Assembly: GCA_947475525.1 (NCBI GenBank)
Contig: CANJMI010000001.1
Coordinates: 186,001-250,000 of the forward strand
Reading direction: 5' to 3'
From: Polyangiaceae bacterium
GTDB taxonomy: Bacteria; Myxococcota_A; Polyangia; Polyangiales; Polyangiaceae
Length of the DNA stretch: 64,000 bases
Within the stretch, counting starts at the first letter, position 1, and each line of letters begins with the position of its first letter. The translations under genes were made by a program, and so were the position numbers. The notes under the pieces are model-generated. The model ran no database searches, was not told the origin of the DNA, and was given only the letters and a program-made list of their open reading frames with translations. Shown here piece by piece: positions 1-64,000 of this stretch.

Positions 1-938
1 GCGGAGTCGATGTTGGCGAGGTCCACGAAGCGCGCGATGCCTTCGGTCCCGCGAGAAAGAGGCTCGAGCGTGATGGGACAGGCCGCCTCGACGCGCAACC
101 ACGGTGGCGCGAAGTAGTGTACGCCGTCGTCGCCAAGCCGTTGGTAGAGCTGGCTCGAGAGCTCGGTCATCCCGTACTCCGCGACCACCGCGGTCTCGTC
201 AATGACGAACGCCTCGGCGATCGCCCGGCGGAGTTCGCTCGCGGCCACCTCGCGTGAACGGCCCTTGAAACCGCCGGTCTGCATCACGCGGCTGCCTTTC
301 GGGAGTGGCAGCGTGCTGGGGAGGCTGTCGCGGAGGTGTACGAATGCGAACGACGTGCCTAGAACCAGCACCGGAACGTTCGACGGTTCCGTAAGCGCGG
401 CCACGATCCCGTCGGTGTCGAGGCGCTCGCCGTCCCAGAACCACGCGCCGTTCTGGTGCCGCTCTGCGAAGCGCGCGAGCATGTAGCTGAGCGACGATTC
501 GGGTGCGCGCTCTTCGTCGCACGCGAGCATCACGAGTCGCAGCGAAGGCACGTCGGGCCAGAGCATGCGCTCGGCCCAGCGAAGGGCCCCTCGGCGGTAC
601 GTCTCGAGATCCCGAAAGGCGTGGCGACCGCGGAGAGCATCGGTGGTGCCGCTCGTAGCGAAGATACGTACGTCGCTCGTCTCGGGGTGGGCTGCAACGC
701 GCCGCAGGCGAAAGACGTCAGTCGGAATTGCAGGTATTTTGCTGGATTCGGAGAGCTCCGAGGGCGCGAGGTCTGCGCGCTGAAAGGCCGCGCGAACGGT
801 GGGGACATGCTCCGCTTGAAAGCGGGCGATGGCGCAGGCGAGCGAATCGAAGGTCTCGGTGGGAGAGCCCGTGACGCTCGTCTCGATGAAGGACCGCACG
901 CGCTCGTGGAGAGTGCGGCTCGTTTCCTCTCGGTTCAT
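1..938 (-). CDS. LuxE-family acyl-protein synthetase (3' end outside window)
   Basis: The reading frame is open from an ATG at 938 to the left edge (about 312 codons seen), so the C-terminus is missing. Family features seen are an ATSGTT phosphate-binding loop near residues 91-96, QTGGFKGR near 219 and YGMTEL near 254. These are typical of the LuxE acyl-protein synthetase fold, which belongs to the adenylate-forming enzymes. LuxE proteins activate a fatty acid with ATP and pass it to a carrier or reductase partner. The start codon overlaps the stop of the upstream aminotransferase as ATGA, so the two genes are probably translationally coupled. Substrate and partner are unknown. No luxC/luxD-like neighbour is visible, so a bioluminescence role is not implied. 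Family assignment is fairly secure; function is inferred. Confidence 0.82.
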   Translation of the reverse strand, partial: MNREETSRTLHERVRSFIETSVTGSPTETFDSLACAIARFQAEHVPTVRAAFQRADLAPSELSESSKIPAIPTDVFRLRRVAAHPETSDVRIFATSGTTDALRGRHAFRDLETYRRGALRWAERMLWPDVPSLRLVMLACDEERAPESSLSYMLARFAERHQNGAWFWDGERLDTDGIVAALTEPSNVPVLVLGTSFAFVHLRDSLPSTLPLPKGSRVMQTGGFKGRSREVAASELRRAIAEAFVIDETAVVAEYGMTELSSQLYQRLGDDGVHYFAPPWLRVEAACPITLEPLSRGTEGIARFVDLANIDS

Positions 939-2227
939 GCCGCGTCGAGTCCTTCGCGGAGGGCAGCGCCGAGGGACGCGATGTCGGCGTCGGTGATCGT
1001 GAGCGGCGGGGTCAAGGTCAGGGTCGCGCCGTCGATACCGCCTGTCACCACGACGAAGCCACGGCGCAAAAGGTGGCGGGTCGCGGCGAGTGCCGTCGCA
1101 GCCGAGTCGAGCTCGATACCAATCATAAGGCCAGCTCCGCGCACGTCGACGACCCGGTCGTGCGCGAGTCGTTCACGCAAGATCCCTTGCGCGCGATTGC
1201 CAAGCTCGCGAGCGCGCTCGACGAGGCGCTCCTCCCGCAGCGTCGTCAACACCGCCAACGCGGCGGCGCAGCCAAGGGGCGCTCCGGCGTGCGTCGAGGT
1301 GTGGATGGTCTCACCCCGAGACCATCCGGCCATCGCCTCGCGCGAGGCCACGCAGGCGGAGATTGGCAAGCCGCCACCGAGCCCTTTGCCAAGGCACACG
1401 ATGTCGGCTGCGGCCCCGTCGACTTCGCTCTTGAGCCACGCGCCTGTCCGCCCGAGCCCGGTCCACACTTCGTCGGCGATGAGGAGCGCGCCGGCCTCGT
1501 GCGCGAGTCGCCCGAGTTCCGCCAAAAAACCTGCCGGGGGCGCGATGCAGCCGCCCCGCCCGAGGAGTGGTTCGACGAGGACGGCGGCCACGGTCCCGCA
1601 GCGAAGGCCCTCTCGCACAAGCGCGAGGGACGCCTCGACGCTCGCGCCGCGCAGCCCGGGATACGGGCAAAATTGCACGTGCGCGCTGAGTTGCGGGGCA
1701 AACGGCTTACGAAAGCTCGCCTGAAATCCGCACGCGGCGAGGGGCCCGAATCCGAGGCCATGGTAGGCACCGTCGAACGCGATGAAGCCGTGGCGTCCCG
1801 TCGCGAGCGTGGCCGTTTTCATTGCGGCCGCGACCGCGTCGCTTCCCGATTGGGTGAGCAGCACTTGGCCGTGTCCCGAAGGATGCAAAGCCGCGAGCGA
1901 TTCCATCAGCGCGATTTTTACGTCGCTCGAGAACACGTCGCCGAGACCTTGAATCAACGTGTCCGCTTGGTCGCGGAGTGCGCGCTTGAGCGAGGGGTGA
2001 CCGTGACCGAGAAGCACCGACCCGAAACCCGCGGCGAAGTCGAGATAACGGTTTCCATCGACGTCGATGAGCTCGCAACCCGACGCGCGAGCGAGCACGA
2101 TAGGGGCCGCGTCATCGGCGTTTGCTCCCGGTCGCGCGACGCGGCGCAGACCGAAGGCGGGACACTCCACGACCGCGGCGCGCTCGGCGTGGGCGAGCGA
2201 ATTCGGTCCAGGAACGGTCACGCGCAT
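935..2227 (-). CDS. PLP-dependent class III aminotransferase
   Basis: This 430-aa protein has full family length for the class III (acetylornithine / 4-aminobutyrate type) fold I aminotransferases. The N-terminal half contains DVDGNRYLDF and the phosphate-binding QSGSDAV segment. DEVWTGLGRTG lies near residue 253, and the PLP-binding lysine sits in CLGKGLGGG near residue 279. It would move an amino group between an omega-amino compound and a keto acid in the cytosol; the substrate cannot be read from the sequence. Its start overlaps the end of the FHA-GGDEF gene by 10 nt and its stop overlaps the LuxE-like start, so three genes form one minus-strand operon. The pairing with a LuxE-like ligase suggests a small dedicated biosynthetic step rather than housekeeping arginine or GABA metabolism. 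Confidence 0.88.
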   Translation of the reverse strand: MRVTVPGPNSLAHAERAAVVECPAFGLRRVARPGANADDAAPIVLARASGCELIDVDGNRYLDFAAGFGSVLLGHGHPSLKRALRDQADTLIQGLGDVFSSDVKIALMESLAALHPSGHGQVLLTQSGSDAVAAAMKTATLATGRHGFIAFDGAYHGLGFGPLAACGFQASFRKPFAPQLSAHVQFCPYPGLRGASVEASLALVREGLRCGTVAAVLVEPLLGRGGCIAPPAGFLAELGRLAHEAGALLIADEVWTGLGRTGAWLKSEVDGAAADIVCLGKGLGGGLPISACVASREAMAGWSRGETIHTSTHAGAPLGCAAALAVLTTLREERLVERARELGNRAQGILRERLAHDRVVDVRGAGLMIGIELDSAATALAATRHLLRRGFVVVTGGIDGATLTLTPPLTITDADIASLGAALREGLDAA

Positions 2228-3126
2228 ACGCGGTTGCGACCGCTGTTCTTCGCTTCGTAGAGACGCTCGTCCGCGCGTTGCAAGAGCTCCGGTCCGCTGC
2301 GATCGTCTGCGTTCATCAGGGCACAGCCGATGCTGATCGTCGCGTGGATTTTGTCTTTTTGGAAGACGAACGTGTGCTCGGCGATGTGTTGCCGGAGCCG
2401 ATCTCCGAGCTCGACCGCGCCTTCGAGCGCCGTCTCCGGAAGGATGATGCAGAACTCTTCTCCGCCGTAGCGAGCGAAGAGTTCATCTCGGCGGATCCGC
2501 GATTGTACGAGCTGTGCGAGCTCCTTCAGCACGAAGTCACCTGCAAGGTGGCCATGCATGTCGTTTATCCGCTTGAAGTGGTCGATGTCGAACATCATCA
2601 CGGAGAGGTCGCGGCTGTGCCGTCGCCCGCGGATGAGCTCGCGCTCGAGCGCCTCGCAGAGATAGCGCTTGTTGTGAATTTGGGTGAGCCCGTCCACGAT
2701 GGTCAGGCGATAGATTTCTTCGTGGTACTGGGCTTCCACGTCCGCGCCCGAGAGAAACTTGAAGATGGTTGCGCCAACCTTGACGCGATCGCCGTTGCGG
2801 AGCGCAACCTCGCGCAAGACCTGCTCATCGTTGCAGTACGTACCGTTGGTGCTGCCGTCGTCGGAGACGAGCCATTGCTCGCCGCGCGCTTCGAAGTGGG
2901 CGTGGCGACGTGAGACGGCGTCGTTGTCGAGGACGATGTGGTTGTCCGTTCCGCGTCCGACGCGCGTCACCGCGTCTTCGAGCACGAAGCGTTTGCCCAT
3001 CAGCGTGGGCTCCTTCGTGTAGATAACGACGAGGCAGTCCGTACGCGGAGGGTTGTCGCCCTCGGCGTCACCCTGCGCCGGGCGCACGGCTTGTGTGACG
3101 CGCGTCTTTTCGTCGAATTGGGTCAC
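2218..3126 (-). CDS. FHA-GGDEF diguanylate cyclase
   Basis: This 302-aa protein has no signal peptide or membrane segment. Residues about 35-120 form an FHA domain: the GRGTDN, SRRHA and STNGT motifs that bind phosphothreonine are all present. Residues about 140-300 form a GGDEF domain with an intact RYGGEEF active-site loop near residue 220 and the preceding DIDHFKRIND metal-binding segment. It should therefore make cyclic-di-GMP from two GTP. The FHA domain probably ties the activity to a Ser/Thr protein kinase, a kinase type abundant in myxobacteria. It is the first gene of the operon with the aminotransferase and LuxE-like genes. Two PilZ-domain genes in the window (10817 and 46805) are possible receptors for the product, which is an inference from content only. 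Confidence 0.93.
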   Translation of the reverse strand: MTQFDEKTRVTQAVRPAQGDAEGDNPPRTDCLVVIYTKEPTLMGKRFVLEDAVTRVGRGTDNHIVLDNDAVSRRHAHFEARGEQWLVSDDGSTNGTYCNDEQVLREVALRNGDRVKVGATIFKFLSGADVEAQYHEEIYRLTIVDGLTQIHNKRYLCEALERELIRGRRHSRDLSVMMFDIDHFKRINDMHGHLAGDFVLKELAQLVQSRIRRDELFARYGGEEFCIILPETALEGAVELGDRLRQHIAEHTFVFQKDKIHATISIGCALMNADDRSGPELLQRADERLYEAKNSGRNRVCA

Positions 3127-3263
3127 GCTGAAGCTCGAAGGTCTACGCCACCTAACGGAACAAACGGCGACCGTTCGAACGCGCGAAGTAAACCCTTCAA
3201 AAGACTACGCCGCGCGCTGGGTCGATGCAACAAGCGCCCTTCTCCTCGGTCAGACCGAAGGGC

Positions 3264-3575
3264 TCAGCCCTGCACGACGCGAAAGATGCGTTTGGTCGGC
3301 TGCGCGCCAGGGACTCCGGTCTCCATGGGTGGCGTGAGGTAATAGTACGCGCACTTGTCGCCCTCTACGAGCAGGCGGCCGAGCGCGCTCTCCATGCCGT
3401 CTGGACTGAGATCGTTCGAGACCTCCCAGGTCGTGTCGGTCACCGCGTCGCCCATCCAAGGTCCGCGGCAGAGCTCGACGAGCTCGGCCCGTCGTGCGGC
3501 GTCGTTGATGGTGAAGGTAAGCACATAGTCGTGGCTCAAAAAGCCGCTGAGGAGTCGATCGTCTCGCATGGTCAT
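3264..3575 (-). CDS. Small conserved-looking protein of unknown function (operon tail)
   Basis: A 103-aa cytosolic protein whose start is fixed by an ATGA overlap with the upstream DUF4149-like gene; a second Met lies two codons in. It has no signal peptide, membrane segment or recognised motif. The sequence has alternating beta/alpha character, a central LCRGPWMGDAV segment and a TPPMETGVPG loop. It is the last gene of a four-gene minus-strand operon. Its function is unknown. I call it real because of the coupled start and the consistent codon usage. Confidence 0.7.
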   Translation of the reverse strand: MTMRDDRLLSGFLSHDYVLTFTINDAARRAELVELCRGPWMGDAVTDTTWEVSNDLSPDGMESALGRLLVEGDKCAYYYLTPPMETGVPGAQPTKRIFRVVQG

Positions 3576-4228
3576 GCCTGGGGTCCGGGGGGCAGCGGCG
3601 CGGGCGCCTCGTCGTCGTTTTCGTCTTCGTCGTCTTGGCTCGTTCGCAGTGTCGCGAGGTGCAGCGCCATCACTGCGATTGCGGCGACGACTTCGCCTTT
3701 GCCGAAGGCCTCGGCGCGTCCGTGAACGGTGTTGAGCCGCGCTCCTTTCGCTCCGATGTTGCGGCGAACCCCCGCGCGATGGAGTGCCTGAATTTCCGGG
3801 GTGAACTGCGTTCCAGAAACGATGGCAAGCGTCCCCGCGAGGATGGCGAGGTACCGTCGCGCGCGAATCGACAATCGCCCGCGTGACGTGTTTGAACGAC
3901 GGAGGTCGAGCAGTGTTCGTACGACCTCGGCGCCAAGCGCGACAGTCGCGCAGCCGATGGCGATCGTGTCGAAGCGAGCGAAAGAGGCCCCCATCGCGTC
4001 GGCGGAGAACGGAAACGGCGTGAGGCCGAACACCATCGGGGCCGCGCATGCGCCAAGAGCGACGAGTCCGCCCGACCACAGGCCAAGCGCGAGCACGGCC
4101 ACGAAAGCGGCGGTCCGCTCGATCCGCGAGTGCCGCTGCGCTCGGAGAACCCAATGCGGCGGGGCGAGGTCTTCTTCGGAGAAGACCTCGTGGCCGGGAG
4201 GCGACACCATTCCCATTGGGCGCATCAT
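3572..4228 (-). CDS. DUF4149-like four-helix membrane protein
   Basis: This 218-aa protein begins at an ATG (MMRPMGM) overlapping the HEAT gene stop as ATGA. It has an approximately 45-residue cytosolic N-terminus, then four hydrophobic stretches (about 47-75, 85-110, 125-145 and 180-200). The first contains GLWSGGLVALGACAAPMVF. This layout and the GTQFTPEIQALH loop match DUF4149 (TMEM205-like) inner-membrane proteins, whose biochemical role is not established. The C-terminal tail is acidic (SQDDEDENDDE). It is co-transcribed and translationally coupled with the HEAT protein upstream and the small protein downstream. Much longer readings of this frame exist upstream, but they only shadow the HEAT gene. 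Confidence 0.75.
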   Translation of the reverse strand: MMRPMGMVSPPGHEVFSEEDLAPPHWVLRAQRHSRIERTAAFVAVLALGLWSGGLVALGACAAPMVFGLTPFPFSADAMGASFARFDTIAIGCATVALGAEVVRTLLDLRRSNTSRGRLSIRARRYLAILAGTLAIVSGTQFTPEIQALHRAGVRRNIGAKGARLNTVHGRAEAFGKGEVVAAIAVMALHLATLRTSQDDEDENDDEAPAPLPPGPQA

Positions 4229-5292
4229 CGTTTGCGATGCGGGCCGCGAGCAAGCGATCTCGCCGCCATCGGCAGGGCGAGCGCGTCGAGTTCTCGCAGT
4301 GCCGCGTCGACCGCGTCGGGATCGGCACGTTCGGGATCGCCGCGCATCGCTTCGAGTTGGGGGCGCGCTTGTGCGAGCCTGGCCCGCCCCGCGGCCGCGA
4401 CACCGAGGGTACGGCGGTCTCGATTCCACGCGGCAAGCTCTTTCAATATCCACCGCTGCGACGCCTCGTCTCCGAGCCTGGCGAGGGCGACGCGGCACTG
4501 CCATGCGCACGGATCGCCGCCGAGCCCGAAGGCGCCTCCTCGGGAACGTCGCCGCAAGGGCTCGATAGCTTCGCGAAGCCCGAGCTCGCCGCAAAGTTCG
4601 ATCGCCGCCGCTTCGTCTTCTCGTTGAGACGTGACGAGCTCGCCCCGAGCCACCGCGATGAGCGTTGCCGCCCCATCGGCTCGTCCGGCTCGTGCTCGAA
4701 TGATCGCGGCCGCGATGCGTACGATCGCGTCGGCGTGGGCGGAAAGCTCCCCGCAGCGTTCGAGCATGGCCGCCTCGACGGGCAGCGTTTCGTCGCCGAG
4801 TTCTTCCGCCATTCGCAGCGCGATGTGGCAAACGAGCGCGTCTTCGTCGTGGGTCGCGGCGAGCAAGGCGGCTTGGGCCTGCGGACGGGGAGCGCACCTT
4901 GCAAAGGCGATCAACGCTTGGAAGCGAACGGGAGGCGCGTCGTCCTCGAGGGCGCGCGCGAGTGCGGGGAGCGCCGCCGCTGAGCCCATCGCGCCAATGG
5001 CCATCCACGCGTGCTGACGAACGTCGTCGTCCGTGTCGTATTCCGCGACTTCGAGCATCACGTCGAGCACCTCGGTGGCTCTCATATCGGCGAGGGTCTC
5101 GGCCGCTGCTTGACGGACCCAGGGGTGCGCGTCGCTGAGGGCCCGAGCCAGGCCAGCCACGGCTTCGGGTCGGTGCTCGCTCGCGGCGTGTTTCAGGTCC
5201 TGGGCGGCTGCGACACGAACCGCGGGTTTTTCGTGGTCGAGGTCACGCAGCGCCGCGGTTACCGTTCGGATCCCCAGCGTCGGTGCAAACAT
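4225..5292 (-). CDS. HEAT-repeat protein
   Basis: This 355-aa protein starts at ATG 5292, five bases after the stop of the upstream lipoprotein gene. A longer reading would run back into that gene. Most of the length is made of about 30-35-residue paired helices of the form VRQAAAETLADM, VRFQALIAFARC and VRIAAAIIRARAG, the hallmark of HEAT/PBS-lyase-like repeats. These proteins act as curved scaffolds for protein contacts rather than as enzymes. There is no signal peptide, so it is probably cytosolic. The position between a lipoprotein and a small integral membrane protein suggests an envelope-associated assembly, but no partner can be named. Confidence 0.85.
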   Translation of the reverse strand: MFAPTLGIRTVTAALRDLDHEKPAVRVAAAQDLKHAASEHRPEAVAGLARALSDAHPWVRQAAAETLADMRATEVLDVMLEVAEYDTDDDVRQHAWMAIGAMGSAAALPALARALEDDAPPVRFQALIAFARCAPRPQAQAALLAATHDEDALVCHIALRMAEELGDETLPVEAAMLERCGELSAHADAIVRIAAAIIRARAGRADGAATLIAVARGELVTSQREDEAAAIELCGELGLREAIEPLRRRSRGGAFGLGGDPCAWQCRVALARLGDEASQRWILKELAAWNRDRRTLGVAAAGRARLAQARPQLEAMRGDPERADPDAVDAALRELDALALPMAARSLARGPHRKR

Positions 5293-5296
5293 CGCT

Positions 5297-5824
5297 TCAG
5301 TTGCCGCCGGTTCCCATGCCGCCGCCATCCATCCCGCCCGCTCCCGCACTCGCGGTGGTCGGAATGAGCGGCGGTGCCGTGCTCGGTGAGCAAATCCCCG
5401 GCGGTTCGGCCGGTGAAGGGACGACCGTGGCGACGGCCAAGCAGACCTTGAAGGTGGCGGGGTCTGTGCGCTTCACGTCGAGTAAGCGAGCGTCGTGTGT
5501 GGTTGGAAGTGCGCACTCGTAACCGGCGCGGCAGTCGGCCGACTCCACGCAGGCCAACATGCAAAAGGACTGTGAAAACCGCCCGTACTTGCCGTCGAGG
5601 ACCGTGCCGCAGCTCGGATCGATCGTGCTGCGGAACACGATGCACGCCGCCTCGGTCGGACAGCCGTCGGGTTGGCATCCGAACTGCGTGCAGTAGCCGT
5701 CAGGCTGCGTAATGTCGCACAACCGATCGCCTAGAGTAGAGCACTCGACCGCGCTCGTGCACGCGTCGCCGATTTGGGGCTTGCAGCCACTCAAAAGCGC
5801 GACCGCGGCGAGCACGAGCCGCAT
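5297..5824 (-). CDS. Cys-rich predicted lipoprotein
   Basis: Starting at ATG 5824, the 175-aa product begins MRLVLAAVALLSGC, a short signal peptide with a clear lipobox (LSGC). It therefore should be lipid-anchored and exposed outside the inner membrane. The mature part holds about a dozen cysteines spaced in small loops (CTSAVECSTLGDRLCD, CQPDGCPTEAAC), like other disulfide-knotted myxobacterial lipoproteins in this window. It ends in a Gly-rich GGMDGGGMGTGG tail. The start chosen is 39 codons inside a longer reading because only this one gives a signal peptide. It heads the four-gene operon running to 3264. Function is unknown. Confidence 0.8.
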   Translation of the reverse strand: MRLVLAAVALLSGCKPQIGDACTSAVECSTLGDRLCDITQPDGYCTQFGCQPDGCPTEAACIVFRSTIDPSCGTVLDGKYGRFSQSFCMLACVESADCRAGYECALPTTHDARLLDVKRTDPATFKVCLAVATVVPSPAEPPGICSPSTAPPLIPTTASAGAGGMDGGGMGTGGN

Positions 5825-6027
5825 CGCCTGGCCGGTTGGCCGGGGCGGGCGTTGGAGGTTGCGTTGCGCGGTCACGGGGGTGTTCGCCGAAGGGAGCGAG
5901 CGGCTCCCGAGGGCCGGTCTACATACCGCGCCGGTCTTCACCTGCCAAGCGAGCTACGCCGATGTCTTTCTCGGGGCGACCCTGCTGTACTAAGCTGCGC
6001 GCGCGTGGATCGCAGTGGCGCTCACGC

Positions 6028-6033
6028 AGGAGG
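6028..6033 (+). promoter_or_regulatory. Shine-Dalgarno AGGAGG fixing the Kelch lipoprotein start
   Basis: A full-consensus AGGAGG lies 4 nt before ATG 6038. It selects the start that gives a lipoprotein signal peptide over in-frame upstream codons. Confidence 0.8.
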
Positions 6034-6037
6034 ACGC

Positions 6038-7543
6038 ATGGCTTCGACTCGGTGGGCAGCAACTTGGCTTTTCGGTACGGCAACGCTCTCGCTTGCGTGT
6101 GTGGACGCGCTGCGCCTCGAGCCTCCCACTCCGGCGGGGACCGGTGGCGCGCCAGCGTCTTCGAGCCAAACGGGCATGGGCGGAGGCGGCGGAGGAGCCG
6201 CCATCGCGTGCGCCTCGAACAGCGACTGCCCCGAGCCCACGAGCGTCTGCGACCTCGTGAAGGGCGAGTGCACCGAGTGCCTCGTGCTCGCCGATTGTGG
6301 TTTGCGTCCCGGCACGGTGTGCTCGAAGGGCGCGTGCGTTTGCCCTGATTCGCTCGCTTATTGCGGACCGAACCTGTGCCAAGACCTCACCTCTTCGCAA
6401 GAGCACTGCGGGAAGTGTGACCACGCGTGCTTCGGTACGTGTGCCGCCGGCGCTTGCGTCGATGCGTGGGAGCCTGTTGGCAAAAAAGACGCGCCTTCGC
6501 CCCGCTACCAGCACGTGGCGGTGTGGACCGGCTCCAAGATGGTGGTGTGGGGTGGTCTCGACAACCAGAGCCCTACCGGCTCGACGGCGACGGGCGCGAT
6601 CTACGATCCCGTTACGTTCTCCTGGAAGGCGACGGCGCTGGTCGGCGCGCCGACGCACCGACACTCCGCGACGGCGGTCTGGACGGGGTCGGAGATGCTG
6701 GTTTGGGGCGGCAGAAACGCTCAAGGCTTGCCCCTTGGCGACGGCGCCCGCTTCGATGTCGCGAAAAACGCTTGGTCCCCGATGTCGATGAGCGGCGCGC
6801 CAACGCCTCGCTCGAGGCACTCGGCGGTTTGGTCCGGCACCGAGATGATCGTGTGGGGTGGGTTCGACAGCAGCAACGAGCTGCAATACGGGGCCCGGTA
6901 CAGCCCTTCGGCGGACACGTGGACGTCCATCGTCGCGCAGCCCACGCCCGTCGCGTCGCGCGCGGATCACTGCGGCGTGTGGGACAAGAACAAGTCCTTG
7001 ATGTTTCTCCTCGGCGGTTTTGGAGACAACATCGACGAGTCTCTGACCGACCTTTATTGGGGCAACGGCAACGTCTCGGCGGGAGTGGCTTACAACCCGC
7101 AGAGTGAATCCTGGGTTGTTCTGTCGAGCCTCGCGGAGCCCTCTGCCCGCTCGCTGCACACCTGCGTATTCGACGGGCAGCGCACGCTCGTGTTCGGCGG
7201 CGCCAACGGCTCACAGGATCTCAATTCTGGTGCCGCCTACGATCCGCTCTCCGGCTGGACTTCGTTCGGGGGCAATCTTCCCGATGCGCGTCGGAACCAC
7301 ACCGCCGTCTGGCTCGACACCAAGAAAGTGATGGTCGTCTTCGGCGGCACGTTCAACAACGCTCCGCTCGACACCGGTGCCGTTTTCGACTCGACCGCGA
7401 ATTTGTGGATCAAGCCGACGCCGCGCATTCTTTCGGCGCGCCGCGGTCACTCCGCCGTCTCGACCGGCGACCGGATGATCGTCTGGGGCGGCCTCAACAA
7501 CAGCGAAGGCATGCTTCGCGACGGCGGCATCTACACCCCTTGA
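6038..7543 (+). CDS. Kelch-repeat lipoprotein
   Basis: This 501-aa protein has a signal peptide ending at lipobox LSLAC (about residue 19), a Gly-rich linker (about 35-55), and a Cys-rich segment (about 57-145) with CASNSDCPEP and HCGKCDHACFGTC loops. The rest is five or more Kelch-type repeats of about 55 residues with the signature R..H..VWTG..M.VWGG. It should be an outer-surface, lipid-anchored beta-propeller, a fold used for binding carbohydrate or protein. It is divergent from the lipoprotein-HEAT operon. The stop TGA overlaps the TTG start proposed for priA, so the two may be co-transcribed. Confidence 0.88.
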   Translation: MASTRWAATWLFGTATLSLACVDALRLEPPTPAGTGGAPASSSQTGMGGGGGGAAIACASNSDCPEPTSVCDLVKGECTECLVLADCGLRPGTVCSKGACVCPDSLAYCGPNLCQDLTSSQEHCGKCDHACFGTCAAGACVDAWEPVGKKDAPSPRYQHVAVWTGSKMVVWGGLDNQSPTGSTATGAIYDPVTFSWKATALVGAPTHRHSATAVWTGSEMLVWGGRNAQGLPLGDGARFDVAKNAWSPMSMSGAPTPRSRHSAVWSGTEMIVWGGFDSSNELQYGARYSPSADTWTSIVAQPTPVASRADHCGVWDKNKSLMFLLGGFGDNIDESLTDLYWGNGNVSAGVAYNPQSESWVVLSSLAEPSARSLHTCVFDGQRTLVFGGANGSQDLNSGAAYDPLSGWTSFGGNLPDARRNHTAVWLDTKKVMVVFGGTFNNAPLDTGAVFDSTANLWIKPTPRILSARRGHSAVSTGDRMIVWGGLNNSEGMLRDGGIYTP

Positions 7544-9798
7544 GCGTCGGTCGCTGGGCAGCTGTCGCCATTCCGGTGCCGCTCGGCCAGAGCTTCAGCT
7601 ACTCCGTGCCGGCGGCGCTCGCGGAGCGCGTCTGCCCAGGTGCGCGCGTGCTCTGTGAGTTCGGGCGCCGCAAGGTTACGGGGGTCGTTCTCGCGCTTCA
7701 CGACGCGCCGCCGGAGGGCGTCGACGCGGCCAAACTCAAGCCGGTCGTTGCGGTGCTCGATTCCGAACCGGTGCTGCCGCTGGAGTTGCTGCGGTTCCTC
7801 GAGGAACTCGCGCGTTATTACCTCGCCCCGATCGGCGAAGTGTTGCGGTTGGCGTTGCCGGCCGTCGAGCGCGAGGTCGTGCGTGAGCTCGAGGCGCAGG
7901 GCAGCCTCTTACCGGGTGAGCGCCCCGGGCACACGAAGCAAGTCGGCCGTTCGGTGCTCGTCGCCTCCGCGACGGATGTCGTCGAAGAGCCAGGCAAGCT
8001 GCGTGGCCAAGCTGCGGCGGTCCTCGCGTGGCTCCGCGCGAACGGTCCGACAGGCGTAGCCGAGCTCGAAGGTCGTTACGGCAACGCTCGTTCCGCCCTG
8101 AAAAAACTCACGGAGCTTGGGCTCGCGTCGTTCGAAAAACGCTCCGTCGAAACGGGCGATCTGCATGACGGTCGCGTGGAGAGGGACGCCCCTCCCGAGC
8201 TCGTTCCGGCTCAACGTGCGGCCGTCGCTCGTATCACCGAAGGCTTCGGTCGCGCCGAGTCGTTTCTCCTCTTCGGGATCACGGGCAGCGGCAAGACCGA
8301 GGTCTACATGCACGCGATCGCGACGGCTCGCGCGCTTGGCCGAGGCGCTCTCGTGCTCGTCCCCGAGATCGCGCTTACGCCCCAGCTACTCGGACGATTT
8401 CGTGCCCGCTTCGGCGACGAAGTCGGCGTCTTGCACAGCGCGATGCCCGAGACGTCGCGGCACCGCATGTGGCGCAAGCTCCGCAGCGGCGAGCTGCGCA
8501 TTGCGGTAGGCGCGCGCTCGGCATTGTTCGCTCCGGTGCGCGACCTCGGCCTCATCATCGTCGACGAGGAACACGACGGCTCGTTTAAACAGGAGGAGGG
8601 CGTCCGCTACCATGCGCGTGACATGGCGCTCTTGCGCGCGCACAGGGCCTCGGCGGTGACGGTGCTCGGCTCCGCGACTCCTTCGCTCGAATCGGTCGCG
8701 CTCGCGCGCCGCGGCAAGCTCGTCGAATTGTCACTGCCTGACCGAGCGACGCAAGCCTCGCTGCCGAAGGTGGAAATCATCGATCTTCGCCGCTTTGGCG
8801 CGGGTCCAACGGGCGAGAAGCTGCTGTCTCTTCCGCTTCATCGTGCGCTCGAGAAATGCCTCGCCGCGAAGGAGCAAGCGATCATCTTTTTGAATCGCCG
8901 CGGTTTTGCTCCCGCGGTGCTTTGCGGTTCGTGCGGCACCGTCCAGAACTGCAAACTGTGCTCGGTTGCCCTGACGTTTCACCGCCGCGACTCGAGCGTG
9001 CGCTGCCACTCGTGCGACTTCATCGGGCCCTTGCCGCCTCGCTGCCCCGACTGTGGCGGAGAGCTGTCGCTCGAAGGCCTAGGCACCGAGCGTCTCGAGA
9101 GTGCGCTCGAACGAGCGTTTCCCGAGGCGCGGATCGTTCGGCTGGACCGCGACGTGGCTGCAGGTGCGAAGTCGGGGCGCATCATCGAGCGCATGCGCCA
9201 AGGTGAAATCGACATCCTGGTTGGAACGCAGATGGTCACCAAAGGCCATGATTTGCCGCGCGTTACGCTTGTTGGCGTCGTCAACGCGGACTCGGCGCTC
9301 TCGATCCCTGACTTTCGCGCGTCGGAGCGCGGCTTTCAGTTGCTCGTGCAGGTGGCGGGTCGCGCGGGCCGGCACGATCGCCCCGGGCGCGTGCTCATCC
9401 AGACGTACAACCCCGAGCACCCCGCGGTCGAGTGCGCGGCACGGCACGATGTCGCAGGCTTTCTCGAGCGCGAGCTCCGCGATCGCAGCGAGGCTGGTTA
9501 TCCGCCGTTTCGCCGCATGGCCCTCGTGCGGATCTCGGCCGTCGATGAGGCCGAAGCGCGGACGGCTGCCGCCCGTTTGGCCGCAGTGGCTCGCGCCGCG
9601 ACGACCGAGGTCGAGGTGCTCGGACCCGCGCCCGCCCCGATCGCCCGCAAGCGCAACCGCTTCCGATTTCGCGTCCTGCTGCGCGCTCGAGAGCGGGGCC
9701 CGCTTCGCAAGGTGCTCGCCGTGTTGTCCCGCGCGGTGCTCGACCTCCCGCGCGATCTCCGCGTCGTCCTCGACGTCGATCCCGTGTCGATGTTGTGA
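7540..9798 (+). CDS. priA: Primosomal protein N' (replication restart helicase PriA)
   Basis: This 752-aa protein is close to the usual PriA length of about 730. An N-terminal DNA 3'-end binding domain is followed by Walker A GITGSGKTE near residue 247, the DEEHD Walker B box near 341, and a zinc-binding insertion of paired cysteines at about 463-505 (CGSCGTVQNCKLC, CHSC, CPDC). Helicase motifs VTKGHD and QVAGRAGR come next. PriA recognises stalled forks and loads the replicative helicase. The start is a TTG overlapping the Kelch gene stop. It is preferred because the first residues (VAIPVPLGQSFSYSVP) are the conserved PriA N-terminus; no ATG fits. Confidence 0.96.
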   Translation: MSVGRWAAVAIPVPLGQSFSYSVPAALAERVCPGARVLCEFGRRKVTGVVLALHDAPPEGVDAAKLKPVVAVLDSEPVLPLELLRFLEELARYYLAPIGEVLRLALPAVEREVVRELEAQGSLLPGERPGHTKQVGRSVLVASATDVVEEPGKLRGQAAAVLAWLRANGPTGVAELEGRYGNARSALKKLTELGLASFEKRSVETGDLHDGRVERDAPPELVPAQRAAVARITEGFGRAESFLLFGITGSGKTEVYMHAIATARALGRGALVLVPEIALTPQLLGRFRARFGDEVGVLHSAMPETSRHRMWRKLRSGELRIAVGARSALFAPVRDLGLIIVDEEHDGSFKQEEGVRYHARDMALLRAHRASAVTVLGSATPSLESVALARRGKLVELSLPDRATQASLPKVEIIDLRRFGAGPTGEKLLSLPLHRALEKCLAAKEQAIIFLNRRGFAPAVLCGSCGTVQNCKLCSVALTFHRRDSSVRCHSCDFIGPLPPRCPDCGGELSLEGLGTERLESALERAFPEARIVRLDRDVAAGAKSGRIIERMRQGEIDILVGTQMVTKGHDLPRVTLVGVVNADSALSIPDFRASERGFQLLVQVAGRAGRHDRPGRVLIQTYNPEHPAVECAARHDVAGFLERELRDRSEAGYPPFRRMALVRISAVDEAEARTAAARLAAVARAATTEVEVLGPAPAPIARKRNRFRFRVLLRARERGPLRKVLAVLSRAVLDLPRDLRVVLDVDPVSML

Positions 9799-9852
9799 GC
9801 GTCGCCTCAGCGGGCTCTTGGCCGAGTTCGCTGGTATCGTCAGCCGAGCCCC

Positions 9853-10455
9853 ATGGACCCTGAAGAGCGACTTCAACGCGAACGCGCCAAGGTGATGATG
9901 CGCACGCACGCCCGGTCGTTCCGCGCGAGCGTCCCGGTGAGTGCCCTCGAGGTTCGGTCGGAGCGGATCCGCGAGCGATTGGCCGCGCTCCCGGTGGTGG
10001 CGGCGGCCGCGACCATCGGCCTTTTCTGGCCAATCCTCCGCAACAATGAGGTCGATCTCCGGCCGCTCGTCGCCCTCTGGCAAGCCGTCGGCAAGCGCCT
10101 CGCTTTCCCGCGGGTTCAAGGCGAAGGCGCCCCCCTCGCGTTCGCCTGGGTCGAGGACTCGGCGACCCTCGAAGAGCGCGGGCACGGTTTCTCCGAGCCA
10201 CCCGCGCACGCCCCCGAGGCAACGGCGCTCGAGGTCATCGTGGTGCCCGCACTGCTGCTCGATGGGCGCGGTCACCGACTCGGCTATGGCGCCGGTTACT
10301 ACGACCGCACGCTGCGCAGGTTTTGCCCCCCCGGGATCGCGGTCGCCGTCGCGTTCGACTTTCAGCTTGCGGCCGAAATCCCCGACCTCGAGGACGACGT
10401 CCCGGTCGATCGGATCGTCACCGATGCCCGGACTCTCGAGCGGCAACCGACGTGA
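9853..10455 (+). CDS. 5-formyltetrahydrofolate cyclo-ligase
   Basis: This 200-aa protein matches the family in length and layout. It has an N-terminal basic helix with the conserved Arg/Lys region, the IGLFWPI segment near residue 55, EVIVVPALLLDGRGHRLGYGAGYYDR near 128-150 (substrate- and nucleotide-binding loop with GxGxGYYDR) and a C-terminal DVPVDRIVTD. The enzyme uses ATP to convert 5-formyl-THF to 5,10-methenyl-THF in the cytosol, salvaging a folate storage form. It follows priA by 54 nt on the same strand. In many bacteria this gene sits beside unrelated housekeeping genes, so the location says little. Confidence 0.93.
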   Translation: MDPEERLQRERAKVMMRTHARSFRASVPVSALEVRSERIRERLAALPVVAAAATIGLFWPILRNNEVDLRPLVALWQAVGKRLAFPRVQGEGAPLAFAWVEDSATLEERGHGFSEPPAHAPEATALEVIVVPALLLDGRGHRLGYGAGYYDRTLRRFCPPGIAVAVAFDFQLAAEIPDLEDDVPVDRIVTDARTLERQPT

Positions 10456-10553
10456 GAGAAGCGACCTAACAAAAACAGAACAAGACCGCGGCGCTCGGCT
10501 GCAGTCTCGAAACCTCGACCCAGGGGAACCCCCTGTTCTCGTGCGCTCGCGAA

Positions 10554-10718
10554 TTACTTCGCGGCGGTCTTGGACTTCGGGGCACTCGCGGCGGTGGCAG
10601 CCGAAACGGCAACGACCGGTGCTTGGGCGAGCGCCACAATCTGCTTCTCGCGCCACACCGCGAGTTGCTTGCTGCGACGGGCCTTCTGACGACGACGAAC
10701 GATGGGCTTCTGAGGCAT
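10554..10718 (-). CDS. Small basic protein (54 aa), unknown function
   Basis: This short frame in an otherwise empty 360-nt gap runs from ATG to TAA. The first 26 residues are very basic (PQKPIVRRRQKARRSKQ), the middle is hydrophobic Ala/Val, and the tail is Ala/Lys (SAPKSKTAAK). This looks like a nucleic-acid-binding or ribosome-associated peptide. No family is recognised, and a bTHX-like or histone-like tail role is only a guess. A TATAAA lies about 10 nt upstream of the ATG, and there is no clear Shine-Dalgarno. Overlapping plus-strand frames in the same place have no start signal and unnatural composition. Confidence 0.5.
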   Translation of the reverse strand: MPQKPIVRRRQKARRSKQLAVWREKQIVALAQAPVVAVSAATAASAPKSKTAAK

Positions 10719-10816
10719 GGGGGGACGGTTTATAGCCGAAGGAATGCGGAAGGCGAGTCTTTTTCGCGTGTTTCTCGCCCGGCGAGCGCTCTTGGCATAA
10801 GCTTACACTTACCCAC

Positions 10817-11134
10817 ATGAACATCGATTCGCCCTACGATCGTCGCGTCGAGCTTCGCACGGCCACTGCGCTCGCCGCGCGGGTCTACCGCAACGGGCGC
10901 CCAACGGCCTATCCCCTGCTGGAGCTGAGCGACTCAGGAGCGCGGCTACAGACGCCGATCGGCGACGAGCTTCCGATGGTGTTCTGGCTCGAGGTCGACC
11001 GCCCGGAAGCGCAGCCGCTTCGACTACGCGCCCGTACGATGTGGTGCGACGGCCCAAACGCGGGGATCCGGTTCGACGTCGTGCAAGAGCCTCTGTGGTC
11101 GGACCTCGTCGAGTCGCCAACCGACGCCAGCTGA
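10817..11134 (+). CDS. PilZ-domain protein
   Basis: This 105-aa protein consists of little more than one domain. It has the RxxxR cyclic-di-GMP motif as R-VEL-R near residues 10-14. The second motif is E-L-S-D-S-G, that is (D/N)xSxxG with Glu in the first position, followed by ARL and the beta-barrel end AGIRFD. It is predicted to bind cyclic-di-GMP and act through an unknown partner. The Glu substitution could weaken binding. Upstream AAGCTTACACTTACCCAC has no good Shine-Dalgarno. It lies next to a cell-envelope peptidase gene transcribed toward it. Confidence 0.78.
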   Translation: MNIDSPYDRRVELRTATALAARVYRNGRPTAYPLLELSDSGARLQTPIGDELPMVFWLEVDRPEAQPLRLRARTMWCDGPNAGIRFDVVQEPLWSDLVESPTDAS

Positions 11135-11165
11135 GCGCCGCCTGCGCCCACGTGGTTTTGAGCCT

Positions 11166-12590
11166 TCAGTGGAAGAGCACGAGACGCGAGCCTGGCTTTA
11201 TTTCCATGTGGAAATGATCCGCGTGCGCGACGTTGTAATTCGGCGTCAGCACGTAGCTGAAAAGTCCGGCCTGGCTCGACTCGCAGACGATCGACCAGAG
11301 CTCGCGCCCCTCGGCGGTCGTGGGAGGTTTGGCCGTCGAGCCGCAGGTGGCTGACCCAACGTGGCCCGAGAAGTGATCGGCGACCATCAGCCAACGGCCG
11401 TCGCTTTTTCGCAACGCTCCGACGTCGATCGCGAGGCCAGCGGGGTGACGGGTGCCCGGGGGTGCCCACGTCGTCTGCTTCACTGGGGCCGCATCGGAGG
11501 TCTCCACCTGCGCGGCTTCTTCGCCGTCTGGCTTCGGGGTCTCCTCCAAGGTCGCGTGCGATTTGCCGTCCTTCGAGTGCGCCTTGTCGCCCGGTTTTTT
11601 CGTCGGGCTCTTGCCGTGACTCTTCGAGCCTTTCGTGGGGCTCCCGGTCTCTTCTCCGGCGCGGTCTGCCGCGGCTTTGCTCCCGGACTTCGAGGCGTGG
11701 CGTGTCTTTACGGCCTTGTCGTGTTTCGCGTGCCGGTTCTTCGGCTTCGAGGCGCTCGCGGGGGCCGGACTGCCGGAGCCGTTCGCTTCGCTGCCCGATG
11801 AGTGCACCGTCGTGGTGGGCGTGGAGCCGTCGGCCGAGACGCCAATCGACAGCGCCGGCTCGACTGGAACCGCTTTTTGGGCGGCAGGTGCGCTCGCGCT
11901 CGTCGGTGAAATCTTCGCGGCAAGAGCTTCTGTGGCGTTGGAGCCCAGCGTCTTTTCGGCCGAGTTCTCTTTTTTCGGGGCCTTCGACTTGGTGCTCTTG
12001 GTTTTGGTCGCGGCGATCTTCGCGTCGTTCGAATCGCCCTTTTTCTTCGCCTTTTTCTTCGTCTTTTTGGCGGGCGCCTTCTCTGCCTTCGGCGCATTGC
12101 CGTCCTTGCCCTTCAGCGCGTGGCGCGGGGCGGACTCGGCTTTGCCTCCTTCGGGCTCACTCTCGGTCTTCGCGACGTTTGGGCGGTACATCGTGTAGTG
12201 CACGAGCTCGACGACGTCGTGCGACTCGAGGAGCGCGGTGAAGTCGTCGAGTGCCAGAGCGAGACGCGCATCGAGGATTTCGAAAGGCGAGTCCGTTCGC
12301 TCGTTTTCGGGCAGTGACGAATGGATGTGCACGCCGTGCAGCGCATGCGCGAGGCGAATCGGCGCTCGTACCCCGGGGACCGCAGCGAGTCGCTCGTAGG
12401 CGATGCCGCGACGACCAAGCTCACGGAACGTCTCCTCGTCACTCATGTTGGCGTAGCGGTAAGCCGGAGAGGCCTCGAGGACATCGGTCGGCGGGGTGGT
12501 GGCGAACGGCGACGCCGCCGCAGCCAAGGACACCCAGCTGGAGAGGCCGCTTGCGAGGATGGAGGCAAGAATTCGCGCCCGGTAGGACAT
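11166..12590 (-). CDS. Extensin-like / M15-type peptidase with long Lys/Ala/Ser-rich insertion
   Basis: This 474-aa protein has an N-terminal signal peptide (about 1-26, ending SLAAAASP). Residues about 45-140 form the first half of a D,D-carboxypeptidase-like domain. Residues about 374-474 hold the metal ligands: RHPAGLAID (His382, Asp389) and HADHFH (His456-His461), the pattern of extensin-like C-terminal and VanY/MepA peptidases that cut or bind peptidoglycan. Between the halves, about 230 residues are low complexity (Lys, Ala, Ser, Pro, Thr), positively charged and probably disordered. The ligand set looks complete, so activity is plausible. It is likely periplasmic. The neighbouring TerB-like gene is divergent across 149 nt. 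Confidence 0.8.
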   Translation of the reverse strand: MSYRARILASILASGLSSWVSLAAAASPFATTPPTDVLEASPAYRYANMSDEETFRELGRRGIAYERLAAVPGVRAPIRLAHALHGVHIHSSLPENERTDSPFEILDARLALALDDFTALLESHDVVELVHYTMYRPNVAKTESEPEGGKAESAPRHALKGKDGNAPKAEKAPAKKTKKKAKKKGDSNDAKIAATKTKSTKSKAPKKENSAEKTLGSNATEALAAKISPTSASAPAAQKAVPVEPALSIGVSADGSTPTTTVHSSGSEANGSGSPAPASASKPKNRHAKHDKAVKTRHASKSGSKAAADRAGEETGSPTKGSKSHGKSPTKKPGDKAHSKDGKSHATLEETPKPDGEEAAQVETSDAAPVKQTTWAPPGTRHPAGLAIDVGALRKSDGRWLMVADHFSGHVGSATCGSTAKPPTTAEGRELWSIVCESSQAGLFSYVLTPNYNVAHADHFHMEIKPGSRLVLFH

Positions 12591-12739
12591 GGTCGGTCCT
12601 TATACGGTTCACCGCGGAAAGGCACAAAAAACAACAAAATGGCGACCGCGGCTCCTTACGTCCCTCCCGACGGTCGCCGGCGTGTGGACGTTCCACTTCT
12701 GACGTTTCTCGACGCGCGCGAATCGACTATTCTTTCGCG

Positions 12740-13069
12740 ATGTCCGAGCAAATTTCTCGCGAAGAGCGAATGCGGCTGATGCGGTTTGTCTGTTCGTTCG
12801 CTTGGGCCGACCTCGAGATCCAAGACGAGGAGCGCACGTTCGTCGGGAAGCTTTCGAAGAAGCTCAAGCTCAGCGGCGAGGAGAAAAAGCAGGTTGCGGG
12901 GTGGTTGAAAGTGCCCCCGGCGCCCGAGGACGTCGACCCGACCGACGTGCCGAAACGGCACCGCACACTCTTGCTCGAGACGATCACCGACCTCGTTGCG
13001 GCCGATCATCGCCTCTCCCCGGAAGAGCGCGAGAATTTCGACTTGCTCGAGCAATTGCTCCAAGCCTGA
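12740..13069 (+). CDS. TerB-like (tellurite resistance/DjlA N-terminal type) protein
   Basis: This 109-aa all-helical protein starts MSEQISREERMRLMRF. The pattern FAWADLEIQDEERTFV...RHRTLLLETITDLVAADHRLSPEERENFDLLEQLL matches the two-EF-hand-like acidic helical repeats of TerB and the DjlA N-terminus, where acidic pairs may bind metal. It is cytosolic. It sits alone between divergent and convergent neighbours. Despite the family name there is no ter operon here, so a role in tellurite resistance should not be assumed. Confidence 0.72.
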   Translation: MSEQISREERMRLMRFVCSFAWADLEIQDEERTFVGKLSKKLKLSGEEKKQVAGWLKVPPAPEDVDPTDVPKRHRTLLLETITDLVAADHRLSPEERENFDLLEQLLQA

Positions 13070-13130
13070 GCTTTTTCCAGTGACGCGTCTTCGTCGAACG
13101 GGCTCATGACGTTCAACGAGTGGATGGGCG

Positions 13131-14675
13131 TCAATCGTGACGAACGCCCACGAGCGCGAGCTCCCCTGCGCGGCGTTGCAGGTGGAGCTCCACCGGATGG
13201 GGTAGCGCCCGCCCGCCCCGCAGCGCGGTGACCTGAACGACGAGGTAGTCCGAGCAGCGACTCGCCTCGGGGAACTCCACTCTGACCACGGCATTTTTTG
13301 CACGGAGGCCCGCGACGCGTCCGATGACGCGTCCTTCGCTGTCCGAGAACTTCGCGCCGTAACTCGCTCGCTCGCTGCTCGCCATGCCGGTTGCCACCGC
13401 CAAGTCGACAAGCTGCACCCTCGCGGGGTAGCCGCGTTCCTCGTTTGGGGGCGACACGAGGCCGGGCTCCAGCGGCGAGACTTGGTCGTAGCCCCACGCG
13501 ACAACTTGCGCACGCCGGGCGGCGAGGAGTCCCAGCAGCGCGTGTTGCGCAAGCGGAGGGAGTCGGGTCGAGATGACGGCTCGCCCGAGTACGCGCTGTG
13601 GGATGCTCGCGATGCGTTTCGCCATCCAATAAGCATCGCCGGCCCGCATCCGATCGGCCGGCTCAAAGGGAGGCGAGACGGAGAAACTCCCGAGCGCCAC
13701 GAACTCGTCGTACAAGCCGAGCGAGGGATTTCGTGTATCGGGGGGGTATGCGGCGCGCTTCGGTGAGAGGCCGAGACCGAAGAGCCGTGCAAAAAAATTC
13801 GAGTCCTCGCGATCGCGGTCGTGCAGCCACGCGAGGGCGGCATCGTAACGCGTCACGCCGAGCGCGCCGTCGATTCCAACGAGCATGTGCTCGACGTGCC
13901 CCTCGCCGTTTGGGCCCACGTAGACGTCGCGCAACATCCGCGGCGGAAGGCGTACAAGATCGAGCCACGCGGCCGCGAGCTCGAGTGCGCGCAGCGAGCG
14001 GCGGTCACGGTGCTCGATGCGGTCGTTCGGATCGTCATCACGCAGGCTTGCGATCGGCGTCGGCCCGAGGTCCTCTCCGGGCGGCCATCGTGTCGCCAGA
14101 AACCGCGCGCCGCCTTCGTCGGTCACGACGTGAACCTCGGCCGTTCTGTAACCGATCGCGTACAAGAGACGGCTCGCCGCCGCGCCCGCCCCGCTGCGCA
14201 TTCCTCGGCGATCCGGCTCGTCGGGAACAAGCTCATACGAACGCCCGCGAGCATCGAGGATCACGCGCGCGTTCGGCGATTCCGAGGTCGGCGCGTCACT
14301 CGTCACCGTGAACGGCGTGGCTGGCGGCCCCTCCCGTTTGTAACCGAGGAGGGGTTTGTCCACCTGTGCGGCGCGTCGAAACCAGCTCGACGCAGGGACC
14401 TCGTCCAGCGCGTTGACGTCTTTGGCCTCTCCGGGGCGACGCGGTTCGAGCGCGTTAACGAGTTCGCGCCGTACGTAGACGCTTGCGTCGTGCAGCTCCG
14501 GAATGAACGCGCCTCGCCTTGGTAGCGCAATCGGTTGCTCGTCGTCTTCGCTCAAGACCGGCGGACGACCGGCGAAGTGCGCGGGCCGGTAGCCGCAACT
14601 CGCTACGAACGCCGCGGCACAAACGGCCGAGAAAAAGCGAAGATATTGAGACGCGCGAACGAGGGACATCGTCAT
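13131..14675 (-). CDS. Predicted lipoprotein of unknown function (514 aa)
   Basis: The signal peptide runs to lipobox FVASC at about residue 27; ATG 14675 follows directly after the TAA of the upstream outer-membrane protein gene, so the two are cotranslated. The large mature domain contains SYELVPDEPDRRGMRSGAGAAASRLLYAIGYRTAEVHVV. This resembles the lysine/ATP-lobe layout of a family of secreted, kinase-like-fold hypothetical proteins in Acidobacteria and Myxococcota, a resemblance I offer tentatively. The usual kinase catalytic residues are not evident. A role in the envelope together with the preceding barrel is inferred from the coupling. Confidence 0.7.
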   Translation of the reverse strand: MTMSLVRASQYLRFFSAVCAAAFVASCGYRPAHFAGRPPVLSEDDEQPIALPRRGAFIPELHDASVYVRRELVNALEPRRPGEAKDVNALDEVPASSWFRRAAQVDKPLLGYKREGPPATPFTVTSDAPTSESPNARVILDARGRSYELVPDEPDRRGMRSGAGAAASRLLYAIGYRTAEVHVVTDEGGARFLATRWPPGEDLGPTPIASLRDDDPNDRIEHRDRRSLRALELAAAWLDLVRLPPRMLRDVYVGPNGEGHVEHMLVGIDGALGVTRYDAALAWLHDRDREDSNFFARLFGLGLSPKRAAYPPDTRNPSLGLYDEFVALGSFSVSPPFEPADRMRAGDAYWMAKRIASIPQRVLGRAVISTRLPPLAQHALLGLLAARRAQVVAWGYDQVSPLEPGLVSPPNEERGYPARVQLVDLAVATGMASSERASYGAKFSDSEGRVIGRVAGLRAKNAVVRVEFPEASRCSDYLVVQVTALRGGRALPHPVELHLQRRAGELALVGVRHD

Positions 14676-16037
14676 TTAATCCCGATGCTGCCGGTCACCG
14701 TTGCGTTGTGGTGCGCTAAAGGAAGCGACAAGGCGCAAGCCGTCACCCGAGGCGCTCATGCCGATGCTCGCGATCGTGCTCGAGCCCGCGAAGGCGTCGA
14801 GGCCGAAGCCGCCCGCGAAGCGCATTTTGAGGAGCTGTTCGAAGCCGATGTCGCCAAGGGAAGGAGCAACGGTCACGCCGTCGATGAAGATGCGCGCTCC
14901 AAGTGCGGGAGTCAGTACCCAGGTGTAGTCGAGCGAGCCGAGGACCCCGACTTCGTCACGTCGTGTGTCGTACCCACGAAATTCGGGAAAGTGAACGAGC
15001 TCCGCGAAGGATAGCGCGCGAGTCTCCGCGGCGGTGATCGTGTCGACGGCAAGGCGCATCGCGAGAATGTTGCTGGCGCGGTAGATTGGCATCCCGACGC
15101 TGGCGCGCGCACCCACACGCACAAATGCGGCGTTCGAGGTGGCCAGCCCGCGAGCTCCACCCGCATACGCCTCGAGTTGCCAGCCGGGAGCGGGCCGCGT
15201 GCGAATGGCTCGCGAGTCAAAGCGCGCGGCGAGCTCCGCATAGGCGACAAACCCGGCGGGTGCGGCGAGCCCGGGCACGCTGTCGTGTTCGAACACCGCG
15301 TCGACCGATTCGGCCTCCCGTGAATTCGTGTTCGAGAGGGCTCGACGGTACGCGCTCGATGACAACAAGAGCTCCACGTTGTCGTGCAAGCGGATGCCGC
15401 CGCTCGCGAGCGCGCGCGTCCTTCGCTCGGTGTAATAGCCGAACGTGTAATCGGTGCCCGTGATGAAACGGTTGCGCGAGTCGGAGCTCGGTACAAGCCC
15501 GATCCCGTGGAACTCGAGGTTGTCTTGCAGCAGGTAAGACAGTTCGAGCGAGAGGACCGAAGGTAGCTTGCCGACGCGCCCTTTCACGACGACGCGCGAT
15601 TCGGCCTCTACCTGGTGCTTTCCGCCAAAGCCGACGCGTTGGCTTGTCGCGAGATGCGGGCTGTTGAAGATCATCCGCGCCCCGACGCTGAGTGGATTGC
15701 CCGTCTCGGCGAACAGCGTCGGAAAGAAGAGAAGCTCGGCGTTGGGTTGGCTCAAGAGGTCGCGAAAACGCGGCACCAGCTGGCGCTCGGTGATGAGGAG
15801 CGCCGCGAGCTCGGTGCCCCGGAATGCGTAGTCGATGACGTTCCGCGGCACGAACGCGAGGGCTTCGGCCACCTGGCTCATGGACTCGCCGGCGGCGCGC
15901 CCGCGTCGCTCGATGCCGCTGACGTCCGGAGGTCCGTCCGCGGCGAAACAGGGTGCGGGTGCGAGCGCCATCGCGCCCCCGGAAAGGATCCAGAACGCAG
16001 CCCTACGCGCGCGAGAAGGCGTCAGCCTAGGTCCCAC
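14676..16037 (-). CDS. Predicted outer-membrane beta-barrel protein
   Basis: This 453-aa protein has a signal peptide (about 1-33, ending PCFAADG). The rest shows amphipathic alternating strands (LSLELSYLLQDNLEFHGIGL, RFITGTDYTFGYYTERRTRALASGGI) typical of a 14-16-stranded outer-membrane barrel, and includes a GIGLVPSSDSRN turn like that of surface-antigen (Omp85-like) barrels. POTRA domains are absent, so it is barrel-only. The last residues (QRNGDRQHRD) do not give the classical terminal Phe. Its stop codon abuts the start of the lipoprotein gene at 14675, which suggests a barrel-lipoprotein pair. Confidence 0.72.
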   Translation of the reverse strand: MGPRLTPSRARRAAFWILSGGAMALAPAPCFAADGPPDVSGIERRGRAAGESMSQVAEALAFVPRNVIDYAFRGTELAALLITERQLVPRFRDLLSQPNAELLFFPTLFAETGNPLSVGARMIFNSPHLATSQRVGFGGKHQVEAESRVVVKGRVGKLPSVLSLELSYLLQDNLEFHGIGLVPSSDSRNRFITGTDYTFGYYTERRTRALASGGIRLHDNVELLLSSSAYRRALSNTNSREAESVDAVFEHDSVPGLAAPAGFVAYAELAARFDSRAIRTRPAPGWQLEAYAGGARGLATSNAAFVRVGARASVGMPIYRASNILAMRLAVDTITAAETRALSFAELVHFPEFRGYDTRRDEVGVLGSLDYTWVLTPALGARIFIDGVTVAPSLGDIGFEQLLKMRFAGGFGLDAFAGSSTIASIGMSASGDGLRLVASFSAPQRNGDRQHRD

Positions 16038-16062
16038 GGCGAGGCTACCTGCGCCCGCCCAA

Positions 16063-16671
16063 TCAGATCTCTTCGCGGGTGAGCAGGCGAACGGGTTCCC
16101 GCAAGGTCATCCCGAAGGGCACGTACACCGCCAGCGTCAATTTGTTCGGGTCGTCGCTTTCGAGACCGGCCACAACGCGATGGTAGATGACCGGCCGCGT
16201 CAGTTGCTGATGGCGCACGGGCAAAAACTCGCCGAGGAAGTAGGTGTAGAGACTGCGGAGGTCGCCGAAGCCCTTGTCCGTAAGCGTCTCGATGTAGGCC
16301 CCGCCGTGCAGCCGCGCGACGGTGATGTTCGCGGCTTCGTCGGCCTGCGCTTTGCCGCGGATCGGCAAGAGGAGCGTCCACTCCCATTCGTGCGGGACCT
16401 GCTCCATCGGATCGGCCTCGAGTGAGATCATCGGGCTCTCGATGGTCTGCAGGCCCTGCGTGACGGCAAGCTTCGCAAGCTTGGTTTGCTTGTCGCGGAG
16501 CTCGCCTATCGAAAAGTCTCGATCGAGGGGAATTTGCAGCGCGCGCAGCGCTTGTCGCTGGATTTCTTCGAAGCCGTAACTCCCGACTAGTCCGCTCGCG
16601 CCCGGAATGCTCGAGGGTGCGCCGCGCACGCGAAGGCGGCTCAGGTGCTTTTGCGTGATCTCGTCCGCCAT
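16063..16671 (-). CDS. GyrI-like (effector-binding) domain protein, tentative
   Basis: This 202-aa cytosolic protein has no HTH. Residues about 92-200 read EWEWTLLLPIRGKAQ, ITVARLHGGAYIETLTDKGFGDLRSLYTYFLGEF, PVIYHRVV and LTLAVYVPF. This succession of strands and helices resembles the GyrI/SOUL-like small-molecule-binding fold that follows AraC or MerR DNA-binding domains. The N-terminal 90 residues have no recognised domain. It is transcribed ahead of the barrel/lipoprotein pair with a 25-nt gap. Ligand and function are unknown. Confidence 0.55.
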   Translation of the reverse strand: MADEITQKHLSRLRVRGAPSSIPGASGLVGSYGFEEIQRQALRALQIPLDRDFSIGELRDKQTKLAKLAVTQGLQTIESPMISLEADPMEQVPHEWEWTLLLPIRGKAQADEAANITVARLHGGAYIETLTDKGFGDLRSLYTYFLGEFLPVRHQQLTRPVIYHRVVAGLESDDPNKLTLAVYVPFGMTLREPVRLLTREEI

Positions 16672-16853
16672 GGCCAGGAGTGCGACCTTAATCGTAGAGC
16701 GCCCTTTCGACCACCCCCTTGCCGCAGATCCCTCAACGTCTTAGGTTGCGCGTCTTCGAAGCTGCGTCGTCTCAAGACGCGCTCCGCAACGCAATTTGGC
16801 GAGAGCTGGGTCTCGGCCCCGGCCCTGGCCCACCCCGAGAAAGGCACACGGCG

Positions 16854-17180
16854 ATGGCGAGCAACAACGTTAAGATTGTCACTGATTCGAATTTCGACGC
16901 GGAGGTCTTGAACGCGACCGGCCCTGTGTTAGTCGATTTTTACACGACCTGGTGCGGGCCTTGCAAAATGCTCACCCCGATTGTGGAGAAGCTCGCCGAT
17001 GAGTTCCCCGGCAAGCTGACGGTCGCGAAGGTTGATCTCGACCAAGCCCCGAAGCTTGCTTCGAAGTTCGGCATCAGCAGCGTCCCGACGATCATCGTGT
17101 TCGAGGGTGGCAAGGCGAAGGCGTCCCACACGGGTCTCGCCAACCGCCAGAAGCTCCTCGAGATGGCCGGCGTTTCCTGA
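16854..17180 (+). CDS. trxA: Thioredoxin
   Basis: This 108-aa protein has standard thioredoxin length. It contains the active-site WCGPC, the cis-Pro loop SVPTIIVF, and the buried Asp in VDFYTTWCGPC-type context (LVDFY). It reduces cytosolic disulfides using NADPH through thioredoxin reductase, which is not in this window. The start at ATG 16854 is preceded by GAGAAAGG about 10 nt upstream; longer in-frame starts add a tail foreign to the fold. The gene converges with recD2, with only 14 nt between the stops. Confidence 0.96.
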   Translation: MASNNVKIVTDSNFDAEVLNATGPVLVDFYTTWCGPCKMLTPIVEKLADEFPGKLTVAKVDLDQAPKLASKFGISSVPTIIVFEGGKAKASHTGLANRQKLLEMAGVS

Positions 17181-17194
17181 AGGGGGCGCGCCCG

Positions 17195-19390
17195 TCAACC
17201 GTTGCGGAGTCGCTCCGTTAACAGCGTTCGCCGAGACTCTTTTCGAACCTCGGCGAGCGCGAGCGCGAGTGCCCGCGGGTGTGCGACCAGGATCACGAGG
17301 CGCTTGCCGCGCGTGACCGCGGTGTAGATCAGATTGCGCGACAGCATCACGAAGTGCTGCGTCAGGATCGGTATGATCACGCAGGGGTACTCGCTGCCCT
17401 GGCTCTTGTGGATGCTGGTCGCGTAGGCGAGCGTGAGCTCGTCGAGATCGGCTTCACCGTACGGCACCTCGCGTTCGTCGAAGCGAACGAGGACGCGTTG
17501 GACTTCTTGGTCGATCGCGATAATTCGGCCCATATCGCCGTTGAAGACCTCTTTGTCGTAATCGTTTTTGAGCTGCATCACCTTGTCGCCCAGCCGGAAA
17601 ACCCGCGTGCCGCGGCGCACTTCGGGGGTGTCAGCGGTGGGGGGATTGAGTTCGGCCTGGAGGATCTCGTTGAGCGCGATGGCGCCCATCGGGCCGCGCT
17701 GCATCGGCGTGAGCACCTGCACGTCATCGATCGGATCGAGCTTGAACCCCCGCGGAATGCGCGTCGCGACAAGCTCGCGAATCGCTTCGATGGCCTCCTC
17801 CGGAGTCCGGCGGTCGAGCACGTAGAATTGCTCGCCTTTGCCGGTGGCGCCGATGGGGACTTCGCCTTCATGGATGCGGTGCGCATTCGCGACAATCGAG
17901 CTGCCTTCGGCCTGTCGGAAAATGCGGGTGAGACGGATCGCGGGAACCCGGCCCGACTCGATCACGTCGCGTAAGACGGCCCCCGGCCCAACGGATGGCA
18001 GCTGATCGACATCCCCGACGAGGACGAGGCGCGTCGTGTTTGGTAGGGCGTCGAGCAGGGCGCAGGCAAGCTCGATTGGGACCATCGAGGTCTCGTCGAC
18101 GATCACCGCCCCCGCCTCGATCGGCTTGAGGTGGTTTGCCTGGAAGGAGCCGCTCTTTGGTTCGAACTCGAGGAGCCGGTGCAGGGTCGACGCTTCGCGG
18201 CCTGTGGCCTCCGAGAGTCGCTTTGCGGCGCGTCCGGTCGGTGCCGTTAGCGCCACTCGGATCCGCGCGAGATCGAACAAGGTTAGGATCGCCCGGACGA
18301 TCGTGGTCTTGCCGACGCCCGGCCCACCCGTCACCACGAGCACCTTGCTCGCGGCCGCCTGCTGCACGGCGTGTCGCTGCGTCTCGTCGAGCTCGAGCCC
18401 CGTCGTTCGCTTGAACTCCGCTACGGCGCGGTCGACGTCGCGTAGTGGAGCTCCGTCTCCGAGCAGCGCGAGCAGGCGCTTTGCGGTGTGCGATTCTGCG
18501 GCGTGCAGCTCGGGCGTGTAGATGGCATCGCCTTCGCGAATGATCCGGTTTTGTTCGAGCAAAACGTCGATCGCACGCTCGACTGCATCCAGTGGACATT
18601 CGAGCAATTCGGCTGTTGCCGCGACCAGCAACTCCCGCTCCGCCAGCACGTGCCCCCGCTCCGAGACTTGGTGCAACGCATGCAATACCCCTGCTTGCGC
18701 ACGCTCTGGCGAGTCGATCGGGATGCCGAGGCTCCGCGCGATTTGGTCCGCGGTCTTGAAGCCGACCCCCCAAACGTCAAGTGCGAGCCGGTAGGGTGAT
18801 TGCGACACGATGGCCATCGCTTTGGCGCCGAAGCGTTTGTAGATGCGCGTGGCGAGCGCGGGGGACGCGCCATGCGATTGCAGAAAGACCATGATCGCTC
18901 CGACCAGTCGGTGTTCGTTCCAGGCCCGCCCAATCGCTTCGACGCGACGCTTGCCGAGCCCCGGAACGTCGCCGAGTCGCTCCGGTGATCGGTCGAGTAC
19001 TTCGAGAGTTTTGTCGCCAAATGCGGCGACGATGCGCTTCGCGTAGGCAGCGCCAATGCCCGGTACGAGTCCCGATGCGAGGTAGCGTTCGACGCCGTCA
19101 AGTGTCGATGGCGCGAGCACGAGCAGCGTGTCGGCTTTGAATTGCCGCCCGTGACGGGCATCCTCGCTGCGCTTGCCGGTTGCGCGGATCCGGGCGCCAG
19201 GGGGCGCGGTGGGAATCACGCCGACTACGGTTTCGGGCTCGTCTTGACCGTCGACACGCACGCGCAGCACGCGAAACCCGGTCGTCTCGCTCTCGTAGGT
19301 GACGCGCAACACCTCCCCTTCGAGGAGGCCCTCGACGGCGCGCGCCGTCGCGGCCGGCAGCGGCAATCTCGTTTGGTCGATGCGGGACAC
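17195..19390 (-). CDS. recD2: RecD2-type ATP-dependent DNA helicase
   Basis: This 731-aa protein starts at a GTG (VSRIDQTRLPLP). An N-terminal OB-like part (about 30-100) is followed by tandem helix-hairpin-helix segments (VPGIGAAYAKRIV, VPGLGKRRVEAIG). The SF1B helicase core has Walker A GGPGVGKTT, Walker B IVDETSM, DVDQLPSVGPG and the C-terminal YATSIHKSQGSEY (UvrD_C_2). This is the stand-alone RecD2 layout, without RecBC. It unwinds DNA 5'-3' and is linked to recombination and stress survival. A longer frame exists upstream, but it would run into the promoter of the divergent aminopeptidase gene. Confidence 0.95.
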   Translation of the reverse strand: MSRIDQTRLPLPAATARAVEGLLEGEVLRVTYESETTGFRVLRVRVDGQDEPETVVGVIPTAPPGARIRATGKRSEDARHGRQFKADTLLVLAPSTLDGVERYLASGLVPGIGAAYAKRIVAAFGDKTLEVLDRSPERLGDVPGLGKRRVEAIGRAWNEHRLVGAIMVFLQSHGASPALATRIYKRFGAKAMAIVSQSPYRLALDVWGVGFKTADQIARSLGIPIDSPERAQAGVLHALHQVSERGHVLAERELLVAATAELLECPLDAVERAIDVLLEQNRIIREGDAIYTPELHAAESHTAKRLLALLGDGAPLRDVDRAVAEFKRTTGLELDETQRHAVQQAAASKVLVVTGGPGVGKTTIVRAILTLFDLARIRVALTAPTGRAAKRLSEATGREASTLHRLLEFEPKSGSFQANHLKPIEAGAVIVDETSMVPIELACALLDALPNTTRLVLVGDVDQLPSVGPGAVLRDVIESGRVPAIRLTRIFRQAEGSSIVANAHRIHEGEVPIGATGKGEQFYVLDRRTPEEAIEAIRELVATRIPRGFKLDPIDDVQVLTPMQRGPMGAIALNEILQAELNPPTADTPEVRRGTRVFRLGDKVMQLKNDYDKEVFNGDMGRIIAIDQEVQRVLVRFDEREVPYGEADLDELTLAYATSIHKSQGSEYPCVIIPILTQHFVMLSRNLIYTAVTRGKRLVILVAHPRALALALAEVRKESRRTLLTERLRNG

Positions 19391-19448
19391 GTCGCTACCT
19401 ATCGTTCTACTTGAGCGGCCGACCAGGTAAAGGCAAAGTGCACAGACT

Positions 19449-22031
19449 TTGACCCACGAGTCTCGCCTCCACGAACGCTGCGCGTGCGGCTCTGCCATGT
19501 CCTCCTACCGAAAAGAGGGTGGCGGCGCGACCTTCGCCCTCGAGGGAACGCGGCGGGTTTACGAACGCGCGCGTCCCTTTAGGATCGAGCACGTCGATCT
19601 CGACCTCAACCTCAACCACGCGACTCGCTCCTTCACCGCGGTGGCGGAACTCTCGTTCGTGCGCGCTGACGCGACCGGAACAGAGCTTCGGCTCGACGCC
19701 GTGGGGTTTGAGCTCGAGTCCGTCGAGATCGGCACGACGCGACGCGCGCGCCCGGCCCAGTACGAGTACGACGGTGACGTTCTTCGGGTGCCCGTGCCTG
19801 TCTCGCTCAAGGCCGGGATCGTGCGTGTCCGGTATCGCGCGACCCCGCAACGTGGGATGTATTTTCTCGCACCCGACGCGGCCGTGCCGAATCGCCCCGC
19901 GCAAATCTGGACGCAGTGTCAGGACGAAGACGCGCGCCATATTTTCCCCTGCCAGGACAAGCCTCACGTGCGGCAGACCTTCGATGTCCGCGCCGCGGTG
20001 GAGCGCGGCTGGTTCGTGCTCTCGAACGGCGAGCGCGTCTCGCGTGCGGCGAGCGAGCGACAGGGCCGCTTTCACTACCGAATGCGCGAGGCGATGCCGA
20101 GCTACCTGTTCACGCTCGTCGCGGGCACGTTCGTCGAGCTCGACGGCGGCAAGGTCGGCGACGTCCCCGTCACCTACCTCGTGCCGCCCGGTCGCGAAGC
20201 CGATGGCGTGCGCACGTTCTCGCGTACACCCGAGATGATTCGACTCTTTGCGCGGCTCACCGGTGTCGATTTTCCGTGGACGAAATATACGCAAATTGTC
20301 GTCAGTGACTTCATCTTTGGCGGGATGGAGAACACCGGCGCGACGACCATGTACGAGCACGTCTTGCTCGACGAGCCCGCTGCGCTCGATGTCTCGAGCG
20401 AGGATCTGATCGCCCACGAGCTCGCCCATCAATGGTTCGGAGATCTGGTTACCTGTCGCGACTGGTCGCACGCTTGGCTGAACGAGGGCTTCGCGACCTA
20501 CCTCGAGCATGTTTGGCATGAACACGCGCACGGGCGCGACGAGTACGAACATGGCCTGCGCGGCGATCTGCTCGCGTATCTCTCCGAGGCCGACTCGCGA
20601 TACCGGCGGCCGATCGTCTGCCTCGATTACGATGCTCCGATCGACATTTTCGATCGCCACCTCTACGAGAAGGGCGGGCTGACCATCCACGCGTTGCGGC
20701 TCGAGCTCGGGGACGCGGTGTTCTGGTCCGGAATTCATCGCTACCTTGCGCAACACGGCGCGAGCGAGGTCGAGACGCGCGATCTGCAGCGGGCACTCGA
20801 GTCGGTGAGCGGCGCGAGCCTCGAACAAATTTTTGATCAAGCCGTGCATCGTGCCGGCCACCCACGGCTCGCCGTCGAGGTGCAGTACGAGGCGGGCACG
20901 CTTGTCGTCTCGGTCAGGCAGACCCTCGAGGGCTTGGGCGCGACACAGGAGCGGCCGTTCGAACTCGACTTCGAGCTCGACATCGCGGAGCCGGGGCAGC
21001 GCAAGCCCCGTCGCGAGGTTCGGAGGGTTGATGAGGCCCACCACACCTTCGTCTTTCCGGTCGCCGCGAGGCCCCGTTTTGTCGTCATCGATCCACGTCT
21101 GCGCATCATCGGGAGCGTCCGAAGCAAGGCGCCGACGGACATGCTTCGCCAGCAACTCGCGGAAGCTCCGACTGCGCGAGGTCGCTTGCTCGCGGCCGAA
21201 CAACTCGGACGACGCGATGACGCAGCCACGGTGCGTGCACTCTGCGAATCTCTCGTAAAAACACGGGAGTTTTGGGGCGTGCGCGCTGCGGCGGCGGCGG
21301 CGCTTGGGTCGCTGCGGACGGCCGCCGCGTTTACCGCACTGCACGCCGCGCTCGACACCCGCCACCCGAAAGTGCGTCGCGCTGTGGCCAACGCCCTCGG
21401 CGAATTCCGCACGGCCGAGGCGATGGTCGCGCTTACGTCGCTCGTACGACGGGACCCGAGCTACCTCGTCGTCGCAGCTGCCTGCCGCGCCCTTGGTGCG
21501 ACGCGCCAGAAAGAGGCCTTCGAGGTGCTCACCGAAGCGCTCGACCGACCGTCCTGGGCGGACGTCATTCGCTCGGCCGCCATCGGTGGGCTGGCGAAGC
21601 TGCGTGACGAGCGAGCAACCCCGCTGCTCGTCGAAGCCACGCGTTACGGTCAGCCGAACCGCGCTCGCCGTGCCGCCATCGCCGCCGTCGCCGAGCTCGC
21701 CCCGACGCGCGCCACGCGCGAGCATTTGGAAGAGCTGCTCTCCGACACGGATCCGTATCTCCGCGTCGAGGTGGTCGAGGCGCTCGCCGAAGTCGGAGAG
21801 TCGGCCTCGCGAGGCGCGCTCCGGCGGCAGCTTGCGCGCGACCTTGACGGGCGCGTGCGACGGCGGATCCGCGAGGTGCTCCGTGACCTCGGTGCGCGGG
21901 GAAAGCATCAAGTCAAACAGCTGAAAGACGACCTCGAGCTGCTGCGACGGGAGCACGAGCAAGTGAAGACGCGCCTCGCGAGGCTTGAAGCGCGCTTCGA
22001 GCCGAAAGCCCCGAAGACGAGAAAGTCATGA
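19449..22031 (+). CDS. M1-family aminopeptidase with C-terminal HEAT repeats and coiled coil
   Basis: This 860-aa protein carries the gluzincin core: GGMENTG exopeptidase motif near residue 295, zinc site HELAHQWFGD near 321 with the second Glu ligand in NEGFATYLE near 343, and the catalytic Tyr in DRHLYEKGG. After the M1 core, residues about 560-820 are HEAT-type repeats (VRRAVANALGEF, RRAAIAAVAEL, LRVEVVEALAEVG). A basic coiled coil follows (about 815-855, LKDDLELLRREHEQVKTRLARLEARF). It removes N-terminal amino acids from peptides. No signal peptide is visible. An alternative start is Met17 at 19497. Its stop overlaps the enoyl-CoA hydratase start as ATGA. Confidence 0.93.
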   Translation: MTHESRLHERCACGSAMSSYRKEGGGATFALEGTRRVYERARPFRIEHVDLDLNLNHATRSFTAVAELSFVRADATGTELRLDAVGFELESVEIGTTRRARPAQYEYDGDVLRVPVPVSLKAGIVRVRYRATPQRGMYFLAPDAAVPNRPAQIWTQCQDEDARHIFPCQDKPHVRQTFDVRAAVERGWFVLSNGERVSRAASERQGRFHYRMREAMPSYLFTLVAGTFVELDGGKVGDVPVTYLVPPGREADGVRTFSRTPEMIRLFARLTGVDFPWTKYTQIVVSDFIFGGMENTGATTMYEHVLLDEPAALDVSSEDLIAHELAHQWFGDLVTCRDWSHAWLNEGFATYLEHVWHEHAHGRDEYEHGLRGDLLAYLSEADSRYRRPIVCLDYDAPIDIFDRHLYEKGGLTIHALRLELGDAVFWSGIHRYLAQHGASEVETRDLQRALESVSGASLEQIFDQAVHRAGHPRLAVEVQYEAGTLVVSVRQTLEGLGATQERPFELDFELDIAEPGQRKPRREVRRVDEAHHTFVFPVAARPRFVVIDPRLRIIGSVRSKAPTDMLRQQLAEAPTARGRLLAAEQLGRRDDAATVRALCESLVKTREFWGVRAAAAAALGSLRTAAAFTALHAALDTRHPKVRRAVANALGEFRTAEAMVALTSLVRRDPSYLVVAAACRALGATRQKEAFEVLTEALDRPSWADVIRSAAIGGLAKLRDERATPLLVEATRYGQPNRARRAAIAAVAELAPTRATREHLEELLSDTDPYLRVEVVEALAEVGESASRGALRRQLARDLDGRVRRRIREVLRDLGARGKHQVKQLKDDLELLRREHEQVKTRLARLEARFEPKAPKTRKS

Positions 22032-22819
22032 CGACCGAAGATGTCCCGGTACTCATCGAGCGGCGCGGCGCGGTAGGCATCCTCACGATCGATCGCGATA
22101 GCCGCCTGAACGCGCTCTCTCGCGGGACGTTGTACGCGCTCGGCCGGCTCGGCAAAGAGCTGGTCGATGATTCCGCCGTGCGCGCGATCATCGTTACTGG
22201 CGCGGGGACGCGTGCGTTTTGCGCCGGGGCTGACTTGAAAGAACGCCAGGGGTTTACGCTCGACGACGTTCGTCATCAAGTGGGCCTCTATCGGAGCGAG
22301 CTCGGTATTTTGGACAAGAGTCCTAAGCCGGTCGTCGCGTTGCTGAACGGCGTGGCTCTCGGCGGAGGGCTCGAGCTTGCGCTGGTGTGCGATTTGCGCG
22401 TCGCGGCCTCTCACGCGGTGCTCGGGCTCCCCGAGACCTCACTCGGGATCATCCCTGGCGCGGGTGGAACGCAACGGCTCGCGCGGGTTGTTGGCGAGGG
22501 TCGCGCGGTCGAGATGATCACGCTTGGGCGGCGCTTATCGGCGGCGGAAGCGCTCTCGTGGGGGCTTGTGAATCACGTCGTCCCCGAAGGTGAGAACCTG
22601 CTCGATGCGACGCTTGCGTGGCTCCAGCCCATCGCGAATGGCGCGCCGATTGCGCAGGCTGCGGCCTTGAAGGCGATCCGCGCTTCTTTTGAGGTGCCGC
22701 TCGAGCGAGGCCTCGAGCTCGAGAGCGTTTACTACGATGAAACGCTACGTAGCCGCGATCGCGATGAGGCGTTGGTGGCCTTCGCCGAGAAGCGCAAGCC
22801 CGTGTTTCGGGGCGAGTAA
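22028..22819 (+). CDS. Enoyl-CoA hydratase/isomerase family protein
   Basis: This 263-aa protein has full crotonase length. It contains the oxyanion-hole segment AFCAGADLKE (about 60-70), GGGLELALVCD with the first catalytic Glu (about 112-122), and PETSLGIIPGAGGTQRL with the second catalytic Glu (about 137). Both acids are present, so hydratase activity is likely. The N-terminal and C-terminal patterns resemble the methylglutaconyl-CoA hydratase (AUH) subgroup, but substrate cannot be fixed. It is translationally coupled to the upstream aminopeptidase gene and converges on apbE, with 37 nt between the two stops. Confidence 0.93.
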   Translation: MTTEDVPVLIERRGAVGILTIDRDSRLNALSRGTLYALGRLGKELVDDSAVRAIIVTGAGTRAFCAGADLKERQGFTLDDVRHQVGLYRSELGILDKSPKPVVALLNGVALGGGLELALVCDLRVAASHAVLGLPETSLGIIPGAGGTQRLARVVGEGRAVEMITLGRRLSAAEALSWGLVNHVVPEGENLLDATLAWLQPIANGAPIAQAAALKAIRASFEVPLERGLELESVYYDETLRSRDRDEALVAFAEKRKPVFRGE

Positions 22820-22856
22820 GCGCGGCGTTCGCGGAATGGCCTGCGTGGCCTAACTC

Positions 22857-24059
22857 CTAGGGGCCGTCGGTCGGAGCGCGGAACGTCTCGACCAAGCCTT
22901 CGAGGCGCTTCGAGATCCACACCTTGTTCGACGCGTCGACAATCACCGCGCCGCAGTCGTCGATCGACTCGACGAGCGCGAGCCCTTTTGCGGGGCCGAG
23001 GATGAAGACCGCGTCGTCGATGGCGTCGGCCGTGAACGCGTCTTTCGCCCACACGGTGACGCTGCGCGTAGCGGTCGCCGGGTAAGCCGTGCGCGGATCG
23101 ATGATGTGGTGATAGCGCCGCCCATCTTTGAAGAAGGAGCGCTCGTAGTCACCCGCGGTCGAAAAAGCATGGTTTTCAACAGGTAAACGCGCAAAGAAGC
23201 TCCCGTCAGGCCCGCGCGGATCGCGCACACCCACGCGCCACGGTGAACCGTCCGGCTTCTTGCCTTTGACGTAGAGATCGCCGCCAGCCTGGACGTAGTA
23301 CGCGGCGAGTCCGGCCTGGCTTAACACCGCGGCCGCTCGATCGACGGCATAGCCTTTGGCGATACCGCCGAAGTCGATCCGTTGATCGGCGCGCTCGAGA
23401 AAAATGGTGCGCTTCTGCGCGTCGACTTTCACGCGGTGGTAGTCGATGCGCTGGCGAGCGCTCGCCAACTCGGCCGCGGGCGGTACCGTTCCATCCATGT
23501 CGTGGTTGAAGCGCCACAGCTTGCCCATCGAGGCGAACGTCACGTCGAATACTCCGTCGGAGTGCGCGCTCACCCACAGGCTCTTCTCCATCACCTCGAG
23601 CATTTCATGGCCTACCGTTACCGGCTCCTTGCCCGCTGCGGCGTTGACCTTGGAGAGCTCGCTGTCCGCGCGCCATGGGGTCATCAGCTGCTCGAGGCGC
23701 ACCACTTCGTCAAACGCGGCCTGAATGGCGCGACGGATCACGGCCTCGTCGTGTTCGGCGTCAACGTACGCCGCGACGGTCACCCGTGTGCCCATCGCCT
23801 GGCCGACCATGTCGAGGCGCTTTCCCCACGCGCTCGCTGTCGCTTGGGTGCTCGTCGGCGCGCTCGCGATTGCTTGGGTCTTCGTCGGCGCGCTCGCTGT
23901 AGCGTCGGCGGGACGCGGTGCGGCGGTCGCGGAGTTTTCGGTCGCGGTGCGGTAAGTCGGTACCGCGGCCGGCCCAGGGACCTCGTGGCAGGCGCTGAGC
24001 GCCCCAACTACCAGCGCGGCGGCTCCCGCGAGGCCGGCTCGGTCACTCCTCTGAAGCAT
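22857..24059 (-). CDS. apbE: ApbE-type FAD:protein FMN transferase, lipid-anchored
   Basis: This 400-aa protein begins with a signal peptide and lipobox (GALSAC, about residue 24). An Ala/Thr/Ser linker follows with imperfect ~10-residue repeats (ATASAPTKTQ, AIASAPTSTQ), then the ApbE domain from about 80. Family motifs are MGTRVTV, LWRFNHD, GGIAKGYAVDRA, QAGGDLYVKG and the metal/nucleotide site HHIIDPRTAYPA. The enzyme moves FMN from FAD onto a Thr of secreted flavoproteins such as RnfG/NqrC. No such target is in the window. The start lies 17 nt inside the upstream lipoprotein gene, so the two are cotranscribed. Confidence 0.94.
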   Translation of the reverse strand: MLQRSDRAGLAGAAALVVGALSACHEVPGPAAVPTYRTATENSATAAPRPADATASAPTKTQAIASAPTSTQATASAWGKRLDMVGQAMGTRVTVAAYVDAEHDEAVIRRAIQAAFDEVVRLEQLMTPWRADSELSKVNAAAGKEPVTVGHEMLEVMEKSLWVSAHSDGVFDVTFASMGKLWRFNHDMDGTVPPAAELASARQRIDYHRVKVDAQKRTIFLERADQRIDFGGIAKGYAVDRAAAVLSQAGLAAYYVQAGGDLYVKGKKPDGSPWRVGVRDPRGPDGSFFARLPVENHAFSTAGDYERSFFKDGRRYHHIIDPRTAYPATATRSVTVWAKDAFTADAIDDAVFILGPAKGLALVESIDDCGAVIVDASNKVWISKRLEGLVETFRAPTDGP

Positions 24060-24426
24060 TCTTCGCGGGCGCCTTCGCGGCGGTCGTGGTCGCGCAGCTC
24101 TTTGCTTCTGCGGCCGTCATGGGGGTCTTGCGGAAGTAGTTCAGACACTCTTCCTTGAGAACCCAGGTGTAGTCCGAGCACGGGACCTTGGTCGGGTCGT
24201 CGCCCTTTTTGTCTTCCGCGAGGCCCGACGCGCACTGCTTGCAGCATGAATTGCGGAGCTCGTCGGCATTTTTAATGACGGGCGCGGGACCTTTCTCGGG
24301 CGCGGCGGCCATATCGGAGTCGCCGGACTCGGCGAACTCATCGGCGCGGGGAGCATTGGCTTGCTTGACCTTGGTCGCGCAGGCCAAAAGGCCGAGCGCG
24401 AGAACACAGCTTGCGGCGAGCTTCAT
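24043..24426 (-). CDS. Small Cys-rich predicted lipoprotein
   Basis: Starting at ATG 24426, this 127-aa product begins MKLAASCVLALGLLAC, a signal peptide with a canonical lipobox (LLAC). The mature chain has a charged linker, then six cysteines in a compact C-terminal region (NSCCKQCASG, VPCSDY, KEECLNYF, AKSCATT), and ends in an Ala/Lys tail. A far longer reading of the frame antisense to hemE has no signal and is rejected. The gene is divergent from hemE (63 nt between starts) and overlaps apbE by 17 nt. Function is unknown. Confidence 0.78.
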   Translation of the reverse strand: MKLAASCVLALGLLACATKVKQANAPRADEFAESGDSDMAAAPEKGPAPVIKNADELRNSCCKQCASGLAEDKKGDDPTKVPCSDYTWVLKEECLNYFRKTPMTAAEAKSCATTTAAKAPAKNASEE

Positions 24427-24489
24427 GGGGCGGAGAAGTATCGCGCCGCCCAGGAGGACGCAATCGTCGACTATGCTACGACGCCTCGT

Positions 24490-25509
24490 ATGCACGACCG
24501 ATTTCTCCGCGCCTGTCGCCGCGAACCCGTTGACGTAACGCCGGTGTGGTTCATGCGTCAGGCAGGCCGCTACATGGCCGAGTACCGCGCGCTTCGAGCG
24601 AAGCACACGATGCTCGAGATCTGCAAGACGCCCGAGCTTGCGCTCGAAGTCACCTTGCAGCCGCTTCGGCTCGGTATGGACGCGGCCATCTTGTTCGCCG
24701 ACATCCTCTTGCCGCTCGAGCCGATGGGCGCCTCGTTCGAGTTCGCCAAAGGCGAAGGCCCGGTGATCCATCATCCGGTTCGGACACGGGCTGACGTCGA
24801 TCGCCTTCGCATCTGCGATCCGGAAGATGGGCTCGGGTACGTGCTCGATGCGATTCGCCTCATCCGCAAGGAGCTCGATGGCAAGACGCCGCTCATCGGG
24901 TTTGCCGGCGCGCCGTTCACGATCGCGAGCTACATGATCGAAGGCGGAAAATCGTCTTCGTACCAAACAACGAAGAAGATGATGTGGTCGGAACCCGAGC
25001 TTTTCCACGATCTCATGTCCAAAGTGAGTGAGGTCGTCCGCCGCTTTCTCCGCGCGCAGGTCGCCGCGGGTGCGCAGGCCGTTCAGCTCTTCGATTCGTG
25101 GGTAGGTTCGCTCGCCGTTGAAGATTATCGCACCTACGTGCAGCCGCACGTCGCCCACATTCTCTCGGACGCGATGACCCTAGGAGTGCCCGTGATTCAC
25201 TTCGGCACGGGAACCTCGACGCTGCTCGAGGCTCAGCGCGACGCGGGCGGCACGGTGATCGGCGTCGACTGGCGCACGCCGCTCGACCAAGCGTGGGCCC
25301 GCGTCGGCTACGACAAAGCCGTTCAGGGAAACCTCGATCCGTTGCTCCTCCTCGCGCCGCGCGACGTCGCGGTCGAGCGCGCACGGGCCGTCCTCCGTAC
25401 CGCGGGCGGACGCCCCGGGCACATCTTCAACCTCGGTCACGGCATCGTCCCGGAGACCCCCGTCGATACCGTCAAGGCGGTGATCGACGCGGTTCACGCG
25501 GGGGTTTGA
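24490..25509 (+). CDS. hemE: Uroporphyrinogen decarboxylase
   Basis: This 339-aa protein has normal HemE length. The N-terminal signature VWFMRQAGRYMAEYR carries the substrate-binding Arg residues. It also contains ILFADILLPLEPMG with the catalytic Asp, GFAGAPFTIASYMIEGG, QLFDSWVG and C-terminal NLGHGIVPETP. It removes four carboxyl groups from uroporphyrinogen III to give coproporphyrinogen III in cytosolic heme synthesis. The start ATG (MHDRFLRAC) was chosen over longer in-frame readings because the conserved N-terminus begins there. Other heme genes are not adjacent. A strong intrinsic terminator follows at 25663-25715. Confidence 0.97.
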   Translation: MHDRFLRACRREPVDVTPVWFMRQAGRYMAEYRALRAKHTMLEICKTPELALEVTLQPLRLGMDAAILFADILLPLEPMGASFEFAKGEGPVIHHPVRTRADVDRLRICDPEDGLGYVLDAIRLIRKELDGKTPLIGFAGAPFTIASYMIEGGKSSSYQTTKKMMWSEPELFHDLMSKVSEVVRRFLRAQVAAGAQAVQLFDSWVGSLAVEDYRTYVQPHVAHILSDAMTLGVPVIHFGTGTSTLLEAQRDAGGTVIGVDWRTPLDQAWARVGYDKAVQGNLDPLLLLAPRDVAVERARAVLRTAGGRPGHIFNLGHGIVPETPVDTVKAVIDAVHAGV

Positions 25510-25569
25510 GCGAAGCTGCCACGAGGCGCCTCTCTTCCAAGTTTGCACGAGCCCCCTTCACGAATGAAA

Positions 25570-25583
25570 CGCGAACGTTCGCG
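25570..25583. repeat. Perfect 14-bp palindrome downstream of hemE
   Basis: CGCGAACGTTCGCG is perfectly self-complementary and lies in the non-coding gap after hemE, about 200 nt before the next lipoprotein gene. It could be a repressor operator or part of an RNA hairpin. Confidence 0.45.
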
Positions 25584-25588
25584 CCGAG

Positions 25589-25615
25589 CCGGCCAAACCG
25601 GCCGAACCGGCCGAA
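25589..25615. repeat. Three tandem 9-bp units CCGGCCRAA
   Basis: One CCGGCCAAA and two CCGGCCGAA units lie head to tail in the hemE downstream gap, between the 14-bp palindrome and the terminator. Each unit contains the palindrome CCGG/GGCC. No function can be assigned. Confidence 0.7.
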
Positions 25616-25662
25616 TTTCCACGCTGTGAAGGAGTGGCCCGGATCCTGCAAACCAGGTGAAT

Positions 25663-25715
25663 CAGCGCCTCGGTGTCGACCGCCCCCCCCTGGTCCACTG
25701 AGGCGCTGTTTTTTT
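25663..25715 (+). terminator. Strong intrinsic terminator after hemE
   Basis: Left arm CAGCGCCTCGGTG (25663-25675) pairs with CACTGAGGCGCTG (25696-25708) over 13 bp with a single G-U pair. The stem continues inside through GACC/GGTC (25678-25681 with 25692-25695) across a two-nt bulge and closes on a C-rich loop. Seven Ts follow at once (25709-25715). This is a classical Rho-independent terminator for hemE. Confidence 0.88.
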
Positions 25716-25781
25716 AACGCGAGCGACCACGGCGCTCATGCCGCTCGCTATTTTGGGCGTTTTTCTCATGGAGCGGATACC

Positions 25782-26633
25782 ATGAGGAACATGAACTTCG
25801 GACGTTCTTCCTTGTGCGCGCTGGTGGCATGTTCGGCGCTGGCGTGGTCTTACGGCTGTTCGGTCGAAGAGACGACCTCCTCCGGAGCGGGCGGCGCGTC
25901 CTCCACCACGAGCTCGACGACCACGACGCCGAGCACGTCGACCACCACGTCGACCACCACGATGTCCACGTCCTCCGGGTCGATGACCATTCAGTGCACG
26001 AAGGCGACCACCACGGTGCCCAAGGGCGACTGTGACTTGCTCCAGCAAGACTGCCCGGCAGGGATGGTTTGCGGCGTCGCAAAAGAAGGCGGCATGGCCG
26101 TCTCGAAGTGCCAACCGGACAAAGGCGGTCTGAAGGTCGCGGGCAGCGCCTGTACGACGAACACCGAGTGCAAAGGCGGGATGTCCTGCGTCGCCGGTTT
26201 CTGTTCGCCGTTTTGCTGCCCCGACACCAACGAGCCGTGCGCCGGAGGCACCTGCGACGTGAACCTTTCATTCGGTGCTGACAAAAGTATCTACGCGTTG
26301 GCGTGCAGCTATTTGCCGATCTGCACCCTCTACGGTGGCGAGTGTAAAAACGGTGAGGAGTGTCATCTCACCGACGCGTCGGCGTGCCTCGCCGTGTGCG
26401 ATGCGCCTTCGGACACGCACGTCGACGAGGGCGGAATGTGCACGTACCGCAACGATTGCGGAGAGTCGCAACTCTGCAACAAGAACGAGCCCGACATGGG
26501 CGTCTGCCGTCACTTCTGCGATATGACGAAGGCCGGCGCGGAGCCGGGCAAAGGCGGCTGCCTGGCGGGCCGTACCTGCAAAACGGTGAGCGGCACGGGA
26601 TGCACCAACCTCGGTCTCTGCCTCCCGATGTGA
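25782..26633 (+). CDS. Cys-rich predicted lipoprotein with Thr/Ser linker
   Basis: This 283-aa protein begins at ATG 25782, 8 nt after GGAG (25770-25773); Met4 is a possible alternative. The signal peptide ends at a somewhat unusual lipobox (WSYGC, about residue 25). A linker of almost only Ser and Thr (about 31-66) follows, then about 210 residues with more than 25 cysteines in repeated loops (CPAGMVCG, CTTNTECKGGMSC, CCPDTNEPCAGGTC, CLAVCD, CGESQLCN). This is the disulfide-rich surface lipoprotein type common in Polyangia. The ligand is unknown. The hemE terminator isolates it upstream. Confidence 0.82.
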   Translation: MRNMNFGRSSLCALVACSALAWSYGCSVEETTSSGAGGASSTTSSTTTTPSTSTTTSTTTMSTSSGSMTIQCTKATTTVPKGDCDLLQQDCPAGMVCGVAKEGGMAVSKCQPDKGGLKVAGSACTTNTECKGGMSCVAGFCSPFCCPDTNEPCAGGTCDVNLSFGADKSIYALACSYLPICTLYGGECKNGEECHLTDASACLAVCDAPSDTHVDEGGMCTYRNDCGESQLCNKNEPDMGVCRHFCDMTKAGAEPGKGGCLAGRTCKTVSGTGCTNLGLCLPM

Positions 26634-26642
26634 AGCGCCGCT

Positions 26643-28004
26643 TTAGCGGGCGGTCATCTCGAGCACCCGTCCGAACGGGGGCTTGATGCGGACCCGCGAT
26701 GGGACGATCCACAGCACGTCGAGCTCGCGTGCCAGCTCGGCGTCGGGAAAGCGACCATCGAGGTCGGTGAGGTAAGCCACCGTGAAGCGCAGGCCTTGGC
26801 GCCGGCCTTCTTCGGCGAGCATCACGAGTGCCGGGCCGAAGTCGGTCCCGCCGCGTCCCGCGATTTCAATTTCGCGGAACAGAAGCTCCGCCGCGAACAC
26901 GAGCTCGTCGCGCGTGACGGCGGAATCGGCTTGCACGAGCCGCAGCTCGTCGATTCCTTCGGCCGCGGCCGTCGCCACCACGGCCCCGAAGAAACGCGCG
27001 AGCGATCCTGACGCGAGCGATGCCGACGTGTCGATGACTGCCACGAGGCGACCGGCGTTTGCGATGCGGCGGCCGGGCATCGTCACATGGGTGGGCCAGC
27101 CACCTTCGAATTCCGCGAGGGCGCTCATGCGCCGCGAGGGTCGTAGGTAGCTGCGATCGGTCCGATGCAACAAGTGGATGGACTGCTGCAGCACGGCCGA
27201 CCAATCGGCGGGGGGTTCGATCGTTGCGCGGACGAGCTCGTCTATCCATCCCGGTAGCTCGCCGAACGTCGGCCCGCCCGCGGCAACCTCTTCTTCGTAC
27301 GCCGCGGCGAGTCGCATTTTCCATTGAAGCTCGTGAGCGCTCGCATCGAGGAGCGTGAACCGTGGCGCACCGCCAGGCTCGGTGTCGGCGCGTGACGCCT
27401 CGGCATTCGGAGAGGCCTCGTCCCCGCCTTCGCCTTCGCCTTCGTCTTGCGGCGTGAATGCTCCGGCTGGCGGGACCTCTTCGCCGGCGGGATCGCAGAG
27501 ATCGCACCACAACGGATCGGGCGCGACGCCGGGCAGAAGGCGCGTGTAGTGGGCTTCCGCGCTGGCGCCCGCGGGCAGGACGCTTGGGCCTTCGTCCTGC
27601 CCGAGCGAGGGGGCGCGTCCGACGCCGAGATCGGCCGCCTCGAGCAGTGGCGCTATCGCGAGGTCGCACGCGACGTTCCAGCGACGGGGTTCGCGCTCGC
27701 GTCGTCGAAGGAAAGACCCCAGTGCGGCGTGCATCGAGAGGTGGGCTAGGCGGGCGCACACGGCCGGAAAGCGCGCGCCGAGGACCGCGATGGGGTTGAA
27801 GCGCAGCCGGTCGTCCGGCTCCAGCCGGTAGCCTGCGACGTCGAGGGTCGCTTCGAGCCGGAAAGCGCGGGCGAGCACACCAAAGAAGGGTTTGTGCTTC
27901 ATCAGCCACACGCGCGCGGCGGCGAGCTTGTCTCGCGCTTGACGCGTTGCCGCGGCCGGGTCCGCGTAGAGCTGACGGAGCTCCGATTCGGTGATTGGCT
28001 CCAC
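26643..28004 (-). CDS. DUF2201-type VWA protein with degenerate peptidase motif
   Basis: This 453-aa protein has an N-terminal putative metallopeptidase-like region (about 25-150) and a C-terminal von Willebrand A-like region (about 325-450) with DTSASL, GGTDFGPAL and TDLDGRFP. An acidic/Pro linker lies between (EGEGEGGDEASP). This is the DUF2201 architecture, usually paired with MoxR ATPases. Where the family has HExxH, this protein has H88-L-S-M-H92, so the catalytic Glu is Leu and hydrolysis is unlikely. The later WN and Asp114 are kept. The moxR gene lies 15 nt upstream, so they form a MoxR-VWA chaperone-type pair. Confidence 0.86.
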   Translation of the reverse strand: MEPITESELRQLYADPAAATRQARDKLAAARVWLMKHKPFFGVLARAFRLEATLDVAGYRLEPDDRLRFNPIAVLGARFPAVCARLAHLSMHAALGSFLRRREREPRRWNVACDLAIAPLLEAADLGVGRAPSLGQDEGPSVLPAGASAEAHYTRLLPGVAPDPLWCDLCDPAGEEVPPAGAFTPQDEGEGEGGDEASPNAEASRADTEPGGAPRFTLLDASAHELQWKMRLAAAYEEEVAAGGPTFGELPGWIDELVRATIEPPADWSAVLQQSIHLLHRTDRSYLRPSRRMSALAEFEGGWPTHVTMPGRRIANAGRLVAVIDTSASLASGSLARFFGAVVATAAAEGIDELRLVQADSAVTRDELVFAAELLFREIEIAGRGGTDFGPALVMLAEEGRRQGLRFTVAYLTDLDGRFPDAELARELDVLWIVPSRVRIKPPFGRVLEMTAR

Positions 28005-28019
28005 GGTGGGTCCTCTGGT

Positions 28020-29078
28020 TCAGCCGTCGCGGCTGAAGCGGCCGAGTCGCAGCACGTCGACGAGCACCTGCGACCCGGTCGTGCGGATGTGCTCGAGGAA
28101 CGCGTCGAGTGCGGCGGTCTTCCGGGTTTTTTTCAGTGCCCCATCCACGGTCCAGACGGCGATTTCCATCGAGCGTGAGGCGAGTGCGACGAGCGCACGA
28201 GCCGCGATGAGGCCCTCCTCCGCGTTCTTTTTTCCGAGAGCGGCGAGGCAGCTAGCGCCGAGAAAATACAGGAGATCCGGATCTTCGGGGACGAGAGCGC
28301 GACCGGCTGCGAGGTCCGCGAGGCTGGGTGCAAGAAGGGCACGACGAGCGAACGCGGTGAACTCGGCGCCTGCGCGATCGCCGACGCTGCCCGCGGCGAG
28401 TGCCGGCCAGAGCGCCTCCTGCACCGAGTGGATGGAGTCGGAGAGCATGTGCCACGCGCGCGGCGTGGGATAGGCGGGCGTCGTGTCGCTCGGAGGCAAT
28501 TCGTGGAGGCGGTCCGGTCGCGCTCGTATGAACCCGAGAACGAGGGGATGGATCGCGTGCTCCGAGCCCCACGCGAGCCACGCGTCCGAGCTCGGCTCGA
28601 GAGCGACGTGCAGCATGCGATTGGAGAGCGCCGTGGCCATGGGTCGCACGAGCGCGCGGTCTTCGATGCGATTGCCCGCCCCGACGACGCGTGAGCCCAC
28701 GGGCAGCGCGTAGTCACCGAGACGGCGATCGAGAATCAGCGAGTAAAAGGCCTTCTGCACGTCTGGAACGGCGCTGTTAAGTTCGTCGATGAACAGCAAA
28801 AATGGCTCTTCGCGCAGAATGGCCCGGGGCGGGCAGAACTCGGTGACGTGCCGTTCCACGTCTCCAATGGTCGAGCGAACGATGCGGGGGACGCCGATCA
28901 AATCTTCCGGTGCGAGCTGCGTTCCGAGCAGCGTGACGCACGGAAGACCGAGGCGCTCTGCTGCGTCGCGGACGAGGGCGCTTTTACCGATCCCCGGCGG
29001 CCCCCACAGAAATGGGGTCCGGGTCGCCGGCAGGGCGATCAGCAACTCGACAATCTCCGGCGGGCTGAGCGCCAACAT
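28020..29078 (-). CDS. MoxR-family AAA+ ATPase
   Basis: This 352-aa protein starts at ATG 29078. It has Walker A WGPPGIGKSALV near residues 25-36, Walker B LLFIDELNSA near 97, sensor-1 GAGNR and the arginine-rich region after FIRARPDRL. MoxR ATPases act with VWA-domain partners as chaperones that insert metals or mature protein complexes; the partner here is almost certainly the DUF2201 protein directly downstream. TATATA lies only 5-11 nt upstream of the ATG on this strand, so the transcript may be leaderless or nearly so. It is divergent from a repeat protein that probably belongs to the same module. Confidence 0.92.
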   Translation of the reverse strand: MLALSPPEIVELLIALPATRTPFLWGPPGIGKSALVRDAAERLGLPCVTLLGTQLAPEDLIGVPRIVRSTIGDVERHVTEFCPPRAILREEPFLLFIDELNSAVPDVQKAFYSLILDRRLGDYALPVGSRVVGAGNRIEDRALVRPMATALSNRMLHVALEPSSDAWLAWGSEHAIHPLVLGFIRARPDRLHELPPSDTTPAYPTPRAWHMLSDSIHSVQEALWPALAAGSVGDRAGAEFTAFARRALLAPSLADLAAGRALVPEDPDLLYFLGASCLAALGKKNAEEGLIAARALVALASRSMEIAVWTVDGALKKTRKTAALDAFLEHIRTTGSQVLVDVLRLGRFSRDG

Positions 29079-29094
29079 GCGAGGTATATAGCTT

Positions 29095-29115
29095 GGGTTC
29101 GCCTTTTCGGAACCC
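29095..29115. promoter_or_regulatory. Inverted repeat in the divergent moxR / repeat-protein promoter
   Basis: GGGTTC (29095-29100) and GAACCC (29110-29115) form a perfect 6-bp inverted repeat with a 9-nt spacer in the 46-nt gap between two divergent starts. The position suits an operator controlling both directions. No family is assigned. Confidence 0.35.
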
Positions 29116-29124
29116 TCGGAACGC

Positions 29125-31215
29125 ATGCTCGACCCCGAACTGCTCGACCGCCTGGCTGCGACCCCCGAGAAGAACGCACCTGAGGTCAACGCGGCGCTCG
29201 CTGCCGAGGGGCGCACAACCGTCCTTTTGGCGCTTGTTCGTTCGTCGGCTTCCGGCGCGGAGGCGCTGAGGGTCGTCGCGTCGCGGGTCGCGGTCGAGGC
29301 CGTCGGACTCGAGGCTTCGTACCGCGAAGCCCAGGGGCTCCACGAAACGGACGCCTGTTCGGTGATCGATGAGTTGGAGCGAGCACTTATCGCCCACCCG
29401 GATACGCCGCTCGCCGCGCGTGACGTTATTCTCGCGAAGCACCCGGTCGATCCGTTCTTCGTGTTGGCGGCGGCGTCCCATCCCAACCCCACAATGGCGG
29501 CGCTCGAGCGCGCGGCCAGTTGGCCCGCCCGCTCGCCGCTGCTCGAGCGTTTGTGGGTGGCGCTCTTGCCTTCTCACGCGTTCGGTCCGCTCGTCACCGA
29601 GGAGTGGACCCAAGACGAGGACTCGTGTCGACGTGAGGTGGCAGCCCGCCATGCGCGCGATCCAGAGGTGCTCGACCAACTCTCGCGTGACCCTGCGCGC
29701 AACGTGAGGCGGGCGGTCGCATCGAATCCGTTTGCGGCGAGGGAGCGAGCCCTCCTCGCTTCCAACGATCCGGCGGTCGAAGTGCGTGCGCGCGCGAGTG
29801 CCGCGCTCGGCGAGCATGCGGGGCGCGTCACGGTCGACTCGGCGAGGTTCGCGGCGGCCCTCCGGGCGATGCACGAGGGTGGCGCATTGATGGCCGATGT
29901 CGCGGGTGCGCTCGGGGGTGCCGGTTCGTCGCTCGACGAAGAGGGCGCGATGTGGGCGGCTCGTCTGTTGCCGCGGGAGCGCGTCGTCGGCCTCGTTCAT
30001 GCGTGTGCCGAAAACGAGTCGCCTGCGTCCGTCGGACTCGCGGTTGGAATTGGGCTACGTGACCCGCAGGACGAGCGACTCGGTGGCGAAGAAGACTATC
30101 GAGAGCTCGTGACCGACGTCGCCAAGGCGCTCTCGCCGCGGCTCGAGCGTTACGGCGGGCTCACCGGAAAGGCGCGCCTCGCCGCGTGGATCGCGGATGG
30201 TCTCGCGGTGAGCTCCGCTGTGCCTGCGGCCGAATTGGTTGCCGATTTCGATGTAGGCCCGATCGCCGCCGAGCCCCTCGTGCTCGGTCGGGCCATGCGG
30301 AGCCCCGGCCGGCTCGTGGAGCTTTGCGCTCTCGCGGCTTCGCGCAACACCGTGACGCCTGCGCTGCTCGAGCTCGCCTGGTCCGAGCCTGCATTGTCCG
30401 AGGAGCTCCTCTTGAATCTCGCCCGCAAGGCGACGCGCGTGCGGGCTCGAGGTCATGACCTTCCGGATGACGAGATCGATCTCGACCCGCATTGCCGCAG
30501 TCTCTCTGTCCTCGAGAAGGTGGTGCTTGCGGCGTGCCGCGCGGTGACATTTTCTCCTCGGACCGCATTGACGGTGGTGGCGCTCGACTCGCGCCGTGTT
30601 CGCTATGTGCTCACCGCGATGCCGGCGTGGCGCGGTCGTTTGTCGGGAGTGATGCTCGGTCGCGTGTTGAAACAAAACGCGGGAGCGCTTACCGCTGGGC
30701 CCGCCGAGGGGCGCTTCCGTGGTGAGCAGATGCGTGGCTGGACCGAGCGCATGCTCAATGACATCGAGCTCGCGATCGCACTCGCGATAGGTCACATCAC
30801 GGTCGAGGTTCTGGTCGAACGCGTGTCTGGGGGTAGGCATCGCCTCGAAGACGGAGTGGGGCTCGCGGCGGCTGCCGATGCGCGCGCAGCGGTCGCGGGC
30901 GTGGACGCGATAAAGCCCCTCGTGGCGTGGTCGACGAAGCAGCGCAACGACGCGGAAGGGGCGCTTTCTGCTTGGGTTTTGCTCGAAAATCACGACCGTG
31001 TACGGCCGGCGAGCATGATCGCGTCCGCGGTGGATTCGCTCTCGGCGCGCGGCGTCGCCACCTCGGTCATCGAGGCGCTCGCATCGCTTGAGCGCCGAAC
31101 TCCAGGTCGCGTGCAGACCATCTCGCCGCAGACGCCGCGCGGCAAAGCGACCGTCGCGAGCGCGATGGCGCGGGCGTATCGGGCCGTAGGTGGTCTACGC
31201 GATGAGCGCGCCTAG
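29125..31215 (+). CDS. Large LRV/HEAT-like helical repeat protein
   Basis: This 696-aa cytosolic protein has no signal peptide. Residues about 85-225 contain units such as LIAHPDTPLAARDVILAKHP, LDQLSRDPARNVRRAVASNPFAARERALLASNDPAVEVRARASAAL, the style of LRV (leucine-rich repeat variant) and HEAT repeats. The rest is helical with further weak units. No enzyme motif is found. It is divergent from moxR over 46 nt and therefore probably belongs to the MoxR/VWA module, where such repeat proteins could present substrates. That role is inferred from position only. Confidence 0.75.
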   Translation: MLDPELLDRLAATPEKNAPEVNAALAAEGRTTVLLALVRSSASGAEALRVVASRVAVEAVGLEASYREAQGLHETDACSVIDELERALIAHPDTPLAARDVILAKHPVDPFFVLAAASHPNPTMAALERAASWPARSPLLERLWVALLPSHAFGPLVTEEWTQDEDSCRREVAARHARDPEVLDQLSRDPARNVRRAVASNPFAARERALLASNDPAVEVRARASAALGEHAGRVTVDSARFAAALRAMHEGGALMADVAGALGGAGSSLDEEGAMWAARLLPRERVVGLVHACAENESPASVGLAVGIGLRDPQDERLGGEEDYRELVTDVAKALSPRLERYGGLTGKARLAAWIADGLAVSSAVPAAELVADFDVGPIAAEPLVLGRAMRSPGRLVELCALAASRNTVTPALLELAWSEPALSEELLLNLARKATRVRARGHDLPDDEIDLDPHCRSLSVLEKVVLAACRAVTFSPRTALTVVALDSRRVRYVLTAMPAWRGRLSGVMLGRVLKQNAGALTAGPAEGRFRGEQMRGWTERMLNDIELAIALAIGHITVEVLVERVSGGRHRLEDGVGLAAAADARAAVAGVDAIKPLVAWSTKQRNDAEGALSAWVLLENHDRVRPASMIASAVDSLSARGVATSVIEALASLERRTPGRVQTISPQTPRGKATVASAMARAYRAVGGLRDERA

Positions 31216-31223
31216 TCAGCGAA

Positions 31224-31868
31224 TCACGGAGCGCCGTCGTAGCACACGCCGTATTCGGTCACGCCTACGTAGACGGGCGGGTTCAGTGTGTTGCAGAGAT
31301 CGAAGCCATCGCAGTCGAAGTCGCTCGTGCACCACTGCATGCAGTACACCGTGCTGTAAGGCGTGTTCACGCACTCGTACGCCGCGCCGCAATCGGCCGT
31401 GGTTTTGCAGAATCCGTATTGCTGACTGACACCTACCGGGCCGACGCAATTCGGAATGCCGTTCGCCGTCGGCTGGCAATGTTTGCCGCCGCCGCAGCCT
31501 GGCGCGGGCATCATCGGATCGCAGTTGCCGCCGCCGCCGGAAGCCGAGGAGGACGCGAGACTCGCGCTGACGCTGGTGCTGACGCTGGTGCTGACGCTGG
31601 TGCTGACGCTGGTGCTGACGCTGGTGCTCGTCACGGCGTTGCTTGAGGTCACGCCGACGCTGTTGCTGGTCACTCCGCTGCTGGTGTCGCTGCTGCTCGT
31701 CGCCTCCGAAGTGGTTGCGGTCGTCGCGCCGCTTCCCGTCTCTCCCGTCGTGACGTTCGTCGTCCCTCCGGCGTCGGAGCCGAGCCCGTACGTGTCGTTG
31801 CCATTGCCATTGCCCGCGCGTGCGCACGCAGCAAAGAGGACCGCGAAAAGGGCAAAGGACCGCATCAT
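31224..31868 (-). CDS. Cys-rich predicted lipoprotein with STSV repeat linker
   Basis: This 214-aa protein has a signal peptide ending at lipobox LFAAC (residue 15), a Gly/Asn stretch, then a linker of about 80 Ser/Thr/Val residues including five exact STSV units, and a C-terminal 100-residue Cys-rich domain (CDPMMPAPGCGGGKHC, CTSDFDCDGFDLCN). It is predicted to be surface exposed and O-glycosylation-prone. The convergent repeat-protein stop is 8 nt away. Function is unknown. Confidence 0.8.
   Translation of the reverse strand: MMRSFALFAVLFAACARAGNGNGNDTYGLGSDAGGTTNVTTGETGSGATTATTSEATSSSDTSSGVTSNSVGVTSSNAVTSTSVSTSVSTSVSTSVSTSVSASLASSSASGGGGNCDPMMPAPGCGGGKHCQPTANGIPNCVGPVGVSQQYGFCKTTADCGAAYECVNTPYSTVYCMQWCTSDFDCDGFDLCNTLNPPVYVGVTEYGVCYDGAP
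31567..31626. repeat. Five exact 12-bp tandem repeats inside a lipoprotein gene
   Basis: CTGACGCTGGTG is repeated five times without a mismatch, encoding the STSV units of the lipoprotein linker on the minus strand. The exact nucleotide identity points to recent slippage or recombination. Copy number is likely to vary between strains. Confidence 0.95.
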
Positions 31869-31968
31869 TCCTAAAGCCTACATGGAGTTTCTGCTCTTCC
31901 GATAGCTCCGCTTGCATGCGCCTCCGTCCCGCGCCAAACAGAGTTCCCGCAACTTCCGTGGAGACGAC

Positions 31969-32412
31969 GTGTTGAATCGCCGAACGACGCTGATGGTGCT
32001 GACGAGCCTCTTCGCCGCTGGCTCAATTCTCTGGATGCAGCGTAAATTCGAAGGAGCCGACGAGCGAAACGCGCTCGAGATCGTTCAGGCGTACCGGCCT
32101 CGCAACGCGACGGTCCCCGAGCTCATCGCGGCCGAGCACCCCGGGCGCCCCGTCGAGTGGAGCACGGCGACCGAGTCGGCGTGCTTCCAACACGTGCGCG
32201 TTCACGCGGTCGTAGGCGAGCCCGGAAAGGCGCCAGAGCTTTACGCGTTCGCGGTCGATATCAACGGTCCGGCCATCCACCCCGCGAATGAAAAAGGCCA
32301 CGCCCTGCTCACCAAACTCGCGACCGCGGAGTCGGTACCGACTTCCGCACCGTCGGCCAGCGCACCGTCGGCCAGCGCGCCGTCGGCCAGCGAGGACGCG
32401 CGTGCTCACTGA
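31969..32412 (+). CDS. Small membrane-anchored protein, unknown function
   Basis: The proposed start is GTG 31969 (TTG 31972 is equally possible) after GGAGA at 31960-31964; the product is about 147 aa. One hydrophobic helix (TTLMVLTSLFAAGSILWM) near the N-terminus anchors it, and a basic RK follows, placing the soluble part either side. The body (about 25-125) contains ESACFQHVRVHAVV and AFAVDINGPAIHPANEKG. The tail is three near-identical APSAS units. It overlaps the start of the GT-C gene by 11 nt, so the two are translationally coupled and probably act on the same lipid-linked sugar pathway. Confidence 0.65.
   Translation: MLNRRTTLMVLTSLFAAGSILWMQRKFEGADERNALEIVQAYRPRNATVPELIAAEHPGRPVEWSTATESACFQHVRVHAVVGEPGKAPELYAFAVDINGPAIHPANEKGHALLTKLATAESVPTSAPSASAPSASAPSASEDARAH
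32346..32390. repeat. Three 15-bp tandem repeats at a 3' coding end
   Basis: Two exact copies of CGCACCGTCGGCCAG and a third with one change lie head to tail and encode the APSAS units at the C-terminus of the small membrane-anchored protein. Confidence 0.9.
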
Positions 32413-33838
32413 GCGACGAGCCTCGTTCGCGGGCGATGCGCTTGTCGTTGTTGTCGCGAAATTGCTCGTCAGCGGGCTCGTGTGGGCGAGCGGGTTTCGG
32501 GCCGTCAGCGACGACGACTTCGCGCGAGTCGTGCTGGCGCAAGCGTGGGCGGAGGCACCGCGCCTCGATCCGACGGGCACGAGCTGGCTGCCGCTGCCGT
32601 TTTGGGTGACGGGAGGCGCGATGCGGCTCGCGGGCAACACGAGCCTCGGGTTCGCACGCGGAGTCGCGGTTGCGCTTGGGCTCGTCTCCGCGGTGCTCGT
32701 GCTCGGAGCGGCGCGGCTGCTCGTGCGTGATCGACGCGCGGCGCTGATAGGTGCGCTCCTCGCCTGTGCATTTCCGTGGAGTGCCCGTCTCGGTGTCGCC
32801 CCGGTTCCAGAGCTTCCAACCGCGGCGCTCTCCGTGTTCGCGGTGGCCACGCTCGTTTCCTCGTCGGGACGAATGCGGGTCGCGGGAGGCTTCGCGTTGC
32901 TGCTCGCTGTCTGGTCGCGTTACGAGCCGTGGCCGCTCGCGCTTGCGTTCGTCGCACTTCAAGTGCTGCCAGGCTTCGGTGTCCCGCGGTCGAGCGTGCG
33001 GTCGCGCGTGCTGTCGTGCGGTCTCGCTCTTTTCGGGCCGTTCGCGTGGCTACTCCACAACAAGCTCGCTCATGGCGATGCGCTTCATTTCCTCGCGCGC
33101 GTGTCGGCCTACAAACGCGCCCTTGGCGGGGACGATCCCTCGGCGGTCGCCGCGTACCCGCTCGCGCTCCTGCGCGAAGAGCCGGAGCTCTGGCTTGTCG
33201 CACTCGCGGCGCTGGCGCTCTCTCGTGGTAGCGGGCTTCGCTCGTTGCGGGCGCCGGTGTGCGCACTCGGCGCGATGGTGCTTGCCCTCTCGCTCGCCGC
33301 GAGCCGCGGTGGCGCTCCGACCCATCACAATGGACGCGCACTGCTCGCGGTTTGGCTCGCTCTCGCGATCGTCGTCGGCGCACAGCTCGACGCGGTGCTG
33401 CGCCGTCCGGGGGCTGCGCGGCTCGGGCTTGCGGCCGTCATCTTCGCCGTCGTGCCCTTCGGAGCCTTCGTGTTGCGTCCCTGGTACGCGCGGCTCGATT
33501 CGATGGCCGACCGTGAGGTCGAGACGCGAATCGGAGCGCGTACCCGTGCCCTTGTCGATCGCGGGCCCGTCCTTCTTGAAGTGCGTGACTTCGGTTTTTT
33601 TGCCATTCAAGCCGGCAGCGGCTCCCCGGGAATGTTCGTGCTCGACCGAATCCTCGACCCTCGTGATCCAACTCGCGGCTCGAGCTTCCGCGATGCCGCG
33701 TCTCTTCGCGAACGGCTCGAGACAAGTGGTGCGCGGTACATTCTTGCGACCGAAACCCCAGCAGCGCTCGTGCTCGGCGAGCCGCTCTTCGGGTTCGGGC
33801 CGTGGCGGCTCTGGTCGTGCTCGTCGGCGCCTCCCTGA
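32402..33838 (+). CDS. GT-C type membrane glycosyltransferase (ArnT/PMT-like)
   Basis: This 478-aa protein starts at GTG 32402, inside the end of the upstream gene. About ten hydrophobic helices span residues 10-385, with a first outer loop carrying SDDDFARVV, the acidic signature of GT-C enzymes that use polyprenyl-phosphate sugars. WLPLPFWVTGGAMRL and APTHHNGRALLAVWLALA are further family-like segments. The C-terminal ~90 residues are soluble. It would add a sugar or mannose to lipid A, glycan or protein at the periplasmic face. The acceptor is unknown. It opens the glycan region of the window. Confidence 0.78.
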   Translation: MLTERRASFAGDALVVVVAKLLVSGLVWASGFRAVSDDDFARVVLAQAWAEAPRLDPTGTSWLPLPFWVTGGAMRLAGNTSLGFARGVAVALGLVSAVLVLGAARLLVRDRRAALIGALLACAFPWSARLGVAPVPELPTAALSVFAVATLVSSSGRMRVAGGFALLLAVWSRYEPWPLALAFVALQVLPGFGVPRSSVRSRVLSCGLALFGPFAWLLHNKLAHGDALHFLARVSAYKRALGGDDPSAVAAYPLALLREEPELWLVALAALALSRGSGLRSLRAPVCALGAMVLALSLAASRGGAPTHHNGRALLAVWLALAIVVGAQLDAVLRRPGAARLGLAAVIFAVVPFGAFVLRPWYARLDSMADREVETRIGARTRALVDRGPVLLEVRDFGFFAIQAGSGSPGMFVLDRILDPRDPTRGSSFRDAASLRERLETSGARYILATETPAALVLGEPLFGFGPWRLWSCSSAPP

Positions 33839-33950
33839 GCCGGGTCCGCGAGACGCGCGTGTCGCGACCATCTGGGACGCCTTCCCCTGGACGATTGCGC
33901 GGGTTCGCGACTTGACGGGGGAAGTGACTTCGGCCAATCATATAGGCTCT

Positions 33951-35597
33951 ATGGCACTTCGTCTTTCTCGCCTTGGTCGCATCTCTTTTGTCTCCTTTGC
34001 CGCGTGCACGTCCGGCGTAGGCTTCTTCGCCGCGTGTGACGCTCCGGTCGAGACGCTCCCGGGAACGACCACAAGTACGGACGTCGCCACCGTCGTCACC
34101 GTCGTCACCTCCACCACGACATCCATGACGGACGCCACCACGTCGGCCGTTGGCGGCGCAGGTGGAATCGGCGGCGCGGGCGGCTTCGGCGGCGCGGGTG
34201 GCCTCGGCGGCGCAGGCGGAACCGCGCCGAGTTGCGCCAACCCTGCGGAGACGTCATGCAGCGATGTCTGTGTCGATACGTCGACGGATCTGACGCACTG
34301 CGGCGCCTGCGACGTGGCCTGCGGAGTTCTCGACCACGCAACGGTCGCATGCACCCTCGGCGTCTGCGAGGTCGGCGTCTGCGACGCTGGTTTCGGCAAT
34401 TGCGACCTGAATCCCGTCACCGGCTGCGAAGCGACCCTCGCCTCTGACGCCCAGCATTGTGGCATGTGCGACATCGCTTGCGGGACCGGGAAGCTCTGTG
34501 TGAGCGGGGTCTGTCAGAAGCCGGTTGTCTCGAGCAACATCGCGACCGGATTCGAGCATTCTTGCGTCGTTTTGATGGATGGGACGGCGAAGTGCTGGGG
34601 TGACGGTGTGTTGGGCGAGCTCGGCAACGCCGCTAACCTGGTGAAGTCCACGCCGGTCGCCGTCTCGAATGCGATGAGCCTCACGGCGATTGGGGTGGGC
34701 CAAAGTTTTGGCTGTGCGCGTAAGAGCGACGGCACGCTCTGGTGCTGGGGCGTAAATAGCCACGGCGGCAAGCTCGGTATCGGTGTTGCCAGCGAAAGTC
34801 CAATCAACGTTCCCGTTCAAGCGATGGGCCTTGTTGGTGTGGATGCGCTCGGCACCGGCCGCTTTCATGCGTGTGCTTCGACGACGGCGAAGGAGGTCTA
34901 CTGCTGGGGTACCAACGCCGCCGGGCAGCTCGGCGATCCGGCACTCAGCTCGAGCAACAAGCCGGCGAAGGTCCCAGCGGGCTTGCCCGCGGAGCGCGCG
35001 ATTTCGGTGGCGGTGGGAGGTTTCCACACCTGCGCGGTGTTCGAGGGCGGCGACGTTTACTGCTGGGGTCGCAACGATTTCGGCCAGGTGGGGGACGGCA
35101 CGGTGGTTTCGCCGCGGAAGTCGCCTCTCAAGGTGACGCTGCCGAAGATGGCGGAAGAGGTCGTCGCGGGTGACTACTTCTCGTGCGCCCGGCTCATCGA
35201 CGGCTCCGTGTCTTGCTGGGGCAACGGTCTTGGAGGCGAGCTCGGCAACAGCGCGTCCGCGAACTCTTCCACACCGGTGCAGGTCACCGGTGTAACGACC
35301 GCCAGCCGACTCGGTGCAGGCTTCGCTCACGCTTGCGCCGTGCTCGCGGACAACACCGTGACTTGCTGGGGTTCAAACTCTGCAAAGCAACTCGGCAACG
35401 CCGCCGGCAACTCGAATAAGCCGGTCGCGGTGGCGGGCCTCACGGGCGTGGTTCAGGTCGAGGGCGGTGACCTCCACTCTTGCGCGTTCCTGCTCACCGG
35501 CGGCGTGCGCTGCTGGGGCGGAAACGCGAAGGGTCAGCTCGGGAACAACTCGATGCTTACGAGCAGCACGCCGGTGACGCCCGTCGGTCTCGACTGA
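33951..35597 (+). CDS. RCC1-repeat lipoprotein
   Basis: This 548-aa protein has a signal peptide with lipobox FFAAC (about residue 29), a Thr/Ser segment, a Gly-Ala-Gly repeat linker (GGAGGIGGAGGFGG type, about 68-92) and a Cys-rich block (CGACDVACG, CGMCDIACG). Seven RCC1-like units follow, each with the signature G..H.CA...G.V.CWG.N..GQLG. The result is a secreted seven-bladed beta-propeller on a lipid anchor. TTGACG and CATATA occur just upstream, the latter within 12 nt of the ATG. A copy of its last eight codons occurs at 37755-37778. Confidence 0.9.
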   Translation: MALRLSRLGRISFVSFAACTSGVGFFAACDAPVETLPGTTTSTDVATVVTVVTSTTTSMTDATTSAVGGAGGIGGAGGFGGAGGLGGAGGTAPSCANPAETSCSDVCVDTSTDLTHCGACDVACGVLDHATVACTLGVCEVGVCDAGFGNCDLNPVTGCEATLASDAQHCGMCDIACGTGKLCVSGVCQKPVVSSNIATGFEHSCVVLMDGTAKCWGDGVLGELGNAANLVKSTPVAVSNAMSLTAIGVGQSFGCARKSDGTLWCWGVNSHGGKLGIGVASESPINVPVQAMGLVGVDALGTGRFHACASTTAKEVYCWGTNAAGQLGDPALSSSNKPAKVPAGLPAERAISVAVGGFHTCAVFEGGDVYCWGRNDFGQVGDGTVVSPRKSPLKVTLPKMAEEVVAGDYFSCARLIDGSVSCWGNGLGGELGNSASANSSTPVQVTGVTTASRLGAGFAHACAVLADNTVTCWGSNSAKQLGNAAGNSNKPVAVAGLTGVVQVEGGDLHSCAFLLTGGVRCWGGNAKGQLGNNSMLTSSTPVTPVGLD

Positions 35598-35629
35598 GGT
35601 CCGCTCGCAGGTCGGAGCCTTAAAAAAAA

Positions 35630-36718
35630 CTAGCGCGCGTGCATGAGCGCGTACGCGAGTCGGCGCGACCAATGCGTGCGGACTCTGGCCAGCGCGGGCA
35701 CGCTTCGCCAGGCATCGAGTCCAGCCCGCGGATCTTCGAGCAACGGCGCCAATGGTACGAAGAATCCGGTCTTCGGACGATCGACAAGCTCACGAGGCAC
35801 CGGTTTTCTCGGCGCGTTGGCGAGGAGGTCCTTGCCGCGCAATCGGCCGGCGACCGCGACCAGCAAAGGTGCGAGGCGCTCGGTCAGGGTGGCATCCACA
35901 AAGGGTACGCGAACCTCGAGGCCATGCGCCATGCTCGCCCAGTCCGCGTCGCGGAGGAGCTGGTTTTTCATGTAAAGCCCCGACTCGAGCACCGCGACAC
36001 GTGCAAAAGGATGGCGCGGCTCCGGCGTGCTGCTGGCCTGGACGACGGCAAGCGCATCGAGACGCGCGAGACCTTCTTCGCCGAGGTCCACGCCCATCAC
36101 CAGTGGCAACTCGGCGGGCATGAACAACCCACGGCGCAAAAGGTATGCTCCGGGGTAGCTCCCGCCATAGCGAACCGCGCTCGCGAGCTTCGGTGAAACG
36201 GCAAACCGGCTGAGCTCCAGCGCGTGAAAACCCACCTCGAACGCCCGACCGAGGAGCGGCACGCGCGACGGGACCGAGGCCAGCTTCACCCACCGTGGGA
36301 TCGAACGAAACGAAGGGTATCCACCGAACAGCTCGTCCGCCCCGAGGCCACTCACGGCAACCTTGAGCCCGGCCTCGCGAGCGGCCCGGCTTACCATGAA
36401 CGAGTTGAGCCCGTCGATGCTCGGTTGGTCCATCGCCGCGATGAAGGCGTCTTTCGCGGCGAAGAGATCGTGCGGCCCGAGGCGCACGGTCGTGTGCGTG
36501 GTCTCGTAGCGACGCGCCATCTCCTCCGCGAACGGGGACTCGTCTTGGGTTGTCCCCCGAAGTGCGTCGAAGGCCAGCGTGATGGTGCGAATGTCGCGGT
36601 TGCCCGCATCGCGCATCAACGCCACCAGCGCGCTCGAGTCCACTCCCGCCGACAGGAAAGCCCCGACCGGCACGTCGGCAACCAGGTGGTGTCGTACGCT
36701 GTCCGCGAGTGCGGCGGG
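35630..36718 (-). pseudogene. 5'-truncated asnB-like copy (synthetase domain only)
   Basis: About 347 codons stay open from a GTG at 36673, and recognisable homology reaches to about 36718. The product aligns throughout with the C-terminal 60% of the full asnB at 37823-39664 (shared LGPHDLFAAKDAF, SGLGADELFGGYPSFRS, WASMAHGLEVRVPFVDATLT, THWSRRLAYALMHAR). The whole N-terminal glutaminase domain is missing, and no ATG or ribosome site precedes the remaining part. The ATP-pyrophosphatase SAGVDS loop lies 11 codons from the best start. Most likely it is a remnant of tandem duplication. It could still make an ammonia-using synthetase, since there is no internal stop or frameshift. Confidence 0.82.
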
Positions 36719-36768
36719 GTTCGCTCCGACCGAGCGTTTTCGTTTGTGCGACGCCGTAGCGACCGAGT

Positions 36769-37662
36769 TCAGGGGATGCTCAGCGAGCAGCCGAGGATCT
36801 TCTCGCTCGCCCTGGCGGCGAACACTTTGTAGCCCGCGTAGGTGTAGTGACAGCCCGTGTGGTAGGTCTTGTCGCCGGTGAGGTCATCGACGTCGACGAT
36901 CGTGACGTCGTCGAAGGTGTGTGCGAAATCATCCTGGGCGGCGCGCACCGTCGTCGTATCGGCGCCGCACGCGCCGGCGGCGGTTTTGATCACGACGAAG
37001 TAGTCGATCCCTGGGAAATCGTGCAGCCAGTTTTTGTGCAACGTGGCGAACATCGACTGATATGCAGCTTGCGAGGTCATCAGGGTGCCGTCCGCTTCGC
37101 CCTGACTCCACACCAGGGCGCGCGGCACCACCTTCGAGCTCTGCACGTCCATGAGCACTTCGGCGTAGTGCCCACTCATGTCGCCTGGGAGAAAGTATGA
37201 GATCGGCTTGCCTGCGACGGAGCGGTTGATGATTGCGGCGCGCCAGCCGTGCTCGATCAGCGCGCGACCGAAGTGCGCCGCCCAGAGCCCGATTGACTGA
37301 TCGGTATAATAGATTTTTCCCTGCCCGTTGCCATCCGCCGGCACCAGCGCGCTGCCGCTCCACGAGAGCAGATCCTGGCCTTCGACGCCGCTCTCCAGGC
37401 ATGGCTTGTCCATGTTGGCGTAATAGACTGAGCCGAGCGCGTTCGATTGCCCGTCGACCAGGATCGCGTCGGGCGTGGGGCCGATGGCTACAGGGTCGGG
37501 CCACGGCGACCTATTTGGCAGAATGCCACCCTTAGGACAGGCCGGTGGTGTTGGCTGGCCGCCACCACTCGTGCCGTTCGTTACGGCAGTGCCAGCTCCG
37601 CCTTCCGCGCTGCACGCCGCCGTAGACGCGGTTAGCAATACCGCAGCAGCCCAATGTGGCAC
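36769..37662 (-). CDS. SASA-type carbohydrate acetylesterase, lipoprotein
   Basis: This 297-aa protein starts at GTG 37662. The signal peptide ends at lipobox TAAC (about residue 17), followed by a Gly/Thr/Pro linker. The SGNH-like domain has the nucleophile block VDGQSNALG (about 69-77), the family hallmark WSQGEAD (about 185) and HTGCHYTYAGY near the C-terminus, which holds the likely catalytic His. This matches the sialate O-acetylesterase-like (SASA, PF03629) group that removes acetyl groups from carbohydrate. It is probably surface exposed and may trim O-acetyls on exported glycan. It lies between two asnB copies. TATGAT (37674-37679) is a possible -10 box. Confidence 0.82.
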   Translation of the reverse strand: MPHWAAAVLLTASTAACSAEGGAGTAVTNGTSGGGQPTPPACPKGGILPNRSPWPDPVAIGPTPDAILVDGQSNALGSVYYANMDKPCLESGVEGQDLLSWSGSALVPADGNGQGKIYYTDQSIGLWAAHFGRALIEHGWRAAIINRSVAGKPISYFLPGDMSGHYAEVLMDVQSSKVVPRALVWSQGEADGTLMTSQAAYQSMFATLHKNWLHDFPGIDYFVVIKTAAGACGADTTTVRAAQDDFAHTFDDVTIVDVDDLTGDKTYHTGCHYTYAGYKVFAARASEKILGCSLSIP

Positions 37663-37754
37663 CTAGATACGGTATCATACGGCACCAGAACTCCACAGCG
37701 CAAACCAACCCATAATTCCGCTCTAAGGGACTGCCGCAAAAATAAATCGATCCC

Positions 37755-37778
37755 GTGACGCCGTTCGGCCTCGACTGA
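37755..37778 (+). pseudogene. Relic of the RCC1 gene 3' end
   Basis: These 24 nt encode VTPFGLD and a TGA stop, against VTPVGLD and TGA at the end of the RCC1 lipoprotein gene (35574-35597). Twenty-one of 24 bases agree. In both places an asnB copy in the opposite direction follows within 50 nt. It is therefore the other end of the duplicated block. Confidence 0.72.
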
Positions 37779-37822
37779 GCTCGGGTTCCCTTCTTGCTGC
37801 CGGGGCCGCAGCCTCGCGCGGG

Positions 37823-39664
37823 TCAGCGCGCGTGCATCAGGGCGTACGCGAGCCTGCGTGACCAATGCGTCTTGGCGCGCGTGAGAGCCGGCACGCTTCG
37901 CCACGCGTCGAGTCCGGCTCGCGGGTCGTCGAGCAGTGGCCCAACGGGCACGAAAAACCCCGTTTTTGCTCGATCGACAAGCGCGCGAGGCACCGGCCTC
38001 GAGGGCGCGCCTGCAATCAATTCTTTGCCGCGTAGCCTTCCGGTGCTCGCGACGAGCCAGGGCGCGAGCCGCCCGGTCAGGGTCGCGTCGACGAACGGCA
38101 CACGCACCTCCAGGCCGTGCGCCATGCTCGCCCAGTCGGCATCGCGCAAAAGCTGGTTTCTCATGTAGAGGCTCGACTCGAGCACGGCCACCCGCGCGAA
38201 CGGATGCCCTGGATCGGGGGTTAGGGCTCCCCTCGCGACAGCGAGCGCGTCGAGCCGCGCGAGGCCTTCTTCGGCGAGGGCGCGCCCCATCACCACGGGA
38301 AGCTCCGCCGGCATGAAGAGGCCGCGCCGCAAGAGGTAGGCTCCCGGGTAGGTGCCCCCGTAGCGCAGTGTGCTCGCGAGCTTGGGCGTCACCGGCAAGC
38401 GATCGAGGCCAAGGCCGTGAAACACCTGCTCGACGCATCGACCGAGGAGCGGAACCCGCGAAGGCACGGACGCAAGTTCGACCCAGCGCGGAAGCGACCG
38501 AAACGAAGGGTAGCCGCCAAAAAGCTCATCGGCGCCGAGTCCGCTCACCGCAACCTTGAGACCCGCCTCGTGCGCGGCGCGGCTGACCAAGAACGAGTTG
38601 AGTCCGTCGATGCTCGGCTGGTCCATCGCCGCGAGGAAGGCGTCTTTCGCGGCGAAGAGATCGTGCGGCCCGAGGCGCACGGTTGTGTGCGTGGTCTCGT
38701 ACCTCTGCGCCATGGCCTCGGCGAGCGGGGCCTCGTCTTGAGGCGTGCCGCGGAGTGCGTCGAATGCGAGCGTGATCGTGCGAACGTCGCGATTCCCGGC
38801 GTCGCGCATCAACGCGACGAGCGCGGTTGAGTCGATCCCCGCCGAGAGGAATGCTCCGACCGGCACGTCCGCGACGAGGTGATGACGCACGCTGTCGGCA
38901 AGCGCCGCGGCGACCTCACGCTGTACCTCGGCATCGTCGCGCACGTTGGCGGGCTCTCGCACCGCGCGAGCAAACACCTCCGCGAGGGAGTGATGGCGCA
39001 CCGGCGTCGCCGCGCCGCTCGCGTCGAACCATTGGCTCATTCCCGCCTCGAGGGCGCGCACGGCGCGAACCCGCGTGAAGGGCTCGGGCACGCTGCCGAA
39101 CACGTAGAACCCAGCGATCCCCGCAGGATCGGGTGCGGGGCTCACGGCTCCTTTCAACAACGCGGTTACCTGCGATGCGAACCGCAACGTCTGCCCGTCG
39201 TCCGCGATGTAGAGGGGCTTGATGCCGTACGGGTCACGCGCCAAAAAAACCCCGCGCCGTCGCTCGTCCCAGATCGCGAAGGCGTACATCCCTCGGAGCT
39301 TCGAGAGCATCGCTTCGCCCTCGGCGGCGTAGAGCGCAAGCAGCACCTCGGTGTCGGAACCCGAGCGGAACAGATGACCCTTCGCGGTCAGCTCTTCGCG
39401 CAGGGCCGCGTGGTTGTAGATCTCGCCGTTGAAGACCACGACCCGCGCGCCGTCCGCGCTGGCCATCGGCTGCGCGCCCCGCTCATTGAGCTCGATGATC
39501 GAGAGCCGTCGATGCCCAAGTCCGATGCGCCGCTCATGCCCGAACCACGACCCGTAAGCATCGGGTCCGCGGCTCGCCATCGCATCACGGATCTCCGTGA
39601 GCTCGCCTTCGTCGACGGGGCTCGCCGACCCGCGATAGGCGTAAATCCCCGCGATTCCGCACAC
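37823..39664 (-). CDS. asnB: Glutamine-hydrolysing asparagine synthase / polysaccharide amidotransferase
   Basis: This 613-aa protein starts MCGIAGI, keeping the catalytic Cys2 after Met removal. The N-terminal class II glutaminase domain (about 1-200) has RRLSIIEL, FNGEIYN and SGSDTEVLL. The synthetase domain has LSAGIDS near residue 276 and SGLGADELFGGY near 380. It forms an amide from a carboxylate using Gln and ATP. In glycan loci, AsnB homologues often amidate uronic acids rather than make asparagine. Its gmd neighbour and general context favour that reading. A partial paralogue lies at 35630. It ends 20 nt after the gmd stop in the same operon direction. Confidence 0.92.
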   Translation of the reverse strand: MCGIAGIYAYRGSASPVDEGELTEIRDAMASRGPDAYGSWFGHERRIGLGHRRLSIIELNERGAQPMASADGARVVVFNGEIYNHAALREELTAKGHLFRSGSDTEVLLALYAAEGEAMLSKLRGMYAFAIWDERRRGVFLARDPYGIKPLYIADDGQTLRFASQVTALLKGAVSPAPDPAGIAGFYVFGSVPEPFTRVRAVRALEAGMSQWFDASGAATPVRHHSLAEVFARAVREPANVRDDAEVQREVAAALADSVRHHLVADVPVGAFLSAGIDSTALVALMRDAGNRDVRTITLAFDALRGTPQDEAPLAEAMAQRYETTHTTVRLGPHDLFAAKDAFLAAMDQPSIDGLNSFLVSRAAHEAGLKVAVSGLGADELFGGYPSFRSLPRWVELASVPSRVPLLGRCVEQVFHGLGLDRLPVTPKLASTLRYGGTYPGAYLLRRGLFMPAELPVVMGRALAEEGLARLDALAVARGALTPDPGHPFARVAVLESSLYMRNQLLRDADWASMAHGLEVRVPFVDATLTGRLAPWLVASTGRLRGKELIAGAPSRPVPRALVDRAKTGFFVPVGPLLDDPRAGLDAWRSVPALTRAKTHWSRRLAYALMHAR

Positions 39665-39683
39665 AGAAACGCTCCTTCCTCGA

Positions 39684-40685
39684 TCAGATGGTCAACAGCC
39701 GCTTCTCGCGCGCCGCCAGATCGAGGTCGTTGTCGACCATCTCCCGCACGAGCTCGAGAAAGGACGTTTTGGGCTTCCAGCCAAGGGTCTCGTTTGCCTT
39801 CGTCGGATCGGCGAGCAAGAGATCAACCTCGGATGGGCGGAAGTATTTCGGATCGATCTCGACGTGCTTCGTCGCGTCGAGGCCCGCCATCTCGAAGGCG
39901 AGGTTCAGGAACTCGCTCACCGGATGCGTCTCGCCGGTCCCGATGACGTAATCGTCGCTCGTCGGCTGCTGCAGCATCAACCACATCGCTTCCACGTAGT
40001 CGCGCGCGTGACCCCAGTCGCGCTTCGCGTCGAGGTTGCCGAGGTAGAGCTTGTCTTGCAGTCCGTGTTTGATGCGCCCAACCGCGCGCGTGATTTTGCG
40101 CGTAACGAAGGTCTCTCCGCGGCGCGGGCTCTCGTGGTTGAAGAGGATCCCGTTGCACACGAACATCCCGTAGGCCTCGCGGTAATTCTGCCCGATGTAG
40201 AAGGCGTACGCTTTGGCGCAGGCGTAAGGGCTCCGCGGGTGGAACGGGGTCGTTTCGCGCTGCGGCGTCTCGACCACCTTGCCGTAGAGTTCGCTCGAGC
40301 TCGCCTGATACACCTTCGCGGGCAGTCCGCTGCGGCGCACGGCTTCGAGCACGCGCACCGTGCCGAGACCGGTGACTTCGGCGGTGTATTCTGGCGTATC
40401 GAAGCTCACGCGGACGTGGCTCTGCGCGCCGAGGTTGTAGACTTCGTCGGGCCGCGCTTCAGCGATGATGCTCTGGAGACCGGAGGCATCGCTGAGATCG
40501 CCGTGGTGAAGAACGAGGCGTCGCGAAGACTCGTGGGGGTCGGCGTAGAGGTGGTCGATGCGACCGGTGTTGAAGCTGCTCGAGCGACGAATGACGCCGT
40601 GAACTTCGTAGCCTTTCTCGAGGAGAAGCTCCGCTAGGTATGAGCCGTCTTGGCCCGTGATCCCTGTGATCAACGCTCGCTTCAT
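39684..40685 (-). CDS. gmd: GDP-mannose 4,6-dehydratase
   Basis: This 333-aa protein starts at ATG 40685 (MKRALITG). It is an extended short-chain dehydrogenase: NAD(P)-binding [14 protein letters not shown] at the N-terminus, [15 protein letters not shown], the catalytic SSSELYG and YACAKAYA (Tyr-x3-Lys), and C-terminal [17 protein letters not shown]. It converts GDP-mannose to GDP-4-keto-6-deoxymannose, the precursor of GDP-fucose, GDP-rhamnose or GDP-perosamine. No epimerase/reductase partner is seen nearby. It is followed 19 nt later by asnB on the same strand, linking deoxysugar and amidated sugar chemistry in a surface glycan. Confidence 0.97.
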
Positions 40686-40704
40686 GACAACGCAGCGTGC
40701 ACGC

Positions 40705-43700
40705 TCAGCCACCTAGCGGCAACCGATTCGCGCGACGCCGGCGCGCAAGGAAAGCTACCATCAAGAACGCGGCCGCGTGCCCTGCGAAGGGCCCTCGGGT
40801 GCCTGCTGCCGAACACGCGTAGACGCACGAGCGACCCGTCAAGTACACGTTCGAACCGGGAAGCGGTCCGCTGCCGCCACTGCCGACGTTGGTGTTGAGC
40901 GTCACCACCACGCCATCACTCGACACGTCGGGGGAGACGAGGCCGCGCGTCGGCGCGAGGGCGCGAACGGCGATGAAGTAGCGGTGACCGACGTCGAGAG
41001 CGAGCCCCTCAATCGCGGCTGTTGTCGCGTTTCCGACGTCGACAAACCCCCCGCCGTTGGCAGGAGGGGAGCCGCCCTCTCCCCGAAGGCCGGGCACGTA
41101 GCCTCCGCCATCGATGGGGTCCCGCACGACGGCGACCTCGTAGCTTTCGGCGCCAGTTACCGGCGTCCACGTGGCGTACAGGGTGTCGGTGGTCTCGAGC
41201 GTATCGACGTCCGCATCGGTGACGCCGTGCGGCGGATCGGTGTCGAGTACCGTCGCCACTGCGGGCAAGGGTGATTCACGGAGCGCGTAGAGGTAGCCGT
41301 CCGCGGCGGAGGCAAGGATCGCCTCAGGCTCGGCGCCTTCGTCGGTCGCGCCGAACGCGATCGCTCCCACGGGAGCGCCGATTCGGTATGAAAATCGGAG
41401 AGCGCCGGTGCAGGCTTCGACGCCGTACAGGTGCCCGTCTCCCGAGCCGAGGACCGCCACGGGTACGTTGTCGCCTGCCAAGTTCGCATGAACTGCGGGC
41501 GAGCTCAGCTGGCCCATCGTCGCCGCGCCGGCCGCCGCAAGATCCGGGTAGCTTGCCCCGTCGGCAAGAATTTGCGTGGTCGTTGTGCCCGCTTTCGAGC
41601 CGCCTGCAACAACGCGTGACAAGCGCGCGGGCACCGACCACGAGCCACCGAGCAACACCGCCGCTCCGTCGCAACGGAGGAGCGCCCCGTAGGTGAGCGG
41701 CCGATCATCGGCTTGCCCCTGCCAGAGGTAGGCGTCGAGGCCGTGTGCGATTGTCCCGGCTGGGGTGTAGCCGGCGTAGAGCGTGATCTCATCGAGGCCG
41801 TCTCCGTCGACGTCGAACAGAATCGGCGAGTAATAGGCGCCGCCGAGTGGACTCTCGGCGAGCAGCGCTCCGGTTGCCCCATTGAGAATGCGCGTTCGTT
41901 CGTATTCAAAGACGAAGTCGTCTGTGCCGTCGCCGTTCCAATCCGCCAGCGATCCACCAGGAGGTTGGCGATTTCCAGCTCCGACGGGCGCGGCGTTCCA
42001 GAGCACCTTGCCGCTTGCGCCGGCGAGTCCCGTGATGCGCAAGATCGAGTCCCCCGGATCCCCGTGCTCGACGACAACGTCGCTCGCCGAGTCGCCGTCG
42101 AGATTTCCGCTCGAGAGATCCGTGAGGACGACTCCGGCGATCTCGCGCTCCCAGAGGAGCGAGCCTTGCGCGTCGAGCGCGACGACCCGGTCACTTGCGC
42201 CCGGGTGCTTTTCGACGGCGAGGATCCCCGTCGCGCCTCCCGGGCCTATTCCTCGGACGAGCTGCGGTGCCTGGGTCCTCTCACGCGTCCACAGCGGCAC
42301 GGGCGGAACCGCGAAGGTGGCAGCGCGCGCGTCGAGACGTTGCAGCGCCCCGCGGCTGTTGACGACAAGGAGACCTGGGACAGCGTCGCCGAACTCGCCG
42401 AGCACGGGATGGTTCGCGAGCAGGCGAAATTGCGACGTCGCGTAAAACCCTCCAAAATGCGCACCAAATGCTGGATTTCCGCTCATCGGCGCGAGCGCAA
42501 GATCGAGCATATGCGCGTTGCCGTCGGACTGCGCGACCGCGAGTGTGGTCTTCCCAACGACGGGCGCCGTCCACACGCCGAGCAGGCTGACGTTCGCTGG
42601 AGGCGTGTAGCTTCCGATGACCTCGGGCACTCCGTTCGAGGCGCGGACGAGCTCGAGCGCGCGGCTATTCGAGGTGACCGTGACAAGCTCGCCCGTGCCA
42701 TCACCGTCCTGGTCGAAGGTGATGAGGCGGCTCGCAATCGAGCTTCGCTGACTGGCTGCATAGTCGATGGTCGTTGCCACTTCGTGGTGCGGGAGCTGCC
42801 ACAGCATCGACGCCGAGCCATCGCTCTGGAGCCGCCACGCGGCGAGCGTGCCCGCTTGGTCGGTCAAGAGCGCTTGCGCGGCGCCCGCAAGGATCGGCGC
42901 GATCCCGCTCGGTAGCGTTCCGTCCAACCGTACGAGGAGCGCGCCCGTGCCAGCATTGAAGACGTACGTCGCCCACGCGCCCTTCGCGTCCTTGCCACCG
43001 AGCACGAGCTCGAGCGTCCCATTCCCATCGAGATCACCCACAAATGATGCGGGAATGCGCACGTTTCCGTCTTCGGTGCCGACGAGCGCTTGCCAGACCA
43101 CTTTCAGTTTTGGATCGGGATCCTCCGCGTATTTAAGCAAATAAGCGCGTCGCCCATTGTTCGGCGTACCGCTCGTATCGATGAGCACGCAGAGAAGCTC
43201 CTCCCGGTTGTCCGAGTCGATGTCGACCGGCATGCAGCGGCTCGCCTGCACAGCGACGCCAAACGGCGGCATCGTCGCGACGACGAGTCCGCTGCCGCCG
43301 TCGCGCAGCTCGAGCCTGTCGCCGGTGCCGAAGACGAAGTCGAGCTTGTTCGGGTCGCGCATGCGGGCGAGCGTCGCCGATTGTGAACCGCCGCAGAATG
43401 CGCCGGGCGGGGTCCACGCAAGTTTGGGTGCCGCGAGGGAGGCGTTGTCGCCGGCGAAACGGTACGCGAGCGCGCTCGCCCCGCTGTTAATCGAGCAGCA
43501 TCCGCACTCGTGAATGATGAGATCCGCGCGGCCGTCACCGGAGATGTCGCCGACCCGCACGGCGCTCAGCGTGCCCATCTCTCCCGGGGCTTCGCCCCAT
43601 AGCGTCACGCCGTCGGTGAGGCGCACGAGAAAGGCGCGGCTGCTCGTGTGAGCCACGAGCTCGAGCGTGCCGTCTCCATCAACGTCGGCGAGGCCGTCGA

Positions 43701-44031
43701 GCGCGCCGAAGGTGACGTCGTGGTTCGTCCAGACGACGTCGCCGGTGGCGGGTCGCTTGGCTGCAAGCCCGTCTCCGCTCGCCAGAATGAGCTCGAGTGC
43801 GCCGTCGCCATCGACGTCGGCGGCGAGCAGTCCCGTGGGCCCAAGCGTTCCGCCGAGAAAGTATTTCCAATACGGGGTTGGCGTCTCGATGGCGGCGATC
43901 GTGTTCGTGACGCCGGTGCGTCGCGCGTCGTGCCGTGCCGAGGGCCAGTCTCCCGCCGCTCGCGCCGTGAGAGACCCTACCGCGGCAGCCCCGAGGAGCC
44001 CGAACCCGATGTGCCTCGTCCGATGGTGCAT
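40705..44031 (-). CDS. Large secreted VCBS/FG-GAP repeat protein with MYXO-CTERM-like tail
   Basis: This 1108-aa protein has an N-terminal signal peptide (about 1-26). At least nine calcium-loop units of the FG-GAP/VCBS type follow ([55 protein letters not shown]), so a beta-propeller is likely. A fibronectin-III-like domain lies at about 920-1050 ([21 protein letters not shown]). The end has CVYACSAAG, then a hydrophobic segment ([14 protein letters not shown]) and RRRR, the layout of the MYXO-CTERM sorting tail. It should be anchored to or released from the outer surface. It lies directly upstream of gmd (19 nt). Confidence 0.86.
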
Positions 44032-44040
44032 GCCGCAGTC

Positions 44041-44047
44041 CCTCCTT
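44041..44047 (-). promoter_or_regulatory. Shine-Dalgarno AAGGAGG of the VCBS protein gene
   Basis: AAGGAGG on the minus strand lies 9 nt before ATG 44031. It settles the start that gives a signal peptide against a longer reading running into the upstream polymerase gene. Confidence 0.8.
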
Positions 44048-44066
44048 CTTGCGCGGTTCGTGACGG

Positions 44067-46760
44067 TCAGTGCAGGATGCCTTCCATGACTTGTTTGCGA
44101 AGCTCGCGGATGCGCGCCTCGATCGCCGGATCGTGTCCGCCGCGACGTGCAAGCGATCGCTCCAGCGTGCGGACGGCTTGTCCGGCCATGCCCGCGCGGC
44201 CCGAGGCGTCGGCGAGCTTGCCGAGGCGCTCGTCGGTCTCCTCGTGTTGGATGGCGCGAGCGAAAAGCGTCGCCGCCGAGGCCCACTCTCCACGGCCAGC
44301 GTGCAGCCCACCGATCCAGTCCGCAGCCTCGGCGCAAGGTTGCTCGTCCATGCAGACGGCGGCGAGGAGCGCCCGCTCCGCGAGTGTCAACGGCTCGGGA
44401 ACTTTGACGTTCGCCGCGAGTGCCGTGCGGGTTCGAAGGCATGGGATGCGGTCCTCGACGGCGTCGCAAAGTAAGAGGAGCGCGTTCGTGGCCTCTCGCG
44501 TCTTGCCCTGTGCGGCGAGCCAGCGGGCACGCAGTTGTCCGGCGAGCGAGGAGCTTGGAGACTGGCGCTCGAGTGACTGCGCGAAGCTTTCGATTTCACG
44601 TCCGCACGAGTCGGCGTCGTCGATGCATCCGGTGCCCGCGGCGCGCGCTTCGATGCGTTCGGAGGCGAGCCGGAAGAGCGGACCCGTCAACGTTTTGTCA
44701 GCCTCAAGAGCACGGCGGTCGCAACGGCGAGCGAGAGGTGCGTCTTTCACATACGCTCCGAGCGCGGCCCAGGTCCTGCCCGCAAGTTCACCCGACGGCA
44801 CCATGTGGCTCAGCGTGTCTTCGTCGATCGCCCACGAGCTTGCGACCTGCGCGGCGCTCTCGATGAGCGAGTTGTCATTCGCGATGGCGAGGCGCAGCTC
44901 CATCATCGCTTGCAGCTTCGCGTGGTGTTGCTCGAGGACTTGCCCTAACAACAAGTGCGCGCGACCGTTGACGAGCGACCGCTCGAGCGATCGTTCGAGC
45001 CACGGGATGGGGCTCTGGTCTTGCTCGCGAAACGCTAGCGCCGCCCCGAGCAGCGGGAAGTACGGCTCGGCCGGGTGGCGTGCGATCGCGGCGCGAAGCC
45101 GCGCCCGCAACTCAAGCCGCTGTGCCGCTGTGCGCGGAGATTTCGTCGTCTCGAGTTCCTCATGCAGGGCACGTCGTTCCGCGTCGAGAAGCGTCATGCC
45201 GCTTCGAGCAACGCCTCCAGTCATCAACGCTCCCGCCACCATGACGAGGCCCGCAATTCGAATCGCGGCCGGTGCGCTCCGGACCGGGCCGACCAAGGTT
45301 GCTTGCTGCTGCGCCGCTGCGCCCCACAAGGCTCCGAGCACCATCGCGAGGGCGAAACACAACGCGGGGATCTCCAAGCCGAGGTCCGCGGCGTTCTGCA
45401 CCAACAGGACCGCGGCTCCACACCACGCGCCGGCTGCTGCGCTCGAACGCAGCACCCCGAGTCGCCCCGGGCGGAAGCACCAGGCAAGGGCAAAGAGCGC
45501 AGAAACCCCGACCGGGATCCCCCACTCGACGAGCCACTGGGCGGGGAAGTTTTCGACGTGGGTGAAGACGATTCCGCCGTCTTTTTGCTGGTAAGCCGGA
45601 AATACCGACTCGAACGCGCCGCGCCCAACGCCGAACCACGGGAAGTCCCCGACTACCGGCCGCACCCATCGCACCATCTCCAACTTGCCGACGCTCTCGT
45701 CGAACAGTTCGAGCCAGGTCTTCGCGTGACTTCCGAGCAGTGCCAGCACCGTGCCGAAGGCGACCGTGCCGGCGAGCATCCACCGCGATTGCCGGGTGCT
45801 CGCGCGCGATTGGGCCCTGCGTCCACGACCACGCTCGAGCATGACGACGAGCATCGCGACGCCGACGAGCAACATCAGCACGCCACCGCGCGATGCCGCG
45901 CCGACGACCACACCGACGAGCACGGCGACCCCGAGCGCATTCAGCCAACGCGGCAAGAGTGGCCGCTCCTCGAACAGGAGCCCGAGACCCGAGAGCGCCC
46001 CCAGGTTCAGGTAGCCCGCGAGGTTGTTCGGGTTCAGCAGTGGTCCGACGTGCCACGGCTCGGCCTTGAAGCCCGGCGTGTAGAGGCCGTAGACTTTGTC
46101 CAGACCGAGAAGCCCGTGGGAGACCGCGATGATGGCGGCGAGGCAAGCGGAGCCGAACACGCTCACGATCGCCCACCGACTGCCGAGGCGCGTCGACATC
46201 GTCGCCGAACCGATGAACACGGCGCCGTAGCTGAACCACCGCAGCGCTTCGATCCACGTAGCGCCCGGATCGAGCGAGAGGGATGCGAACGCTGGCGCGG
46301 GTTGTCCGAGTGGCGAGAACGCCCGCGACCACGTCTCCGCGGCGACGGGGCTGAGAGCACGCAGCGCGCCGATCGGCAGCGGCACGAGCTGCAGAAGGCA
46401 CACCGCGGACAGTCCCCAGAGCACGTAGACTGGCGCGGACAAGGGGAGCCGCCGATCCGTTGCGCGGAGCGCCAAGGCCCCTGCGGCGAGCGCGGTCGAC
46501 AGCGCGCCGAGGAGGAGCATCACCGGCGGGTGAACGCCCCCAATCGCCATGAGGGATACGACCAGAATTACGATCGCGAGCGCCTGCGTTACCTGCTCGA
46601 GGGGAAAGTCCTCGAGCTGCGCGTTGAGCCGCGACGCCCACGAGGTGCGCCGTCGTTTGCGACCGACGCGTCCCGTCAAGGGCTCCGGCTCCCGGCTGTC
46701 TGCGCTCGAAGTCGCGGCGCCCCTGGCGGACGAATCGTCATCGGGCGAAGGGGGGGTCAT
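44067..46760 (-). CDS. O-antigen ligase/polymerase (Wzy/WaaL-like) with helical-repeat C-terminus
   Basis: This 897-aa protein has a basic cytosolic N-terminus (about 1-55) and 11-12 hydrophobic helices (about 58-540). The periplasmic loop contains HVGPLLNPNNLAGYLNLGALSGLGL and GDFPWFGVGRGAFESVFPAYQQKDGGIVFTHVENFPAQWLVEWG, the hallmark of the O-antigen ligase family (PF04932). Residues about 560-895 form a soluble TPR-like helical domain with several cysteines. Such proteins join lipid-linked repeat units or attach glycan to its acceptor at the outer face of the inner membrane. It heads the minus-strand block that includes the VCBS protein, gmd and asnB. Confidence 0.88.
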   Translation of the reverse strand: MTPPSPDDDSSARGAATSSADSREPEPLTGRVGRKRRRTSWASRLNAQLEDFPLEQVTQALAIVILVVSLMAIGGVHPPVMLLLGALSTALAAGALALRATDRRLPLSAPVYVLWGLSAVCLLQLVPLPIGALRALSPVAAETWSRAFSPLGQPAPAFASLSLDPGATWIEALRWFSYGAVFIGSATMSTRLGSRWAIVSVFGSACLAAIIAVSHGLLGLDKVYGLYTPGFKAEPWHVGPLLNPNNLAGYLNLGALSGLGLLFEERPLLPRWLNALGVAVLVGVVVGAASRGGVLMLLVGVAMLVVMLERGRGRRAQSRASTRQSRWMLAGTVAFGTVLALLGSHAKTWLELFDESVGKLEMVRWVRPVVGDFPWFGVGRGAFESVFPAYQQKDGGIVFTHVENFPAQWLVEWGIPVGVSALFALAWCFRPGRLGVLRSSAAAGAWCGAAVLLVQNAADLGLEIPALCFALAMVLGALWGAAAQQQATLVGPVRSAPAAIRIAGLVMVAGALMTGGVARSGMTLLDAERRALHEELETTKSPRTAAQRLELRARLRAAIARHPAEPYFPLLGAALAFREQDQSPIPWLERSLERSLVNGRAHLLLGQVLEQHHAKLQAMMELRLAIANDNSLIESAAQVASSWAIDEDTLSHMVPSGELAGRTWAALGAYVKDAPLARRCDRRALEADKTLTGPLFRLASERIEARAAGTGCIDDADSCGREIESFAQSLERQSPSSSLAGQLRARWLAAQGKTREATNALLLLCDAVEDRIPCLRTRTALAANVKVPEPLTLAERALLAAVCMDEQPCAEAADWIGGLHAGRGEWASAATLFARAIQHEETDERLGKLADASGRAGMAGQAVRTLERSLARRGGHDPAIEARIRELRKQVMEGILH

Positions 46761-46804
46761 CGTCTCGTGCTCTGTTGCCCGCCCCCGGTCCGAAGTTCAG
46801 CCGC

Positions 46805-47521
46805 TCAGCGGGGGTCGCCTCGGTGTTTCAAGAGGTCTTGCTGCTGCTTCATCAAGTAGCCTACCACGGCGTCCTCCATGGCGAGGAAGCCGCGCGATTG
46901 CGGATTGTACGCGCAGCCATACCGCACGGCCTTCGAAGGCATCAGCACGCGGTGACGAATCGTGATGAGCACCTTGAGGGGCGTCGCACACGTCGGCAGC
47001 TCGAACTCAATGTAGACGTTGTCGGCGCTGACCTTCGTGTCCTGCTCGGGCGTTACGAGGAGCGCAATGCCGGTCGCCGAGATGTCGTGCAGGTCAGCCA
47101 CGACAGGCTTCGCTTCGGCACGCGCGGCGGGGTCGGCTGGAAAAATGTTTACGCTGATCGGCTTTTGGGCCGGCGCGCGGTAGGACGTGCGCCGGTTGAA
47201 CAGCCGTAGAAGATCGGTCGCGTCCTGCCCTTCCTTCAGTTTGAACTCAAACACGTAGCGGCGGCAGCCACCGATTTCGGTGCGGCTGATGACCATCGCG
47301 CTGAGCCGCACGGGCGACTTCAACGTAGGCGTTTTAAACTCGAGCCCAACGACCGCGCTGAGCGGAAGGTGCGGCATCTCGGGTGGATGGAAGTCGATCG
47401 TCGTTTGCCGCAGCTCGAACGCCACCACCTCGCCACCAACCGGTCCACTTCGAAGCGCGAGAGTCACGCTGAGGACGTTCAGATCGGTGGCGAGCTTCCC
47501 CCCGGATGCTTCACTTGCCAT
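46805..47521 (-). CDS. PilZ-domain protein (YcgR-like two-domain)
   Basis: This 238-aa protein starts at ATG 47521; upstream in-frame Mets give an unlikely tail. The N-terminal ~110 residues are a beta-rich domain (AFELRQTTIDFHPPEMP, LSAVVGLEFKTP) like the flagellar-brake/PilZN module. Residues about 120-235 form the PilZ barrel with RRTSYR (RxxxR) and DISATGIAL (DxSxxG), both intact. It should bind cyclic-di-GMP. Its gene directly precedes the O-antigen polymerase gene, so it may tie glycan export or assembly to cyclic-di-GMP level. This link is inferred from position. Confidence 0.85.
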   Translation of the reverse strand: MASEASGGKLATDLNVLSVTLALRSGPVGGEVVAFELRQTTIDFHPPEMPHLPLSAVVGLEFKTPTLKSPVRLSAMVISRTEIGGCRRYVFEFKLKEGQDATDLLRLFNRRTSYRAPAQKPISVNIFPADPAARAEAKPVVADLHDISATGIALLVTPEQDTKVSADNVYIEFELPTCATPLKVLITIRHRVLMPSKAVRYGCAYNPQSRGFLAMEDAVVGYLMKQQQDLLKHRGDPR

Positions 47522-47708
47522 TCGCGGACCCTTACAAGCGATCTTGATTTGACGCAAGATGTTTAGCGCGCAACGTGCAACCGGCTGCGCACAAAAACCG
47601 GGCGGGACCTCCTCGAGGTCCGAGATGGCGCGTGCAGCGCAGCTTTGGCCTAACATGTACCGATGGGCTCGATGCACGCGGCCTAAGGTGTAAACTCGGC
47701 GTTATCGA

Positions 47709-48914
47709 GTGCACGTTCTCGCGGTCAACCAGTTTTACGCGCCGGACCACTCGGCTACCTCGCAGCTCCTGACCGAGCTCTGCGACGCTCTTGTAGAGGG
47801 AGGCGACAGCGTCACCGTCGTCGCGAGCTCGGGTACCTACCTTGGGGGAGCTCGGCTCGCGGCCCGCGAGACGCTGAACGGTGTCGAAGTTCGACGCGTT
47901 GGAGCAACGAGCCTTGGTAAGCGCACGGTGGCGCATCGTCTGGCTGACTACGGTTCGTTCGGCGCGCTGGCACTCGCGGAGCTCGCGGCCGTCCCCCGTC
48001 CCGACGTGATCCTCACCTTGACGACGCCGCCGATGCTGGCGGTGGTAGCGGCCGTCGTTGCGCGGGCGCGCGGCGTCCCACTCGTGACGTGGATTCAAGA
48101 TGTCTACCCTGAGGTCGCCGTTGCGTTTGGGGTCCTTGGTGCCAACCATCCCGCGACGCGAGCACTCGAGCTAGCGGCCCGCGCCAGCCACCGTGCGGCG
48201 CGCCTCGGTGTCGTGCTCTCCGAAGGCATGGCCTCGCGCGTCGTCGCGCAGGGTCAGCGCGCCGACCGTTTGCGGGTGATCCCAAACTGGTCGGATAGCG
48301 CGCTCATCGCCCCTGTCGCGCCGCAATGGAACACGTTTCGCCGTGAGCACGGGCTCGAGGATCGCTTCGTTGCGATGTACAGCGGCAACCTCGGCGCCGG
48401 CCACGAGCTGCTCCCCTTCGTCGAAGCGGCGCGGCGGCTCGAGGCCTCGAGGCCCGACCTCGTCTTCGCGTTCGTAGGTGACGGCGTCCGGCGAGCGTCG
48501 ACCCAAGCTTCCGCTCGCGGACTGCGAAATGTCCGCTTTTTCCCGTATCAACCGCGCGAACGCCTCGCCGAGAGCCTGTCGGCCGCCGACGTTCACCTCG
48601 CATCGTTGCAGGAGGGCCTCGATGGACTCCTCGTCCCTAGCAAGCTCTATGGCGTGCTCGCCGCGGGGAGGCCTCTTCTCTACGCTGGTCCAGCCGCGTG
48701 CGAACTCTCGCGGGTGATCGAGCGCGACCGCCTCGGTTGGCGCGTGCCTCCGGGCGATGTCACGGCCATCGTGGAAGCGCTCACCACGGCCACGACGGAT
48801 GCCGCCGCGACGAGGGCCATGGGCGAGCGCGCGCGCGCCGTCTTTCTCGCTCAGTACGACCGGTCGCTCGCCGTTGCTCGCTGGCGGGCGGTGCTGGCCG
48901 AAGCCGTTTCGTAA
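47709..48914 (+). CDS. GT4-family glycosyltransferase (WbuB-like)
   Basis: This 401-aa protein starts at GTG 47709 (VHVLAVNQFYAPD). It has two Rossmann-like halves: the N-terminal acceptor half with DHSATSQLLTELCDAL, and the C-terminal donor half with YSGNLGAGHEL and SLQEGLDGLLVPSKLYGVLAAGRPLLY. The latter is the EGxxxxxxPSK(L/F)YG signature of WbuB/WcaI-type transferases adding an amino sugar to undecaprenyl-linked glycan. It is cytosolic or membrane associated. It is divergent from the PilZ/polymerase block across 187 nt and followed by a WecA-type gene on the same strand. Confidence 0.9.
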   Translation: MHVLAVNQFYAPDHSATSQLLTELCDALVEGGDSVTVVASSGTYLGGARLAARETLNGVEVRRVGATSLGKRTVAHRLADYGSFGALALAELAAVPRPDVILTLTTPPMLAVVAAVVARARGVPLVTWIQDVYPEVAVAFGVLGANHPATRALELAARASHRAARLGVVLSEGMASRVVAQGQRADRLRVIPNWSDSALIAPVAPQWNTFRREHGLEDRFVAMYSGNLGAGHELLPFVEAARRLEASRPDLVFAFVGDGVRRASTQASARGLRNVRFFPYQPRERLAESLSAADVHLASLQEGLDGLLVPSKLYGVLAAGRPLLYAGPAACELSRVIERDRLGWRVPPGDVTAIVEALTTATTDAAATRAMGERARAVFLAQYDRSLAVARWRAVLAEAVS

Positions 48915-49034
48915 GCGCTGTCGCGTGGCGCTTTCGCGGTGCCGAGGTAGTATCGCCAAGAGGCGTAGCCGCGCGCAGCTTAGCAGGGGCTGAATCTTCG
49001 CGGCCTTCCTTGCACCTGACCGCTGTCCAATTCT

Positions 49035-50600
49035 ATGCGCTCTTACCTCGCCGCATTCCTCGTCTCCGCCCTCGCATCGGGGCTTCTCACCCCGCTTGTG
49101 AGGCGGTGGGCGCTTCGGCTTCAGGTCGTTTCGGCAACGGGCGGTCGCCACATGCACGCCCGCAAGATCCCGCGGCTCGGCGGCGTCGCCATCGCGATCG
49201 CCTTGTTCTTGCCGATCGTGTCGTTGTTCTTCTTCAACGGCGTGATTGCACAGTACATGAAGCAGAACGTCGTGCGAGTCGTAGGCTTGTGCGGCGGAGG
49301 AGCCGCGATAGGTCTCCTCGGCGCGCTCGATGATGCGCGTGGCGTCCGTGCGCTCCACAAGTTGTACGGTCAGTTCGGCGTCGCGGTGCTCGCGTGGCTG
49401 TGTGGGTTCCGCATCGATGAGGTGATGCTGCCCATCGTTGGGTCGCTGCCGATGGGCATCTTCAGCCTGCCCGTGACCGTCTTGTGGATCGTCGGCATCA
49501 CCAACGCCGTGAACTTGATAGACGGCCTCGATGGCCTCGCGGCAGGCGTCGTGTTCTTCGCTGGCGTCACCAATTTCGTGGTCGCGTACACGCTCGGCCG
49601 AGAGTTTACGGCCCTCGTCATGGCGTCGATGCTCGGCGCCGTTCTCGCGTTCCTTTTCTACAATTTCAACCCGGCGCGCATCTTCATGGGCGACTCGGGA
49701 AGTTACCTGCTGGGCTATGTCCTCGCGACGACGGCGCTTGTCGGACCAACTGGCAAGGCGACGACCGCGGTGTCGCTGCTCGTGCCCGTGGTCGCGCTCG
49801 GCGTGCCGATTTTTGACACACTGTTTGCGATCGTGCGCCGCGCAGTCGAGCGACGCCCGCTCTTCTCCCCCGATCGCGGACACATCCACCATCGGCTGAT
49901 CGACCTCGGGTTCACGCACCGCCGTGCCGTGTTGATTCTCTACGGCGTCAGCGTCGTCCTTACGGTCGCCTCGATCGCGATCTACCTCGGCCGCGCCTGG
50001 CAGATCGGCGTAGCCCTCCTCGCGGCCACGGTGGTGATGCTCGGTCTCGTCCGGTTCGTCGGCTACTTTTCGTATTCGATGTTCGCGCGCCGGCAGCGGT
50101 CGCGCATGCGCAGTCGCGACACCGAGTTGCTCCGTCGCCTGATGCCCGGGCTCGCCGCGCGCTTTGGTGCGACGACGAGCGAGCGCGCCCTCCTCGATGA
50201 GTGGCTCGCGTTCGCTGCCGATGCGGAGCTCGCGGCGTTCGAGCTCCGGCGGCTTGATCGCGTGAACGTTGAGGAGCCCGTGCTCGAATGGGCCGACCGC
50301 CGCTCCGATGCCCGCCGCGTTGTCGCGACCATGGTCTACCCAATCGGTACCGATGCGCTCGCCCGCGCCGAGCTGGAGATTTCGGCGGCGAATGAGTTCG
50401 AGGACGACCAGGTTCCGCCTCAAACCGAGATCTTGCTGCAGCTCGCGACGGACATGCTAGCGGAGAACCTCCTGCGACTCGGCAGTGCGCTCGCGCCGCG
50501 TGTCTCTCAGGTGCCGGCCTCGATGCGTGGTCGCGAAAAGGCAGACGCGGCCCCGCCGAGTTCGTCTCGGCCTGCGGTTCCTTCAGGCGTCGAGTCGTGA
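49035..50600 (+). CDS. WecA/TagO-type polyprenyl-phosphate sugar-1-phosphate transferase
   Basis: This 521-aa protein has about 11 membrane helices (residues 3-345). It carries the family motifs: GGRHMHARKIPRLGG, LGALDDARG (Asp99/Asp100), NAVNLIDGLDGLAAG, FMGDSGS and HIHHRLIDLG near residue 282. It moves GlcNAc-1-P (or similar) to undecaprenyl phosphate, starting glycan assembly. Unusually, about 165 extra soluble residues follow the last helix (RRLMPGLAARFG onward); WecA/TagO proteins usually end soon after it. Its stop overlaps the GTG start of the nucleotidyltransferase (GTGA), coupling glycan initiation to the lasso cluster genes. Confidence 0.92.
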   Translation: MRSYLAAFLVSALASGLLTPLVRRWALRLQVVSATGGRHMHARKIPRLGGVAIAIALFLPIVSLFFFNGVIAQYMKQNVVRVVGLCGGGAAIGLLGALDDARGVRALHKLYGQFGVAVLAWLCGFRIDEVMLPIVGSLPMGIFSLPVTVLWIVGITNAVNLIDGLDGLAAGVVFFAGVTNFVVAYTLGREFTALVMASMLGAVLAFLFYNFNPARIFMGDSGSYLLGYVLATTALVGPTGKATTAVSLLVPVVALGVPIFDTLFAIVRRAVERRPLFSPDRGHIHHRLIDLGFTHRRAVLILYGVSVVLTVASIAIYLGRAWQIGVALLAATVVMLGLVRFVGYFSYSMFARRQRSRMRSRDTELLRRLMPGLAARFGATTSERALLDEWLAFAADAELAAFELRRLDRVNVEEPVLEWADRRSDARRVVATMVYPIGTDALARAELEISAANEFEDDQVPPQTEILLQLATDMLAENLLRLGSALAPRVSQVPASMRGREKADAAPPSSSRPAVPSGVES

Positions 50601-51433
50601 CGGAGGACGCCGAAGCGCGCCTCGCCTACGTGGTGCGGCGGCGCGTGCTCGACGACGTCGGCGGGATCTTTGCTCGAGCGGGACTTCAAGCCTTGCTCGT
50701 GAAGGGCGCGGGCTTAGCGGAGACCGTCTACCGCGAGCCATGGCGCCGAACGATGAGCGACATCGATCTGGTCGTGCGTCCAACGGCGCTCTCCGCCGCC
50801 CTCGGCGCGTTGGTTGGGGCGGGGGTCGAAGTCCCGCCGATCCCAGCCGATCGTCGGCGCTCGTACGCGCTGTTCGAAGAGCGCGCGGCCATCGTGTCCG
50901 TAGGACCGGTGCGCACGCTTGTCGAGGTGCACACAGGTCTCGACAAGGTGGTAGCGCATCCGATCGATTGGCGCGGCGTCTGGGCGCGAGCCGCGTGCGT
51001 CGAAGGGCTTTCGCCTTCGCTCCTCGTGCCGTGCCGGGAAGATCACGCGCTCTTGGTCGTCTTGCATCTGGCGCTCAGTGACTTCGCCCATCCCTACGCA
51101 TGGGGCGACCTCGCGGCACTGTTTCGCGAAGGAATTGACCATGAAATACTGGCTTTGCGTGCCGAGGCATGGGGCCTCACGTTGCCGTTGGCTTTGGGCA
51201 TCGAGCGTCTCGCGGTAGCGTTCCCGGAACTCGGGTTGGCTGAGCTTCGCGCGAGGCTGGTTGTTTCCCCCGTGCGGCTCGTGGTCGCTCGCCGCGCGTT
51301 TCGTAACCACGAGGTCCGCTCACGAGGGACCACCTGGTTGGCGAAGCAGACCGTCCTGCGTGAGGACTTCGCGCGCTGGTCCATCGGCATCATGCGGTTC
51401 GCTGTGCTGCGGTGCGCGGACCGCCTCGTGTGA
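50597..51433 (+). CDS. Nucleotidyltransferase family protein (NTP_transf_5 type), lasso-cluster associated
   Basis: This 278-aa protein starts at GTG 50597. Residues 32-60 (ALLVKGAGLAETVYREPWRRTMSDIDLVV) show the Lys36, Arg and Asp55-x-Asp57 pattern of the nucleotidyltransferase fold found in PF14907 proteins. A further HTGLD and EDHALLVVLHL follow. Such proteins are recurring partners of lasso-peptide kinases. In the pseudomycoidin cluster, a homologue acts on the kinase-modified peptide. Here it is coupled with the wecA-like gene upstream and lies 12 nt before the B1 gene. Its place in the pathway is inferred from that company. Confidence 0.8.
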   Translation: MTEDAEARLAYVVRRRVLDDVGGIFARAGLQALLVKGAGLAETVYREPWRRTMSDIDLVVRPTALSAALGALVGAGVEVPPIPADRRRSYALFEERAAIVSVGPVRTLVEVHTGLDKVVAHPIDWRGVWARAACVEGLSPSLLVPCREDHALLVVLHLALSDFAHPYAWGDLAALFREGIDHEILALRAEAWGLTLPLALGIERLAVAFPELGLAELRARLVVSPVRLVVARRAFRNHEVRSRGTTWLAKQTVLREDFARWSIGIMRFAVLRCADRLV

Positions 51434-51445
51434 TAGAAGTCCCGC

Positions 51446-51730
51446 ATGGGAAGTTCGGGCGAGCGAACGTTCAAGGCCACGAGTCGGGTGCTCTCGCGGG
51501 TGCTCGATGGCGAGGCCGTGCTCCTCGATCTCGGTGGCGGTCAGTACTATGGGCTCGACGAGGTCGGCACCGTGGTGTGGACGGCGCTCGAGGCAGGGGC
51601 CAGTGTGGCGGAGCTCGTCGTGCGCGTCGTCGTGGCCTACCAGGTCGCGGAGGAGACGGCCCGCGGCGACATCGAGCGGCTGCTCGCTGAGCTTGCAGAC
51701 AAGGGGCTCGTTACGTCGTCGCCGCCGTGA
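51446..51730 (+). CDS. PqqD-like RiPP recognition protein (lasso B1)
   Basis: This 94-aa protein has the winged-helix/beta pattern of the RiPP recognition element: TFKATSRVLSRVLDGEAVLLDLGGGQYYGLDEVGTVVWTALEAG, followed by helices to the end. The family binds leader peptides such as Y-x2-P-x-L-x3-G motifs and presents them to the B2 protease and C synthetase. It is on the plus strand behind the nucleotidyltransferase (12 nt gap), apart from the B2-C-A-K operon. Its last 20 nt overlap the end of the K gene tail to tail. The split of B1 and B2 into separate proteins is usual outside McjB-type fusions. Confidence 0.9.
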   Translation: MGSSGERTFKATSRVLSRVLDGEAVLLDLGGGQYYGLDEVGTVVWTALEAGASVAELVVRVVVAYQVAEETARGDIERLLAELADKGLVTSSPP

Positions 51731-52628
51731 TGATTCGCTCGACGAGCGACTCGAGCTCCCCAAGGTCTGGTCGGTAACGGAGCCTCCGCACAGCCACGCG
51801 CGAGATCACGTCCGACAACAGCTTGAACTCGGCGGCGAGGGCCGTCGGGTCGTCGGGGGCGAGGCGATGCACCTGCTTTTGGAGCGCAAGGAAGGCTTCG
51901 CGTCCGTGGAGGCGCTCGAGGCGGGGAGCCCTTTCGTCATGGCGCTCGAGGACAATCACGGTTCGTAGCGGCACGGGGCCGGAGACGAGAGGGGCGGTCA
52001 TTCGAAGCTTCGGTACGCGCGGTGTTGCGCGCACGAGCGAGGGAGCGTCGACGGCGAATTGCATGGCGGCGTCGGGCCAGAGCCGCAAGGATGGGTAGCC
52101 CGGTAGAGCGACGATGGCGTCCCCGTCTACTTGAAGCGAGAGGCTGTCATCGGACACGATGCGTCCGCGTGCAGCCACGGCGGCACACAACGTGGATTTC
52201 CCGGCGCCGGAGTCGCCCGTGAATGCGATGGCGCCGAGGTCTTCGCGCCATGCCGCGCTCGCATGCAAGCTCGGCAGGCCGAACAGGTGCAGCGCGCGTG
52301 GAACAATCTGATCGACCAGCGCCTGCTCGAGCGTGAGCGGCGAGACGCCCTCCTCGAGCGTGTAGGAAATCACGCCGGCGGCGATAAGAAACGTCCCGAC
52401 GTCCGTTAGCGCAATGGCGTATCCATCGGCGCCGCGCGAGACGGAAAGGAAGACCACATCGGGCGAATCGCGCCGCGTGATCGTGAAGACGGGCTCACGC
52501 GGCGCATCCGGTCGTGAGGCGAGTCGCACGAGCGTCACGTCGAGCGCATCCCGCGCGTCGGCGGGCATCAACGTCTCAAGAGGCGTCGCGCTTGTGAGTC
52601 GAACCGCTCCGACGTGATAGCGATGCAC
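51711..52628 (-). CDS. HPr kinase-like lasso-peptide kinase (K)
   Basis: This 305-aa protein starts at GTG 52628, 14 nt after the precursor stop. Residues 138-146 are the P-loop GDSGAGKST, followed by SDDS (160-162) with the catalytic Asp pair and LPGYPSLRLWP; this is the HprK/P C-terminal kinase fold without the N-terminal DRTGG-like regulator. In paeninodin-type clusters, such kinases phosphorylate a Ser at the precursor C-terminus. Here the precursor ends in Ala and its core has no Ser, only Thr5, so the substrate is an open question (see findings). Overlap with B1 is tail to tail. Confidence 0.88.
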   Translation of the reverse strand: MHRYHVGAVRLTSATPLETLMPADARDALDVTLVRLASRPDAPREPVFTITRRDSPDVVFLSVSRGADGYAIALTDVGTFLIAAGVISYTLEEGVSPLTLEQALVDQIVPRALHLFGLPSLHASAAWREDLGAIAFTGDSGAGKSTLCAAVAARGRIVSDDSLSLQVDGDAIVALPGYPSLRLWPDAAMQFAVDAPSLVRATPRVPKLRMTAPLVSGPVPLRTVIVLERHDERAPRLERLHGREAFLALQKQVHRLAPDDPTALAAEFKLLSDVISRVAVRRLRYRPDLGELESLVERIITAATT

Positions 52629-52642
52629 GAAGCCGTACGCGC

Positions 52643-52828
52643 TTACGCCGGCTGAAGCCCCGCTCCGCCGTCGCCGACCGTCCCTGCGGCGGCGAGCGTC
52701 AGGGCGTGAACGGAACCGAGCAACGTGAGCGTCGGCCGTGCGTAGGGGCGCTTCGAGACCGCTTCGGTCGAGATGTTCGAGTCGGCGGGGCGCGTGGAGA
52801 CGAGGTCAGATTTGGATTCGTTCGACAT
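52643..52828 (-). CDS. Lasso peptide precursor (A), predicted core AAAGTVGDGGAGLQPA
   Basis: This 61-aa product starts at ATG 52828, 7 nt downstream of the C gene; GAGG of the C stop region acts as the ribosome site. Residues 1-45 are the leader. Tyr29, Pro32, Leu34, Gly38 and Thr44 match the lasso leader signature Y-x2-P-x-L-x3-G-x5-T exactly. With Thr44 at -2, cleavage after Leu45 gives a 16-residue core starting Ala46. The only acidic core residue is Asp53, core position 8, predicting an Ala1-Asp8 eight-residue ring and a GGAGLQPA tail. An in-frame upstream extension lies inside the C gene and is not part of the precursor. Confidence 0.88.
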   Translation of the reverse strand: MSNESKSDLVSTRPADSNISTEAVSKRPYARPTLTLLGSVHALTLAAAGTVGDGGAGLQPA

Positions 52829-52835
52829 GGGATCC

Positions 52836-54722
52836 TCAAGGGCGAAGCTGCCGCAGCCACAGCTCCATCGCGATGGCTGCGAGTTTACGATAAAATAGCG
52901 GGAGATCGCTAGTGTCGGGTGCATCGAGCCTGAGCGTCGGGTGCACGACGCCAAGCTCGATCAAGCGCTCGGGGTGAGCGATCGCGGCAAATTGCTCGCT
53001 ATGCAGCTCGACGAGGCACGCTCGGACAAAGCTCGAGTACTCGGCTGAACTCTGGCGTCGATGAATCTCCGCCGGCAGGACGTCGCGCATCGCGCGGCGC
53101 AAGACGGGCTTCGGTTTGCGGAGGGGCGGGGCGTAGCGTTGTTCGCTCGGCAAGCTGAGTAGCAGGCGAACCAGCTCCGCATCGAGGAACGGATGTTCGA
53201 GCGTGACGCCGCGCCGCCGCGCGAAGTGAGCGAGCCTGCCGGTGCAGAACTGCTGGCCCGAGCCTTGAACCCAACGGACCAGTGTTGCTGTGCGCCGGTC
53301 GCCGGTCTGCGTGCGCTCCCACTCGACCTCGCGCTCAAGCCGCTTGAGAGCGACGGCCTCGCTCCAGCGTTCAGAGAGGATCGGATCGCGCGGAGGCGTG
53401 CGCCACGCGTGAACGGCCGAGCGCAAGCGCCACGGGATCGCTTGCCTTAGCGTGAGGTCGTAGCCGCGGCGTAGTCCCTGCGTGGAGAAAAATGGACGGA
53501 AGGCGAGCCGGGCGACAGCGCGAAAGTCGCCTGCCTTCACGCGCTCGACGAAATCGAACGGGGTTCGCGTGAGGCACATGTCGCCGCCTTCTCCCGTGAG
53601 AACGGTATCGACGCCGCGCTCGGCCGCGGCCGCGAAGTGCGCATCGAAAGCGAACGCGCTCGGATAGTAGAGAGGCGCGCCCGGCAAAAGCGCGAGTGAC
53701 GGCGCGCTCCATGCGGAGTCGGCGAGGGCGTCGCAATCGGCGGCCCGCAAGCGCCACTGCCGCACGACGGCGCTGCTGTTCGCGGTCTCGTCGCACGCAA
53801 GCTCACCGTAGCGACTGTGGAGCGCGAGCACGGGCTGGGTTGCGAGGTTTGAGAGTCGCCGCTCTCGCTCCGCCAAGCATGCGATGGACGACGAGTCGAG
53901 CCCGCCCGACAACGTGACGCCCACCCCGCGCGCCCTTCGGATCCGGCGCTGCACAGCGAGCGTCAGCGCGTTCGCGACGCGGGCGGCGTAGTCTTCGTCT
54001 CTCAAGCCCGAGAGCTGCCGCACAGGTTCGAGCGCGGCGTGTTCTCGCGTGCGCGCGCCTCGGTCATCGAGGACAAGCGTGTGCCCGGGCATGAGGCTGA
54101 CGACCTCGCGTAAGAGCGTTGGGCCGTTGTCGGAGTAGTCGTTCACGAGGAACTGTGCGACCGCCTCGAGGTTCGGCTCCGCTGTGAGCGACGCGTCCGC
54201 GAAGAGCGCTTGCGCCTCGGAGGCGAAGTGCAGCGTCGTGCCGCGGACGAGGTAGTAAAGATTACGCGTGCCCAAAAGATCGCGCGCGAGCAGCATTTTA
54301 CCTTGCGCAGGGTCGTAGAGGGCGAACGCGTAGTCACCCGTCAGATGCCCGGCGCAGTCGTCCCCCCAGCGCAGGTAGGCCGAGCGAATCGCCGCTTCGT
54401 CGGGGCTCTCGTCGCTCACGACGACGCCTTCGCGCCACGCGGAGTCGATCGCGTCATCGTCGTCGAGCCGCGCGTCTGCGATGACGAGGATTCGGCTCGC
54501 GTTGTCCCGAGAGCGGAGCGCCTGTCGCCGGCCCTCATGGTCTGGTCGAGCATTGGCGTGAAGGCCCCGCGCGAGGCTGGCTCTCCCGCTCGTGACGAAG
54601 TGCACGTGAGACCAGCGCGTGCCCAGCATGCGCTCGAGCATCGCGCGTACAAGGCGCTCGCACTCCGGTCCCTGCCGTGCGTCGCTGCCCCCGAGCGAAA
54701 CCCGTCCGGCCAGAGCGGTCAT
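52836..54722 (-). CDS. Lasso macrolactam synthetase (C), Asn-synthase-like
   Basis: This 628-aa protein starts at ATG 54722 as an ATGA overlap with B2. It has AsnB layout: N-terminal glutaminase-like half (about 1-220) and C-terminal ATP-dependent half with TLSGGLDSSSIACLAE near residue 268 and TGEGGDMCL near 376. The glutaminase nucleophile is absent: the chain begins MTALAG, where true AsnB has MCGIAG. This is typical of lasso cyclases, which use the precursor's own amine. It should adenylate Asp8 and let the Ala1 amine attack, threading the tail. It is directly followed by the precursor gene. Confidence 0.93.
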   Translation of the reverse strand: MTALAGRVSLGGSDARQGPECERLVRAMLERMLGTRWSHVHFVTSGRASLARGLHANARPDHEGRRQALRSRDNASRILVIADARLDDDDAIDSAWREGVVVSDESPDEAAIRSAYLRWGDDCAGHLTGDYAFALYDPAQGKMLLARDLLGTRNLYYLVRGTTLHFASEAQALFADASLTAEPNLEAVAQFLVNDYSDNGPTLLREVVSLMPGHTLVLDDRGARTREHAALEPVRQLSGLRDEDYAARVANALTLAVQRRIRRARGVGVTLSGGLDSSSIACLAERERRLSNLATQPVLALHSRYGELACDETANSSAVVRQWRLRAADCDALADSAWSAPSLALLPGAPLYYPSAFAFDAHFAAAAERGVDTVLTGEGGDMCLTRTPFDFVERVKAGDFRAVARLAFRPFFSTQGLRRGYDLTLRQAIPWRLRSAVHAWRTPPRDPILSERWSEAVALKRLEREVEWERTQTGDRRTATLVRWVQGSGQQFCTGRLAHFARRRGVTLEHPFLDAELVRLLLSLPSEQRYAPPLRKPKPVLRRAMRDVLPAEIHRRQSSAEYSSFVRACLVELHSEQFAAIAHPERLIELGVVHPTLRLDAPDTSDLPLFYRKLAAIAMELWLRQLRP

Positions 54723-55162
54723 CCTGTCATCCGCCTGAAAATGGCTTCGTAACCCTGGTGTTCCCCCGGTATCGGGGGCTCTACCCACGCGTGCGCCTCG
54801 ACCCGCCGCCTCTCGGAGTGACGTACGCCAACGACGAGGGTCGCCTGCGCGCCGTCGCGTCTGTGAAGGGCGAATTGTACGAGGGCGCGGACCAGGCACC
54901 TGCCTGGCAGCCATGGCTGCACGCGAAATGCACGCGCGACCGCGCGCTCGGCGAGCCCCGCCTCGATCGGGTGTGAGTTCGAGCCGAGCGGCGTCATGCG
55001 TTCCAAGGCGTCGAGTGTTGGAGCGAGGCCGAAGATAGCGAGCGATGCTTCGACCCAAGGCGCGAGCGCCGCCGCCCGCGCGGCAAAGCGGAGCTCCACC
55101 GGGCTCGCATCCGCAAGCGCTCGCTGGAGCTGCTGGAACCGCTGGAGCCGAGGTGTCGTCAT
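54719..55162 (-). CDS. Lasso leader peptidase (B2), transglutaminase-like
   Basis: This 147-aa protein is the B2 type: helical N-terminus, then the transglutaminase-like Cys protease core with Cys89 in WLPGRCLVRALVQFALHRRDG, strand ATLVVGVR and His124 in EAHAWVEP. These two catalytic residues are plain. An Asp for the third position is not evident; Glu134 (PGEHQGYE) is a candidate. It should cut the leader after Leu45 of the precursor with help from B1. It is the first gene of the B2-C-A-K operon and is divergent from the exporter. Confidence 0.92.
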   Translation of the reverse strand: MTTPRLQRFQQLQRALADASPVELRFAARAAALAPWVEASLAIFGLAPTLDALERMTPLGSNSHPIEAGLAERAVARAFRVQPWLPGRCLVRALVQFALHRRDGAQATLVVGVRHSERRRVEAHAWVEPPIPGEHQGYEAIFRRMTG

Positions 55163-55190
55163 GCGCTGCCCGTCGTGGATGGTAGTCCTT

Positions 55191-55250
55191 CGTCACGGGT
55201 TGTGGCCACCCCGACCCGCGCGCGTCACGTTCGCAGCCACAGGCGTCACG
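55191..55250. promoter_or_regulatory. Three CGTCACG repeats in the divergent B2/D gap
   Basis: CGTCACG occurs at 55191-55197, 55223-55229 and 55244-55250; the last two extend to GCGTCACG and are 21 bp apart, two DNA turns. They sit in the 129-nt gap between divergent operon starts, so they may be binding sites for a shared regulator. Confidence 0.4.
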
Positions 55251-55291
55251 ACGGCGAGACTCCTTCGCTTCGAGCTCGGCTACCATGGTCG

Positions 55292-56917
55292 ATGAACCCC
55301 GTGGATCCGTTGCCCGCCGTACGTCGACATTCAGCCACTCGTGTGATTTTCGCTCTTGGCGCGCGCGGCTGGGTTTCGGTCGGACTCGAATTCGTTGCGC
55401 GTGCGGCCATTCCCGCGTCGCTCATCGCGTCGACACACGGCGCACTCCGCGAAGCTTGGATCCTCGCCCTCGCGACCCAGGCATTGGTGATCCTCCGAAG
55501 CTTTTCACTCGGTCGCGCACTCGAGAGGGAGCTTGTGCGGTGTTGGGCGCAGCTCGTCGATGCCGGAGGTCGGCACTCCATCGGGTTCTTGCGCGCACGC
55601 GAGAGCGAGATGAACGCGAGTCTGCTTGTCTTTGCCGCTCAGCGTACCGCTCAGGTCAGGGCGAACGTCGCGCCGCGCCTCCTTGCGGACGGGTTCGGGC
55701 TCGTCGCCGTTGCGCTCGCCGCGGTGGGTCTCCTAGGTCCGCTCTGGTGCGTGGCTGGAGTGGCGGTCGCATTCGTTCTCGCGCCGGCGGTGGTCTTCAC
55801 GGCCTCGCGTGTTCGTCGCGCGGAGCAGCGGGGCCACGAAGAGCTCGCGACCTTCGTCGAGGATTGCGGTCTGCTGCTCGATGGGGCGATTGAGCTTAGG
55901 GCCCATGGGCTCTCGGCGTGGGCACAAGGACAAGCGCTCGCTCATGCCACGCTCGTCGCCCGGGCGCGTCGCTCGTCGACCGCATGGCGTTCGCTCCTCG
56001 GTCTCTTCCCGGTGGCGGCGCTGCTCCTCGTCGCATCGATCCCGACGCTGCGCGAGCGGCTACAGGAGGGAGTCCCCGCCGCGACGCTCGTCGTCCTCGG
56101 AGCGACGGCGGTCGCATTCGCGCTCGGCCTCGTTGCCTCCTTCGAAGAGGTGCTCGCTTCGACCCCGCATCGCACGATCTTCGAGCGTTTTCTCGATGCT
56201 CCCGTGCCTTCGGGCATGCAGTTCTCGCGTGCCGTGCGCGCACCGGGTTGGCTAAGAAACGAGGTTGTCGCGTTCGACGCGGTCTCGGTACGCCACGATG
56301 AAAATCACGAGAGCACCCCTCACGCGTTCGCGTACGATTGGGATCCCGCGCGCGGCCTCGCCATCACGGGAGCCAACGGTGCCGGCAAAAGCTCGCTCGT
56401 CAACGCGCTCTTCGGACTCCTGCCGCTGGCTTCGGGTCAGATCCGCGTCGGCGATGCACCCTGGTCGGAGGACCGCGCGATCGAGCTCCGTGCGCACGTG
56501 GCCTACGTTCCGCAACGTCCTTTCCTCGCGCCTTCGCGTTCGGTCGCGTGGCATTTGCGCCTCTTTTCAGAGGACGCGAGCGACGCTGCGATGGTGGCCG
56601 CTCTCGTCGCGGTGGGGCTCTGGCCCGTCCTCTTGGCACGTGCGCCGAACGGCCCACTCGGGGTGTGCGTCGGGCAATTGTCCGGCGGGGAGCTTGCGCG
56701 CATGCATCTCGCGCGCGTGTGCCTGCCGCGGTCCGGGCGATCGCCCGACCTCATCGTCATCGACGAACCCGAGGCCGGCCTCGATGCGGCGGGCCGCGTT
56801 CTTATCCGTGAGCTGCTCGCACGTATCGCGGCCACGACGCCGGTGCTCGTGATCGCCCACGATGACGCCATTGTTCCGACCTCGTTCGCCCGGGCGTCGT
56901 GTGTCCGAGGAGCTTGA
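55292..56917 (+). CDS. ABC transporter, lasso peptide exporter/immunity (D)
   Basis: This 541-aa half-transporter starts at ATG 55292. N-terminal residues about 15-330 hold five to six membrane helices. The C-terminal ATPase has Walker A GANGAGKSS near 365, Q-loop AYVPQRPF, signature LSGGELAR near 470 and Walker B LIVIDEPEAGLD near 488. Fused membrane/ATPase D proteins export lasso peptides and give self-protection. It is divergent from the B2-C-A-K operon, with which it shares the promoter gap. No peptidase C39 domain is present, in keeping with leader removal by B2. Confidence 0.9.
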   Translation: MNPVDPLPAVRRHSATRVIFALGARGWVSVGLEFVARAAIPASLIASTHGALREAWILALATQALVILRSFSLGRALERELVRCWAQLVDAGGRHSIGFLRARESEMNASLLVFAAQRTAQVRANVAPRLLADGFGLVAVALAAVGLLGPLWCVAGVAVAFVLAPAVVFTASRVRRAEQRGHEELATFVEDCGLLLDGAIELRAHGLSAWAQGQALAHATLVARARRSSTAWRSLLGLFPVAALLLVASIPTLRERLQEGVPAATLVVLGATAVAFALGLVASFEEVLASTPHRTIFERFLDAPVPSGMQFSRAVRAPGWLRNEVVAFDAVSVRHDENHESTPHAFAYDWDPARGLAITGANGAGKSSLVNALFGLLPLASGQIRVGDAPWSEDRAIELRAHVAYVPQRPFLAPSRSVAWHLRLFSEDASDAAMVAALVAVGLWPVLLARAPNGPLGVCVGQLSGGELARMHLARVCLPRSGRSPDLIVIDEPEAGLDAAGRVLIRELLARIAATTPVLVIAHDDAIVPTSFARASCVRGA

Positions 56918-56978
56918 CTGCGGAGGCCCTCGTACGTGCTACGCTTTTATCTTCTATCCTTTGGCTTACTCACTCCAT

Positions 56979-56985
56979 GAGGAGG
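56979..56985 (+). promoter_or_regulatory. Shine-Dalgarno GAGGAGG of the DUF4215-type lipoprotein
   Basis: GAGGAGG lies 8 nt before ATG 56994 and 5 nt before a GTG immediately upstream in the same frame. It confirms the short start that gives a lipoprotein signal peptide. Confidence 0.82.
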
Positions 56986-56993
56986 TTTCCGTG

Positions 56994-58382
56994 ATGCCTT
57001 TACTTTCCCATCGCCGCGCGCCACGTGGTGGCAACGCGGTTCGAGCTCCGCGCGCATTGTTCGCGGGCGCATTGTTCGCCGCTGCAATCGGCATCAACGC
57101 TGGCGTGGCGTGTAGCTCGGTCGAGACCGAGCCGAGTGGCGCGTCGTCCGTGGTGACCACGGGCAACGGCGGCTCCGCGGGTTCGACCGTGGTCACGTCG
57201 ACCGGCGGCGGAATCGGCGGAAGTGGCAGCGGCGGCGCGGGCGGCGCGGGTGGCACATCATCAGCCGGTGGCGCGGGCGGAACGCCAATCACCTGCACCC
57301 CGGACTCGGGCGGCGACACGTGTCCCGGTGACTTGATTGCGCTGACGCTCGGAACCACGGCTTGTTACGAGGGCGATCTCGCCGCTGCGACGGCGGATTA
57401 CTCCGCCAAATATTGTTCCTCGGCGAACGACACGACTGGACCCGATCGCGTGTACCACCTCACGTTTAGCGAGGTCGGGACACTCAAGTTCGTCGTCAAG
57501 GCGATCGACGCCGATTTTAATCCTACGCTGCATGGACGAAGGCTCGCCGCGAGTGCCGCCGAGTGCGCGAACCCCAATCAGGAATTCTCCTGTTGGTCTT
57601 TCTTTCCGACCAAAGAGGGCTTCGCTATCGAGGTTGATCCCGCGCAGATCCCCGAGGCGTACCTCTTCGTCGATGGCGCGATTGGCGTAGGCGGAAAATA
57701 CCGCATCGACGTTTCGTACACGAAGCCCGCGTGTGGCGATGGTGTCGTCAATGCCTCCGTCGCCGAAGAGTGTGATGATGGCAACGCCGCGAGCGGCGAT
57801 GGCTGCGACAAAACGTGCAAGCTCGAGAAGGTCACCGTTTTCGACGCGTGCCCGGGTGAGCCATTTCCGCTCGCGCTCAATCAGACGCTCACGTTCAACA
57901 GCAACACCGCGCCTTACAAAGATGGCGACGGCATTCACTCCTACCACCCACTCCAGGTCGCTGGTTGCGGCACGACGGCTTACAAGTCGACCGCCCCCGA
58001 TCGCGTCTATCAGCTCAAGGCAAAGGCGAACGGTACGGTGACGGCAACCGTTGGGCTCGACCTCACGGGGACGATTCCCGTTTGCGACCAGGACCTGCTC
58101 GATCCTGGCTGCTGGGACCGCGTGCTTTACGCCGTCGAAGCGGTCGATCCCGCCACGTGTGGCGCTAGCTGCACCTGCGACACCGGAATGACCATCGTCG
58201 GCGATCCGCTGATGGGCGCGCAACTCGGCACCCAGCTCGCTTGCTCGAACAAGGGCCTGTACGACGTCGAGGACATCTCGTTCCCTGTTCAGAAGGATCG
58301 CACCTACTTCATCGTCGTCGACGGCAACTCGTATGCGCAGAAGAAATTCGGCCCATACAACCTGAAGGTCTCGCTGAAGTAA
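56994..58382 (+). CDS. DUF4215-repeat predicted lipoprotein
   Basis: This 462-aa protein has a signal peptide with an RR-rich n-region and lipobox GVAC (about residue 40), then a long Gly/Ser/Thr linker (GGSGSGGAGGAGG style, to about 100). Residues about 245-282 are a Myxococcus Cys-rich repeat (CGDGVVNASVAEECDDGN.. SGDGCDKTC), DUF4215. Two related beta-sandwich units flank it; each has DRVYHLTF / DRVYQLKA and a closing strand (YLFVDGAIGVGG, YFIVVDGNSY), like pre-peptidase C-terminal domains. It is lipid-anchored and surface exposed. It follows the exporter gene by 76 nt but has its own ribosome site. Confidence 0.85.
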   Translation: MPLLSHRRAPRGGNAVRAPRALFAGALFAAAIGINAGVACSSVETEPSGASSVVTTGNGGSAGSTVVTSTGGGIGGSGSGGAGGAGGTSSAGGAGGTPITCTPDSGGDTCPGDLIALTLGTTACYEGDLAAATADYSAKYCSSANDTTGPDRVYHLTFSEVGTLKFVVKAIDADFNPTLHGRRLAASAAECANPNQEFSCWSFFPTKEGFAIEVDPAQIPEAYLFVDGAIGVGGKYRIDVSYTKPACGDGVVNASVAEECDDGNAASGDGCDKTCKLEKVTVFDACPGEPFPLALNQTLTFNSNTAPYKDGDGIHSYHPLQVAGCGTTAYKSTAPDRVYQLKAKANGTVTATVGLDLTGTIPVCDQDLLDPGCWDRVLYAVEAVDPATCGASCTCDTGMTIVGDPLMGAQLGTQLACSNKGLYDVEDISFPVQKDRTYFIVVDGNSYAQKKFGPYNLKVSLK

Positions 58383-58406
58383 GACGGGCGGACTCTTTCG
58401 TCGCCC

Positions 58407-58459
58407 CGATGCTCGCGGGCTTCACCCTCGCGGGCTTCACCGTTTCTTCACGAGCATCG
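58407..58459. repeat. Inverted repeat with nested direct repeats between convergent genes
   Basis: CGATGCTCG (58407-58415) and CGAGCATCG (58451-58459) are perfect 9-bp arms. Between and overlapping them, CTCGCGGGCTTCACC occurs twice in tandem (58412-58426, 58427-58441). It lies between the lipoprotein stop and the fdx stop, so it may work as a two-way terminator hairpin; there is no T-run. Confidence 0.45.
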
Positions 58460-58476
58460 CGGTCCGCGCCGTTGCT

Positions 58477-58833
58477 TCAAGTCTTGCGCGGATCGTCGTG
58501 GTTCGGGTGTTCGTTGTAGAAGGCGTCGAGACTCTCGCGGGTGATCTCGACTTCCACTTCGCCCTCTTTCATGATCCGGGCTTGGCAGCCGAGCCGACTG
58601 ATCATCCGGACGTCGAAGGCCTTGTCCATGATGTCATCTTCGTCCTCTTTCGCAGGCGAGAGCAACTCGGCGCCCTTCAGCACGTAGACATGGCACGTGG
58701 AGCAGCCGCACACGCCACCGCACGCCGAGCCTTCGGGGGCGTCGCTCTCTTGGGCAGCCTCGAGCAGGCTTGTGCCGAGTGAAACTTCGTGAACCCACTC
58801 ACGGCCTAATGCTTTGAATCGTACGATGGGCAT
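58477..58833 (-). CDS. fdx: ISC-type [2Fe-2S] ferredoxin
   Basis: This 118-aa protein has the adrenodoxin-type pattern: Cys38-x5-Cys44-x2-Cys47 in SACGGVCGCSTCHVYV and Cys83 in SRLGCQA, with an extra Cys42 inside the loop. It provides electrons for cluster assembly on IscU. It is the last gene of the isc operon, 3 nt after hscA. The tail (FYNEHPNHDDPRKT) is longer than in E. coli Fdx. Length and context agree with Fdx rather than a degradative-pathway ferredoxin. Confidence 0.95.
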   Translation of the reverse strand: MPIVRFKALGREWVHEVSLGTSLLEAAQESDAPEGSACGGVCGCSTCHVYVLKGAELLSPAKEDEDDIMDKAFDVRMISRLGCQARIMKEGEVEVEITRESLDAFYNEHPNHDDPRKT

Positions 58834-58836
58834 CGT

Positions 58837-60771
58837 TCACCTTCGTCGAGCGTGTTCGTCCACGTGGGCATCTACGCCACGCGCATGCGCGACGCTTCGG
58901 TCGAGATCATCGACCCCTTTGCCGCGGATCGCCTTCGCGATCGCGAAGTCCATTCGGCGCCCGGCCCAGGGTTTCGTCGCCTGATCGAGGTCTTCGACTC
59001 TCGCCTGGATCAGTGCCGAGTTCCCGGCGAGGACCGCGGCGCGGACGTCAGCGATTGCGCTGTCGATGTGCTCGCGCTCGCCGGGTTCGAGCAGCAGGGT
59101 GTCGACCGTCAGCGCCTGTTCGGTCGCCTTCACGATGCGTTCGGCCTCCACCTTGCGCTCGGCGAGTTGGCGCAATTGCATGTCTGATTCGCCGTACTCG
59201 AGTGCGTCGAGCAGCATGTCTTCGACTTCGTCGTCGGTGAGGCCGTAGCTCGGCTTGACGAGGATTTCTTGCTCGACGCCGGTCGTGAGCTCTTTGGCCG
59301 CTACCGTGAGAAGGCCGTCCGCGTCGACTTTGAACGCAACCTCGAGGCGCGCCATGCCCGCCACCATCGGGGGGATCCCTCGCAACGTGAAGTGCGCAAG
59401 TGAGCGGCAGTCGGCCGCAAGCTCGCGCTCTCCCTGAACGATGTGAAGCTCGAACCCGGTTTGGTTGTCCGTGTACGTCGTGAAAACTTGTTTCGCGCCG
59501 GCCGGAATGGTCGTGTTGCGCGGCAGCACCTTCTCCGCGACGCCGCCCATCGTCTCAATCCCGAGCGAGAGCGGGAGCACGTCGAGGAGCAAGATGCCCG
59601 CGCCGTTCGCCGCCTCGCCTGCGAGAAGATCGGCCTGAATCGCGGCGCCATACGCGACGACGAGATCGGGATCGATGTTGCCGAGCGGCTCCTTTCCGAA
59701 GAGCTCCGCCACGAAGCGTGCAACGTGCGGCACCCGCGTCGAGCCGCCCACCAAGATGATTCCGTTCAGCTCGGCCGCCGACACGCCTGCATCACGAAGT
59801 GCTCGTCGACACGCGACGCCCGTCTTGGCAACGATCGGCGCGATGAGAGCCTCGAAGTCCTCACGCGTGACGCGTACGGTCGTTTCGCCGCCGCCTTTCA
59901 CCGGGAGGGAAAGATCGACCTCGGTGCGCTCGGTCAGCGCATGTTTGGCTTGGCGCGCCGCGTCGAGGGCGAGCCGCACGAGCTCCCGTGAAGCAAGGCT
60001 CTCGTCAACGACAACGTGCATCGCGCGGAGCAGCACCTCTGCCAGCGCCCGGTCCATGTCGTCACCGCCAAGTGCGCTGTCTCCGCCCGTTGACTTCACT
60101 TGGAAGACGCCGTCATCGAGCCGCAAAATCGTCACATCGAATGTTCCGCCCCCGAGGTCGTAGACCGCGAAGAGACCGTTTTGCTTTTGGTCGAGACCAT
60201 AGGCAAGCGCCGCTGCCGTCGGTTCATTCAGCAGCCGCAAAACCTCGAGGCCCGCGAGCTTGCCGGCGTCTTTGGTTGCCTGGCGTTGCGCGTCGTCAAA
60301 ATACGCCGGCACGGTTATCACCGCGGCGCCGACCGATCGAAGCTCGTCTTCTGCGAGCTGCCGCAACGCCTTCAAAATCTCGGCGCTGACCTCGACGGGC
60401 GTGACGACGCGCTCCGGACCGACCCGAAATCGAACGGTTCGAGCGTCTTCGGGCCCTTCGGGTGTGGCGAAGTCGAAGGTCCCGAGGCGTTGGGTCTCCG
60501 GGTCGTCGGCGCCTTTGCCCATGAAACGTTTTGCGCTGACGATCGTGTCCGTCGGGTGAGCCGCGGCCATGCGCATCGCCTCGCGCCCGACGATGACGCG
60601 GCCGCTCCGCTCGTAGAATACCGCCGAGGGCATGAGCGCCTCGCCGTCGCAGTCGCGGATGGCGCACGGATCCCCGTCGCGCATGCGGGCGACGATCGAG
60701 TTGGTCGTCCCGAGATCGATGCCGATCGGACGAGGTGAGGCGGCAGGGTCGAAGATTTCGAGGAAGGACAT
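58837..60771 (-). CDS. hscA: Fe-S chaperone HscA (Hsp70 type)
   Basis: This 644-aa Hsp70 has the nucleotide-binding domain (about 1-390) with [28 protein letters not shown] and [10 protein letters not shown], the interdomain linker [11 protein letters not shown], and the substrate domain with [10 protein letters not shown] and the ATPase-coupled lid. Sequence and position between hscB and fdx identify HscA rather than DnaK. It binds the LPPVK segment of IscU (present at 99-103 of IscU here) and drives cluster release with HscB. The gene lies 4 nt after hscB in the operon. The C-terminus ends in a His/Arg-rich tail. Confidence 0.96.
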
Positions 60772-60775
60772 GATC

Positions 60776-61303
60776 TTAACTCAGGAGCTCATCTTCGATG
60801 GCGTCGAGCTCCTCGAAGAAGCGGCGGAAATAGCGCAACTTACCGAGCTCCGGCAAGAGAGCTTCAAGCTTCGCGGTTTGGCCGTTCGCAGTCGAGAACC
60901 CGTGGGTCAGCGCCACGGTCGTCGCGGCTTCTTTCGCTCGCATTTGGGTCGCGAGTCGTGTGAGCGCCGCCTTGTCTTTCGCCCGGCGTGCACCTGCGAG
61001 CTCCTCGCGAACGTCCAACATCTCGATCAGCAAGTCTTGCGAAGGGCGCGGTTCTAGCGTTTCGCCGACCGGCACTCCGTAGCGCACGAGCAGGCTCTCG
61101 GCGCGCCGCACAGGACACCGCAGCACGCGCCAAGCATCGTTGACTTCGATGGCCTTGCCGAGGGACATCCTGCGCTCGCTCGGGCCTGCCGCGGCGAATC
61201 TGTCCGGGTGCAAGGTGGCTGAGAGCGCGAGATGCCGAGCCTCGACCTCGGCGAGGTCAAGATCGAAACGCGGCTCGAGCCCCAACGTGTCGAACGCGTC
61301 CAT
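60776..61303 (-). CDS. hscB: Fe-S co-chaperone HscB
   Basis: This 175-aa protein has an N-terminal J-domain with HPD at residues 32-34 (LHPDRF) and a C-terminal three-helix bundle that binds IscU. The [13 protein letters not shown] opening is the HscB consensus. It brings loaded IscU to HscA and stimulates its ATPase. Its ATG overlaps the iscA stop by one base (TGATG). The gene order iscA-hscB-hscA-fdx is the proteobacterial isc order. Confidence 0.96.
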
Positions 61304-61713
61304 CAGATCGAGAACGATTCCTTACAACCGCACGCGCTCGACGCCTTCGGGTTCGTGAACTTGAACCCTTGCCACTTCAGCGTCTTCTCCCACTCGAGGG
61401 TCGAGCCCGCGAGGTAGAGGATGCTCTTCTTGTCGCAGACCACCCGCACGTCGCCAACGTCCGTCGGCACCGTGTAAACGATGTCGCGCCCTTCGCGGGG
61501 CGGCGCGTCGGCGAACTCGAGCACGTAGCTGAAGCCCGAGCAGCCGCCTCCTCGCACGCCGACCCGCAAGGCGGCGGTTGGTGTTCCACGTTTTGCGAGC
61601 GCATCGTGGATCTTGCGTGCGGCCTCGGGGGTCACAAAGAGGTCGTACGCCCGCTCCGCCTTTGGGGTCGAAGGTGTGCTCGTCTCGCTCGGCGCTTGGG
61701 CTTCGACGGTCAT
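61303..61713 (-). CDS. iscA: Iron-sulfur cluster assembly protein IscA
   Basis: Starting at ATG 61713, this 136-aa A-type carrier has all three conserved cysteines: Cys58 in GGGCSGF and Cys128 and Cys130 in SACGCKESF. An N-terminal extension of about 25 Ser/Thr/Pro-rich residues is unusual for IscA (typically about 107 aa). It hands clusters to apo-proteins. The gene is 4 nt after iscU and overlaps hscB by one base. A still longer frame upstream would run into iscU and is rejected. Confidence 0.95.
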   Translation of the reverse strand: MTVEAQAPSETSTPSTPKAERAYDLFVTPEAARKIHDALAKRGTPTAALRVGVRGGGCSGFSYVLEFADAPPREGRDIVYTVPTDVGDVRVVCDKKSILYLAGSTLEWEKTLKWQGFKFTNPKASSACGCKESFSI

Positions 61714-61717
61714 CCGC

Positions 61718-62122
61718 TCAAGCCTGTTCGAGGGCGAGTCGGGCGGCCTGCTTTGCCCGGAAATCAGCGATGGCGCTCTTGATGGCATCTTCGGCGAGGA
61801 CCGAGCAATGGATCTTCACAGGGGGAAGGTTGAGCTCTTCGACGATCTGCGTGTTCTTGATCGTTGCGGCCTCGTCGATCGACTTGCCCTTGATCCACTC
61901 GGTGGCGAGCGACGACGAGGCGATAGCGGAGCCGCACCCGAAGGTCTTGAACTTCGCGTCTTCGATGATGCCGTTGTCGTTCACCCTGATTTGCAGGCGC
62001 ATGACGTCGCCGCAGGCGGGCGCGCCGACGAGCCCCGTTCCGACGTTCGCGTCTTCTTTGTCGAGCGTGCCGACGTTCCTCGGGTTCTCGTAGTGGTCGA
62101 TGACTTTTTCGCTGTAGGCCAT
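61718..62122 (-). CDS. iscU: Iron-sulfur scaffold IscU
   Basis: This 134-aa protein carries ligands Cys37 (PACGD), Asp39, Cys63 (FGCGSA) and Cys106 (KIHCSVL), plus the HscA-binding LPPVK at 99-103. It is the scaffold on which IscS-derived sulfur and iron make a [2Fe-2S] cluster. The gene lies 19 nt after iscS. Size and residues match classical IscU; there is no NifU-like C-terminal extension. Confidence 0.97.
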   Translation of the reverse strand: MAYSEKVIDHYENPRNVGTLDKEDANVGTGLVGAPACGDVMRLQIRVNDNGIIEDAKFKTFGCGSAIASSSLATEWIKGKSIDEAATIKNTQIVEELNLPPVKIHCSVLAEDAIKSAIADFRAKQAARLALEQA

Positions 62123-62141
62123 GGTTGTTTTCCTTCGTTCT

Positions 62142-63365
62142 TCAGTGTGCGGTCCACTGCACGGTGGTGAGGTCGATGCCTTCTTTGTGCATCTCCCAGA
62201 GGGGAGACATGTCGCGGAGTTTCCGGACCTTTTCGATCACGAGCTTCGCGACGTACTCGATTTCTTCGTCCGTCGTAAAGCGGCCGAGGCCGAAGCGGAT
62301 GGACGAGTGCGCGGCGTCGTCGGTGACGCCCATCGCGTGCAGTACGTAAGAGGGTTCGAGGCTTGCGCTCGTGCAAGCGGAGCCGCTGGAGACGGCGACG
62401 TCGTTTATCGCCATCAACATCGATTCGCCTTCGACGAAGCCGAACGACAGGTTCAGGTTGTTCGGCAAGCGGTGCTCGAACGAGCCGTTCATGTGCACTT
62501 CGTCGAGCGCAGACGTCAGGAGGTCGAGGAGGTGGTTGCGCTGTCCGCGGAAGCGCTCGGCTTCGGCGCGCCATTCAGCGGTCAGGAGCTCGCACGCTTT
62601 TCCGAAACCAACGATGCCCGGGACGTTCAACGTGCCGGAGCGCATCCCGAACTCGTGACCGCCGCCGTCCATTTCGGTCGCGATTCGAACCCGCGGCCTC
62701 GAGCGCCTCACGTAGAGCGCGCCAACGCCTTTCGGTCCGTAGAGCTTGTGCGCCGTAAGTGACGCGAGATCGACGTTCATCTCCTCGACGTCGAAGGGCG
62801 TCTTGCCGACACCCTGCACGGCATCGGAATGGAGGAGCACGCCGCGCTCACGCGTGATCGCCCCGATCTCCTTGATTGGCTGGATCGTGCCGACCTCGTT
62901 GTTCGCGAGCATGACGCTGACGAGGATGGTTTTGTCGGTGATCGCGCGGCGCACATCTTCCGGATCGATGCGACCCAGCTTGTCGACCCCGAGATAGGTC
63001 ACCTCGAAGCCTTCGACCTCGAGACGCTTGCACGTGTCGAGCACGGCTTTGTGCTCGATCTTCGTCGTGATGATGTGGTTGCCTTTGTCCCGATAGAAAT
63101 GGGCAACGCCTTTGATCGCGAGGTTGTTGCTCTCGGTCGCGCCGGAGGTGAAGACGATCTCCTTCGCCTTGCTTGCACCGATGAGCGTTGCCACCTGTTC
63201 GCGGGCCGTCGCGACGGCTTCGTCGGCGCTCCAGCCGAAGCTGTGGCTGCGACTCGCGGCATTGCCGAACACCTGCGTGAAGTAGGGCAGCATCGTCTCG
63301 ACTACGCGCGGGTCGGCCTGCGTGGTCGCGTGGTTATCCATGTAAATTGGGAGTTTGAGCGTCAT
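62142..63365 (-). CDS. iscS: Cysteine desulfurase IscS
   Basis: This 407-aa class V aminotransferase-fold enzyme has the PLP lysine Lys207 in [11 protein letters not shown], His105 stacking on PLP, and the mobile catalytic Cys331 in [10 protein letters not shown]. It turns L-cysteine into alanine plus a persulfide that is passed to IscU and other acceptors. The C-terminal ISC peptide ([13 protein letters not shown]) supports IscS rather than SufS or NifS. It overlaps the MerR gene by ATGA and precedes iscU by 19 nt. Confidence 0.97.
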
Positions 63366-63949
63366 GGCTTTGGTTGTTCCGCGCTAGCGTGAAGCCCTGC
63401 GACGAGCTCCGGCTCGGGCTGGGCTTCATCGTGGTTCGTGCATTCGCTGCATGCCGCGACGAGCTCGCTTGGGTCGCAGGTGTGGCATGTGTCGAGGTAT
63501 TCGAGACTTGCGCCGACTTCGCGCTCCAGCGCCGAGAGTCGTGCGATTTGCGAGTGAACTTCTTCGAGTTTTTGTTGGTAGATCTGCCGAATTTGCCGCA
63601 TGGCCTCGGGGGCGCTCGGCGCCTGCTCCCAGAGCGCGAGGATCTGCTGGATTTGCCCGAGGCTCATGCCGAGCTCGTGGAGCTTGCCGACCCAGCGAAC
63701 CCGCGCGACCGCGTCTTTTCCGTAAAGGCGGTAACGCCCTTTCGAGCGGGTGTGCGGCTTCAGCAGTCCGACGCTCTCGTAATGGTGGATCGCTCGCACG
63801 GTCTTGCCGACCTCCCGCGCGAGGTCGCCGACCTGGAGCAGACCGGCGAACTCGGCGTCGTCGATCGGTGGCACGGACACCGGACCTGGGCCCCACACGT
63901 GGGCCGTGGCGGTCGAGCCAATCAGCGGGAGTCGGTGGAGGTTGGCCAT
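63362..63949 (-). CDS. MerR-family regulator with four-Cys C-terminal motif heading the isc operon
   Basis: This 195-aa protein starts at ATG 63949 after GTGAGGG. A nonhomologous ~38-residue N-tail is followed by the MerR HTH and wing ([38 protein letters not shown], 40-77), a hinge (MSLGQI), and a long dimer helix (118-150). The effector region ends with Cys155-x2-Cys158-x8-Cys167-x2-Cys170 and His173, well placed to hold a metal or Fe-S cluster. MerR proteins twist overspaced promoters. As first gene, ATGA-coupled to iscS, it stands where IscR (Rrf2) usually is. The regulatory role is inferred. Confidence 0.88.
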
Positions 63950-64000
63950 GGCGCAAAGACCCTCACGTTGACGTGCGGATTGGGGTCTGTCTAGCCGCCC

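Follow-up and report, generated by a model that had tools for sequence, protein, structure and literature searches.

In the paeninodin cluster, the kinase PadeK phosphorylates the C-terminal serine of the peptide, and pseudomycoidin tailoring likewise targets a C-terminal serine, with hexose addition (PMC9266682). Phosphorylation within the ring of a lasso peptide is demonstrated for a single case in the literature surveyed, that of BsfA, whose ring residue Ser3 was shown experimentally to be phosphorylated by BsfK of the Bradymonas sediminis bsf cluster (PMC10368454). A search for literature characterising a lasso peptide from the Polyangia (myxobacteria) found none.

The cluster described here lies in the genome of an uncultured myxobacterium, Polyangiaceae bacterium, within the window (the whole 64,000-nucleotide stretch of DNA analysed). 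The lasso gene set is complete, and the cluster at 51446-56917 is confirmed as real. On balance, it is read as a class-II-type (no Cys) lasso cluster of the kinase-bearing bsf type, whose product would be phosphorylated at Thr5 of the core.

Gene content of the locus

The genes, with the matches on which their assignments rest, are as follows.

49035..50600, + strand: WecA/MraY-like glycosyl-1-phosphate transferase (PF00953, 134.7 bits)
50597..51433, + strand: N, a PF14907 nucleotidyltransferase-like protein of 278 aa with a GTG start (Pfam NTP_transf_5, 72.6 bits)
51446..51730, + strand: B1, a PqqD-like leader-binding protein (RRE) of 94 aa (PF05402, 61.9 bits; lasso PqqD models, 48-52 bits)
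51711..52628, - strand: K, an HPr-kinase-like putative precursor kinase of 305 aa with a GTG start (motif, fold, BsfK homology)
52643..52828, - strand: A, the precursor of 61 aa, leader 1-45 and core 46-61, AAAGTVGDGGAGLQPA (relatives' precursors, alignment)
52646..52693, - strand: predicted core, with ring Ala1-Asp8 (isopeptide), Thr5 as predicted phospho-site and tail GGAGLQPA
52836..54722, - strand: C, an asparagine synthetase-like lasso cyclase of 628 aa with no Cys2 (PF00733, 106.8 bits)
54719..55162, - strand: B2, a leader peptidase of 147 aa, transglutaminase-like Cys protease (NF033537, 53.7 bits against a cut-off of 33; PF13471)
55292..56917, + strand: D, an ABC exporter of 541 aa, divergent from B2 (PF00005, 69.6 bits)
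56994..58382, + strand: putative lipoprotein of 462 aa, DUF4215 / myxo_disulf_rpt (a gene conserved as the partner of D)

The sequence-only reading had recognised B1, B2, C, D and a precursor, and family models and gene order agree with all five where it placed them; it had, however, overlooked the kinase and the PF14907 nucleotidyltransferase inside the cluster. B1 is on the strand opposite to A, B2 and C, and the kinase gene intervenes between precursor and B1. The last 20 nt of B1 are shared with the 3' end of K, A lies 7 nt from C and 14 nt from K, B2 and C overlap through ATGA, and the WecA/MraY-like gene overlaps the start of N by 4 nt. The precursor begins with an ATG at 52828, with GAGG about 6 nt upstream, and its stop is at 52643.

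The genus shares this gene order, and D stands beside B2-C-A-K in relatives. L016, L018, and L025 likewise have N upstream of B1, with the WecA/MraY-like gene upstream of N in the same three loci and partially in L079. The conserved neighbourhood reaches from the WecA/MraY-like gene (49035-50600) to the lipoprotein-like gene (56994-58382), although membership of the former in the cluster is uncertain.

C is a full-length lasso-type cyclase with the ATP-binding motif SGGLDSS, and it lacks Cys2 because its N terminus reads MTALAG; against the lasso cyclase model NF033535 it scores 206 bits, below the model's cut-off. A search with a narrow alignment of C proteins returned 40 loci, two of them from close relatives. 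In B2, Cys89 and His124 are invariant in 20 homologues, with no clearly aligned third catalytic acid, and the B2 structure model gave no confident match in the PDB. A damaged B2 triad as a clade-specific trait was considered and dropped, the region after HAWVE being variable across all relatives.

Precursor, core, and predicted ring

The 61-residue precursor carries Y29, P32, L34, G38, and T44 exactly as first proposed, and the leader motif YxxPxL...G with Thr at -2 is conserved. Precursors with the same register occur in 14 of 59 related genomes; an alignment of 15 precursors shows no variation at Y29, P32, L37, G38, and T44, and the gene adjoins C in nearly every examined relative with sequence at that point. 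Because relatives match, the adjacency to C is conserved, and the leader residues do not vary, the open reading frame is judged from these comparisons to be no chance reading frame. Matches to the precursor in relatives range from E 7e-14 to 6e-3, and the leader model NF033521 gives it 15.6 bits, below the cut-off of 19.

A core beginning at Ala46 (Thr at -2, Leu at -1), as had been suggested, is backed by the precursors of relatives, and D53 at core position 8 is the sole acidic core residue. Among the 43 relative cores, defined as those with C and a kinase nearby, the first acidic residue falls at position 8 in 30, at 9 in seven, and at 7 in three, with positions 3, 4, and 5 accounting for one each; in the window's own clade, position 8 is acidic in 13/13 cores. 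The shared register, together with a first acidic residue that is nearly always the eighth of the core, lends support to the prediction of AAAGTVGD-GGAGLQPA as the core and of a ring of eight residues. Ala1 and Asp8 agree with what is expected of a lasso peptide, namely Gly, Ala, Ser, or Cys at position 1 and an acidic residue at 7-9. Ala1 was rightly called less usual than Gly: it is the minority choice within the family, since the 43 relative cores have Gly1 in 29 and Ala1 in 10. A complete lasso cluster, with its core starting at Ala46 and a predicted 8-residue ring closed on Asp8, is thereby supported.

No exact copy of the core was found in the other genomes searched. The family holds many related precursors, with a match in 53 of the 108 Polyangiaceae genomes examined. 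A sister species (L016/L098) has a different 16-residue core with the same AAAGTV start, and no related precursors were found on plasmids.

The kinase and its predicted target residue

K possesses the His-Lys-Asp-Asp motif (H122, K144, D160, D161) of HPr-kinase-like lasso tailoring enzymes, its conserved residues being H122, G138, G143-K144-S145, and D160-D161. Its AlphaFold model (pLDDT 94) has a fold matching PEPCK and HPr kinase 3tqf, and the protein shares 30% identity with BsfK over 181 aa, with a profile match of E 1.1e-18. Assignment to an HPr-rel-A system was rejected, as K scores just 25.8 bits against TIGR04352 (cut-off 200). Nearly all relatives whose sequence covers this position have a kinase gene, as do nearly all Polyangiaceae lasso clusters with enough sequence.

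Phosphorylation of the paeninodin type, at the C terminus, was likewise rejected, for the window's core ends in Ala. A C-terminal Ser/Thr occurs in only 7 of the 43 kinase-associated cores, and hence such a site is inapplicable to most of them. For the ring, the Ser/Thr counts cover kinase-linked cores. Of the 12 clusters in the window's kinase clade (support 97/91), 11 have Ser/Thr5, and counted by cores the clade has Ser/Thr at position 5 in 12/13; in a second Polyangiaceae kinase clade, Ser/Thr5 occurs in 3/24 and Ser/Thr3 in 13/24, position 3 being the commonest. The two clades differ with Fisher p values of 6e-6 at position 5 and 0.01 at position 3, both uncorrected for relatedness, and 0/500 label shuffles clustered as tightly on the tree. 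With more kinases added, support for the window's clade falls to 93/91, with Ser/Thr5 in 10/11 rows kept. Ser/Thr is found at neither 3 nor 5 in 13/42 kinase-linked cores.

The window's core contains no Ser and ends ...LQPA, leaving Thr5 as the only hydroxyl residue. With no C-terminal Ser, a sole hydroxyl at Thr5, and a clade that keeps Ser/Thr5, phosphorylation is predicted at Thr5; K thus probably phosphorylates the ring, at a position that would be a phospho-site undescribed in the lasso-peptide literature surveyed. Ser/Thr5 could instead be conserved because folding of the peptide or its recognition by C depends on it, and as C and K co-evolve, the tree does not separate these causes from the kinase.

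The plain lasso peptide of the sequence-only reading, unphosphorylated, with an 8-residue ring and a mass of 1293.631 Da, would result were K inactive or acting on the leader or another substrate. The evidence for core register and ring is good even when the kinase is left aside, and the leader is rich in Ser/Thr; however, K has an intact motif and is retained in nearly all relatives with sequence there, its homologue BsfK modifies the core, and phosphates on the leader would vanish upon cleavage, so that this outcome is considered unlikely. The presence of both a kinase and a nucleotidyltransferase means that the mass test first suggested, core minus water, may overlook what is actually made. 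The predicted product is a lasso phosphorylated at Thr5, and the mass to look for is then [M+H]+ 1374.605 in place of 1294.639, that is, 79.966 Da above the unphosphorylated lasso, possibly with further decoration. The calculated monoisotopic masses are 1311.642 for the linear core and 1373.598 for the phospho-lasso. The two kinase clades form a natural pair for studying how such kinases choose a residue, a question to which the small, synthesizable precursors are well suited.

Predicted pathway and relation to known systems

We infer the following steps from gene content and homology. B1 would bind the YxxPxL...G leader and aid K in phosphorylating core Thr5 on the unprocessed precursor. B2 would then cleave after L45, recognising T44 at -2, whereupon C would adenylate Asp8 and couple it to the Ala1 amino group; the tail GGAGLQPA would pass through the resulting ring of eight residues. 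The phosphate may be decorated by N with a sugar or nucleotide, export of the product would fall to D, and the lipoprotein encoded after D may handle or receive it at the cell surface.

Threading may be weak, as the tail lacks a bulky plug (only Leu13, Gln14, and Pro15). A branched-cyclic or dynamic product, in which the Ala1-Asp8 ring is closed by C and the Gly-rich tail slips out, is in keeping with a tail devoid of an aromatic or Arg/Lys plug, and close relatives have comparably light tails (GGGLQPTP, GNLGQQRS, GRTTQP). Yet small plugs such as Gln are able to hold 8-residue rings, as in benenodin-like lassos, and C is a full-length lasso-type cyclase; such a product is accordingly rated as rather improbable. 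A decayed or silent cluster yielding no product is least credible of all, for despite a B2 with no obvious third catalytic residue, all reading frames are intact, family motifs and the genus-wide gene order are kept, and the precursor is conserved against the sister species (17/14/29 differences at the three codon positions).

The threaded, Thr5-phosphorylated lasso is the preferred reading. The lipoprotein-like gene lies downstream of D in 9/9 clade clusters with sequence there, which makes it a handle on the destination of the peptide. The best nine matches to the lipoprotein outside the window's genome are all in clade genomes, one of which has two, and the full-length homologue is single-copy in its own genome. 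No literature linking lasso peptides with DUF4215 was found. A distinct Polyangiaceae lineage, in which the kinase targets ring position 5 and a dedicated putative lipoprotein (perhaps a surface receptor, carrier, or immunity factor) is encoded directly after the exporter, is put forward only tentatively.

Other Polyangiaceae clusters, with Ser/Thr3 cores (e.g., L061, L073, and L026), share the enzymes, including the kinase, and the leader motif. They differ in their order, A-C-K-B1(-B2), in belonging to the other kinase clade, and in having the hydroxyl most commonly at ring position 3, and no lipoprotein match was found in the loci of this group that were examined. The paeninodin cluster (PadeA/B1/B2/C/D/K) resembles the window's in its HPr-kinase-like tailoring enzyme and split B1/B2. 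The paeninodin core also begins with Ala, but its ring is closed on position 9 rather than the predicted 8, and in place of paeninodin's C-terminal Ser the window's core has Ala. Pseudomycoidin (PsmA/K/N) offers the same tailoring pair of kinase and nucleotidyltransferase, a likeness in gene pairing; the window's N is a PF14907 protein.

The bsf cluster of Bradymonas sediminis FA350, taken here as L138 (core mass 2015.8416, equal to that of the published BsfA core), has an identical gene set: A, B1, B2, C, D, kinase, and nucleotidyltransferase. It also shares the phylum-level group, Gly4, a ring hydroxyl, the lack of a C-terminal Ser, and closure of an 8-residue ring on Asp8, which for the window is a prediction; similarity between N and the bsfN product is weak (E 6e-4 over 47 aa). 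The two differ at leader -2 (Thr in the window, Ile in bsf) and in the core, where the window has Ala1 and a ring hydroxyl at 5, with Ala at position 3, whereas the bsf type carries its hydroxyl at 3. Gene order and strands differ as well, and the lipoprotein gene after D is the window's own. Lasso clusters are common in the Polyangiaceae, and the present one is therefore a variant of a known system; it appears to work like bsf, with exact membership of the bsf type not being claimed.

Layout of the lasso cluster

The window (G000:C1:186001-250000, in a genome of 5.15 Mb and 59 contigs) carries one of many Polyangiaceae lasso clusters and is to that extent ordinary; it is unusual in the predicted phosphorylation of ring residue Thr5 and in a putative lipoprotein gene linked to the exporter. 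The nearest named relative found is Polyangiaceae MAG ZH-3nov15-113, with 61% identity in the C protein. Gene positions and family models confirm the cluster observed in the sequence-only reading, and its interpretation is supported by the relatives of the precursor and by the core register.

Genes of the lasso cluster and neighbouring reading frames
about 35630-39664, two asparagine-synthase-like ORFs (ORF reading)
39684-40712, GDP-mannose-dehydratase-like ORF (ORF reading)
44067-46760, O-antigen-ligase-like ORF (ORF reading)
47709-48914, glycosyltransferase-like ORF (ORF reading)
50597-51433, plus, N, nucleotidyltransferase (PF14907, 72.6 bits)
51446-51730, plus, B1 (PqqD, 61.9 bits)
51711-52628, minus, K, kinase (His-Lys-Asp-Asp motif, PEPCK/HPr-kinase fold)
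52643-52828, minus, A, precursor (61 aa, reality from homologues)
52836-54722, minus, C (PF00733, 106.8 bits; lacks Cys2)
54719-55162, minus, B2 (curated lasso B2 model, 53.7 bits; cut-off 33)
55292-56917, plus, D, ABC exporter
56994-58382 (Met at 56994), plus, putative lipoprotein, 462 aa (DUF4215/myxo_disulf_rpt; probable signal ...INAGVAC)

Family models and coordinates bear out all five genes named earlier (B1, B2, C, D and the precursor), as well as the residues assigned to them; K and N had been overlooked, and B1 lies on the plus strand, opposite to the minus-strand run of A, B2 and C. B2-C-A-K are closely packed: the C ATG overlaps the B2 TGA, and the C-A and A-K spacings are 7 and 14 nt. 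N and B1 point towards K, and D diverges from B2. B2 retains Cys89 and His124; its segment after HAWVE is short and varies among relatives, and no third catalytic acid aligns clearly there.

The stop of a WecA/MraY-like transferase gene (49035-50600, plus) overlaps the N start, and this gene also precedes N at the sister-species locus L016 and at loci L018 and L025. It is possibly co-transcribed with N and B1; it is also possibly just the end of a polysaccharide locus. An apparent polysaccharide-type locus was read from ORFs at 35630-48914, next to the lasso cluster; in it the asparagine-synthase-like pair seem to be duplicates, the first without its N-terminal part.

Precursor and predicted product

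The precursor scores 15.6 bits against the lasso leader model (cut-off 19), so automatic annotation might overlook it and the case for its reality comes from its relatives. Homologues occur in 14 of 59 related genomes, and a profile search gave matches in 53 of 108 family genomes, the weakest of which may be chance. Across 15 aligned precursors Y29, P32, L37, G38 and T44 are invariant, L34, V40, L43 and L45 nearly so, and the variable core always starts two residues past Thr44. Against L016, differences fall 17/14/29 at codon positions 1/2/3 (55 codons), as expected of a translated gene. Tandem precursor pairs precede one enzyme set at L017:15786-16126 (ring hydroxyl at 5 in both) and L064:1588-1820 (at 3 in both).

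In 30 of 43 cores with C and a kinase close by, position 8 holds the first acidic residue; in seven it is position 9, in three position 7, and in three an earlier position. Gly opens 29 of these 43 cores and Ala ten. The 13 cores of the window's clade all have Asp/Glu8 and Gly or Ala at position 1, with Ser/Thr5 in 12, Gly4 in 11 and the remaining ring positions freely variable. Predicted monoisotopic masses are 1311.642 (linear core), 1293.631 (lasso) and 1373.598 (phospho-lasso; [M+H]+ 1374.605). Since the tail, GGAGLQPA, lacks a bulky plug, threading is the least certain of the class-defining features.

A putative lipoprotein gene beside the exporter

The 462-aa protein encoded after D probably carries a lipoprotein signal. 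Each of the nine clade clusters with sequence beyond D (the window, L017, L018, L019, L072, L077, L079, L086 and L097) carries a homologue downstream of D, usually across a gap of <60 nt measured by open reading frame; L072 has a second copy at its far flank. The window's genome contains a single copy of the full-length homologue, and across the 108 family genomes the best nine matches outside that genome are all in clade genomes, one of which (G086) holds two, with further, weaker matches elsewhere. The next match, at locus L170 (G035:C1:10379500-10398500), has a PF14907 gene beside it, with an ABC transporter and a weak match to the kinase in the vicinity; no lasso C or B1 was found at L170, which is possibly a different peptide system with the same lipoprotein partner. 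No literature linking DUF4215 with lasso peptides was found, and to call the protein a receptor, carrier or immunity factor is guesswork.

Kinase clades, ring hydroxyls and known systems

K carries H122, G138, G143-K144-S145 and D160-D161, the motif described for lasso kinases, and its predicted structure (pLDDT 94) matches the PEPCK/HPr-kinase superfamily, HPr kinase 3tqf included. Thr5 is the only hydroxyl residue of the window's core, which ends in Ala; a C-terminal Ser or Thr occurs in just seven of the 43 kinase-linked cores. On a kinase tree of 45 rows, the Polyangiaceae kinases form two supported clades: the window's (12 members, support 97/91) has Ser/Thr5 in 11 of 12 cores, and the second (26 members, support 100/99) has it in 3 of 24 known cores, with Ser/Thr3 in 13. 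Clade and hydroxyl position are associated (Fisher p 6e-6 for position 5 and 0.01 for position 3, uncorrected for relatedness), and none of 500 label shuffles was as clustered on the tree as the observed pattern. A wider tree of 72 kinases retains the pattern with lower support (Ser/Thr5 in 10 of the 11 rows kept for the window's clade).

From these sequence patterns we infer that K would phosphorylate Thr5. Folding or C may instead be the reason that Ser/Thr5 is retained, and against the site assignment stand the 13 of 42 kinase-linked cores that have Ser/Thr at neither 3 nor 5.

A homologue of known activity is BsfK of Bradymonas sediminis, which phosphorylates ring Ser3 of BsfA on the intact precursor with BsfB1 assisting; lasso phosphorylations reported earlier were all on a C-terminal Ser (PMC10368454). 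Locus L138 was recognised as the bsf cluster because its core, GTSGNEVDGSTPADRGNNPGD, equals the published BsfA core in mass (2015.8416) and its precursor agrees in T2, S3, S10, T11, C-terminal Asp and Ile(-2) (PMC10368454). K and BsfK share 30% identity over 181 aa (profile E 1.1e-18), and on the wider tree BsfK groups apart, in a Bradymonas-side clade where Ser/Thr3 is present in most known cores. As PsmN appears to do in pseudomycoidin (PMC9266682), N may attach a hexose or nucleotide to the window's product.
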